NCBI GenBank assembly: GCA_026004195.1
Contig: BPIQ01000004.1
Coordinates: forward strand, 104,923-143,506
Direction: 5' to 3'
Origin: Candidatus Binatia bacterium
GTDB taxonomy: Bacteria; Desulfobacterota; Binatia; HRBIN30; BPIQ01
Length of the DNA stretch: 38,584 nt
Shown here one piece after another: positions 1 to 38,584 of the stretch. Position 1 is the first letter of the stretch; each line of letters opens with the position of its first letter. Made by a program: the position numbers and the translations under genes. The notes beneath the pieces are model-generated. The model had not been told where the DNA came from and searched no databases. It saw only the letters and a program-made list of their open reading frames with translations.

Positions 1-653
1 CCGGCGAGAGTCCCGTCTTTCGTCACGTGCCCCACGAGAACGACCACGCACCCGCTTTTTTTCGCGAACTCGACGAACCGGGCGGTACATTCCCGGAGCT
101 GTCCCACGCTGCCCGCACTGGACTCGAGATCCACGCTCGAAACCGTCTGGATGGAGTCGACGCCGGCGACGGAAGCCTCGGATTCCGAGAGTCTGGACAG
201 AATGTTTTCGAGACAGGTCTCGGGCAGCACGAGAACGGCTTTTCCGTCGACACCGAGCCTCTTCGCCCGCAGTTTCAACTGGCCGGGCGACTCCTCGCCC
301 GAGACGTAAACGGCCCGGAGACGGTCCGAAAGATTCGCGAGCGCCTGGAGAAGAAGGGTCGACTTTCCGATCCCGGGATCCCCTCCGAGCAGGACCACGG
401 AACCCGGCACGAAACCCCCTCCGAGTACCCGATCGAGCTCGGAGATGCCCGTCCGCGAGCGTCCCGGGATGCGTTCCTCGAGCGTTCCGAGAACTCGCAG
501 CTCCGCGGCTTCGGGCCTCCTCGGGGGAGTTCGTGGCCCCTCGAACTCCTCGACGAACGAACTCCATTCCCCGCACCGGGGACACCGCCCGTAGCTACGG
601 GGAGAACGGTAACCGCAACTCTGGCAGACGTAGTCCGTGCGCTCCTTCGGCAC
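1..653 (-). CDS. radA: DNA repair protein RadA, 5' part (runs off the left edge)
   Basis: RadA is a RecA-like ATPase that acts on recombination intermediates in the cytoplasm. Visible in order: a C4 zinc finger with CxxC pairs at about residues 10-13 and 24-27, a RadA-type linker, a Walker A motif GDPGIGKST near residue 92, and a Walker B region (VAGVDSIQT) near residue 164. The KNRFG motif and the Lon-like C-terminal domain lie outside the window, so about 217 of roughly 450 residues are present. I chose the GTG at 653 because it places the first zinc cysteine at residue 10, as in the family; in-frame GTG codons upstream would add residues with no family counterpart. The gene diverges from bioA, with 135 bp between the starts. 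Confidence 0.95.
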   Translation of the reverse strand, partial: MPKERTDYVCQSCGYRSPRSYGRCPRCGEWSSFVEEFEGPRTPPRRPEAAELRVLGTLEERIPGRSRTGISELDRVLGGGFVPGSVVLLGGDPGIGKSTLLLQALANLSDRLRAVYVSGEESPGQLKLRAKRLGVDGKAVLVLPETCLENILSRLSESEASVAGVDSIQTVSSVDLESSAGSVGQLRECTARFVEFAKKSGCVVVLVGHVTKDGTLA

Positions 654-788
654 GGGTCCGCGATACAGCCTCCCGCGCGAAAAGTCCACGAGCGTTGACT
701 CGTGAAAGCCCCCGTCCTAACTGGCGTTTTTCACGACCGCTACGCGGAAAACTCGGGCCGTAAGCGCCCACGGGAACGCCGCAGGACC

Positions 789-2147
789 ATGCCACGTCGA
801 TCGGACCTCGTAGCCTGGGACCACCGCTATCTCTGGCATCCCTTCACGCAAATGCAGGAGTGGCTCGCCGAGGAGCCGCTCGTCGTCGCGAAGGCACAGG
901 GGAACTATCTCGTGGACGTTCGCGGGCGGCGCTATCTGGACGGCGTCGCCTCCCTCTGGTGCAACGTCCACGGCCACCGACACCCGAGGCTCGATCGGGC
1001 GCTGCGCCGGCAAATCGGCCGGGTAGCACACTCGACGCTTCTCGGGCTCGCCAACGTGCCCTCCATCGAGTGTGCCCGCGAGCTCGTCTCGGTGGCCCCG
1101 CCGGGCCTCACACGTGTCTTTTACTCGGACTCGGGGGCCACGGCCGTCGAGGTGGCGCTGCGCATGGCCGCCCAGTACTGGCAACTCGTCGGGGCCCCGC
1201 GACGGACCCGTTTCGTCTCTCTCACCGAGGGTTACCACGGAGACACGCTGGGCGCCGTGAGCGTGGGATATTCCGAGACATTCCACCGGTTCGTTCGGCC
1301 CCTGCTCTTCGAGGCGCTCAAGCTCGACCCCCCGCACGTTTTCCGCTGGCATCGTCGGCTCCCTCCGGAGGAGGCCGAAGCCGAAGCGCTCGCACAGGCG
1401 CGCGAGACGTTCTCGCGTCATGCCGAGGAGATCGCCGCACTCGTGATCGAACCGATCGTGCAAGGTGCGGCCGGCATGTGGACCCACTCCCCCCGCTATC
1501 TCCGCGAGGTGGCACGGCTTGCGAAGGAAGCCGGAGCGCTCGTGATCTGCGACGAGGTCGCCACCGGCTTCGGGCGGACCGGACGCATGTTCGCGGTCGA
1601 ACACGCGGAGCTTTCGCCCGACCTTCTGTGCCTGGGCAAGGGCATCACCGGTGGCTACATGGCTCTTGCCGCCACCCTCGCCCGCGAGGAAATCTTCGAA
1701 GCGTTCCTCGGGCCTTACGAAGAGTTCCGGGCCTTCTTTTACGGCCACACCTATACCGGCAACCCGCTGGCTTGTGCCGTCGCGCTCGAAAACCTCAGGA
1801 TCTTCCGGGAAGAGGCTACGGTGGAAAAAGCACGAGCCCTGTCGAGGGTTCTGGCGGACCTGCTCGAACGTTTCGTAGCACCCCTGCCCGCCGTCGGCGA
1901 CATCCGGCAGGCGGGTTGTATGATCGGTATCGAGCTCGTGCGCGACCGGGAGACCCGCCTCGCTTACAAGCCTCGCGACCGGATCGGCGCTCGCGTCTGC
2001 GGAGAGGTGCGCCGCTACGGGGTGGTCCTTCGGCCCCTGGGCTCCGTCATCGTTCTGATGCCCCCCCTTTCCCTGCGCTCCGACGAGGCGGAACACCTCG
2101 TGCGATCGACGGCGCAAGCCATCGCGGACGTGACCCGCATGGCATGA
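789..2147 (+). CDS. bioA: Adenosylmethionine-8-amino-7-oxononanoate aminotransferase
   Basis: A PLP-dependent class III aminotransferase that converts 8-amino-7-oxononanoate (KAPA) to 7,8-diaminopelargonate in biotin synthesis, using S-adenosylmethionine as amino donor. It is 452 residues from the ATG at 789. The BioA-typical N-terminus (WHPFTQMQEW) follows soon after that start. DEVATGFGRTG carries the PLP-contacting Asp255, and GKGITGG carries the Schiff-base Lys284. The frame stays open upstream to 702, but the added Arg-rich stretch does not resemble the family. bioD lies downstream with a small membrane protein between. Family assignment is strong; a related omega-transaminase is unlikely given bioD nearby. 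Confidence 0.93.
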   Translation: MPRRSDLVAWDHRYLWHPFTQMQEWLAEEPLVVAKAQGNYLVDVRGRRYLDGVASLWCNVHGHRHPRLDRALRRQIGRVAHSTLLGLANVPSIECARELVSVAPPGLTRVFYSDSGATAVEVALRMAAQYWQLVGAPRRTRFVSLTEGYHGDTLGAVSVGYSETFHRFVRPLLFEALKLDPPHVFRWHRRLPPEEAEAEALAQARETFSRHAEEIAALVIEPIVQGAAGMWTHSPRYLREVARLAKEAGALVICDEVATGFGRTGRMFAVEHAELSPDLLCLGKGITGGYMALAATLAREEIFEAFLGPYEEFRAFFYGHTYTGNPLACAVALENLRIFREEATVEKARALSRVLADLLERFVAPLPAVGDIRQAGCMIGIELVRDRETRLAYKPRDRIGARVCGEVRRYGVVLRPLGSVIVLMPPLSLRSDEAEHLVRSTAQAIADVTRMA

Positions 2148-2310
2148 GGGGACGCATGGGGTTTCCCCAGAACGGGCTCGGGAAGGCTCGTTTCGGTCGT
2201 CGCCGCACAAAAGTGTCGATCCGATAACGCTCCGCCCTTACACCCCGCCATCCGAGGCGTCGGCGGCGGGGGTTCCGGTGCGGTACGAGGGTTGCTAGCC
2301 CTAATTCGGC

Positions 2311-2511
2311 ATGACGACAGCCACGAGCACGATCCGATCCGAATGGGCGGAACGAGGCTGGATCGAGGCCGAAGGGCAACGAGAAGTTTCGAAGGCCCGT
2401 AGAGGCGACCGCGCGCCCGGGATGCCGCTTCTCGGCTTTCTCGTCGGAGGGCTCGTAAGTGGAGTCCTCTGGGGCCTGATCGGTCTCGGCATCTGGGCGT
2501 TTTTCGCATAA
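2311..2511 (+). CDS. Small single-pass membrane protein, unknown function
   Basis: A 66-residue ORF with a charged N-terminal half (about residues 1-36) and one C-terminal hydrophobic helix from about residue 39 to the end, rich in Gly, Leu and Val. It looks like a tail-anchored inner-membrane peptide. It sits between bioA and bioD on the same strand, with 163 bp upstream and 226 bp downstream, so it may be transcribed with the biotin genes or on its own. No family is recognised. Support is the clean amphipathic-then-hydrophobic layout and sensible codon use; the lack of a clear Shine-Dalgarno sequence lowers certainty. Confidence 0.5.
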   Translation: MTTATSTIRSEWAERGWIEAEGQREVSKARRGDRAPGMPLLGFLVGGLVSGVLWGLIGLGIWAFFA

Positions 2512-2737
2512 TCCGCAGTCGCACCCTCACCTGCTCGAAGCGGACCTCGCCTCGTAAGGCAAAGCGCATCGGCCTTTGCCTCGGGCGCGAGCCCGGACGG
2601 TTCGTCTCCGAGGGCCCCTCTCCCGAAGTTCGACCCGCGAGCAGTCGGGGAGGCCCTTTCGAGCTCACCGGCGCCTTTCCCGAGCGAACTCGAGGGTCCG
2701 GTTTCGAAATCCGTAGCCCCCTGCTAGGAAGTGCTTC

Positions 2738-3460
2738 GTGGCGTCGGCCTTTTTCGTTACGGGCACGGATACGGGCGTCGGCAAGACGTTCCTCGGTTGC
2801 GCTCTTCTCGCCCTACTCGAAGCCCGGGGCCGGAAGTGCGCGCCGCTCAAGGTAGCGGAGACGGGGTGCCGGACGAGCCCCGCGGGGCTCTTTCCGTCCG
2901 ATGCCGCGCTCTTACGGTACTTCTCGAGGTGCACGGCCGCCCTCGAGACCGTCTGCCCCTACCGCTTCGAAGAGCCCTTGGCACCTTGGGTAGCGGCCCG
3001 CCGAAGGGGCGGAGACGTCGAGCTTCCGAGAATCCGGCAAGCCTTCGAAACCCTCGCTGCGGAGGCCGAATTCGTACTGGTCGAGGGAGCAGGGGGCTTC
3101 CTGGTGCCACTCGGCACCGGGTCGACCATGGCCGACCTGTGCCGGCACTGGCGCCTTCCGGTTCTTCTGGTCGTGGGCTCGAAACTGGGGGCGCTCAACC
3201 ACACCTTGCTGACCGTCGAAGCCATCGAGAGAAGGGGCCTTCCGTTCCTCGGTTACGTGGTCAATTTTCCCGAGCCCGGGCGAGACTTGGCTGCGGAAAC
3301 CAATGTCGGGGTCCTGCGGGAGCTCCTCGGTAGCCCCCTAGGGGTGCTCCCCCGTGCTCCGTTCCCACTCGAAGACCGCGAGGAGATTCGGGAAAAGCTC
3401 GTGCAGTTCGCGCGGGAACACCTGGACGTGGAAGCGTTTCTCGACCGGCTGGCGCGTTGA
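2738..3460 (+). CDS. bioD: Dethiobiotin synthetase
   Basis: An ATP-dependent enzyme that closes the ureido ring of dethiobiotin from diaminopelargonate and CO2, the step after BioA. The 240-residue product has the BioD P-loop TGTDTGVGKT at residues 8-17, the conserved PLKVAETG-type segment (usually PxKPxxTG) near residue 37, and VEGAGG at 115-120, which helps bind Mg-ATP. Start is GTG at 2738, preceded by AGGAAG at a good distance. It ends 94 bp before the oxoamine synthase gene. Length and motifs are normal for the family. Confidence 0.94.
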   Translation: MASAFFVTGTDTGVGKTFLGCALLALLEARGRKCAPLKVAETGCRTSPAGLFPSDAALLRYFSRCTAALETVCPYRFEEPLAPWVAARRRGGDVELPRIRQAFETLAAEAEFVLVEGAGGFLVPLGTGSTMADLCRHWRLPVLLVVGSKLGALNHTLLTVEAIERRGLPFLGYVVNFPEPGRDLAAETNVGVLRELLGSPLGVLPRAPFPLEDREEIREKLVQFAREHLDVEAFLDRLAR

Positions 3461-3554
3461 AAATGCGCCGCCCCCCGGAACTTCCTGCCCCTTTCTGCTA
3501 TTGACAGAATGGGATCACCTCGATAACGAGTCCGCGGGGCGGGGTTTTCAGGGG

Positions 3555-4829
3555 ATGAAGCGCGCAAAAGAACCCGACGAACGCCGAAACGTGCGGCAGC
3601 GGTTCGTCCTCCCGTTCGAGCCCCTCTTGAAACGGGTCGACGAAGCACGGGAGCAAGGGGTTTATCCCTTTTACTGGGCCGTCCTTACCGCGAACGGTCG
3701 GGAACCCGAGCGGAGAGTGGTTCTTACGGCCAACGACTACCTCGGGCTCACGAAGGATCCGCGGGTTCGCGAGGCGGCACAAGCCGCCATTGCCCGCTAC
3801 GGCACGAGCCTCTGCGCCTCGCCGCTGGCCGGAGGGTACACGGAACTCCACCGAGAGCTCGAACGCCGCCTCGCGCGGTTTCTCGAACAAGAAGACGCGG
3901 CTCTGTTCGCGACGGGCTACCAAGCGAACGTGGGTATCGTCTCGGCTCTGGTGGGCCGCGGGGATCTCGTCCTCGCCGATGTCTTCGACCACGCCTCCAT
4001 CGTGGACGGCGCACGCCTTTCGGGGGCCGAAGTTCGCTTCTTCCGCCACAACAGCGTCCGGCACCTCGGGTCGCTGCTCCAGAAGCACTCCGCCGGACGC
4101 CGAACCCTGGTGATCGTCGAAGGAGTCTACAGCGCCGACGGCGACGTCGCGCCGCTGCCCGAGATTTGCGCCACGGCTCACGACCACGGGGCCGTCGTCA
4201 TGGTCGACGAGGCTCACTCGCTCGGCGTGCTGGGGCCCAGGGGTGCCGGCGCAGCCGAGCATTTCGGTCTTCTGGGCGACGTGGACCTCGTGATGGGGAC
4301 GTTGAGCAAGTCGCTCGCCAGCGTGGGTGGCTTCGTGGCGGGAGACCGCTCCCTCGTGGACGTGATCCGCCACCATGCACGCTCGCTGATCTTCTCCGCC
4401 GTGCTGCCCCCCGCGAACGTGGCCGCAGCCCTGGCGTCCCTCGACATCCTCGAGCGGGAGAAAGAGCAGCGGTGGAGGCTCTGGAACAACGCGCGCACGT
4501 TTCTTACCGGGCTCCGCCGCCTGGGCCTCGACACCATGCACAGCGTCACTCCCGTGATCCCGGTGCTCGTCGGGAGCGAATCCCGTGCCGTGGAAGTCAC
4601 GGCCGCGCTCCGAGAAAAAGGCGTCCTGGTGTGCCCGGCCATCCCACCCATGGTGCAAGCCCACCTGAGCCGTGTCCGAGCTCATGTCACGGCGGCGCAC
4701 GACGCCGCCGAGCTCGGGTACGCTCTCGACGCGTTCGGGGAAGTCGCCTCGCGGTACGGCCTGCCGCGCCGAGAGCGGGCGGACGAAGACGTCCTCGAGC
4801 CCGAAGGTCTCGCCTCGCAGGCTCCATGA
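3555..4829 (+). CDS. Alpha-oxoamine synthase, probable serine palmitoyltransferase (BioF possible)
   Basis: A PLP enzyme that condenses an amino acid with an acyl thioester and releases CO2. Of 424 residues, His146 (DHASIVDG) should stack on the PLP ring, Asp218 and His221 (DEAHSLG) contact the cofactor, and Lys252 (GTLSKSLASVGG) should form the Schiff base. The SKSxAS-GGF pattern, the RSLIFSAVLPP block and the TPVIPVLVG segment resemble serine palmitoyltransferase and KBL rather than typical KAPA synthase. The stop overlaps the ACP start (ATGA), and an acyl-AMP ligase follows, the same trio used for ACP-dependent sphingoid base synthesis in Caulobacter. The close bioA-bioD pair makes a BioF role, or a double role, a real alternative. 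The ATG at 3555 follows CAGGGG; the frame is open further upstream without family-like sequence. Confidence 0.8.
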   Translation: MKRAKEPDERRNVRQRFVLPFEPLLKRVDEAREQGVYPFYWAVLTANGREPERRVVLTANDYLGLTKDPRVREAAQAAIARYGTSLCASPLAGGYTELHRELERRLARFLEQEDAALFATGYQANVGIVSALVGRGDLVLADVFDHASIVDGARLSGAEVRFFRHNSVRHLGSLLQKHSAGRRTLVIVEGVYSADGDVAPLPEICATAHDHGAVVMVDEAHSLGVLGPRGAGAAEHFGLLGDVDLVMGTLSKSLASVGGFVAGDRSLVDVIRHHARSLIFSAVLPPANVAAALASLDILEREKEQRWRLWNNARTFLTGLRRLGLDTMHSVTPVIPVLVGSESRAVEVTAALREKGVLVCPAIPPMVQAHLSRVRAHVTAAHDAAELGYALDAFGEVASRYGLPRRERADEDVLEPEGLASQAP

Positions 4830-5122
4830 CCTCGAGGGGAGACCGACCTCCGTCCGTGGCCACTCCCTCCCTCGAAGACGTGAAGGCCACGCTGCGCCGG
4901 CTGATCGAAGAGAACGCGGGGATTCCCGCGAGTTCGATCCGGGACGACTCCACGATCGACGGCGATCTGGCCATGGACTCGCTTTCGTTCGTTTCTCTTC
5001 AGGTCGCGGTCGAGGAAGAGTACGACATCAGCTGCGACCCCGAAGAGATCGAGCGGCGCAACCGTTTCGACGCGATCGCCCAGCTCGTCCACGAACTCGT
5101 GCTCGCGCGTTCGGGTTCCTGA
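4826..5122 (+). CDS. Acyl carrier protein
   Basis: A 98-residue ACP with the phosphopantetheine attachment site MDSLSF, the serine being residue 52, followed by an acidic helix. It overlaps the oxoamine synthase stop by 4 bp (ATGA) and lies 14 bp before the acyl-AMP ligase, so it probably carries the fatty acyl chain activated by that ligase to the serine-palmitoyltransferase-like enzyme. A roughly 15-residue leader before the first helix is longer than in housekeeping AcpP. It is probably dedicated to this pathway and not the general fatty acid synthase carrier; that is inferred from context. Confidence 0.9.
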   Translation: MTSRGDRPPSVATPSLEDVKATLRRLIEENAGIPASSIRDDSTIDGDLAMDSLSFVSLQVAVEEEYDISCDPEEIERRNRFDAIAQLVHELVLARSGS

Positions 5123-5136
5123 GACGGGAGACAGCC

Positions 5137-6783
5137 GTGGCGGCGCGTACTCTCACCGAAGGGCTCGAAGGGCAGGTCGCGCGCGACCCCGGGGCGGTCG
5201 CCTTCGTCCTCGAAAGCCTCGAAAACCCGCCACTCGAGGTGCGGCGCGGGCCCTTGCGAGAAGGTGCCCTCCGGATGGCCCGAGGACTCGTCTCCCTCGG
5301 GCTCCGCCGGGGCGGGCGCGTGCTTCTGATGTTGCCCACGAGCGTCGAGTTCGTGGAGCTTTTCTTCGGGACGCTCGACGCGGGAGGCACGCCGGTACCC
5401 GCTTACCCCCCCGTCAACGCGCGACAGCTCGCCGACCTCGGCAGGTCGCTCGAAAAATTCGGTCGCACGTCGGGGACCGAGCTGGCCGTCCTCCCCGGCT
5501 TTCTGCGCGACGGGCTGCCCGTGCTCGAAGGAGTGCGCGTCACCACCCCCGAGGAAATCCGCGAAGCCGGGAAAAAACCGGTCGCGCTGCCACCGCCGCC
5601 GGGCCCCGACGATCTCGCTCTGGTTCAGTTTTCTTCCGGCAGCACCGGCGATCCCAAGGGGATCTGTCTCTCCCATGCCAACATCCTGAGCAACATCCTC
5701 GCCTTCGCGGATCGCCTGCAGCAGAGCTCGTCCGACGTGTGCGTGACCTGGCTACCCCTCTACCACGACATGGGTCTGATCGGGACGCTCCTCGCCCCCA
5801 TTCTCCGGGGCGTGCCTCTGGCCCTGCTCTCGCCCCTGGACTTCCTGCGGCGCCCGGTGTCGTGGATCCGGCTCCTCTCGAAGTACCGCGCGACGATCGG
5901 CGTGGCCCCGCAGTTCGCATACAGCCTCTGCGCGCGGAAGGTGGACCCCGGGGAACTCTCGGATCTCGACCTTTCCTGTGTCCGCGTGCTCCTGAACGGA
6001 GCCGAGCCGATCCATCCCGAAGGGATCGACGCCTTCGAGGAGAAGCTCGCACCGCTGGGCCTTCGGCGCGGCGTCGTGACACCGTGCTACGGCCTGGGCG
6101 AGGCGACGCTGGCCGTCACGATGCGAGCACCCGGGAGCGGCGCTCCGAGCATCGACGTCCCGGTCGCCGAGGGGACGACGATGCGGGTCGCCTCGGTGGG
6201 CCCACCCGTCCTCGGGACGGAGGTGCGGATCCGCGACGAGCGGGGGAACTGGTTGCCGGAGGATCGGATCGGGGAGATCTGCGTTCGCGGGCCCTCGGTC
6301 TGCGTCGGATATCTCCGGGGCGACCGGATCGAGCCCGCGACGGACGCCGAGGGTTGGCTCCCCACGGGGGACCTCGGACTCCTCCACGGGGGAGAGCTCT
6401 ACGTCACGGGCCGAAAAAAAGACCTCGTCATCGTCGGCGGCCGCAACCTCTACCCCCAGGAAATCGAGGCCGAAGCCGGGAAGATCGCGGGCGTGCGTCC
6501 GGGGCGGATCGTGGCGTTCGGAATCGCCGAGCCCCGGCGGGACACGGAAGCGCTGGTCGTCGTGGCCGAAGCCGTGGACGACCGGCGTGGCGAGGAAATC
6601 GTCGGCGAACTCCGGCGCTCGTTACTCGCGAAGTTCGGCGTGGCGCCCTACGACGTGCTTCTGGTGGGCAAGGGAGAGGTGCCCCGGACCACGAGCGGAA
6701 AGCTTCGGAGGAGCGAGGCGAGAGCGATGTACCTCGGCGGAAACTTCTCCCACGTCCTCTACCGGCTGCGGTCCGCCCCCTAG
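5137..6783 (+). CDS. Fatty-acyl-AMP ligase / acyl-ACP synthetase (FAAL type)
   Basis: An adenylate-forming enzyme expected to activate a fatty acid as acyl-AMP and load it on the neighbouring ACP. It is 548 residues from GTG 5137, preceded by GGGAG. Visible motifs are the P-loop-like SSGSTGDPKG (166-175), the FAAL-typical LPLYHDMGLIG around residues 206-216, and the C-terminal SGKLRR with Lys522. The HDMGL motif separates FAALs from ordinary acyl-CoA ligases. The stop codon overlaps the convergent stop of the Tam41-like gene by 4 bp. Acyl-CoA synthesis cannot be excluded without knowing whether the FAAL-specific insertion is present. Confidence 0.88.
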   Translation: MAARTLTEGLEGQVARDPGAVAFVLESLENPPLEVRRGPLREGALRMARGLVSLGLRRGGRVLLMLPTSVEFVELFFGTLDAGGTPVPAYPPVNARQLADLGRSLEKFGRTSGTELAVLPGFLRDGLPVLEGVRVTTPEEIREAGKKPVALPPPPGPDDLALVQFSSGSTGDPKGICLSHANILSNILAFADRLQQSSSDVCVTWLPLYHDMGLIGTLLAPILRGVPLALLSPLDFLRRPVSWIRLLSKYRATIGVAPQFAYSLCARKVDPGELSDLDLSCVRVLLNGAEPIHPEGIDAFEEKLAPLGLRRGVVTPCYGLGEATLAVTMRAPGSGAPSIDVPVAEGTTMRVASVGPPVLGTEVRIRDERGNWLPEDRIGEICVRGPSVCVGYLRGDRIEPATDAEGWLPTGDLGLLHGGELYVTGRKKDLVIVGGRNLYPQEIEAEAGKIAGVRPGRIVAFGIAEPRRDTEALVVVAEAVDDRRGEEIVGELRRSLLAKFGVAPYDVLLVGKGEVPRTTSGKLRRSEARAMYLGGNFSHVLYRLRSAP

Positions 6784-7724
6784 CGGAAAGCCCCCCGCCG
6801 GAAGAGGTCCCAGAAGACCCGCGCCAGGCCCACGATCCGAAACCGTCCCTCGAGAAGCTTGCGGTCCGCTCGAATCCCGGAATGCCGTTCGATCTTCCAG
6901 AGGACGTAGTCCACACCTCCCCGGAAGGTGACCCACCCTTTCAGGATCCGGAGAAGCGAGAGCCCCTTCCCGAGCCACGCCCTCGCACGCCACGCCCACC
7001 GGCCACGGCTCCTCGCCAGGCGCGACAATCGCGAGCGAAAGCGGTCGGCACCGAGCCTTTCCAGACCGGCCGCCGGGGCAACGAGCCCCGTCACCTCGCG
7101 GTAGCGCGCCGGCGCCGCTGCGAAAAGCTTCTCCGCTACGTCCTCCCTTTCCGAGCGGAGCTCCGTGCCGTAGGACGCCCGAAATCCGGCCACCCACAAC
7201 TCGCGGCTCGAAAACTCCTCCGGCACGAGCGGAAGCGAACGAACCACGAAGGTTCGCACGGCTTCCGCGAGAGCCACCGTGACGGTCCGGCGAGCTTGGG
7301 CGTCCCTCGCGTAAAGCAGGGCGCACGGCTGGCTGAAACGCGCCCAGAAGTAGGGATGAAAAGCCCGCTCGGAGACCGAACGGCGGAACTTCTCCACGGA
7401 CACGACGGCGTACTTGGCGCGCAGGGTCTCGCCGTCGCGGCTCTGCTCGACGTAGAACACGTTGGGCGGGAGCAGCCAGTTCGCGAACGCGAGGGCAAGG
7501 CGCCCGTAGTACGCTCCGTAACCGCGGACGAGAACGTAGAAATCGAGGACCCCCTCGCGGTCGTCCCGCCTGCGAAAGTTGGAACCGTAGAAGAGGATCG
7601 CGTCGATGGCCCCGCGTTCGGCGTCCGCCCGAACGAGACTCCTGGCCAATACCATGGCTCCCTCGGGTACGGGCTCCTGGAGCTCACGCGAGACCAGCTC
7701 CACGAGCTCGGAAGAGACGGTCAT
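6780..7724 (-). CDS. Tam41-like nucleotidyltransferase (possible CDP-lipid synthase)
   Basis: 314 residues. The N-terminal half has the layout of Tam41/Mmp37, the mitochondrial CDP-diacylglycerol synthase: YGS at 46-48, an LDF acidic site at 60-62, PNVFYVE at 87-93, RAKYAVVS at 102-109 and FWARFSQP at 126-133. In the nucleotidyltransferase fold, the YGS segment and the Asp of LDF would bind nucleotide and metal. The C-terminal region is basic with some hydrophobic stretches, consistent with membrane association. Its ATG overlaps the stop of the lipid kinase gene (ATGA), so the two are translationally coupled. A kinase product (phospho-lipid) and CTP would be fitting substrates. Similarity is judged by eye from short motifs, so the reaction is a hypothesis. 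Confidence 0.65.
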   Translation of the reverse strand: MTVSSELVELVSRELQEPVPEGAMVLARSLVRADAERGAIDAILFYGSNFRRRDDREGVLDFYVLVRGYGAYYGRLALAFANWLLPPNVFYVEQSRDGETLRAKYAVVSVEKFRRSVSERAFHPYFWARFSQPCALLYARDAQARRTVTVALAEAVRTFVVRSLPLVPEEFSSRELWVAGFRASYGTELRSEREDVAEKLFAAAPARYREVTGLVAPAAGLERLGADRFRSRLSRLARSRGRWAWRARAWLGKGLSLLRILKGWVTFRGGVDYVLWKIERHSGIRADRKLLEGRFRIVGLARVFWDLFRRGAFR

Positions 7725-8788
7725 CGAACCGGGAGGCGGTAGAAGGGCGCGGTGACACCGTTCACGAGGTCGAGCGGCACCCCTTTCCGGCTCTCGAAAA
7801 GCTCCCCGTCGAGCGCGAAGCCACCCTCGAATTCGAGACGCACGCATCGGGCGTTCGCGCTCAGGTACCCGTTCTCGCGGGTGACGAACGAATTGGGGCG
7901 CCCCCTCATGATCGGCAGAACGACGCGGAGCGCGTGCTGCGGGGCATATCGGATCGCCGTGAACCTGAGCGGTGCCGGTCCCTCGCCCCAGAAGGGTCGC
8001 AACCCGAAAAGGAGCCGCCGGAGAGTCGTGACCTGTACGCCGAGAAAATCCCCTTCCTCGATCGTTTCTCCGTCGACTTCCCCGCTCATCCGAAGAGGCG
8101 GAATCAGCGATCCCCTCGGGCCGAAGAGGATCTGGCCCAGGACGAGAGCGAGTGTGATGCCGGGACCCGTCTCCCCCCGTGCCCCGGCTCGCTGGATCCA
8201 CTCCCGACAAAAGCGGATACCGTGGTAGATGGCTCCGGCGGCGAAATACATGCCGTAAAGGTCGAGGCGGCGGTCCGCGGAAAGCAGGCGGAGGACCGGA
8301 CGATGCTCGAGCCGCCCGGGAAGCCTCCCGAGCCGTGCGTCCTCGAGAACCTTCCGGAGAACGGACGCCGGATCGCCCCTCGAGCCCACGTCGCCCGCCG
8401 TCATGTTCGTCGTCCCTCCCGGCAAGACCAGGAGCAGGGGGAAAAAGCCCGTCGTCCGTCGGCGAAAAAGGCAAGTCAGGACGGCTTGCACGGTGCCGTC
8501 GCCTCCGTTGACCGCGAGCAGTTCCACGCCATCCCGCAGAAGCATGTCGACCGCGTCGTGAATCCCCGCCTCGTCGAACACCTCGAAATGCCGAACGTCA
8601 CGGTGTTCGCCGAGGAGCTCGAGGATCCGGCGGAACTTTCTCCGAGCGAGATTCCGGCCCGCCCTCGGATTGTTCACGACCCCCACCCGGATGGCGCGCG
8701 GAAGCTCGAGGGGCGGCTCGAGAACGGGAAGGAGAGAAAGCTCGTTCGAGTCCCGGGCTCGCCCGGGATAGTGCGACAGGGGATTCAA
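7721..8788 (-). CDS. Lipid kinase, diacylglycerol/sphingosine kinase (DAGK/LCB5) family
   Basis: 355 residues with the DAGK catalytic domain: VNNPRAGRN at 38-46, the nucleotide-binding GGDGT at 95-99, and PGGTTN at 123-128, with a C-terminal domain ending in a FALDGE motif. The family phosphorylates diacylglycerol, sphingoid bases or ceramide at the inner membrane. It lies between the CDP-alcohol transferase gene (16 bp gap) and the Tam41-like gene (4 bp overlap), in the operon next to the ceramide genes, so a ceramide or diacylglycerol substrate is likely. The start is a TTG at 8788 with a GAGGA ribosome site about 9 bases upstream; a later start near residue 35 would still keep the whole kinase fold. 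Confidence 0.85.
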   Translation of the reverse strand: MNPLSHYPGRARDSNELSLLPVLEPPLELPRAIRVGVVNNPRAGRNLARRKFRRILELLGEHRDVRHFEVFDEAGIHDAVDMLLRDGVELLAVNGGDGTVQAVLTCLFRRRTTGFFPLLLVLPGGTTNMTAGDVGSRGDPASVLRKVLEDARLGRLPGRLEHRPVLRLLSADRRLDLYGMYFAAGAIYHGIRFCREWIQRAGARGETGPGITLALVLGQILFGPRGSLIPPLRMSGEVDGETIEEGDFLGVQVTTLRRLLFGLRPFWGEGPAPLRFTAIRYAPQHALRVVLPIMRGRPNSFVTRENGYLSANARCVRLEFEGGFALDGELFESRKGVPLDLVNGVTAPFYRLPVR

Positions 8789-8804
8789 CGAAGTGTTCCT
8801 CGAT

Positions 8805-10040
8805 TCAGCTTGCGGCGAGCTCCGCCCGCCGTACGAAAGGCCGAGCGTAACACGGGATCGACTCCGCGGCGGGGTCCACGTTTTCGAGCCACGAAACCAA
8901 AGGCCCCGACGTCCAGCGACAAAATCCAGCCCATACGAGTCTCGCCGCGAGAAAGACGGCGGACACCGACGTCCAGACGGCGACGGCCAGAACGCCGAGA
9001 TCCGGCCTATTCATAAGGGCCGCCCCGGTCAGAAGCAACAAGTTGGGGTTCCGGCGAGCCATGACGAGCCGGAAGTAAGAATCGACCGGGCGCCAAGAGA
9101 AGATTTCGAACGGCGCGAGAACCGTCGAAAAGGCCCCCTCGCAAAGTCTGCCCGCGACGTAGGCCACGACGATGACCGCGAGGAGGTCCTCGAGCCAGAA
9201 GCCAGCCACGCGGGGCTCGGTCGCCGGAAGGCCGAGACCCCAGGCGACGTACCAGACGGGGGGGTGAAGCACGTCGATCCCGTGGTCCAAAAAATGACCG
9301 AAGCGAGACGACCGGACCGTCACCCGCGCAAGCTTTCCGTCCACGGTGTCGAGGAACGTCATGAACCACGCGACGAGGAGTCCCGGGCCGTAGCTCCCCT
9401 GGAGAAAAAGGCCTGTCGCCAGGAGAACGAGCGCGAGGCTCGTCCACGTCACGGCATCCGGGGAGATCCCCCAGCGAACGCAGAGCCCGGTGACCCACCG
9501 CGCCGGACGCGGCCAGACCCACTTCGTGATCAGGTCGGTGATGCCCTTGTAGGCGCCCTCGAAAAGGTGTCGCTCGAGAAGCTCCTTTTTTTCCTCCGAG
9601 ATCCGGACGACCACGGGAAGCTCCGCCTTCCTGAGACTCCCGATGTGTCGAGAGGGCACGAGAGTGGCGGGGCTCTCGAGATCGAGGCCCTCCGGTGCTC
9701 CACGGAGCTCCCCCTCGAGATACGGAAGCACTCGCCGAACTTCGGGCAGTGGGACGTGGACCGCCACGACGGGCGCTTCGGCCGAATCCAAAGCTCGCAG
9801 CGCGGTGCCGGGGCGGCCGACGAGAGCCTGGAGCACCCGGGAATCGAAAAGATAATCCCCTCGCACCAAGACGACGGTCTCGGCACCCGAAGACTCGAGC
9901 TTCTCGGGCCCGACGGTGCGGACTCCGAGCTCGTCGAGCTGCCGCCGAAGCCGCTCGTCCGAAGAAAGGCCCCAGAGGCGGACCGGCGAAGCCCCCACGA
10001 TACGGGCGACGACTGTCCTCTGCGATCGCTTCTCTCTCAC
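8805..10040 (-). CDS. CDP-alcohol phosphatidyltransferase with N-terminal nucleotidyltransferase-like domain
   Basis: 411 residues. The C-terminal half carries the complete family signature DxxDGxxARx8GxxxDxxxD at residues 231-256, set among several membrane helices. Such enzymes move a phospho-alcohol from a CDP-linked donor to a second alcohol. Residues 1-150 look like a degenerate NTP-transferase (GT-A) domain: VARIVGASP and later VVLVRGDYLFD, with a GD pair but no intact glycine-rich nucleotide loop. This order recalls the fused inositol-phosphate cytidylyltransferase / di-inositol-phosphate synthase enzymes. GTG start at 10040, 54 bp after lptG. It could join a polar head group to ceramide or diacylglycerol; the substrate is unknown. 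Confidence 0.85.
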   Translation of the reverse strand: MREKRSQRTVVARIVGASPVRLWGLSSDERLRRQLDELGVRTVGPEKLESSGAETVVLVRGDYLFDSRVLQALVGRPGTALRALDSAEAPVVAVHVPLPEVRRVLPYLEGELRGAPEGLDLESPATLVPSRHIGSLRKAELPVVVRISEEKKELLERHLFEGAYKGITDLITKWVWPRPARWVTGLCVRWGISPDAVTWTSLALVLLATGLFLQGSYGPGLLVAWFMTFLDTVDGKLARVTVRSSRFGHFLDHGIDVLHPPVWYVAWGLGLPATEPRVAGFWLEDLLAVIVVAYVAGRLCEGAFSTVLAPFEIFSWRPVDSYFRLVMARRNPNLLLLTGAALMNRPDLGVLAVAVWTSVSAVFLAARLVWAGFCRWTSGPLVSWLENVDPAAESIPCYARPFVRRAELAAS

Positions 10041-10094
10041 CTTACGTCCGGTCCTTTATCACTCCGTTCGGATCCGACGAAAGAGGGCGGGCGC

Positions 10095-11165
10095 TCACCC
10101 TTCTTCGAGCCGAGCGTAGAGCGCCAGCGCAACCGTGAAGAGCAGGAAGCTCGGCAAAAGCGCCGTCAGGAAACCCGGCAGGGCGTAGACGACCCCGAGC
10201 CGCAAGAAAAGCTGACTCAGGAGCTGGAAGCCGAGACCCGTGAGTCCTCCCAGAACGGAGCGGATGCCCACGTTTCGTCTTTCCGCCCGAACGAGAACGA
10301 ACGGGACGGCGACGAAAACCATGAGGCTCGTCACGAGCGGCATCCCGAGCCTCTGCCAGAGAACGATCTCGTACCGCGTAGGGCTTTCCCCGCGGCGGCG
10401 AAGCGAGCGGACCGAACGAACGAGTTCCTCGAGCGACCGGTATTGCGGTGCGTAGAAGAGAATCCCGAGCTGCTTGCGGCTCAGGAATCTCCCCCAGAAG
10501 GCCACGGGCTCGCGCTCCACCTTGACGCCGTCCGGTCCGAACTCCCCCACCAGAACGTCCCGCGCGTACCAGAGTCCGCCCGAATAGACGGCCTCGCGGG
10601 CGTAGCGGAAAGCCCGCATCCGATATCCCTCGTCGAACTCGTACACGTAGACGTCCTCGAGCCTGTTCCCCGGAAGCCGGCGCCGGATGTTGACGAACCG
10701 TCCGCGGTCTCTCGTCCAGAAGCCGTTGCGCGTCTCGAGACTCGAACCCCCTGCAAGCGCACGCGAACGCCGGGTCTCCCCGTGCTGCGCGAGGGGTGCG
10801 AAGCAGAACTCGTGGGCCAGAGCCATGCCCAGCGCGAGAGCGGCGGCCGCCTTGAGAACGGCGCGCACCAGCGTGCCGTAGGAGAGCCCCGCGGCCCACA
10901 TCGCCACGAGCTCGCAGCGAGCCGCCATCAGAGCGAGCCCGTTGACGGCGCCGAAAAGCGCGGCTGCGGGACTCAATTCGTACGCTCGAGCCGGCAAGAC
11001 GAGCAGCAGGTAGATCAGGGCGTCGCGAACGGTATACCCCCCTGTTCCGACGTGTTCGAGTTCGTCCATGAAGTCGACCACGGAGAAAACCGCGAGGAAC
11101 ACGAGCAACGCGAGGAAAAACCCCTGCGCGACGTTCCGCGCGATGTAACGGTCGAGGAGCTTCAT
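10095..11165 (-). CDS. LptG/LptF family permease (LptG-like, YjgQ)
   Basis: 356 residues with the YjgP/YjgQ plan: an N-terminal MKLLDRYIARNVAQGF leader into a first helix (about 12-34), more helices to about residue 125, a periplasmic beta-rich domain (about 130-260), and C-terminal helices (about 275-350). In LPS export, LptF and LptG form the inner-membrane ABC permease that pulls lipid out of the outer leaflet. Its ATG overlaps the stop of the lptF-like gene by 4 bp, so the pair is coupled. No LptB-type ATPase or LptC is visible nearby; the ATPase next to the pair is a full-size MsbA-like exporter. Confidence 0.85.
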   Translation of the reverse strand: MKLLDRYIARNVAQGFFLALLVFLAVFSVVDFMDELEHVGTGGYTVRDALIYLLLVLPARAYELSPAAALFGAVNGLALMAARCELVAMWAAGLSYGTLVRAVLKAAAALALGMALAHEFCFAPLAQHGETRRSRALAGGSSLETRNGFWTRDRGRFVNIRRRLPGNRLEDVYVYEFDEGYRMRAFRYAREAVYSGGLWYARDVLVGEFGPDGVKVEREPVAFWGRFLSRKQLGILFYAPQYRSLEELVRSVRSLRRRGESPTRYEIVLWQRLGMPLVTSLMVFVAVPFVLVRAERRNVGIRSVLGGLTGLGFQLLSQLFLRLGVVYALPGFLTALLPSFLLFTVALALYARLEEG

Positions 11166-12247
11166 CGAAATCCGTCTTCTCCTGCCTTCCGGCGGAGGGC
11201 CAGATAGGCTCCCGCTCCGGCGAGCCAGAGAGCATGGACGAGCCAGAGCCCCGGAACCGGAGGAAGAAGGCCGTCGGCGATCCAGCGTTTGGCCGTTCCG
11301 AGCGCCTGACGGTAGGCGACGTAAGCAAGGACGGCCGCGGCCACTTTTCCGAACTTGCCCCGCCGGGGGTCCACGCGGGCAAGGGGGATCGCGACCAGGG
11401 CCAGCAGAAAGGCGTGCACCGGCAACGCGACCCGCCACTCGAACTCGGCGCGATCCTGCGGCCTTGCGGACCGAAGCAAGATCGAAGTGGCGACGACCCT
11501 CGGACTCTCGGGCTCGCTTCGCGCCGTCGAGGCCAGATCGGTCCTCACGACGAGTCGGCGGAAACGCGTGATCTCGAACTTCCCGGGGCCAGGGCGGAGG
11601 TCGTAGCGCCGGCCGTCGAGGAGGGTGAGAAAACGGTAGCCAGTCTCGGGATCCAGGTACTCGACGGCGCGATCGGAAACAAAAACGGAAATCCTGCCGT
11701 CGGTTCGATCCTGGAGAAAAACCCGCCTCATCGTCCCCTCCTTGCGGGACCGGCTCTCTGCGAAAAGCACTTTCCTTCCCTCCGGGCCCACCTCGTAAAA
11801 GCGCCCCGCCTCGAGGGCGCGAAGCTGCACCCTGGCGACGGCCTGACGGCGCACCCGGTCGAACTCCCCCGCAGCCCAGGGCCGCACGAAGAAAGAAAGG
11901 GCCGCCACGACCAGAGAAAACACGGCCGCGAAGCCCAGCACGGAGGCGGCGACACGGCGGGGCGGAACACCGCACGCCGCCAGCGCGGTCATCTCGTTGT
12001 CCGCATAGAGCCGGCCCAGGGCGAGAACGACCGCCAGGTAGAACGTGGCGGGGAGAAGCGACGGCAGCGCCACGAGCGCCCGGATCCCGAGCAGAGTGAA
12101 AACCACGTCGGACGGGAGTTCTCCCGCCGCGGCCTCTCCGAGGAGCTGCGTGAGTCTCTGGACGACGAAGACCCCGAGGACGACACCCGAGGCTGCGAGA
12201 AAATGGCCCGAGATTTCGCGGACGACGTACCGGCCGATCGTCGACAT
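11162..12247 (-). CDS. LptF/LptG family permease (LptF-like, YjgP)
   Basis: 361 residues: an N-terminal helix following MSTIGRYVVREISGHF, helices near residues 50-125 (with the typical LPATFYLAVVLALGRLYADN region and the TALAACG segment), a periplasmic domain at about 130-270, and C-terminal helices near 275-350. It is the partner of the following lptG-like gene and starts 15 bp after the ABC transporter stop. Role by family: inner-membrane half of an amphipathic-lipid transporter to the outer membrane. In this operon of lipid-modifying genes it may serve the sphingolipid made here instead of, or in addition to, LPS. Confidence 0.86.
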   Translation of the reverse strand: MSTIGRYVVREISGHFLAASGVVLGVFVVQRLTQLLGEAAAGELPSDVVFTLLGIRALVALPSLLPATFYLAVVLALGRLYADNEMTALAACGVPPRRVAASVLGFAAVFSLVVAALSFFVRPWAAGEFDRVRRQAVARVQLRALEAGRFYEVGPEGRKVLFAESRSRKEGTMRRVFLQDRTDGRISVFVSDRAVEYLDPETGYRFLTLLDGRRYDLRPGPGKFEITRFRRLVVRTDLASTARSEPESPRVVATSILLRSARPQDRAEFEWRVALPVHAFLLALVAIPLARVDPRRGKFGKVAAAVLAYVAYRQALGTAKRWIADGLLPPVPGLWLVHALWLAGAGAYLALRRKAGEDGFR

Positions 12248-12262
12248 CGCGGCGGCACCGCG

Positions 12263-13978
12263 TCAACCGCGATGCCGAAAAGGCACCACGTTCGGGCTCT
12301 CGGGACGGATCTTCCCCTCGCCCACCCGGTACACGGCGTCGGCGATCTCGACCATCGCGCCCCGGTGACTCACGGCGAGAACGGTGAGCCGCCCCTTGAA
12401 ACTCCGGAGCGTGGCACAAAGAGAGGCTTCGGTGGCGGGATCGAGGGCGGCCGTGGCTTCGTCCAGCACCAGGAGCTTGGGACGCCGGACCAGAGCTCGG
12501 GCCAGGGCGATCCTCTGTCGCTGTCCCCCGGAAATTCCGAGGCCCCTCTCCCCCACCCGGGTGGCGAGTCCGTCGGGTAAACTCCGCACGAACTCCCAGG
12601 CGCCCGCCTGTCGAAGCGCCTCCTCGACGTCTTCGCGACGCAGGGCGGGATCACCGAGGCTCACGTTCACGAGCACGCTTTCGTGAAGAAGGAACGGCTC
12701 TTGCGGGACGTAGCCGATCGAGCGACGCCACTTCTTCAGGTCCAGTTCTTCGAGGGGAACGCCGTCGACCAGAACCCTGCCTTCCCGAGGGACGACCATG
12801 CCCAGGATCAAGTCCGTCACCGTCGTCTTGCCGGCTCCCGACGGGCCCACGAGCACCGTGATCCGCCCGGCCGGCACGACGAGCGACGCCTTCTCCAAGA
12901 CGGGCGACTCGGCGTAGGAGAAGCTCACGTCCTCGAGCCGTATCTCTCGCTCGAGCGTGGGCTCTTTGCTCCCTCGATGTTCCTCCCTTTCGCGACTCGC
13001 TTCTTCGATCGTCGCCGAGAGTGACCAGTAAGCGCTCTCGTCGGCGACCATCCGTTCCGCTTCCTTCTGCAGCTTGCCGAGGCTCGCGAGCATCCGGGCG
13101 CAGAGAACGGTGAGCACGATGACCGCCTCCAGAGGAAGAGCCCAGCGGACGGTGGCGACGTACAGCCCCGCGGCGAGAAAGGCGACGATGAGAGGCTCCT
13201 GCAGGGCTCGGAGGGTTTCTTTCGCGAGGACCTGCTTTTCGAGCGCGCGGTTGAGCCGCTGCGTGTCTTTTTCGAGCAGCGGGCCCACGAGTTCTTCGAG
13301 AGCCATGGCTTTGAGGGGCTTGACGGCCTGCAAGGTGTCGGTGAGCCGGCTCAGAAGCGCCCGCGAGAGCCGCGTCTGCTTCGCCCCGGCCCGCCTGGAG
13401 ATACGGACGAGGCGGTTGAGGACGAAGACGACGACCGTGCCGGCGGCCACGGCGAGGACCGTGGCGCGCCACGACACGAGAAGCGCCACGACGGCGTACA
13501 CGCACGTCTGGATGGCGAGAGCGAGCATCGTGGCCGCGTGGAGGTACGCTTCCGAGGCCCGGCTGGCCTCGGACGCGATGGCGTTCGCGAAGGTCCCGAG
13601 GGGTTGCCGGACGTAGTACGACCAGCGAGTCTCGAGAAGGGTCCGAATCAGGGAAAGCCGCAGGTCCGTGGCGACCCGTGCTACCGTGTATCCCACTTGC
13701 TTGTTGGCCAGGAGCACGAGAAGCGCCTTCGCCGTCATTCCGGCGACGATCAAAAGGAGCAGCGTCCCCATCGTGGGCTCGAGGCCCACCACCCGAAGGT
13801 ACCGGACCACTTCTGCCGCGAGACCGGAGTGCGCGCCTTCCCCCTCCGAAGCCAGGGAAACGACGGGCAGAAGACTCGTGAGCCCGACTCCTTCGGCCAC
13901 CCCGGCCAGAAGAAGGCAGAGAAGCGTAAGAAGGCTCCGTCCCGGATAGCGACGGACGAAAGCCGCGACGAGCTTCAT
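12263..13978 (-). CDS. MsbA-like lipid ABC exporter (membrane and ATPase domains fused)
   Basis: 571 residues from the ATG at 13978. The six-helix ABC exporter domain fills about residues 1-320; the ATPase domain has Walker A GPSGAGKTT near residue 378, signature ISGGQRQR near 482, Walker B LLVLDEAT near 504 and H-loop SHR near 537. This layout belongs to half-transporters that dimerise and flip lipids, such as MsbA. It is the first gene of the leftward lipid operon and diverges from the ceramide-synthase-like gene with 77 bp between starts, a likely shared control region. Flipping of ceramide-based or other lipids across the inner membrane is inferred from context. Confidence 0.88.
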   Translation of the reverse strand: MKLVAAFVRRYPGRSLLTLLCLLLAGVAEGVGLTSLLPVVSLASEGEGAHSGLAAEVVRYLRVVGLEPTMGTLLLLIVAGMTAKALLVLLANKQVGYTVARVATDLRLSLIRTLLETRWSYYVRQPLGTFANAIASEASRASEAYLHAATMLALAIQTCVYAVVALLVSWRATVLAVAAGTVVVFVLNRLVRISRRAGAKQTRLSRALLSRLTDTLQAVKPLKAMALEELVGPLLEKDTQRLNRALEKQVLAKETLRALQEPLIVAFLAAGLYVATVRWALPLEAVIVLTVLCARMLASLGKLQKEAERMVADESAYWSLSATIEEASREREEHRGSKEPTLEREIRLEDVSFSYAESPVLEKASLVVPAGRITVLVGPSGAGKTTVTDLILGMVVPREGRVLVDGVPLEELDLKKWRRSIGYVPQEPFLLHESVLVNVSLGDPALRREDVEEALRQAGAWEFVRSLPDGLATRVGERGLGISGGQRQRIALARALVRRPKLLVLDEATAALDPATEASLCATLRSFKGRLTVLAVSHRGAMVEIADAVYRVGEGKIRPESPNVVPFRHRG

Positions 13979-14055
13979 CGAGTTTCTCTTAGCAGGAGAC
14001 CGCTCCTCGCGCACAGGTCGGGGCCCTTGACCGCAGGGGGGCCAGGCGGCAAGGC

Positions 14056-15237
14056 ATGCGCATGCCGGAAGCGACGGCCACGAGCGCGGCCCCGCCCGAG
14101 TCCGGGTCGCGGGTCGAGATCCTCCCCGTCGCCGACCGCTCGACCCTCGAGCGTTTCGTCCGCCTGCCGTGGGACGTCTACCGGGACGACCCTGCCTGGG
14201 TACCGCCGTTGCTCTTGCGGGAGAAGCGCCGGGTCGAGGGGCGACACCCGTTTTTTTCCCACGGCGAAGCCGCTTTCTGGCTGGCCGTTCGGGCCGGGCG
14301 CGCGGTCGGGCGGGTCTCCGCGCAAATCGACCGTCTTCACCTCCAGGTCCACGGCGACGCGACGGGACATTTCGGACTGCTCGAGGCAACGGACGACCCG
14401 GAAGTTTTTCGCGCACTTCTGCGTGCGGCCGAAGCCTGGCTGCGTGCGCGCGGCATGAGGCGCGTCACCGGACCGTTCCATCTTTCGATCAACGAGGAGG
14501 TCGGAACCCTGGTCGAGGGCTTCGAGGCACCTCCGGTCTTTCTCATGCCCCACGGGCGTCCTTACTACGACGTCCGGGTCCGGGAGCAGGGGTACCGAAA
14601 AGCCAAGGACCTGCTCGCTTACATCCTCGACACCCGCACCCCCGTCCCGGACCTGATGAGGGCCACGGTGGAACGCGCCGGGTGGGGAAAGGTACGGCTC
14701 CGTCCGGTGCGCCTCCGTAAGCTCGACGAGGACCTCGAGATTCTGCGGGACATTTTCAACGATGCTTGGTCGAACAACTGGGGCTTCGTCCCCTTCACGC
14801 CCGAAGAGTTCCGGGAGCTCGGCACGAGCCTCCGGCTCTTCGTTCCCCCGGAGTTCGTGCAGATCGCGTACGTCGGCGAGCGGCCCGCGGCCATGCTGGT
14901 CCTGGTTCCCGACCTGAACGAGGTCTTGCGGGAGTTCGACGGCAGACTCTTCCCTTTTCGATGGTTGCGGCTCTGGTGGCGCATCCGGCGAGGAGGGACA
15001 CGGACGGCCCGCGTGCCGCTCATGGGCGTCCGGCGCCGCTACCAGAGGTCGGCACTGGGAATGGCCCTCGTGTTCCTCATGATCGAAGCGGTACGCGAGC
15101 CGCTGCTTTCCCGCGGCTTCCAAAGAGTCGAGCTTTCCTGGATTCTCGAAGACAACCTGGCCATGCGACACGTCCTCGAACGCATCGGGGCGCGACCCTA
15201 CAAGCGCTACCGCGTTTACGAAAAAGAGCTGGATTGA
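14056..15237 (+). CDS. GNAT-fold N-acyltransferase, bacterial ceramide synthase (bCerS) family
   Basis: 393 residues. The protein closely follows the pattern I know for the bCerS family (Caulobacter CCNA_01212): DPAWVPPLLLREKRR and HPFFSHGEAAF near the N-terminus, GRVSAQIDRLH and GHFGLLEATDDPEV, the GPFHLSINEE block, FLMPHGRPYYD, and a C-terminal GNAT half ending near HVLERIGARPYKRYRVYE. bCerS transfers an acyl chain to the amino group of a sphingoid base, a reaction unrelated by descent to eukaryotic ceramide synthases. Start is ATG 14056 (a second ATG lies at 14062). The stop is 6 bp before the next gene, so they are co-transcribed. The nearby oxoamine synthase, ACP and FAAL strengthen the call. 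Confidence 0.85.
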   Translation: MRMPEATATSAAPPESGSRVEILPVADRSTLERFVRLPWDVYRDDPAWVPPLLLREKRRVEGRHPFFSHGEAAFWLAVRAGRAVGRVSAQIDRLHLQVHGDATGHFGLLEATDDPEVFRALLRAAEAWLRARGMRRVTGPFHLSINEEVGTLVEGFEAPPVFLMPHGRPYYDVRVREQGYRKAKDLLAYILDTRTPVPDLMRATVERAGWGKVRLRPVRLRKLDEDLEILRDIFNDAWSNNWGFVPFTPEEFRELGTSLRLFVPPEFVQIAYVGERPAAMLVLVPDLNEVLREFDGRLFPFRWLRLWWRIRRGGTRTARVPLMGVRRRYQRSALGMALVFLMIEAVREPLLSRGFQRVELSWILEDNLAMRHVLERIGARPYKRYRVYEKELD

Positions 15238-15243
15238 GGGGCG

Positions 15244-16053
15244 ATGAACTCCGGTGCGAGAGAAATCCGCCGGTGGACGGCACTCGTGCTCGCCGGGACC
15301 CGGCCCGGGGGGGACTGGGCGACCAGAGAACACGGCGCGCCGAAGGCACTGGTGGAGTTCTGTGGCCGCCCGATGCTCGCCTGGGTTCTCGAAGCCCTCG
15401 AAAAATCCGGGGTGTGCCGCGAAATCTTCGTGGCCGGCGTCGACGAAGACGAGCTGCGGAAGCATCCGTCGCTCGCCCCCTGGGCGGCAAGCATACGCTG
15501 CTTCCCGGCGGCGGAGACGCCGAGCACGACGGTTGCCGAATTCCTCGAAGGCCGCAACGAGCCCGTGCTCCTCACGACGGCCGACCATCCCCTGCTGCGA
15601 CCGGAGACGATCCGGTATTTTTGCGAGCGAGCTCGCGGGGACGAAGCGCAGGTTTTCGTCGGCGTCGTTCCGGAAACGATCGTGGCCAGGGCGTTCCCCG
15701 CCGCCAAACGCACCTACGCCCGCTTTCGCGAAGGCGGCTTTTCCGGAGCCAATCTCTTCGCCTTCACAGGGACCGGAGGGGGCGCGGCGGCCCGGGCTTG
15801 GCGAGAGGTGGAACGTTACCGGAAGCAACCGTGGAAACTCGTCCGGGCTCTCGGTCTCTTCGTCCTCGTACGTTTTCTCCTCCACAGAATTTCCCTCGCG
15901 GAGATGGCATCCCTCGTGTCCTGCCGGATCGGCGTGCAGATCCGTCCCGTACCGCTTTGCGACCCGGAAGCCGCCTTCGACGTGGACACGCAGGAAGACT
16001 TCGCCCTGGCAGAAAAGGTGCTCGGCGAGCGACTCGCCCGAGCTCAGGCGTGA
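15244..16053 (+). CDS. MobA-like nucleotidyltransferase
   Basis: 269 residues with an NTP-transferase (GT-A) fold: ALVLAGTRPGGD at 13-24, the lysine of APKALVEF (Lys34), TTADHPLL as the metal-site region near 116, and DVDTQED at 246-252. The glycine-rich loop is of the LAGxRPGGD variant and not MobA's LAGGxSxRMG, so molybdenum cofactor synthesis is unlikely. A hydrophobic stretch around residues 203-220 could touch the membrane. A GAGGGG ribosome site lies between the bCerS-like stop and this ATG. Given its place it may activate a head-group precursor, but no substrate can be read from the sequence. Its 3' end overlaps the convergent cytidylyltransferase gene by 10 bp. Confidence 0.78.
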   Translation: MNSGAREIRRWTALVLAGTRPGGDWATREHGAPKALVEFCGRPMLAWVLEALEKSGVCREIFVAGVDEDELRKHPSLAPWAASIRCFPAAETPSTTVAEFLEGRNEPVLLTTADHPLLRPETIRYFCERARGDEAQVFVGVVPETIVARAFPAAKRTYARFREGGFSGANLFAFTGTGGGAAARAWREVERYRKQPWKLVRALGLFVLVRFLLHRISLAEMASLVSCRIGVQIRPVPLCDPEAAFDVDTQEDFALAEKVLGERLARAQA

Positions 16054-16802
16054 ACTGCCACCTGCTCGGGCGGAACGACCAGGTGGGAAACCACCTCGGC
16101 AGCTCGGGGCAGGTCCCGCAGGTAGTCGATTTCGGTCCAGAGGAGCCCGTGGACAGAAACCGCCCGAACCAAGCCACGGCGGGCGAGGAGGTCCACGACC
16201 GAAAGGTACCAGCGCCCCGGGTTTTCGGATTTCTCCACGGCATCGACCAGCGCCCGGCGGAAGAGAGCGGGCCCTTCCCCCCGAAAAAGGAGGACCCCGA
16301 TGGATTCGGCGTTGGTTTCCGAGATCGGCAAGTCCTTGCCGATCCTGCGAACCCATCCTCCTTCGCAGCGGACCTTCATGTCGTCCTCGTCGTAAGCCTC
16401 CTTTTGGTCGACTGCGAGGGCCACAGGCGCGGGGTCGCTCCAGAGAAGCTTCGCCAGGATTGCCTTTTCGAAAAGGGTGTCCCCGTTGACGAGAAAAAAG
16501 TCCTCGTCCATCTCGTCCCGTGCAGCCCAACAACTCACCAGGTTGTCGGACGACGCAAAGAAAGCATTGTAAACGGTCCGCGCCTGCGCCCGCCCGCGGC
16601 AGATACGTTCGAGCTCCTCTTTGACCTTGGAGGCGCCGAAACCCACCACGGTCACGATTTCGTCGACGCCGAAAGACAGGAGCTCGCGCACCTGCCATTC
16701 GAGAATCGTCCTGCCTTGGATCCGGAGAAGGCACTTCGGCCGCTCCGACGTGAGTGGCAGGAGGCGGCGCCCCTGACCCGCGTTGAGAATCAAGGCTTTC
16801 AC
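16044..16802 (-). CDS. LicC/IPCT-like cytidylyltransferase (sugar- or polyol-phosphate)
   Basis: 252 residues. N-terminal LNAGQGRRLLPLT (6-18) followed by RPKCLL with Lys23 is the nucleotide-binding signature of the LicC (phosphocholine) and inositol-1-phosphate cytidylyltransferase group. FLVNGDTLF (about 103-111) holds the metal-binding Asp, and WTEID lies near the C-terminus. Such enzymes make CDP-choline or CDP-inositol from CTP, the kind of donor a CDP-alcohol transferase uses, and one is encoded 6 kb away in the same locus. GTG start at 16802 with AGGGGGA upstream. A sugar-1-phosphate nucleotidyltransferase role is the main alternative. Confidence 0.8.
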   Translation of the reverse strand: MKALILNAGQGRRLLPLTSERPKCLLRIQGRTILEWQVRELLSFGVDEIVTVVGFGASKVKEELERICRGRAQARTVYNAFFASSDNLVSCWAARDEMDEDFFLVNGDTLFEKAILAKLLWSDPAPVALAVDQKEAYDEDDMKVRCEGGWVRRIGKDLPISETNAESIGVLLFRGEGPALFRRALVDAVEKSENPGRWYLSVVDLLARRGLVRAVSVHGLLWTEIDYLRDLPRAAEVVSHLVVPPEQVAVHA

Positions 16803-17156
16803 GTCCCCGTCCCCCTACGTCTTCTACTGACCTCTCCGTCGCCGCCGCTCGACCCTTGCTCCGAAACCCCAGGGGCCCGAGGCGCGGCCCGTCCTACCCC
16901 CCCGGCCCCATAGCACGAACGCCACCCCTTGCACAGCCCCGCCAGAGGCTCCCGGGTAGCTCCTCGGAACGGCCGGCGATCCCGTACACATGGTCGGTTT
17001 TCCTCGAAAGAACAAACGACGCGGCGCGTAAAAGGTTTCCTCGGGCGATCCTCTCCCCGGCGCATGCTCGTCCGCCCGGCGACGAGGCGTGGCCTCCAGC
17101 CGAAAGGGAACTTGATTCGGAAAAGGCCGTCCATTAGAGAAGGCGTTTGCCGAGGC
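16803..17156. other. Intergenic region upstream of tRNA-Phe; no gene seen
   Basis: 354 bp between the start of the leftward cytidylyltransferase and the tRNA. Open frames exist on both strands, but their composition is Arg/Pro/Gly-rich with no recognisable pattern, so I regard them as chance. The right end holds a possible tRNA promoter. Confidence 0.6.
17112..17140 (+). promoter_or_regulatory. Possible promoter for tRNA-Phe
   Basis: A -35-like TTGATT at 17112-17117 and, 17 bp later, a weak -10-like TAGAGA at 17135-17140. Transcription would start about 10 bp before the tRNA. The -35 matches 4 of 6 consensus bases and the -10 matches 3 of 6, so this rests mainly on position and spacing. Confidence 0.35.
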
Positions 17157-17229
17157 GGGCAGGTAGCTCAGTCGGTAGAGCAAGGGACTGAAAATCCCTG
17201 TGTCGAGTGTTCGATTCACTCCCTGCCCA
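17157..17229 (+). tRNA. tRNA-Phe (anticodon GAA)
   Basis: A 73-base cloverleaf. The acceptor stem GGGCAGG pairs fully with CCTGCCC. The anticodon stem AGGGA/TCCCT encloses loop CTGAAAA with anticodon GAA, and the T arm GAGTG/CACTC encloses TTCGATT. The discriminator base is A, and the 3' CCA is not encoded (the genome reads CTT after A), so CCA must be added after transcription. No integrase or attachment-site duplication is visible next to it. Confidence 0.96.
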
Positions 17230-17318
17230 CTTCTTTCCCTCACCCTGTCGAATTCGCCCTTTTTTGGCGAGCCCGCCCATTGCAAAAGCTCCGCCTGCGG
17301 TCGTAGGGTGGGGCATCC

Positions 17319-20023
17319 ATGTCTCCGCCCGCCCGTGCGATCCGGACGCGGAACGGCACGTACGTCTTCGTCTCGGCCCTTCTCGTGGCCTTTTTGGCCT
17401 CTCGGGCCGGATCGGGCGACGACCCCGATCCCTGCCCCCGCCCGGCTGCTTCCGTCCTCCGAGCGGCCGACCGCGACTGCCCCTGTTCGTCCGCAGAGCG
17501 GGGGCGCCGTCGATGCACGTGGAAGCTTTTCAACGAGGCACGCCACCGGGGGCGACTCGACGACTCCTGCGCGCGAATGCTGTTCCTCGAAAGGGTCCGC
17601 TTTTCCTGCGGAGCAGCTGGTGCTCCCACGCGGGAACCCTCCACGCTGTTCGTCGATCCCGCAGGGCGCGCCGCATGGACGGAGCAGACCGGGTCCGACT
17701 GGTCCCTCCCCCGCCACTTCCGACGGAAGCGCGCCGAGCAGGGGGAAAAAAAGAGTCCGCCCCTACCTCGGAGCACCGCCTCCCCGGCCCGTCCCGCTAC
17801 GCCCGTTGTGGATCTTCCCGGAAGCTCCGTTGTCCCCAGGAGCCCCGGAAACGGCCGGCCCCGAGAGTTCGGCCACCTCGCCCTCCCTCCTCGAGGGCTT
17901 TCTTGCTCTGGCCGACGACAACACGGTGATCCCGCCCGACACGATGGGAGCGGCGGGCCCCGCCCCACCTCATGACCATGCTCAACTCGCAGGTGCGCAT
18001 CCAGTCGAAAAACGGTGCCGACCTCGGCACGGTCTCACTCGAGACATTCTGGACCGCGGGGACCGGCCTTTCCGGAGACCCCTTCGACCCGAAACTCGTG
18101 TACGACCACCTTTCGGGACGCTGGCTCGCCGTCGTCGACGCGAACCCCAACTCTGCCGACTCCCAGGTCTGGTTCGCCATCAGCGACACCGCCGACCCTA
18201 CGGGCACCTGGTCGTTCTATTCCTTTCCCGCGCACACGGGGGGCGGAGCGAAAACGTGGGCCGATTTTCCGGCGCTCGGGGTGAACGGCACCTGGATCGC
18301 GATCACCAACAACATGTTTCGCGTGAGCGGGTTTCCCACGTTCCGGGGGGCCAAAATGTGGGTGATCGACAAAGCAACCGCCCTTGCCGGTGGAACGCTG
18401 ACCGTCACCGTATTCCCGACGGGCTTCGACACCGCAGGGGGAGTCGACGGGTTCACCCTCCAGCCGGCCCTTACTTTCGACGTCTCGGAGCCGAAACTCT
18501 ACATCGTGGACAACAGCGGCTGGTCCTCGGGGGGCGTGTTTTTACTGCGCCTTTCCGAGATTTCGGGGACGGGACCTTCGCCGACGTGGGCTCCGGTCGG
18601 CGGGGGCCCTTTCCCCGGAACGGGTCTCTTCTTCGTCGAAAACGACTTCGATTTCTCCCAGATCGACGCGGCGCAGCTCGGAACGACGAAACGAATCGAA
18701 ACGAACGACCCGCGCATCCTGGCTGCCGTCTTCCGCCAGGCGCGGCTCTGGACCACGCACACCGGGGGGCTTCCCAAGGGCGCGGTCGACAGGACGGCCG
18801 TCCTCTGGTACGAGCTCGACCCGGCGCTCCTGCCGACCACCGGTGACCCGATCGTGCAGTCGGGAGTGGTGGACGGCGGGGTCGACGTGCACCACTTTTT
18901 CCCGAGCATTGCCGTCAACGGCGCCGGAGAGGTCGCCCTCGGGTTCTCGAGATCGGACCCCACCCGTCACGTCGAAGCCGTCTTCACGGGGAGGGCTCCG
19001 GAGGATCCGCCGGGAAGCCTCGGGGTCCTCTCCGTTCTCAAGCCCGGCGAGGATTCGTACGAGAAGGACTTCGGAAGCGGGCGGATCCGGTGGGGCGACT
19101 ACAGCGCCACGGGTCGTGGATCCGAGCAACGACCGCACGTTCTGGACCATCCAGGAGTTCGCCGCCCTGGACGTCGGACCGAACGCGAACGACGACCGAT
19201 GGGGGGACCTGGTGGGGCAAGCTTTCGTTCTCGGCCGAGGACACGCTCTTCGTGTGTTCGAGCGGTGGCGGAGCAAGCCGCCTCTACCGTGTCGACCCCC
19301 GCGACGGGTGCTGCCACGGTCGTGGGCGAGATGGGCATTTCCCGGTGCAGCGGACTTGCGGTGAGAAAGTCGACGGGCACCCTCTACGCGGTGGGGGAGA
19401 ACCCGGCGACGGGCACGAATGCTCTGTTCACGGTCAACGTGACGACAGGAGCCGCGACCCCGGTCGGGACGACGGGTGAGACAGGAATCGAAAGCTTCGA
19501 TGTCTTCGCGAAAACGAGCGACCTCGCGTTCCGTCCTTCGAACGAGGTTCTTTACGGCTTCGTCACCTCGATCGACAACATGGCGACGTACGACCTTGCC
19601 ACGGGTGCCGCGACGCTCCTCGGACCGCTCGGCTCCCCCGGAGCCCAGTTCGGCGGCGCCATTGCATTCGGCCCCTCGGGAACCCTTTTCCAGACGAACC
19701 ACGGAGGTCTCCATACCGTCGACCCCGACACGGGAGGCGTGACGTCCTACCGGAACCTCTCGTTCGACCCCTTCGGCTTTTCGGCGGGCTGTCCCGCACA
19801 CGATCCGCCGGACGACGTTGCCCGGTTGAACGCGATGGACTTCGCGACCGACGGAACACTCTACGGCGTTTTCAACTGTCGCTCGTTCGTGAATCCCGGG
19901 CCCGCCTACCTGGTGACCGTGGACACGACGAATCCGAGCTTCGCGCGCCTGACGGAAGTGGGGCCGATTCGCGACGGTGGATCGGACATTCCGGCCGACG
20001 GCCTCGCCGTCCTGCCGCCCTGA
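17319..20023 (+). pseudogene. Secreted repeat protein with several frame breaks (pseudogene or sequence errors)
   Basis: The ATG at 17319 begins a signal-peptide-like leader (TYVFVSALLVAFLA). Protein-like sequence then moves through reading frames, always by +1: probably at the G5A7 run 17741-17752; at the C runs 17958-17966 (ADDNTVIPPDTMGAAGP then HLMTMLNSQVRIQ); at GGG 19111-19113 (GDYSAT then VVDPSNDRTFWTIQEF); at the G6 run 19201-19206 (then TWWGKLSFSAEDTLF); and at the C5 run 19296-19300 (then ATGAATVVGEMG). Removing one base at each of the last four gives one continuous protein of about 680 residues from 17.9 kb to the stop. The C-terminal part has beta-propeller-like repeats (GTLYAVG, ATGAAT, GPSGTLF). 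Function unknown, probably extracellular. True decay and homopolymer sequencing errors fit equally. Confidence 0.75.
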
Positions 20024-20048
20024 GAGGCCGGCCGGACTCGTCCCCCCG

Positions 20049-20074
20049 GGGACGCGACGGAGCGCGTCCCTCCG
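20049..20074 (-). repeat. Family 1 repeat, 5' hairpin only
   Basis: Contains stem GGGACGCG / CGCGTCCC around loop CTCCGT (read on the - strand) plus the terminal CGGAG. The remainder of the unit is missing. Confidence 0.85.
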
Positions 20075-20104
20075 GGCGATACGCGGCGTTGCGGGCCCGT
20101 AATT

Positions 20105-20217
20105 CGGAGGGCCACGCTCTGTCGTGGCCGGGTGCGCGAATGGTATCGGCGATCCTCGACGACGTCCGACCGGCTGGTCCCCCCTATCCCCGGGACGCGA
20201 CGGAGCGCGTCCCTCCG
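20105..20217 (-). repeat. Family 1 repeat, complete unit with type B centre
   Basis: 113 bp. On the - strand it begins CGGAGGGAC with the 5' hairpin and ends in the 3' hairpin GGCCACG / CGTGGCC around ACAGAG, then CTCCG. Its central segment differs from type A and matches the partial unit at 31044-31134. Confidence 0.85.
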
Positions 20218-20223
20218 GGTCGT

Positions 20224-20314
20224 CCGTGTTCATTCGTGGCATCGGCCGCGATCGGACGCACGATGAAGGGTGTGTCCCGGCCCCCCCGGGGACGCGACGG
20301 AGCGCGTCCCTCCG
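20224..20314 (-). repeat. Family 1 repeat, type A, lacking the 3' hairpin
   Basis: Has the 5' hairpin at 20289-20310 and the type A centre (CCTTCATCGTGCGTCCGAT and GCCACGAATGAACACGG on the - strand), then stops before the 3' hairpin. It ends 14 bp from the stop of the acyl-CoA dehydrogenase gene. Confidence 0.85.
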
Positions 20315-20327
20315 GGGGTCGGCGTCG

Positions 20328-21446
20328 TCAGATTCCGAGCCGGTCCGCGAGCTTTTCCCTGTGGAACACCGGATCGCCGAAAAGAAGGGCGCTGCTCTTC
20401 GCCCGCTTGAAATAGAGGTGTGCGGGGTGCTCCCAGGTGAACCCCATCCCTCCGTGGATCTGGATCGTTTCGGCGGCTGCCCGGAAGTACGCCTCCGAAC
20501 AGTAGGACTTGGCCATGGCGGAGGCCGTGAGCAGCTCGTTCTCGTCCCCTTCGGCAGCCCGAAACGCGGCGTGGTAGGCCGCCGAGCGGGCGAACTCCAC
20601 CTCGACGAGCATGTCCGCGCACTTGTGCTTGATCGCCTGGAAAGAACCGATCGGCCTCCCGAACTGGATGCGGGTTTTCGCGTAGTCGGTCGACATCTCG
20701 AGGCAGCGCTGTGCTCCACCCACCTGTTCGGCCGAGAGGGCAACGAGCGTATGCGCCACGGTGCGCTCGAGCGCCTTTGCGAGGTCCCCATCCCGGTCGA
20801 TCCGCACCGCCGGCGTCTTCGAAAACTGGCACCGCGCGAGCTTGCGCGTGAGGTCGAGCGTCGGAAGGAGCGTGCGCCTGAGACCTTCGGCCTCTCCTTC
20901 CACCCGGAAAAGTCCGAGCCCGTCGTCGGTCCGGGCCACGACGAGCAGCACGTGAGCCACGTGGCCATCGAGGACGTAATCTTTCACGCCGTCGATGCTC
21001 CAGCTGTCTCCCCTGCGCACGGCCTCGGTTCGGACGAGCTCGGGATCCCAGAGAGCCTGCTTTTCCGTGAAAGCGAGCGTCGCCACGATCTCACCCGAGG
21101 CGATCCGGGGCAGAAGCTCCGCTTTCGCCTCTTCGGACGCGGCTTCGAGCAGCGCTCTCGCGGCGAGAACGGCGCTCGACAGGTACGGGGCGCAGAAGAG
21201 GACGCGACCCATTTCCTCCATCACGATCGCGAGCTCCACGGGCCCGAGCCCCGCGCCCCCCTGGGCTTCCGGCACGATCAACCCCTGGAGTCCCATCTGG
21301 CCGGCCATCTCGAGCCACACGTCCTCGTCGTAGCCGCGCTCGGTTTCCATCCACCGGCGTACCGCCGCTTCGGGCGACTTGTTCTCCAGAAAGCGCCGGA
21401 CCGTCTGTCGGAGTTCTTCGTGCTCTTCGGTAAAGGCAAAATCCAT
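20328..21446 (-). CDS. Acyl-CoA dehydrogenase, second subunit-like gene of a pair
   Basis: 372 residues, start ATG 21446. It has the all-helical N-terminal domain (FTEEHEELRQTVRRFL), a middle beta domain (LAFTEKQALWDP) and the C-terminal flavin domain (RIQFGRPIGSFQAIKHKCAD, then QIHGGMGFTWEHPAHLYFKR). The family oxidises acyl-CoA to 2-enoyl-CoA with FAD, passing electrons to ETF. It lies 10 bp after another acyl-CoA dehydrogenase; adjacent unequal ACAD genes often encode heterotetramers, as in actinobacterial steroid side-chain breakdown. Substrate cannot be read from sequence. Confidence 0.92.
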   Translation of the reverse strand: MDFAFTEEHEELRQTVRRFLENKSPEAAVRRWMETERGYDEDVWLEMAGQMGLQGLIVPEAQGGAGLGPVELAIVMEEMGRVLFCAPYLSSAVLAARALLEAASEEAKAELLPRIASGEIVATLAFTEKQALWDPELVRTEAVRRGDSWSIDGVKDYVLDGHVAHVLLVVARTDDGLGLFRVEGEAEGLRRTLLPTLDLTRKLARCQFSKTPAVRIDRDGDLAKALERTVAHTLVALSAEQVGGAQRCLEMSTDYAKTRIQFGRPIGSFQAIKHKCADMLVEVEFARSAAYHAAFRAAEGDENELLTASAMAKSYCSEAYFRAAAETIQIHGGMGFTWEHPAHLYFKRAKSSALLFGDPVFHREKLADRLGI

Positions 21447-21456
21447 CTCGTTGTCC

Positions 21457-22686
21457 TCAGCCGCTCCGCGGTACGTCTTTCCACGGAACTCCCTTGTCGA
21501 CCCGCGGTTCCTGGGGAAGGCCGAGCACCCGCTCGCCCAGGATGTTCCGCATGACTTCGGAAGTTCCCCCTTCGATCGAGTTCGCCCGCGACCGCAGGAA
21601 CTGGTACTTGGCGAGCGAAAGGGCGTCTCCCCGTCCGAAACCCGTGGGGCGACGACGTTCGTAGCCGGCTTCGTAGACGAGTCCTTCGGCGCCGAGCACG
21701 TCGAGGCCGCATTCCCAGATTCTCTTGTAGAGCTCGGCTTGCGCGAGCTTCCCCACCGAACCCTCGGGACCCGGATGACCCGACTTCTGGGCGGCTCGAG
21801 CCCGGAGCGCCGTGAGCCGCAAGAGCTCGGACTCGATGTAAAGCTGCGTGATGTGGTCCCGGAGGACGGCCCGCCGTGCCGGAGAGAGGGAATCCCGGCC
21901 CCGCTCCTGCCAGAGCTGCACGAGGACGGCGATCGGTCCCCCTCCCTTGCGGGAAGAACCACCGCCGAGAGCCGTCCGCTCGTTCATGAGCGTGGTGATG
22001 GCCACCTTCCAGCCCTCGCCTTCCTTTCCGAGCATGTAGCGGTGCGGAATGCGGACGTCGTTCAGGAACACCTCGTTGAACTCGGCTTCGCCCGTGATCT
22101 GGTAGAGCGGTCTCACTTCGACGCCCGGGCTTTTCATGTCGAGCAGGAAGTAGGAAAGCCCTTCGTGCTTGGGAACGTCGGGGTTCGTCCTCGCGAGCAA
22201 CATGCCCCACTTCGCCACGTGCGCGAGAGTCGTCCATACTTTCTGGCCGTTCACGATCCAGTCGTCTCCGTCCCGGACGGCCCGCGTCGCGAGCCCGGCC
22301 ACGTCCGAGCCGGCCCCCGGTTCGCTGAAAAGCTGGCACCAGATGTCCTCGCCCGTGAAGATTCGGCGCAGAAGCGGTTTTTTGAGCTCCTCGGGGCCGT
22401 ACGCGAGGAGCGTCGGCGCTCCCATCCCGATGCCGATCGGGTTGACCATCAGGTCCTCGTAGACCCTTTTCGCGTGCTTACGGAGCTCGTCGTTCACCAC
22501 GGCCTGCATCTTCGGGCTGAGTCCGAGTCCGCCGAGCCCTTCGGGAAAGTGCACCCACGCAAGGCCGTGGTCGAACTGCGCGCCCCGAAAGGTGAACTGA
22601 TCCACTTCGTCGGGGTGGGCTTCGTCGAGCAGCGCGCGCACTCTTTCGCGCAGTTCCTCTTCGCTCATCGTCCTCTGGGGGGCCAT
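21457..22686 (-). CDS. Acyl-CoA dehydrogenase, first gene of a pair
   Basis: 409 residues from ATG 22686. It shows WCQLFSEPGAGSDVAGL (FAD/substrate loop), DWIVNGQKVWTTLAHVAKWG and, near the C-terminus, NSIEGGTSEVMRNILGERVL, whose Glu region is where many ACADs keep the catalytic base or a nearby residue. The next gene is also an ACAD, 10 bp away, suggesting a shared complex. Neighbours upstream encode a 2-oxoacid dehydrogenase, so the block may break down branched or cyclic acids; that link is inference. Confidence 0.93.
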   Translation of the reverse strand: MAPQRTMSEEELRERVRALLDEAHPDEVDQFTFRGAQFDHGLAWVHFPEGLGGLGLSPKMQAVVNDELRKHAKRVYEDLMVNPIGIGMGAPTLLAYGPEELKKPLLRRIFTGEDIWCQLFSEPGAGSDVAGLATRAVRDGDDWIVNGQKVWTTLAHVAKWGMLLARTNPDVPKHEGLSYFLLDMKSPGVEVRPLYQITGEAEFNEVFLNDVRIPHRYMLGKEGEGWKVAITTLMNERTALGGGSSRKGGGPIAVLVQLWQERGRDSLSPARRAVLRDHITQLYIESELLRLTALRARAAQKSGHPGPEGSVGKLAQAELYKRIWECGLDVLGAEGLVYEAGYERRRPTGFGRGDALSLAKYQFLRSRANSIEGGTSEVMRNILGERVLGLPQEPRVDKGVPWKDVPRSG

Positions 22687-22751
22687 GGGCGAGCCTCCTT
22701 TCGTCGTCCCACTTGGCCACGCTGGCCCCGCTCATGCAAGCAAGCGGGTGC

Positions 22752-24041
22752 TCAGGTGCCTGCGGCCCACGCGAGGTGGATCCGGAGCTCTTCGGCCAGC
22801 CGCCGAGGCTCTTCGAAAAGAAGGCCGTGGCCGGCCCCCGGGAGGACGACGCATCGCGCGCGCGGCAGAAGGGAAGCGAGCCTCGGTCCCTCCGGAACGA
22901 GGAGGTCCTCGCTCCCGCACACGACGGTCGCGGGAATCCCGAGAGCTTTCCAGTCGAGGTCCGCCCGCCACGCGAGAATTCCTGCTTCGTAACGCCGCAA
23001 CACCGCCGGTGGCGTACGGGCGAGAAGGCGGGGGAGGCTCCGCTCGGCACGCTGGCGACGGCCCGGGTCCTCGAGAAAGGCAGGTCCGAAAAGCCACGGG
23101 ACGAGCGCCGCCGCGAGCACCGCCGGGTCTCCGCCCGCGAGATCGCACCAGAGACGGAGGACGGCACGCAAGCGGGGGTCGGGCTCGAAGAGGGGCGCCA
23201 CGAGGAAGAGCGAACGGACGAGGTCGGGACGGAGAGCAGCGAGAGCGAGCGAGACCGCGGCACCGAGGCTCGTGCCCACCAGGTGGGTGGCTTCTCGGAG
23301 AAGCCCGGCCACGTCGCGGGCCAGGTCCTCGACGGCGTAGACGTCCTGCGGGGGAGACTCCGACCGCCCGACTCCCCGGGGATTCACGGCACGCACCTCG
23401 TACCCCCCGCCGAGCGCTTCGAGGAGGGCGGAAAACACCGAGGCGTCGGTACCGAATCCCGGGAGGCACAACACGGGCTCCCCCTGCCCCTCGGAAAAAA
23501 CCTCGAGGCACACCCGCTCCTCTCGGCGGTTTTCTCCGGCGGGGGCCGACACCCGGGGGGCGCGTGCTTCGACGTCCTCTTTCGTCACCCGCCCGCCGGG
23601 CCCGCTTCCGGGGATACCCTCGAGCTCGACGCCGAGCTTTTTCGCCAGCGCCCGGGCAGCCGGCGTGGCAAGGATGCGCCGGCGGCCCTGCCCTGTCGTT
23701 CCTCCGGACCCCGCTTCGGCTTTTTCCCTCCCGGCCGGCGGCTCGGGCCCGGGTCGATAGCGCTCGCGGAACGATTCCGCGTCGAAAGATTCGTCGGCGC
23801 TTTCCGTGAGAACCCCGAGCAGCGTTCCGCAGGGAAGCGCGCGATCGGGATCGGCCGGGGCGTAAACGTGACGGAGGTAGCCGGAGCACGGAGCTTCGAT
23901 CTCGAACTCGGCTTTGTCCGACTCGACGACGAGCAGAACGGACCCCTTCTCCACGTACTCGCCTGGCCGGACTCTCCACTCGACGACCGCCCCCTCGGTC
24001 ATCGTCATGCCGAGCTTCGGCATGGCCACGGGAACCGGCAT
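22752..24041 (-). CDS. AcoC-like protein: lipoyl domain + E1/E3-binding domain + alpha/beta hydrolase
   Basis: 429 residues. The N-terminal lipoyl domain has Lys43 in VESDKAEFEIEAP. A peripheral-subunit-binding domain spans about 124-157 (ATPAARALAKKLG, GSGPGGRVTKEDV). From about 185 to the end is an alpha/beta hydrolase with nucleophile Ser258 (GTSLGA), a GSEDLLVP acid region and GAGHGLLFEE with the His. The usual E2 acyltransferase domain is absent, the architecture of AcoC in acetoin dehydrogenase complexes. I prefer ATG 24041, with GAGG just upstream and 4 bp after the E1 beta stop; an in-frame ATG at 24077 would add 12 residues inside E1 beta. Confidence 0.88.
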   Translation of the reverse strand: MPVPVAMPKLGMTMTEGAVVEWRVRPGEYVEKGSVLLVVESDKAEFEIEAPCSGYLRHVYAPADPDRALPCGTLLGVLTESADESFDAESFRERYRPGPEPPAGREKAEAGSGGTTGQGRRRILATPAARALAKKLGVELEGIPGSGPGGRVTKEDVEARAPRVSAPAGENRREERVCLEVFSEGQGEPVLCLPGFGTDASVFSALLEALGGGYEVRAVNPRGVGRSESPPQDVYAVEDLARDVAGLLREATHLVGTSLGAAVSLALAALRPDLVRSLFLVAPLFEPDPRLRAVLRLWCDLAGGDPAVLAAALVPWLFGPAFLEDPGRRQRAERSLPRLLARTPPAVLRRYEAGILAWRADLDWKALGIPATVVCGSEDLLVPEGPRLASLLPRARCVVLPGAGHGLLFEEPRRLAEELRIHLAWAAGT

Positions 24042-24045
24042 CGCC

Positions 24046-25050
24046 TCAGAGAATCTCCCGGACGGCGGCAACGACACGCTCGGCCGAGGGCAGGTAGGCC
24101 TGCTCCAGGACGCGGCTGAACGGGACGGGCGTGTGGGGTGCGGTCACTCTCTTGATCGGCGCGTCGAGAAAGTCGAAGCCGCGATCGACGCAAAGGGCGG
24201 CGATGTCGCTCGCGATTCCGCACCGCGGCGTGGCTTCGTCGACGACGACGAGGCGCCCGGTCTTCTCGAGCGTGGCAAGCACCGCTTCCTCGTCGAGGGG
24301 CTGCAGCGAGCGGAGGTCCAGAACTTCCGCGCTCACCCCTTCGGCCTCGAGACGCCCTGCGGCCTCGAGCGCCACTTTCACCATGGCGCCGAACGTCACG
24401 AGCGAAACGTCCCTTCCCTCGCGGACCAGCGAGGCGCTCCCGAGCGGGATCTCGTAGTCCCCTTCGGGAACCTCGGCGCGGTCGAAAAGAATCCCCTTGG
24501 GCTCGCAGAAAACCACGGGGTCGTCGTCCCGGATGGAAGCCAGAAGGAGCCCTTTCGCGTCTTTCGGGTTCGAGGGCACGACCGTCTTGAGGCCGGGGAT
24601 GCCAGCCGGAATCCAGTAGAGCGACTGCGAGTGCTGCGCCGCGGCCTGCATTCCCGCTCCCGTGACCGTCCGCACCGTGAGGGGGACCCGCGCTTTTCCC
24701 CCGAACATGTAACGGAGCTTGGCGGCCTGGTTGAGGAGCGGGTCGAGGCACACGCCGAGAAAATCGATGAACATGAGCTCGGCCACCGGCCTGAGCCCTG
24801 TTGCCGCCGCGCCGACGGCGGCTCCGAGAAGCGCCATCTCGCTGATCGGCGTGTCGAGCACGCGGCCGGGGAATTCTTTGACGAGCCCGCGCGTGGCACC
24901 CATGATGCCACCGACCTCGTCCGTTCCCTCTTCCTTGCGACTTCCGCCGCCGGCCACGTCCTCGCCCAGGATCACCACGTCGGGGTCGCTCCGCATCGCG
25001 ATGCGGAGCGCCTCGTTGATCGCCGAGACCGTCGTCAAGGTGCGAGCCAT
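24046..25050 (-). CDS. 2-oxoacid dehydrogenase E1 beta subunit (acetoin dehydrogenase-like)
   Basis: 334 residues. Transketolase-like pyrimidine domain at the N-terminus (VILGEDVAGGG, FPGRVLDTPISEMALLG) and a transketolase C-terminal domain (VTFGAMVKVALEAAG, LVVVDEATPRCG). With E1 alpha it decarboxylates the substrate using thiamine diphosphate and hands the acyl group to the lipoyl arm of the next gene. ATG 25050 is 2 bp after the E1 alpha stop. Because the E2 gene is AcoC-like, acetoin cleavage or a related 2-oxoacid reaction is a better guess than pyruvate oxidation. Confidence 0.92.
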   Translation of the reverse strand: MARTLTTVSAINEALRIAMRSDPDVVILGEDVAGGGSRKEEGTDEVGGIMGATRGLVKEFPGRVLDTPISEMALLGAAVGAAATGLRPVAELMFIDFLGVCLDPLLNQAAKLRYMFGGKARVPLTVRTVTGAGMQAAAQHSQSLYWIPAGIPGLKTVVPSNPKDAKGLLLASIRDDDPVVFCEPKGILFDRAEVPEGDYEIPLGSASLVREGRDVSLVTFGAMVKVALEAAGRLEAEGVSAEVLDLRSLQPLDEEAVLATLEKTGRLVVVDEATPRCGIASDIAALCVDRGFDFLDAPIKRVTAPHTPVPFSRVLEQAYLPSAERVVAAVREIL

Positions 25051-25052
25051 GG

Positions 25053-26030
25053 CTATCGACCTTTCGCGTAGACGTCCGTGTAGAGATCCTCGGGCTCGGG
25101 CCAGGGCGATGCCTCTGCCCAGGCCACGGCTTCCTCGACCTGCCGCTCCAGATCCGAGTCGACCCGTCTCAGGTCCTCTTCCCGCAAAAGCCCCCACTCT
25201 CCGACGACCCTCCGCTCGAACCGCGCGAGCGGATCGCGCTCCCGCCTCCAGCGCTCGGCTTCGTCCTTGGGACGGTAGACGAGCGAGTCCCCGACGTAGT
25301 GCCCCGTGTAACGGTAGGTCTTGCACTCGAGCAGCGTGGGACCTTCTCCCCTTCGGGCCCTCTCGACCGCGCGGCCGGCCTTCTCGTACACGTCGAAGAA
25401 GTCCATCCCGTCCGCGATCTCCGAAGCCATCGCGTACGAGGCGGCCCGCTCCGCGATGTCGCGCACCGGCACGGCGTACTCGGTCGGCGTGAACTCGGCG
25501 TATCCGTTGTTCTCGACGACGTAAACCGCGGGAAGCTTCCAGATCGAAGCGAGGTTCAAGGACTCGTGGAACTGACCCTGGTTCGTGGCACCGTCCCCGA
25601 AAAACGCGACCGCGACGGCGTCCGTGCTCTTGAGCTTCGCGGTGAGCGCCGCTCCCGTCGCCAGGGGGATCCCGGCGCCCACGATACCGTTGGCCCCGAG
25701 CATCCCTTTCTCCACGTCGGCGATGTGCATGGAGCCGCCCTTTCCCTTGCAAACGCCGGTGCGCTTTCCGAAAAGCTCCGCCATCATTTCCCGGATGTCG
25801 ACGCCCTTGGCGATCGAATGGCCGTGACCCCGATGCGTGGAAGCGACCCAGTCGCGCTCGGTGAGGTGCGCGCAGACCCCGACGGCCACGGCCTCTTCCC
25901 CGAGGTAGAGGTGGAGAAACCCCCCCAGTTTGCCCGCCAGGACGAGCTCCTGCAGCTTCTCCTCGAAGGTCCGCACGAGCCGCATCTTCCTGTACACTTC
26001 GATCAGCGCCTCCGGGTTCCACCCGTGCAT
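25053..26030 (-). CDS. 2-oxoacid dehydrogenase E1 alpha subunit (acetoin dehydrogenase-like)
   Basis: 325 residues. The thiamine diphosphate motif is seen as GDGATNQGQFHESLN from residue 145 and ends near VVENNGYAEFTP. STHRGHGHSIAKG and GKGGSMHIAD are also typical. ATG 26030 is preceded by GGGGTG. First gene of the three-gene complex. No dedicated E3 (lipoamide dehydrogenase) gene is in the window, so it would be supplied from elsewhere. Confidence 0.92.
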   Translation of the reverse strand: MHGWNPEALIEVYRKMRLVRTFEEKLQELVLAGKLGGFLHLYLGEEAVAVGVCAHLTERDWVASTHRGHGHSIAKGVDIREMMAELFGKRTGVCKGKGGSMHIADVEKGMLGANGIVGAGIPLATGAALTAKLKSTDAVAVAFFGDGATNQGQFHESLNLASIWKLPAVYVVENNGYAEFTPTEYAVPVRDIAERAASYAMASEIADGMDFFDVYEKAGRAVERARRGEGPTLLECKTYRYTGHYVGDSLVYRPKDEAERWRRERDPLARFERRVVGEWGLLREEDLRRVDSDLERQVEEAVAWAEASPWPEPEDLYTDVYAKGR

Positions 26031-26317
26031 CGGAGCACCCCCTTTCGCGCCCTTCCCTAGCCCGGAGGAGCGGGCTCTTGCAACGTGGGAAAACGAGCAC
26101 CCTCCCCACCCGAACGGCAGCACACCCTGCCTTTCGGAGCCGGCCAGCGCTCTCCGCGGCAACGCCGGAAAAGGCCGTGTGTGTGTCGGCCATCGGGGTG
26201 CCGGATCCGGGGGTCTCCGACCCCGTGCGAGGAGCGAGGCGAGCCACGCGCCGTCATTCGTGCCGCCTCTTGTCCCGGGGGATGACGAGCTCCGGGTCGG
26301 GCAAACACCCGTTTAGG

Positions 26318-26347
26318 TTGACGAGGCGAACCCGTCCGTGCTATCGG
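26318..26347 (+). promoter_or_regulatory. Possible promoter for the secreted lipase gene
   Basis: TTGACG at 26318-26323 followed after 18 bp by an extended -10-like TG-C-TATCGG (TATCGG at 26342-26347). It lies about 80 bp before the lipase start, in a 395-bp gap (26031-26425) where no gene, hairpin or repeat is otherwise seen. Confidence 0.4.
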
Positions 26348-26425
26348 GCCGCGCGATCGGGCCTCGGCGAGCCGAGGCTCGCCGGGCCCGGCGAGAACCA
26401 TCACGGACAGTCGGGAGGGGGGACC

Positions 26426-27436
26426 ATGTCGAAAACAGCGCTGCGGATCGCCTTTTCGGGTGTTCTCGCATGGATGCTCGGCACGGGTGAGGTCCTGGCT
26501 CAGCCTTGCCTCATCTTCGTCCACGGAAAGCAGACGAACACGGACACCTTCACGAACTGGAGTGTGGCCCGGAACTACTGGGTCAGCGGAAGCCGCGACT
26601 TCATTCGCACGGCAACGAAGAACTTCGCCACGTCCTACTACGTCGTCGGCTACAACGGCACGCAACCCTGGTGGGGAAGTCAGGCGGCCGGCGAAGTCGC
26701 GAACGAAATCGTGAATGCCACCAACGGCGGTGCCGACGGCGGCGGCAACCGCTGCGCGCGGACGTGGTCCCAGGGCGGCACGTTCTGGGTCATCGCCCAC
26801 AGCATGGGCGGCACCATCATGGACTTCATCCTGGGCAACAACGACCCGACGGATCCCAACTACAACTTCAACGGCCCGTACGACACGGTCGCCCAGCGTA
26901 TCAGTCTCGTGATCACACTCGGCGGCGCGCACCGCGGCTCGCAGGGAGCCGACGCCGTCTGCGGGGACAGCAGCTTTTTCTGCAACTTCCTCGCCGCTTT
27001 CATCCAGAGCTGCGACACCGCCACGTTCTGGCTCCGGAGCGACGACGCCGTGCAGGTGCGCACGTACTCCAACTCCCCGGCGCGCAACGTCTACTTGACG
27101 GGCGGCTACGAGGCCATCTTCGGGGCGAGCGCGTGTCTTTCCGGCGAGGACGACGGGATCGTGCAGCACGCCTCGCAGTACGCCTGCAACGGAAGCGCAA
27201 CGACCGGGTACGACAACAGCAACGTGTGCGGCAATTCGAGCAAGCAGGAGTCGTCGGGCTTCCGCAACCTGGACGTGGCTCACGAAAACCACTCGGACGA
27301 GCGGAACGACACGGACCGGGACACGCGGCGACAGATCCCCGACGGGATCTGGCTCTGCGGCGGAAGCCCCTGTGCTCCCAACACGATCGTTCAAAGCTCG
27401 ATGAGCACGGCGCAGTTCGTGAGCATCCTCTATTGA
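26426..27436 (+). CDS. Secreted alpha/beta hydrolase, lipase-like
   Basis: 336 residues. A signal peptide covers about residues 1-25 (hydrophobic core then VLA before Gln26). The mature protein opens with CLIFVHGKQT, the oxyanion region, and carries the nucleophile elbow AHSMGG with Ser126. Six or more Cys residues in the second half suggest disulfides, in keeping with export. A likely catalytic His lies in the DVAHENHSD region. The ATG at 26426 has GGGAGGGGGG upstream; the frame is open to 26078 but that stretch is not protein-like. Fits triacylglycerol lipase or polyester-type esterase; substrate unknown. Confidence 0.87.
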   Translation: MSKTALRIAFSGVLAWMLGTGEVLAQPCLIFVHGKQTNTDTFTNWSVARNYWVSGSRDFIRTATKNFATSYYVVGYNGTQPWWGSQAAGEVANEIVNATNGGADGGGNRCARTWSQGGTFWVIAHSMGGTIMDFILGNNDPTDPNYNFNGPYDTVAQRISLVITLGGAHRGSQGADAVCGDSSFFCNFLAAFIQSCDTATFWLRSDDAVQVRTYSNSPARNVYLTGGYEAIFGASACLSGEDDGIVQHASQYACNGSATTGYDNSNVCGNSSKQESSGFRNLDVAHENHSDERNDTDRDTRRQIPDGIWLCGGSPCAPNTIVQSSMSTAQFVSILY

Positions 27437-27516
27437 AGGGAAGCCGTCCTCTGGGGGCGCGCCCGGCGTGCCGCCCCCGGGGGCGGCGCCCGCAGGCGAC
27501 GGGGCACACGGCCACC

Positions 27517-27629
27517 CGGAGGGACGCGCTCCGTCGCGTCCCGGGGGGGCCGGGACAAACCCTTCATCGTGCGTCCGATCGCGGCCGATGCCACGAATGA
27601 ACACGGCCACGACAGAGCGTGGCCCTCCG
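27517..27629 (+). repeat. Family 1 repeat, complete unit, type A
   Basis: 113 bp. 5' hairpin GGGACGCG / CGCGTCCC (loop CTCCGT), type A centre, and 3' hairpin GGCCACG / CGTGGCC (loop ACAGAG), with CGGAG and CTCCG at the ends. Confidence 0.9.
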
Positions 27630-27681
27630 ATTGCGGATTCGAAGCGCCGCGCGGAGGCGCACGCGTTACGCGTGCACGGGT

Positions 27682-27792
27682 CGGAGGGACGCGCTCCGTC
27701 GCGTCCGGGGGGCCGGGACAAACCCTTCATCGTGTGTCCGATCGCCGCCCATGCCACGAATGAACACGGCCACGACAGAGCGGGTCCCTCCG
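27682..27792 (+). repeat. Family 1 repeat, complete unit, type A, mixed 3' hairpin
   Basis: 111 bp with perfect 9-bp terminal inverted repeats CGGAGGGAC / GTCCCTCCG. The 3' stem combines GGCCACG with CGGGTCC, so two pairs mismatch, as if two variants had recombined. Confidence 0.9.
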
Positions 27793-27822
27793 AATTACGG
27801 GCGCGCAACGCCGCGAATCACC

Positions 27823-27933
27823 CGGAGGGACGCGCTCCGTCGCGTCCCCGGGGGCGGGACACACCCTTCATCGTGTGTCCGATCGCGGCCCATGCCACGA
27901 ATGAACACGGCCACGACAGAGCGGGTCCCTCCG
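27823..27933 (+). repeat. Family 1 repeat, complete unit, type A, mixed 3' hairpin
   Basis: 111 bp with the same 9-bp terminal inverted repeats and mixed 3' stem as the copy just before. The 30-bp linker between them (containing AATTACGGGC and GCAACGCCGCG) also occurs, inverted, beside the 20.1-kb copies. The three copies fill the 552-bp gap 27437-27988; I see no gene in it. Confidence 0.9.
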
Positions 27934-27988
27934 AGGCCCTTCCGCTTGATCGTCGAGCACGGGTGTGCCTAGAGGCCACCTTGTCGTC

Positions 27989-29209
27989 ATGTCCCCAAGA
28001 AAACCGCGCCCGGGTCTCGGGGCGTTTTTCATCCTCGTTCTCGTGGCGGCGATCCTCTACCTTCTGCCGAGCCTGGGAAGAAGGCGCCCTGCGGATTCCC
28101 TTCCCGCGCCCATCGGGACACCGACGTGGACCGAGAAACCGGCTACGCCGCAGCACCGAGAACCAACCGCCCATCGGGCCACGGCTTCGGAGTCTCTCCG
28201 CACCCCCGAACCCACCTCCTCCCCGACCCCGGCCGCCGCAGGCGCAACGGTGGCTCTCGCACCTCGTCTGGGCTCCGTCGTCGCGAGGGAATACCGGGAG
28301 CGAGCGCAGTACCCGCCCTGGTCGCATCCTCTCGAGGAAGGGGAGGACCCGATCCTGCGCGACCGCGAGGTTTCCCCGGTGGTCGCGGGAGGACCCGAGG
28401 GAGAAGAGCCCTTGCTCGTCGCCTTTCCGGAAAAGACGAGCTTCGAGGCTCCCGAGCCCGTTTTGCTCTACGCCTACCTCACGGTCGAGGGCGGGCGCGT
28501 ACCCGCACAGGAGATTCGGGGCACTCTCCTGACCGAGACGATGCAGCCCCTCGGTGAGTTCCGCTACCGGGACGACGGAAAAGCCGGGGACGCGATCGCG
28601 GGAGATCTTCTTTACACGGCCCGCGTGCGGCTTCCCGAAGAGTTCTGGCCGGAGCTCGCCGAGTCCTTTCTCGTCCGGGTGGAGGCCGTGACCGAAGAGG
28701 GGCTCGAACGAAGCGTGGCGTCGGGTTTTCTCTACAGCGTGCCCGCAGCCGTGCTCACCGGTCGTTTCCGGGACTCGCTCGAGGACGGGAACCTCGTCGT
28801 GGACAGCGAGGTCCGGGTTCATACGGCGGGGCGCTTCCACCTCGAAGCCACGCTGTACAGCGAAGACGGACGCCATCCGATCGCCTGGGCGCAAACGGCA
28901 GCGGAGCTCGCGCCCGGAAATCACTGGATGCGTCTCGTCTTTTTCGGCCGGGCAATTCGCACCCGAGGCATCGACGGGCCCTACCTCCTCCGTTTCGTGG
29001 CCCTTTCGACGACAACGACCATGCCGAACGCGAAAAACCGCCTGGTCGAGGACGCGCACCGTACGAAGGCGTACAGCGCAGACGACTTCCGGGAAGAGCC
29101 CTACGGGGACCCCGACCTCCTCGAAGCCGCGGAAAGAGCCGAGAAAGAAGCGGAAGGACCCGGCGGTCTTCTCTCGGAGTTCACGGCTCCCGAGGAATCC
29201 TCGCCATGA
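27989..29209 (+). CDS. Membrane-anchored exported protein with a choice-of-anchor-X-like domain
   Basis: 406 residues. One N-terminal membrane helix (about residues 12-28) is followed by a Pro/Thr/Ser-rich linker (about 35-85) and a beta-rich domain (about 120-355). RYRDDGKAGDAIAGDLLYT matches the DDGxxGDxxAGDGxYT pattern of choice-of-anchor X domains in bacterial surface proteins. The C-terminus is acidic and probably helical. The domain should face the periplasm. Start ATG 27989 chosen; an in-frame GTG lies at 27965. Overlaps the next gene by 4 bp (ATGA). Function unknown. Confidence 0.75.
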   Translation: MSPRKPRPGLGAFFILVLVAAILYLLPSLGRRRPADSLPAPIGTPTWTEKPATPQHREPTAHRATASESLRTPEPTSSPTPAAAGATVALAPRLGSVVAREYRERAQYPPWSHPLEEGEDPILRDREVSPVVAGGPEGEEPLLVAFPEKTSFEAPEPVLLYAYLTVEGGRVPAQEIRGTLLTETMQPLGEFRYRDDGKAGDAIAGDLLYTARVRLPEEFWPELAESFLVRVEAVTEEGLERSVASGFLYSVPAAVLTGRFRDSLEDGNLVVDSEVRVHTAGRFHLEATLYSEDGRHPIAWAQTAAELAPGNHWMRLVFFGRAIRTRGIDGPYLLRFVALSTTTTMPNAKNRLVEDAHRTKAYSADDFREEPYGDPDLLEAAERAEKEAEGPGGLLSEFTAPEESSP

Positions 29210-29487
29210 GAGCCCAGGCCGTACTGCTCAGCGTGCATCCCGTGATCTCCGTGGGCTACCTTCTCTCCATCCGCCGGGAGCTTCTCCCCCCGAGTTTCGT
29301 CCCCGCCCTCCTTCTGGCAGTCCTTCCCGTCCTTTCGATTCTCCTCGGCACGTCGCGTTACCGCACTCTCGACCTCGAGGGGCGGCGAACGCAGTGGATT
29401 CTTTTCGTTCTGGCCGCGGCGGAACTTCTTTGGGCCGTGGTCGCGCTCGCCATGGTGGGGTTCGCCGTGGCGCTCCGGAGCGGGTGA
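29206..29487 (+). CDS. Small integral membrane protein, unknown function
   Basis: 93 residues with hydrophobic segments at about 5-20, 30-48 and 64-88, the last two likely full membrane spans. Coupled to the preceding gene through an ATGA overlap and 3 bp before the next. No family recognised; possibly a partner of the membrane-anchored protein upstream. Confidence 0.7.
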   Translation: MRAQAVLLSVHPVISVGYLLSIRRELLPPSFVPALLLAVLPVLSILLGTSRYRTLDLEGRRTQWILFVLAAAELLWAVVALAMVGFAVALRSG

Positions 29488-29490
29488 CCC

Positions 29491-30519
29491 ATGGGACGCA
29501 CCGTGCGGCTTGCAAGCCTGGGAGTCCTCCTCGTCGCCCTCGCCTCGGCGGGGGAAGACCGCGTGGCCGGAGAGAAAAAGCCGGAGGTGCCCCTTCTCGA
29601 GGAGCTCGAACAGTCGAGCCGCACGGGCCCCACACCCGAAGAGTCCGCCCGGGAGCTTCCGAAAAGAATGACCGTCTGCGTGGACCGAACCGGAAAGCGC
29701 TGCTGGACGGAAACCGAAGGAAAACGCTGCGAGGAAGCCGGCGGAGTTCCCTACGGTACGGCCGAGACGTCCGAGGGCAGCCGTCGCCTCTCGGAGGCTC
29801 CTCGAGGCGTGCTGGGAGGAGGTCCGGAGGTGAAGGGGGACTCTCGAAAGGTCGAAATCGAAGTCGAAATCCTCTACGAGGACGAGTTCCTCCTTGCCGT
29901 GAACAAGCCGCCGCGCCTCGCCGTCCACGCGACGAGCGACCCCGGTCGGCCCAATCTCCAGGACTGGCTCGAGTGGAAAACAGGACGGAAACTCGTCCTT
30001 TTCCACCGCCTCGACGCGGACACGACGGGTGTCCTCCTTCTCGGTAAAAAGCGCGTCGTCAACGCCGCGATGGCGGAGATTTTCGCCCGACACCGCATCC
30101 GCAAGACGTACTGGGCCGTCGTGCGAGGGCGATGGCGAAGGTCGTGGAACCGGATCGAAACCACCTTCGTCCGCCGGCGCGGCGAACGCATCCGCCCGGT
30201 CACGGCCGTCTCGACCTTCCGGGTGCTCTCGCAGAGCGAAGAGAAAACCTGGCTCGAGGTGTTGCCGAAGACCGGAAGGACGCACCAGATCCGGCTCCAG
30301 TGCGCCATGCGCGGTCACCCGGTTCTCGGGGATCCCCGGCACGACCGAGAGGCGGTGCCCGGAACTCCGATGGCCCTCCACGCGGTCCGCGTGGACTTTC
30401 CTCACCCCCTGAGCGGCGAGCCTCTCCGCGTCGTGGCGGCTCCCCCCGAGTACTGGAGGACGGTCTGGCTCCGGGGGCTCGAGGCCGAGGAAATTCTCGC
30501 CCGCGCCCTCAGCTCGTGA
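29491..30519 (+). CDS. RluA-family pseudouridine synthase with an unusual secreted-type N-terminal extension
   Basis: 342 residues in one frame. From about residue 120 it is a RluA-type synthase, converting uridine to pseudouridine in rRNA or tRNA: LAVNKPPRLAVHA, HRLDADTTGVLLLGK with catalytic Asp175, and LPKTGRTHQIRLQ. Residues 1-110 look like a separate exported protein: a hydrophobic leader (VRLASLGVLLVALASA) and a Cys-bearing stretch (VCVDRTGKRCW, KRCEEAGG). A GTG at 29830 with GGAGGAGG seven bases upstream would give a normal 229-residue cytosolic enzyme. So this is either a fusion, a dual-start gene, or two proteins joined by loss of a stop codon. Confidence 0.82.
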   Translation: MGRTVRLASLGVLLVALASAGEDRVAGEKKPEVPLLEELEQSSRTGPTPEESARELPKRMTVCVDRTGKRCWTETEGKRCEEAGGVPYGTAETSEGSRRLSEAPRGVLGGGPEVKGDSRKVEIEVEILYEDEFLLAVNKPPRLAVHATSDPGRPNLQDWLEWKTGRKLVLFHRLDADTTGVLLLGKKRVVNAAMAEIFARHRIRKTYWAVVRGRWRRSWNRIETTFVRRRGERIRPVTAVSTFRVLSQSEEKTWLEVLPKTGRTHQIRLQCAMRGHPVLGDPRHDREAVPGTPMALHAVRVDFPHPLSGEPLRVVAAPPEYWRTVWLRGLEAEEILARALSS

Positions 30520-30940
30520 TGTAGTTCTCGAGCTGCTCGATCAGGAACTCTTTCTCGGAGATGACGGCCTTGACGACGTCGCCGATCGAAATGATGCCTA
30601 CGAGCTTCCCCTCTTCCATGACCGGCAGGTGGCGGATGCGCTTGTCGGTCATCAGAGCCATGCATTCCTCGACGTCCTGATCCGGCCGCACGAAGACGAG
30701 CCGCGTCGTCATGATTTCCCGGACGGCGGTGTCCTTGGACGTCTTTCCCTTGAGCACGACCTGGCGAGCATAATCCCTCTCGGAGAAAATCCCGACGGGG
30801 TGCCCCCGTTCGTCGAGGACGAGTACGGCGCCGATGTCCTTTTCCGCGAGCACCTTCAGCGTGTCGTAAACCGTCGTGTCCGGAGAAACGGACCAGACCG
30901 TGTTCCCCTTCTGCTTGAGAATGTCTCGGACCGTTTTCAT
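30509..30940 (-). CDS. CBS-domain pair protein
   Basis: 143 residues made almost wholly of two CBS motifs (about 8-65 and 75-130): SPDTTVYDTLKVLAEKDIGA and RPDQDVEECMALMTDKRIRH, each with the GxxxGIxSxxD pattern (GHPVGIFSERD, GKLVGIISIGD). Such stand-alone Bateman modules bind adenine nucleotides and act as regulators. ATG 30940 has GGGAGGG upstream. Its 3' end overlaps that of the RluA gene by 11 bp in convergent orientation. Confidence 0.92.
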   Translation of the reverse strand: MKTVRDILKQKGNTVWSVSPDTTVYDTLKVLAEKDIGAVLVLDERGHPVGIFSERDYARQVVLKGKTSKDTAVREIMTTRLVFVRPDQDVEECMALMTDKRIRHLPVMEEGKLVGIISIGDVVKAVISEKEFLIEQLENYITS

Positions 30941-31043
30941 GGCGCGCCCTCCCGCGCTGACTCCCGCTCGTTCGGCCCCGTCATTTTCCCTCAGAACGGC
31001 CCTGGGGCTCAAGCGGACCGTCCGGCCCGCGCCGCGCCGCCCC

Positions 31044-31134
31044 CGAGGACGTGCTCCGTCGCGTCCCCGGGGGGCGGGGCATCCGGCGGTCGGACGTCGT
31101 CGATGATCGCCGGTATCATTCGCGCACACGGCCA
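31044..31134 (+). repeat. Family 1 repeat, type B, partial
   Basis: Degenerate 5' hairpin (GGACGTG / CGCGTCC) with a type B centre (CGGTCGGACGTCGTCGA, ATCGCCGGTATCATTCGCGC) matching the inverted unit at 20105-20217. The 3' hairpin is cut short where the next unit begins. Confidence 0.8.
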
Positions 31135-31136
31135 CC

Positions 31137-31248
31137 CGGAGGGACGCGCTCCGTCGCGTCCCGGGGGGCCGGGACAAACCCTTCATCGTGTGTCCGATCG
31201 CGGCCGATGCCACGAATGAACACGGACCCGACAGAGCGGGTCCCTCCG
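31137..31248 (+). repeat. Family 1 repeat, complete unit, type A, variant 3' stem
   Basis: 112 bp with perfect terminal inverted repeats. The 3' stem is GGACCCG / CGGGTCC around ACAGAG: relative to GGCCACG / CGTGGCC, both sides changed at two pairs, preserving the helix. Apart from the repeats at 31044-31302, I see nothing in the gap 30941-31388. Confidence 0.9.
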
Positions 31249-31276
31249 ATTGCACGCCCGGAGTGCCGCGTCCCGC

Positions 31277-31302
31277 CGGAGGGACGTGCTCCGTCGCCTC
31301 CG
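31277..31302 (+). repeat. Family 1 repeat, decayed 5' hairpin
   Basis: CGGAGGGACGTG, loop CTCCGT, then CGCCTCCG, an imperfect copy of the 5' hairpin without the remainder of the unit. Confidence 0.7.
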
Positions 31303-31388
31303 CGCTTCCGCTTTTCCTCGGGGGACTTTCGGTGTAACGGCAGAGGAACTGCGGGTTCCGAACGCCAGGCGAAGGGGGAGGAATACGA

Positions 31389-32459
31389 ATGACGAGAAAA
31401 TATCGCGTGATCCAGTGGGCCACGGGGCACGTGGGCAAACACTCGCTCCGTGCCATCGCCCGCCACCCCGAGATGGAGCTCGTCGGCGTGTGGGTGAGTA
31501 GCGCGGAGAAAGAAGGCAAGGACGCGGGCGAGCTCTGCGGGATCGAGCCCACGGGAGTCAAGGCAACCACGAATGCCCGGGACCTTCTCGAGCTCGATGC
31601 CGACTGCGTGTGCTACACGGCCGCCACGGACTTCCGCCCGAACGAGGCCGTCGAGGACATGTGCCGCATCCTGGCCTCCGGGAAAAACGTCGTGACGAGC
31701 TCCTTCGTCCCTCTGATCTACCCCTGGCAGGTCGTGCCGCAATACGCTCAGGCCCTCGAGGAAGCCTGCCAACAGGGTGGGGCGACCTTTTACTGCTCCG
31801 GGATCGATCCGGGGTTCTCGCCCGACGCGCTTCCGATCGTGCTGTCGAGCCTCTCGGAACGGATCGAATCGATCCGGGCTCAGGAAATCTTCGACTACGC
31901 GAGCTACGACCAGCCCGAGACGCTCTTCGAGGTCATGGGATTCGGGAAGCCCCCGGGCACGTCCGTCCCGCTTCTGCTTCCGGGTTCCTTGAGTCTCGCC
32001 TGGGGTCCTTCCGTTCGCATGGTGGCCGACGCCCTCGAGGTCGAGCTCGACGAGGTGCGGGAGTGGCACGAGGTGGCCGTCGCCGAAGAAAGCTTCGAGA
32101 TTTCCTGCGGCCGGATCGAGAAGGGCACGGTTGCCGGGATTCATTTCGAAGTTTCGGGAATCGTCGGGGGAAAACCCGTCATCGTCGTGGAGCACGTGAC
32201 GCGGCTCCGGGACGACATCGCACCGGACTGGCCCCGAGGAGTCGGACCCGGGACTTACCGGGTCACGATCGAGGGAATGCCGTCGATGCGCTGCACCCTC
32301 GAGATCGGATTCCGGAGCCCGGACCACAACATCGACGGTTGCGTGGGCACGGCGATGCGGCTCGTGAACGCCATTCCGGCGGTGTGCGCGGCCGAGCCCG
32401 GCCTGAAGAGCTGGCTCGACCTGCCCCTCGTCGCAGGACGGTTCGCGCTGAGGGGGTGA
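31389..32459 (+). CDS. NAD(P)-dependent amine dehydrogenase-like oxidoreductase (DapB-like N-terminus)
   Basis: 356 residues. The N-terminal Rossmann fold begins YRVIQWATGHVGKHSLRAI with the nucleotide loop at 11-16. The rest (SGIDPGFSPDALPIVLSS, MRLVNAIPAVCAAEPGL) matches the family usually annotated as dihydrodipicolinate-reductase-like or 2,4-diaminopentanoate-dehydrogenase-like. Substrate unknown; in this genome type such genes often sit near acyl-CoA and amidohydrolase genes, as here. ATG preceded by a strong GGGGGAGG site. Confidence 0.85.
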   Translation: MTRKYRVIQWATGHVGKHSLRAIARHPEMELVGVWVSSAEKEGKDAGELCGIEPTGVKATTNARDLLELDADCVCYTAATDFRPNEAVEDMCRILASGKNVVTSSFVPLIYPWQVVPQYAQALEEACQQGGATFYCSGIDPGFSPDALPIVLSSLSERIESIRAQEIFDYASYDQPETLFEVMGFGKPPGTSVPLLLPGSLSLAWGPSVRMVADALEVELDEVREWHEVAVAEESFEISCGRIEKGTVAGIHFEVSGIVGGKPVIVVEHVTRLRDDIAPDWPRGVGPGTYRVTIEGMPSMRCTLEIGFRSPDHNIDGCVGTAMRLVNAIPAVCAAEPGLKSWLDLPLVAGRFALRG

Positions 32460-32724
32460 GCCCCGGAACACACGAGACCGTCGGGCCGGAAGGCCGAGTA
32501 GGGCCCGGGGAACGCGACACTGTCCCCGAGCCGCCACGCTTTCGGGCTTGGCGCCCGCACGGCACCGGACCTGCTCTCGCGGGAAATGGGCCGCTAGCTG
32601 TTGGATCCACACACGTTGTTTCTGGTCGAGAGGACGACAGAATCTAGCGGAGGGATCGGACGGCTGCGAAGGTGGCGAATGCGGAGGCGCTCGGGCTCGC
32701 GAGGGGGAACGGCCGGGCGGACGA

Positions 32725-32823
32725 AGCCCCGGGTTCGTGAAAAAATTCCCCGTCGGCCGCATTTCGCGCGAAAAAATCCAAATGAAGTCGCGGGGCGCGG
32801 TCGCGTGCGGCGGATTTTTTCAC
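32725..32823 (-). repeat. Family 2 repeat, copy A
   Basis: About 99 bp. Read on the - strand it starts GTGAAAAAATCCGCC, has GGATTTTTTCGCGCGAAAT in the middle and ends GACGGGGAATTTTTTCACG with AACCC after. Aligns by eye over its length with the copies at 36664 and 37932. It lies in the convergent gap 32460-32875, where I see no gene. Confidence 0.7.
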
Positions 32824-32875
32824 GTCTTCCCCGCCCGTGGAGGTGCCCCGGGGCCCGCAACGGTCGCGCCGACAC

Positions 32876-34102
32876 CTAGAGCGGCAAGTCCCCCGTCGCC
32901 TTCTTGGTCGTTCCGAACTTCTTGTACGCCTCGATCGTGCGCTCCGCGATGCGCCACTGGTGGACCTCGTCGGCGCCGTCCGCAAAACGCGCCCAACGGG
33001 CGTGGAGGGCCATGTCGGCCAGCGGAGTGTCTTTCGAGTACCCGAGCGCGCCGTGCACCTGGATGGCCCGGTCGATGACGCGGCCGAGCATCCTCGCCAC
33101 GAAGTGCTTCGCCATCGAAACCTCGCTCCGGAAGTCCTCTCCCCGGTCGATCTTGTACGCGGCGTGGAGCACCATGAGCTTCGCCTGATAGAGCTCGAGG
33201 GCGGAGTCGGCGATCATCCACTGGATCCCCTGCTTTTCCGCGAGGTAGGAACCGTGGGCGTACCGCTTGAGCGCCCGGTCCACCATCATATCCAGGGCGA
33301 TCTCGGCCTGCCCGATCCACCGCATGCAGTGGGCGAGCCGCGCGGGGCCGAGCCGAGCCTGCCCGAGGAGATGCCCCTGCCCGCGCTGGCCCAGGAGATT
33401 TTTCTTCGGGACCCGGAGGTTCGTGATCCGGATCTCGCAGTGGTTGTGGCTACCCGCCATCGTCTCGATGTCCCGCACGACTTCCCACCCGTCGGCGGGA
33501 AGGTCGACGAGGAACGCGGAGTTCGCGGCCTGAGGAATCGGAGGATTTTCTTCGGTGCGGGCGATCAGGATGGCGAAGCTCGCTCCCCGCGCCCCCGAGA
33601 TGAACCACTTGTGACCGTTGATCACCCAGAAGTCCCCGTCCTCGACGGCGCGGGTCTGGATCAGGGTAGGGTCGGAGCCCGCGACTTCCGGCTCCGTCAT
33701 GGCAAAACAGGACCGGATCTTCCCCTCGCACAGGGGCCGGAGGTAGCGCTCCTTCTGCTCCTCGGTTCCCCAGTGGAGCAGCGTGTGCATGTTCCCTTCG
33801 TCGGGAGCCTGCGCGTTGAGCGCGAAAGGGCCGAAGGGGGATTTCGCCGCCTCGGCCTGCACGGCCGCCATGGCGACGTGCCCGAGACCCATCCCGCCGT
33901 ACTCCTTCGGCATGTGGGGCAGCCAGAGCCCCCACTCCTTCGCAGCGGCCCGCATCTCGAGAATCGCTTCGATCAGGTACCGCCGGTCACCCGGCCGCTC
34001 GCGAATCCGTGCTTCCGCCGGGCGGACGACCGTTTCGACGAACTTCCGGACCTTCTGCCGGACCTCTTCGACATCGGGTGGAAACGTGAAGTCGATGGCC
34101 AT
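32876..34102 (-). CDS. Acyl-CoA dehydrogenase
   Basis: 408 residues, complete. It has CFAMTEPEVAGSDPTLIQTR, HKWFISGARGASFAILIART, DIETMAGSHNHCEI, and at the C-terminus GRVIDRAIQVHGALGYSKDT and ARWARFADGADEVHQWRIAE, resembling the ACAD10/ACAD11 branch that handles long or hydroxylated acyl-CoAs. FAD-dependent, feeding ETF. ATG 34102 chosen because the protein starts there as in the family. Monocistronic as far as can be seen. Confidence 0.93.
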   Translation of the reverse strand: MAIDFTFPPDVEEVRQKVRKFVETVVRPAEARIRERPGDRRYLIEAILEMRAAAKEWGLWLPHMPKEYGGMGLGHVAMAAVQAEAAKSPFGPFALNAQAPDEGNMHTLLHWGTEEQKERYLRPLCEGKIRSCFAMTEPEVAGSDPTLIQTRAVEDGDFWVINGHKWFISGARGASFAILIARTEENPPIPQAANSAFLVDLPADGWEVVRDIETMAGSHNHCEIRITNLRVPKKNLLGQRGQGHLLGQARLGPARLAHCMRWIGQAEIALDMMVDRALKRYAHGSYLAEKQGIQWMIADSALELYQAKLMVLHAAYKIDRGEDFRSEVSMAKHFVARMLGRVIDRAIQVHGALGYSKDTPLADMALHARWARFADGADEVHQWRIAERTIEAYKKFGTTKKATGDLPL

Positions 34103-34226
34103 CTCTCCCTCCTCTGACCGCCCTCCCAGGAAGTCGAGAGCGCATCCGAAGGCTTTTTCCTGTTTCGGTTGGTTCTTCTCCCGCGAAAACCCGTACCTGC
34201 CGAACCGCGTTGGCGCGAACGAAAAA

Positions 34227-34235
34227 TGCTATATC
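34227..34235 (+). promoter_or_regulatory. Possible extended -10 promoter for the GAF protein gene
   Basis: TG-C-TATATC at 34227-34235, AT-rich in a GC-rich gap, without a clear -35 at proper spacing. It would leave a leader of about 230 bases before the ATG at 34471. Nothing else is seen in the gap 34103-34470; open frames there are not protein-like. Confidence 0.35.
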
Positions 34236-34470
34236 CCACGGCGCGCAGGTCTTTGTCCAACCTCTTTCCCGGGCAATTCCCTGCCCGATCCCCGCGAACG
34301 AGCGCTCCTGCGCCACGGAAGCCGGCGGAAGCCGACCGGCCGCAAGATCCGTGGCTCCCGCAGGTGAATTTCGACCGGCATCGGCTCGCCCCCGAACACC
34401 CGAAGGAAGCCTCGGACGTCGCTGCGGTCCTCCGCTTGCAATCGTCTCCCCGAAACGCCTAGGATCCGCC

Positions 34471-35238
34471 ATGACAAGCCCGGAAGACGGGAGTGAAACC
34501 CGAGCGCGCCTCGATCTCCTGTACGAAACGAGCCGCAGGCTCGCCACCTTCGCCAACCTCGAAGAGCTTCTCGGTTTCGTCGTCTCGAGCGCCCGCGAGC
34601 TTTTCGATGCCGAAGGGTGCTCCATCCTCCTCCTCGACGAGGCGCGAAGCGAGTTTTATTTCCCCCTCGTCCGGCAGCGGCCGGGTTACGAGCGATCCGG
34701 AGAGGAGCTCGCGCACGTGCGCGTGCCCGCGGACAAGGGTATCGCCGGATGGGTTCTCGAGCACGGCGAGGCCGTTCGCGTCACCGGAGCCCGCAGCGAT
34801 TCCCGCTTCTATCCGGAGGTGGATGCACGCACCGGTCTCAAGACGGAGACGATCCTCTGCGCGCCGCTGCGCGCCGGCGAGAAGACCCTCGGGGTCGTGG
34901 AGGTCCTGAACCCGCGCAAGCCCGAGACGGAAGAAGACCTGAGGCTTCTCGAGGCGCTCGCGGCGGACATCGGGGTGGCGTTCGAGAAAACCCGTCTCTA
35001 CGAGAACCTTCGCCGGGAGGTCCTGGGACTCCGGCAACTTTGTTCGGGGCTCGGCGTCGCGCTCCTCGCTCTCGCGCCGATCCTGGGCTCCGCGCTCCTG
35101 CTCGCGCAGTTCGCCCATGCCCTGCCGGCGCACGAACTCCTCGGCCGTCCGGCCTCGCTCCTGCCCGTGGCCTCGCTCGTCGCGGGAAGCATGTTTCTCG
35201 GGGTCGGGCGCGGCTGGTTCCGGCGTCAGACGCCGTAG
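34471..35238 (+). CDS. GAF-domain protein with two C-terminal membrane helices
   Basis: 255 residues. A GAF domain covers about 20-165 (FDAEGCSILLLDEARSEFYF, VPADKGIAGWVLEHGEAVRV, LCAPLRAGEKTLGVVEVLN), followed by a short helix and two hydrophobic spans near 185-208 and 220-240. No kinase, cyclase or DNA-binding output domain follows, so it may sense a small ligand and act through a partner. ATG 34471 with AGGA upstream. Convergent with the amidohydrolase, overlapping by 13 bp. Confidence 0.85.
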   Translation: MTSPEDGSETRARLDLLYETSRRLATFANLEELLGFVVSSARELFDAEGCSILLLDEARSEFYFPLVRQRPGYERSGEELAHVRVPADKGIAGWVLEHGEAVRVTGARSDSRFYPEVDARTGLKTETILCAPLRAGEKTLGVVEVLNPRKPETEEDLRLLEALAADIGVAFEKTRLYENLRREVLGLRQLCSGLGVALLALAPILGSALLLAQFAHALPAHELLGRPASLLPVASLVAGSMFLGVGRGWFRRQTP

Positions 35239-36372
35239 AGCCGCTTCCAGTTCTCCCAGAGGATCTTCCGCTTCGACTCCTCGGGGATCGGGAGGCGGAG
35301 AAAGGTCTCGACCGCATGCGGGAACTTGGAATCCGCGTGCGGGTAGTCGGTCGAAAAAACGAGGTTCTCGTCGCCGAAAACTTCCACGTACTGCCGCACG
35401 GGCTCCTCGTCCGCATCGACGGAAACGAAACAGTTCGTCCGGAAATACTCCGAAGGCTCTCCGCCGGAGGTCGGGCGCTTCGTACGCACCGAGCCACTCG
35501 TAGTGCTCGTCGAGCCGGTAGAAAAGCCACGGAGCCCAGGAGCAGTTCCCCTCGAGGAGAGCCACCCGAAGCCGGGGAAACCGCTCGAAGACCCCTCCGG
35601 CCGTGAGGCTCACCGCCACCGACATCACGCCCAGGGGCTGGGAGAAGGTGTGCCACATGAGAAGCTTGTCGAAGACCTCCAGAGAAAAGTCCGGCCTCAG
35701 GTAGGTCTGCCCCCCTCCGTGGAACGCCACGGGAACGTCGAGCCGCTCGCACTCGGCCCAGAGGGGGTCGTAGGCCGGATCGTGCCAGGGGCGGCGGTTC
35801 ACGCAGCCCGGGGCGAGGAAGACGGCGCGAAACCCGTACTCTTCCACGCACCTTCGCGCCTCGGAAACGGCCGCCCCCACGTCGTGGGGTGCGACCATCG
35901 CCGCGCCGAGAAAACGGTCCGGATGCGCGCGGCAGAAGTCGTGGAGCCAGTCGTTGTAGGCCCGGGCGATGGCCGCCGCGAATTCGGGCTCGAGCCCGTC
36001 GGGACCTACCACCTGCGGCGTGTCGAGCCCGAGGACGAAAAGGCCGCGCGTCGGAAAGAGGACGGCCAGGTCCAGCCCCTCGCGATCCATGGCATCGCGC
36101 TGGGAGTCGGGATCCCAGTTCCGCCGTTCGGCCTCGGCGTACACGCTCTCGTAATCCTGCTTCCAGGGGTCCGCTCCCTCGCGGAGTGGCCGGACGGATC
36201 CGATCCGGAGAAGGACCGCCGACTTCACCCGCACCCGCATGTCCCGTCGCATTTCCGTGAGCCCCACGGGTGCCACGTGCCGAAACGCGGGGTCGATATA
36301 ACGCTGCCAGAGATCCGGAGGCTCGAACACGTGCATGTCGCTGTCGGCGACGCGAAAGCCGTCTTTCGCCAC
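35226..36372 (-). pseudogene. Amidohydrolase-2 family metal-dependent hydrolase with one frameshift
   Basis: The first part, from ATG 36372, is a normal TIM-barrel amidohydrolase: DSDMHVFEPPDLWQ with the metal-binding DxH-type pair, FLAPGCVNRRPWHDP, and PVAFHGGGQTY. Near 35455-35470, after YEAPDLRR, the family-like sequence continues one base later in another frame: SEYFRTNCFVSVDADEEPV, then NLVFSTDYPHADSKFP with the conserved metal-site Asp, to the stop at 35226. One extra base explains the break; the intact protein would have about 380 residues. The family includes decarboxylases and hydrolases of aromatic and cyclic acids. Whether the gene is dead or the sequence has an error cannot be told. 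Confidence 0.82.
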
Positions 36373-36663
36373 GACCCTTTCTCCTTTCGTCCGGATGCTC
36401 GGGTAGCCTGCCCTTCGTCCTCCGTTTTGTGCTCTCCGATCTTGCGGTTCGTCTTTCCGGAGTCTTCGGGCTCGGGCTCCTCCCCATCCCTTCGCGCGGG
36501 TGGACTCGCGCTTTCGCTAGTCCGCCGGCGAGAAAAAATCCAGCAGCTCCACGTGGAAGAGAAAAAGACGCCGTGAGCGGCCAGGGCAAACCGGGGTCCG
36601 AGCTCGTCGGGGCCTACCGCCCGGAACCTGCCGCGTGTCGGACCGCGCCCGGACCTGCAGAGT

Positions 36664-36764
36664 GGAGGAAAAGCTTTTGCCCGCTTCGGCGGGTCACGTG
36701 GCTTCGCCGGGTTTTTTCGCGCGCAGCATGGCCGACGCAGCGGATTCCTTCACGATCCCCGCGG
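36664..36764 (+). repeat. Family 2 repeat, copy C
   Basis: About 100 bp, most similar to copy A in its second half (GGTTTTTTCGCGCG, ATGGCCGACG, GGATTCCTTCACGATCCCCG). It occupies the right side of the gap 36373-36768, next to the dehydrogenase stop. I see no gene in that gap. Confidence 0.6.
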
Positions 36765-36768
36765 AATT

Positions 36769-37806
36769 TCAGTAACCCCGGACAGGGTCGTAGCGGTTCT
36801 CGAGCGGCTTTCCCTCGAGATAGCGGCGGAGGTTTTCGGCGAACTGCGCGATGGCCCGCGGCATGTAGTCTTCCGCGTTGGCTGCGACGTGCGGGGTCAC
36901 GAGCACGTTCTCGAGTTCCCAGAGCGGGCTCTCGGGCGGCAGCGGCTCGGTCTCGAACACGTCGAGCGCCGCACCCCGGAGACGGCCGGATTCGAGAGCG
37001 TGCACGAGCGCGGGCTCGTCGAGGACCGTACCCCGGGAGACGTTGACGAGGTAGGCCGTGGGCTTCATCTCCCCGATTTCGCGCTCGCCGATCATGCCTC
37101 GCGTCTCGGGGGTGTCGGCTACGGCCACGACCACGACGTCCGCCTCGCGCAGCAGCATCGGGAGTTCCCGGCGCTCCAGAAGCCGATCGACGCCGGGCAC
37201 GGTTCGGCCTTCGGAAGACGAGCGGCCCACGCCGACGACCCGCATCCCGAAGGCTTTCGCCCGCGCGGCCACGGCCTTCCCGATGTTTCCCACTCCGACG
37301 AGTCCCAGAGTCTTCCCGTGCAGGAACTCGACGCGCCGCATCCGCCACTCGCGCCGACGTCTCTGGTCCTCGAAAGTCCGAAGACGCTTGGCGAGAAAAA
37401 GCACGCTGGCGAAGACGTGCTCGGCTATGTCCGGGGCAAAGAGCCCGCCCACCGACGTGACGGGGATCCCGGATTCGAGAACGCCGCAGCCCCGGAGCTG
37501 GTCGAACCCGGTGGCCGGAGTAGCCACCCAGCGAAGGCGCGGGGCGAGCTGCGGGAGATTCCGGGGCAGAACGAACCCGAAGACGACCTCTGCCCTCTCG
37601 AGCGCGGAGAGAAGTTCGGGCGTGAGCTTCTCGGGCCTGGGGGAAGGCCGGCCCGAACGTCGGGCCGAAACCTCCTCCCAGGACGTCTCGTAGGCAGCGT
37701 GGACGAGCTCGACGCGGTCCGAAAGATCCCGCACCGGAGCGAAGGCCGAATCGAATCCCTCGAGGTTGACGGCCACCACGACGACTTTTTCTTGGCGTCC
37801 CGACAT
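36769..37806 (-). CDS. D-2-hydroxyacid dehydrogenase
   Basis: 345 residues. It has the NAD-binding loop GLVGVGNIGKAVA near residue 170, VNVSRGTVLDE with the substrate-binding Arg near 253, the ADTPETRGMI region with the catalytic-site Glu further on, and TPHVAANAEDY with the catalytic His near 303. The family reduces 2-oxoacids or oxidises D-2-hydroxyacids with NAD(P). ATG 37806. Substrate unknown; phosphoglycerate dehydrogenase is less likely because no ACT domain follows. Confidence 0.92.
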   Translation of the reverse strand: MSGRQEKVVVVAVNLEGFDSAFAPVRDLSDRVELVHAAYETSWEEVSARRSGRPSPRPEKLTPELLSALERAEVVFGFVLPRNLPQLAPRLRWVATPATGFDQLRGCGVLESGIPVTSVGGLFAPDIAEHVFASVLFLAKRLRTFEDQRRRREWRMRRVEFLHGKTLGLVGVGNIGKAVAARAKAFGMRVVGVGRSSSEGRTVPGVDRLLERRELPMLLREADVVVVAVADTPETRGMIGEREIGEMKPTAYLVNVSRGTVLDEPALVHALESGRLRGAALDVFETEPLPPESPLWELENVLVTPHVAANAEDYMPRAIAQFAENLRRYLEGKPLENRYDPVRGY

Positions 37807-37857
37807 GGGGTTTTCTTCCCGTTAGCAAGCGGCCTTGCTCGGGAAAAGATGCTCCCC

Positions 37858-37929
37858 CGGAGGGACGCGCTCCGTCGCGTCCCGGGGGATCGTCGCAAAC
37901 ACGACCACGGCCACGAGAGAGCGTGGAGG
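37858..37929 (+). repeat. Family 1 repeat, shortened unit
   Basis: 72 bp: intact 5' hairpin (stem at 37862-37869 and 37876-37883), shortened centre, then GGCCACG with loop AGAGAG and an incomplete CGTGGA right arm. Confidence 0.8.
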
Positions 37930-37931
37930 AT

Positions 37932-38030
37932 GTGAAAAATATCCGCCCGCCTTGTTGCGGACCGCGTTCTTTACGGGATTTTTGCGGGGGAAATTCGGCC
38001 CGCGGGGAATTCCTTCGCGAACCCGTGGCT
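37932..38030 (+). repeat. Family 2 repeat, copy B
   Basis: About 99 bp beginning GTGAAAAATATCCGCCCGCC, with GGGATTTTTGCGGGGGAAAT and CCGCGGGGAATTCC further on. It directly follows one family 1 unit and precedes another. Confidence 0.7.
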
Positions 38031-38091
38031 CTCCGATGGGCCACGACGAGGCGAACGCGTGCTGTGCGTGGTTCCCGAGAACACGTCCCCC

Positions 38092-38192
38092 CGGAGGGAC
38101 GCGCTCCGTCGCGTCCCGGGCGGGCGTCGCACATGTGATCACGGCCAAGTGCCACGAACGAACACGGACCCGACAGAGCGGGGTGCCCTCCG
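38092..38192 (+). repeat. Family 1 repeat, unit with variant centre and 3' stem
   Basis: 101 bp. The 5' hairpin is intact, the centre keeps GCCACGAACGAACACGGACC, and the 3' arm reads GGACCCG, ACAGAG, then a slightly expanded CGGGGTGCC. Apart from the repeats and a terminator, no gene is seen in 37807-38298. Confidence 0.8.
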
Positions 38193-38236
38193 ATCCGAGG
38201 GAACCCGAGGGAGCGGGGGTTCCTACGGTTGCGGGC

Positions 38237-38267
38237 AAAAAAAGGGCGGAGGAAATCTCCTCCGCCC
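38237..38267 (-). terminator. Rho-independent terminator
   Basis: On the - strand a 10-bp stem GGGCGGAGGA / TCCTCCGCCC with a four-base loop GATT is followed by seven T residues. It lies about 30 bp after the stop of the leftward surface-protein gene. Confidence 0.92.
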
Positions 38268-38298
38268 CTTCTCGATGCCCTAGCCGCTCGTCCGTTCC

Positions 38299-38584
38299 CT
38301 AGCTGCTTGCCTCACGTGCACCGGCGGGGCGGGAACGAAAGAAGGCACGCAAACCCAGGAAAGCCGCGCCCGCAAGAAGCGCCACGAGCAAAAAGCGCCC
38401 CGCTCCCGAGAGAGCCGGCGCCGTCCGGAGGCATGACTGGTCGGTCTGGCAGTCCGGGTCGGCGCAGTCCGTGTCCCCGTCGAAGTCGTTGTCGAACCCG
38501 TCTCCGCACAGCCCACTTTCGGATTCGGAAGGCGTGCGCGTGGGCGTTCCCGTGGCGGTGGGCGTCGGCGTCGGAGTGGGAGTC
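38299..38584 (-). CDS. C-terminus of a surface protein with a calcium-site motif and C-terminal anchor (runs off the right edge)
   Basis: The last 95 codons. A TPTPTPT-type linker is followed by LCGDGFDNDFDGDTDCADPD, a Cys-framed Asp-rich cassette of the DxDxDG calcium-binding type, then CQTDQSC. One hydrophobic helix (GRFLLVALLAGAAFLGLRAF) precedes a short basic tail ending in SS. The order linker, helix, Arg-rich tail is that of C-terminal sorting signals processed in the inner membrane (PEP-CTERM-like in layout). The main domains lie beyond the window. Confidence 0.85.
   Translation of the reverse strand, partial: TPTPTPTPTATGTPTRTPSESESGLCGDGFDNDFDGDTDCADPDCQTDQSCLRTAPALSGAGRFLLVALLAGAAFLGLRAFFRSRPAGAREASS

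Follow-up and report, generated by a model that had tools for sequence, protein, structure and literature searches.

The genes at positions 3555–16802 of the window, the 38,584-nucleotide stretch of Candidatus Binatia bacterium DNA analysed here, are highly likely to form a locus for making and exporting a phosphosphingolipid, operating as the CPG/CPG2 cluster of Caulobacter does, and the Binatia locus very probably makes and exports a phosphorylated ceramide lipid. The locus is a variant of the CPG/CPG2-type cluster, with a gene set nearly the same as that in Caulobacter and many other bacteria; we do not class it as a strict member because no CerR counterpart was found in the whole genome. 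This reading builds on computed gene content, similarity to SPT-type clusters, the SPT-side grouping of the synthase, the Tam41 fold of one protein and a second LptF/LptG pair in the genome.

The locus begins on the forward strand with an SPT-type alpha-oxoamine synthase gene (AOS, 3555–4829; Aminotran_1_2, 1.8e-54) that overlaps by four bases an acyl carrier protein gene (ACP, 4826–5122; AcpR-like by position, PP-binding 8.2e-10, DSL motif), followed by a fatty acyl-AMP ligase gene (FAAL, 5119–6783; AMP-binding 8.3e-64) whose product is a candidate AasR-like acyl-ACP synthetase. The FAAL start is provisional, with an L codon at 5119. The reverse strand then carries, in the direction of transcription, an MsbA/HepA-type ABC exporter that is a flippase candidate (12263–13978), an LptF-type permease (11162–12247), an LptG-type permease (10095–11165), a CpgA-like CDP-alcohol phosphotransferase (CDPAP, 8805–10040; PF01066, 1.2e-9) with a complete D-x2-DG-x2-AR-x8-G-x3-D-x3-D catalytic motif, a lipid kinase that is a CpgB-like ceramide kinase candidate (LipK, 7721–8788; DAGK_cat, 1.2e-14) and a CpgC-like, Tam41-like nucleotidyltransferase (Tam41L, 6780–7724). 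A forward-strand pair follows, consisting of a GNAT-family acyltransferase that is a bCerS candidate (14056–15237) and a MobA/CofC-like, CC_1153-like nucleotidyltransferase (NTP1, 15244–16053), and a CpgD-like COG1213-type cytidylyltransferase (NTP2, 16044–16802) lies on the reverse strand. Domain and profile matches confirm every gene named in the earlier note, the Tam41-like one by its predicted model. Genes within a unit overlap by four bases or are separated by 6 to 54 bases; the units number four rather than the three of the earlier note, since NTP2 is convergent with NTP1. A promoter scan of 2600–17200 found none, so the transcription units are defined by spacing alone.

The same head-group set, previously thought to be an undescribed combination, is present in the Caulobacter CC_1168–CC_1152 (CPG/CPG2) cluster (PMC11324152, PMC12275187), and it is this claim of novelty that falls from the earlier interpretation, while the SPT side, the GNAT relation, the Tam41 fold and the gene linkage stand. 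In Caulobacter, CC_1159 carries a CDP-alcohol Pfam domain, CC_1160 is a ceramide kinase and CC_1161 has an InterPro CDP-DAG synthase domain; CC_1153 and CC_1152 are nucleotidyltransferases, CCNA_01210/CpgD is a CTP:phosphoglycerate cytidylyltransferase, and the cluster also encodes LptC2/F2/G2 and the CC_1166 flippase (PMC11324152, PMC12275187). Shared with the Binatia locus are SPT, ACP, acyl-ACP ligase, bCerS, ceramide kinase, a CDP-DAG-synthase-like protein, a CDP-alcohol domain protein, two nucleotidyltransferases, LptF2, LptG2 and a flippase. This likeness was established domain by domain from the published description and through relatives in Roseomonas, Diaphorobacter, Pseudomonas and Nitrosomonas rather than from Caulobacter sequences, and LipK and Tam41L are equated with CC_1160 and CC_1161 by Roseomonas synteny and the paper's domain description only. 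The Binatia locus differs in being more compact, in its host class, and in that its genome lacks a CerR counterpart and gave no match to the CC_1158-type phosphoesterase (one query, without a positive control), which is nonessential in Caulobacter.

Proteobacterial plasmid clusters contain a relative of each gene between AOS and NTP2 inclusive, that of the ACP being recognised only from its annotation. In the Pseudomonas sp. BYT-5 pBYT5-2 cluster these are 29–51% identical (the ABC exporter, next to an SPT-type AOS there, at 51%), except for the ACP, for which BLAST returned nothing at E 0.01; this cluster differs from the Binatia locus in having a CerR-type reductase and a metallophosphoesterase, another gene order and a location on a plasmid that is typed conjugative. 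The arrangement LptF-LptG-CDPAP-LipK-Tam41L is conserved in Nitrosomonas europaea, and LipK stands beside Tam41L in all 14 Binatia stretches fetched and is present in 69 of the best 80 Tam41L loci from a genome contig search. The expectation that related genomes keep these genes together is thus borne out, and because relatives retain most of them as a group, the grouping is not due to chance.

SPT-type AOS, ACP, FAAL and bCerS-type GNAT occur together in the window. The GNAT is 44–49% identical over 371–385 columns to the GNATs of four Proteobacterial SPT-type clusters, as expected from its earlier assignment to the bCerS family, and 36% identical to a protein encoded next to an SPT-type AOS in Rubrobacter; FAAL shares 36–38% identity with its counterparts in three SPT-type clusters. 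A CerR homologue elsewhere in the genome, for which the earlier note proposed to look, did not appear. Querying the genome with a single Pseudomonas protein yielded a match that was weak and partial, and a profile of eight CerR-type proteins (a label from gene context) gave 18 matches, the best at about 124–125 bits, which we rejected as CerR because 31 CerR-type proteins of other loci reach 252–545 bits under the same scoring; the whole-genome matches are lower-scoring epimerase relatives. The top one has HpnA as its best NCBIfam match (137.9 bits), but HpnA is the top match of the two CerR-type references as well, so this match does not by itself separate it from CerR. Because the genome lacks a CerR counterpart and the single query found nothing of the CC_1158 type, the described pathway is incomplete here.

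The biotin genes near AOS raise the question of a second role. The bioD gene (2738–3460, +) ends 94 bases before AOS, with bioA further upstream (702–2147, +); the earlier account of the neighbourhood had the gene set right but did not weigh this pair. AOS is the sole strong oxoamine synthase match in the genome, and no BioF over cut-off was found there though bioA, bioB and bioD are present. This context suggests a need for KAPA synthase activity, and the SPT-type AOS may double as KAPA synthase. In a fuller form of this proposal, which we regard as possible but doubtful, the SPT-type AOS replaced BioF, providing KAPA for biotin as well as the sphingoid base, which would explain its position with bioA-bioD on one side and the sphingolipid ACP and ligase genes on the other. 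Since CerR is also missing, the lipid that is exported may be a 3-keto-ceramide with a head group, or an unrelated enzyme may reduce it. A search of the taxonomic order covered 15 genomes, four of them with a match at 1e-85, and bioA and bioD are absent beside the SPT-type AOS in the fetched stretches of the two genomes examined for context (G007 and G014).

The same context could make AOS a plain BioF of a bioA-bioD-bioF operon, with the remaining genes not a ceramide pathway, and BioF does lie within 4 kb of BioD in five of the six compared genomes that have both. Within the tree set, AOS has its highest pairwise identity (48% over 330 columns) with a BioF-side row, a loose count of residues comes out even (24 SPT-like versus 23 BioF-like) and the NCBIfam scores are nearly so (SPT model 383 bits, bioF 375 bits). 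Several lines of evidence nonetheless make a plain BioF improbable. In a tree with BioF and KBL, AOS groups with the SPT-type synthases at 97/94, on a long branch with an inner fork of 92/57 and with SPT references labelled by gene context; its best solved match in the PDB is a named SPT (3a2b); and 7 of 11 strict diagnostic columns are SPT-like, one is BioF-like and three are neither. Its 375 bits are below the BioF cut-off (TIGR00858, 426) and within the range of SPT-type AOS in ten Binatia genomes (358–418), under that of their BioFs (461–498). In addition, AOS overlaps the ACP gene, which in turn overlaps FAAL, and the bCerS candidate is near. The earlier reading of AOS as SPT-like and not a KAPA synthase is thus upheld, some even or contrary signals included, and KBL is ruled out by the tree and the solved match. 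We call AOS SPT-type only, because it misses the NCBIfam SPT equivalog cut-offs (NF047600, 383 of 640 bits; NF047599, 350 of 500 bits). None of the findings thought likely to overturn the ceramide reading was made: AOS does not group with KAPA synthases, the GNAT, a bCerS candidate, is related to those of SPT-type clusters, and relatives do not keep the genes apart.

Tam41L gave no Pfam match at 1e-3 and no NCBIfam match at 1e-2, and its score against PF09139 (E 0.002, 18 bits) is under the gathering cut-off of 24, so the protein is called Tam41-like only. Against solved structures, a plain sequence search returned one chance antibody match (E 2) and a profile search four, none better than E 0.11, of which two are nucleotidyltransferases. 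The predicted model is confident and confirms a Tam41 fold, in agreement with the earlier reading: its best solved matches are Tam41 CDP-diacylglycerol synthases (7ecd, 6ig4 and 6ig2, over 220–229 residues, Z 16.2–19.0), and the next family reaches 9.6. The motif retains one invariant acid, as reported for Tam41, whereas identity is only 14–17% and the frequent nearby lipid kinase is a further difference. That Tam41L is a CTP:ceramide-1-phosphate cytidylyltransferase is the obvious hypothesis. Since 7 of 37 long loci carry SPT, ACP, bCerS, LipK and Tam41L without CDPAP, Tam41L must also be able to function where no CDPAP is adjacent.

The kinase, Tam41L and CDPAP could alternatively be a diacylglycerol kinase, a Tam41 CDP-DAG synthase and a phosphatidylinositol-phosphate type synthase of a glycerolipid pathway, with SPT-type genes nearby by accident. 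Bacterial Tam41 can make CDP-DAG (PMC11646218), and the best CDPAP NCBIfam matches are archaetidylinositol phosphate and PIP synthases, but at scores far under their cut-offs (50 of 180 and 46 of 170). Tam41L and LipK accompany SPT-type AOS, ACP, CerR-type, FAAL and GNAT proteins in records titled from several phyla, and in Caulobacter, besides the kinase role of CC_1160, CC_1161 is required for CPG (PMC11324152), leaving a glycerolipid pathway quite unlikely.

CDPAP and both COG1213-type and CofC/MobA-like nucleotidyltransferases are present in the window. NTP2 residues R13, K23, N87 and N106-G107-D108 match, by motif and spacing, the catalytic and glycerate-contacting positions R16, K26, N90 and N110-G111-D112 of CpgD (PMC12275187, PMC13228409), and COG1213-type relatives occur in the compared clusters; unlike CpgD, the cytosine-contacting Thr88/Thr93 would be Ser85/Ser90 in NTP2 if an offset of 3 holds. 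The best solved match of NTP2 is a phosphocholine enzyme (1jyk), and NTP2 may be a phosphocholine or inositol-phosphate enzyme, though the NGD motif makes this less likely. Among the long loci, 15 of the 21 that have CDPAP also have NTP2, against none of the 16 that lack CDPAP (p 6e-6), the pattern to be expected were CDP-glycerate supplied to the CDP-alcohol transferase; this restriction supports CDP-glycerate as the transferase donor.

The finding of synthesis, head-group and export genes in one locus agrees with the earlier note. In the pathway that we infer, all of whose reactions, substrates, step order and final lipid are modelled on Caulobacter genetics and enzymology (PMC11324152, PMC12275187), FAAL would load a fatty acid onto ACP, AOS would condense the ACP-bound acyl group with serine to 3-ketosphinganine, and the GNAT would add the second acyl chain. 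The kinase would then convert ceramide to ceramide-1-phosphate, which Tam41L would join with CTP to give CDP-ceramide; the CpgD-like enzyme would make CDP-glycerate, and the CDP-alcohol transferase would couple the lipid to its head group, which is probably phosphoglycerate. Export would start with flipping of the product by the ABC exporter, after which the second LptF/LptG pair would lift it towards the outer membrane. That LptF, LptG and the MsbA-like exporter are ordinary LPS export machinery in an incidental position is very unlikely, for although LptG exceeds the LPS equivalog cut-off (TIGR04408, 300 bits against 240), the genome has another LptF/LptG pair (C1:776079–778295), LptF and LptG occur in 58 and 55 of the best 80 Tam41L loci, and the Caulobacter cluster has its own LptF2/LptG2 (PMC11324152).

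A literature search found no paper on a sphingolipid in Binatota. The locus extends the CPG-like gene set to Binatia, a class that has been little studied, and shows its wide occurrence. The BioF question lends itself to a precise enzyme test, and the Tam41 fold offers a structural reason to test the CpgC-like enzyme, to which the Caulobacter papers assign no reaction, as the maker of CDP-ceramide.

The gene list that the earlier note had drawn up for this ceramide-type locus is real, with every gene present in the window, and the locus is a real, conserved pathway, a form of an already known system that does without the reductase CerR. An alpha-oxoamine synthase (AOS; 3555-4829, +) overlaps the ACP gene (4826-5122, +) by 4 bases, and ACP likewise overlaps the fatty acyl-AMP ligase (FAAL; 5119-6783, +) by 4. 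On the minus strand, an ABC gene (12263-13978), LptF, LptG, a CDP-alcohol transferase (CDPAP), a lipid kinase (LipK) and a Tam41-like protein (Tam41L) follow each other at spacings of -4 to 54 bases. Six bases separate the bCerS candidate (GNAT, 14056-15237, +) from NTP1 (15244-16053, +), to which NTP2 (16044-16802, -) is convergent. Upstream of AOS lie bioA (702-2147, +) and bioD (2738-3460, +), the latter ending 94 bases before AOS; the gap between them is 590 bases (2148-2737). Beyond the locus are tRNA-Phe (17157-17230) and, at 17972-37821, acyl-CoA dehydrogenases, an E1 dehydrogenase, a lipoyl/alpha-beta hydrolase fusion, a pseudouridine synthase, a 2-hydroxyacid dehydrogenase and others. 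The source genome is 3.63 Mb and 98.94% complete, the window lying on its contig C4; NCBI taxonomy places class Binatia in Candidatus Binatota.

The head-group half had been proposed as an undescribed combination, which fails because two papers already describe the window set in Caulobacter CC_1168-CC_1152 (PMC11324152, PMC12275187). Olea-Ozuna et al. 2024 (PMC11324152) list five ceramide genes, ceramide kinase CC_1160, CC_1161 and CC_1159 (carrying a CDP-DAG synthase and a CDP-alcohol Pfam domain respectively), the two nucleotidyltransferases CC_1153 and CC_1152, phosphoesterase CC_1158, and the export genes LptC2, LptF2 and LptG2 with a potential flippase, CC_1166; these authors already suggest an NDP-activated ceramide and state that the condensing enzyme is not yet known. 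According to Dhakephalkar et al. 2025 (PMC12275187), CDP-glycerate is made by CpgD (CCNA_01210) and the mechanism of CpgC is called unidentified. A second LptF/LptG pair is common to the window cluster and Caulobacter, since a further pair at C1:776079-778295 makes that of the window the second one in its genome; we infer that a sphingolipid is its cargo.

Pfam and NCBIfam returned nothing for Tam41L at the first thresholds; PF09139 appeared at E 0.002 with 18 bits (cut-off 24), and three of the 19 family members show it once E is relaxed to 10. The predicted model (mean pLDDT 93.6, pTM 0.91) points to Tam41: the top five Foldseek matches are all Tam41 (E 1.4e-8 to 7.2e-8, next family 1.2e-4), and VIA-align gives Z 19.0 to Tam41 7ecd (229 residues, 3.2 A) and 16.6 and 16.2 to other Tam41 structures, against 9.6 for the next family, an aminoglycoside nucleotidyltransferase, the Tam41 match covering the protein up to about residue 268, without the C-terminal part. 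Invariant in the 19-row alignment are Y46-G47-S48, R51, D61, K104, W127, R129, Q132-P133, E188, R190 and E192, with S48 and R51 nearly invariant in 36 rows; D61, the single acid of the motif, agrees with one motif acid reported for Tam41. Tam41L would be the counterpart of CC_1161 (CpgC), an equation that rests on the domain note in PMC11324152 and on synteny in Roseomonas, where CDPAP-LipK-Tam41L-SPT parallels CC_1159-1160-1161-1162.

The same set recurs in other records, where the labels serine palmitoyltransferase (SPT), CerR and bCerS on plasmids are given from gene context. A Pseudomonas sp. BYT-5 plasmid carries ABC, SPT, ACP, CerR, FAAL, GNAT, NTP, LptF, LptG, LipK, Tam41L, a metallophosphoesterase, CDPAP and a cytidylyltransferase; a Roseomonas mucosa plasmid has CDPAP-LipK-Tam41L-glycosyltransferase-SPT-ACP with the remaining genes scattered across 25 kb; a Diaphorobacter plasmid record carries the set on a stretch without SPT; and E. 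coli PN43 has SPT, ACP, CerR, FAAL, LptF, LptG and GNAT (YghO), LipK and Tam41L not being annotated there. In the PN43 'plasmid' record the SPT-type cluster is flanked by chromosome-like glc and pitB, so that this record may be a chromosomal fragment; the plasmids pDCB2 and pBYT5-2, both with CPG-like clusters, are typed as conjugative. Among matches at E < 0.01, identity to the window proteins is 45-51% for ABC, 44-49% for GNAT (Rubrobacter 36%), 36-48% for CDPAP, 45-47% for NTP2, 33-39% for Tam41L, 37-42% for AOS, 36-38% for FAAL, 36% for NTP1, 26-32% for LipK, 28-31% for LptF and 27-29% for LptG; ACP and the Roseomonas LptF and LptG had no match to the window at that threshold.

Within the class, Tam41L occurs in 15 of 58 genomes searched, this one included, and the stretches from the other 14 hold LipK (14), CDPAP (9), AOS (8), GNAT (8) and CerR (7). 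Two of these (G005, G011) have head-group and LptF/LptG genes and only a weak AOS match (269 and 256 bits), in the range of BioF-like ones; their SPT may be missing or unassembled. L024, L026, L030 and L033 (pDCB2) carry an additional CDP-alcohol transferase that differs from CDPAP and resembles Diaphorobacter CDPAP1, adjoining NTP1 or ABC in Binatia loci and LptG and GNAT in Diaphorobacter. A genome_contigs search with Tam41L matched at least 595 stretches, 583 of them encoding a relative. The best 80 of these 583, many on short contigs and at least three (L139, L141, L148) repeating genomes among the 58, hold LipK 69, LptF 58, LptG 55, phosphoesterase 48, GNAT 42, CDPAP 36, NTP1 36, CerR 30, FAAL 28, AOS 26, ACP 23, NTP2 20 and ABC 15; among the 37 loci that span 20.5 kb or more the counts are LipK 34, LptF 30, GNAT 29, LptG 28, NTP1 24, phosphoesterase 24, CDPAP 21, CerR 19, FAAL 19, AOS 18, ACP 16, NTP2 15 and ABC 9. 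Nitrosomonas europaea ATCC 25978 has the order GNAT-NTP1-LptF-LptG-CDPAP-LipK-Tam41L. The Black Sea study reports Spt-like proteins in MAGs of 38 phyla (PMC11334938), so sphingolipids in a further phylum would be unsurprising; our literature search found no paper with both Binatota and sphingolipid.

Six gene pairs were tested for association in the 37 long loci, whose rows are related genomes, so that p values overstate independence. Of the 21 loci that have CDPAP, 15 also hold NTP2, against 0 of the 16 that lack it (p 6e-6). Phosphoesterase is associated with NTP1 (p 1.7e-4), and CDPAP with both of these genes (p 0.036 in either case); CDPAP with AOS gave p 0.51. AOS and phosphoesterase are negatively associated (7/24 with, 11/13 without, p 0.0019), and SPT is therefore often out of reach in phosphoesterase loci. 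Eight loci lack CDPAP, phosphoesterase, NTP1 and NTP2; seven of them have SPT, ACP, bCerS, LipK and Tam41L, and six of these seven add CerR and FAAL. This distribution agrees with the division of the Caulobacter genes between CPG and CPG2. Seven loci (L117, L122, L125, L136, L142, L144, L150) have SPT, ACP, bCerS, LipK and Tam41L and no CDPAP in about 10 kb either side; several of the seven are titled Kordiimonas and one Candidatus Kuenenia. NTP2 R13, K23, N87 and N106-G107-D108 correspond to CpgD R16, K26, N90 and N110-G111-D112 by motif and spacing, with an offset of 3 that later becomes 4, the CpgD residues being taken from the papers (PMC12275187, PMC13228409). DN or EN plus the NGD motif is found in 26 of 26 aligned rows, which had been selected for their similarity to the window; among solved structures NTP2 matches 1jyk, a phosphocholine enzyme, best and 4jd0 next.

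The AOS could be read as SPT or as the KAPA synthase BioF. In a 38-row tree it groups with the AOS of E. coli PN43, Pseudomonas, Roseomonas and Rubrobacter (support 97/94), whose SPT label comes from gene context, their records saying aminotransferase. All eight AOS rows from Tam41L stretches fall on this side, as does that of L061, outside the window AOS; E. coli BioF, KBL and BioF-like AOS of relatives lie opposite. The window branch is long and its inner position weak (92/57), its nearest rows by path being SPT-type. Eleven strict diagnostic columns divide into 7 SPT, 1 BioF and 3 neither, and among named solved structures SPT 3a2b/8guh is best (306.6 bits), followed by a protein named KAPA synthase/KBL (272.8), KBL (250.4), Sphingomonas-type SPT (249.5) and BioF (193). 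Three signals count against a clean SPT reading: a looser residue count is even (24 to 23), the row most identical to the AOS in the tree set (48% over 330 columns) is a BioF-side one, and NCBIfam scores are near-even (SPT 383 bits, bioF 375, each under its curated cut-off).

The window AOS is the only strong family match in the genome, three further bioF-model matches reaching only 19-20 bits. In ten genomes picked from the 15 with Tam41L, the bioF model cleanly separates BioF (7/10, 461-498 bits, cut-off 426) from SPT-type AOS (10/10, 358-418 bits), with no match above cut-off in this genome, G018 or G050. BioD exceeds its cut-off in 7/10, being absent from G018, G050 and G033, and of the ten only this genome has BioD without BioF; it also has BioA in the window and BioB (373.9 bits, C3:393327-394241). 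Its SPT-type AOS stands directly after bioD; G007, a genome from the same order, keeps BioF, BioA and BioD in one place, apart from the sphingolipid genes. The absence of BioF would be accounted for by an assembly gap, by uptake of KAPA or by an AOS that is bifunctional; the PDB holds proteins named KAPA synthase/KBL (8s1y, 7poa), so AOS enzymes have been given two names before.

A CerR counterpart was not found in the whole genome, the best protein scoring 124 bits on a profile that gives 252-545 bits for 31 CerR-type proteins of other loci, some of them copies of profile seeds. A CerR-type gene lies near the Tam41-like cluster in 7 of 14 Binatia stretches. A CC_1158-type phosphoesterase likewise had no match in the genome, in a search without a positive control. 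Because deletion of cerR in Caulobacter builds up oxidized ceramide, according to PMC11087976, a pathway lacking CerR might halt at oxidized ceramide or be completed by another reductase. The weight of the finding lies in the absence of BioF and CerR from the genome and in the Tam41 fold for a CpgC-like step.
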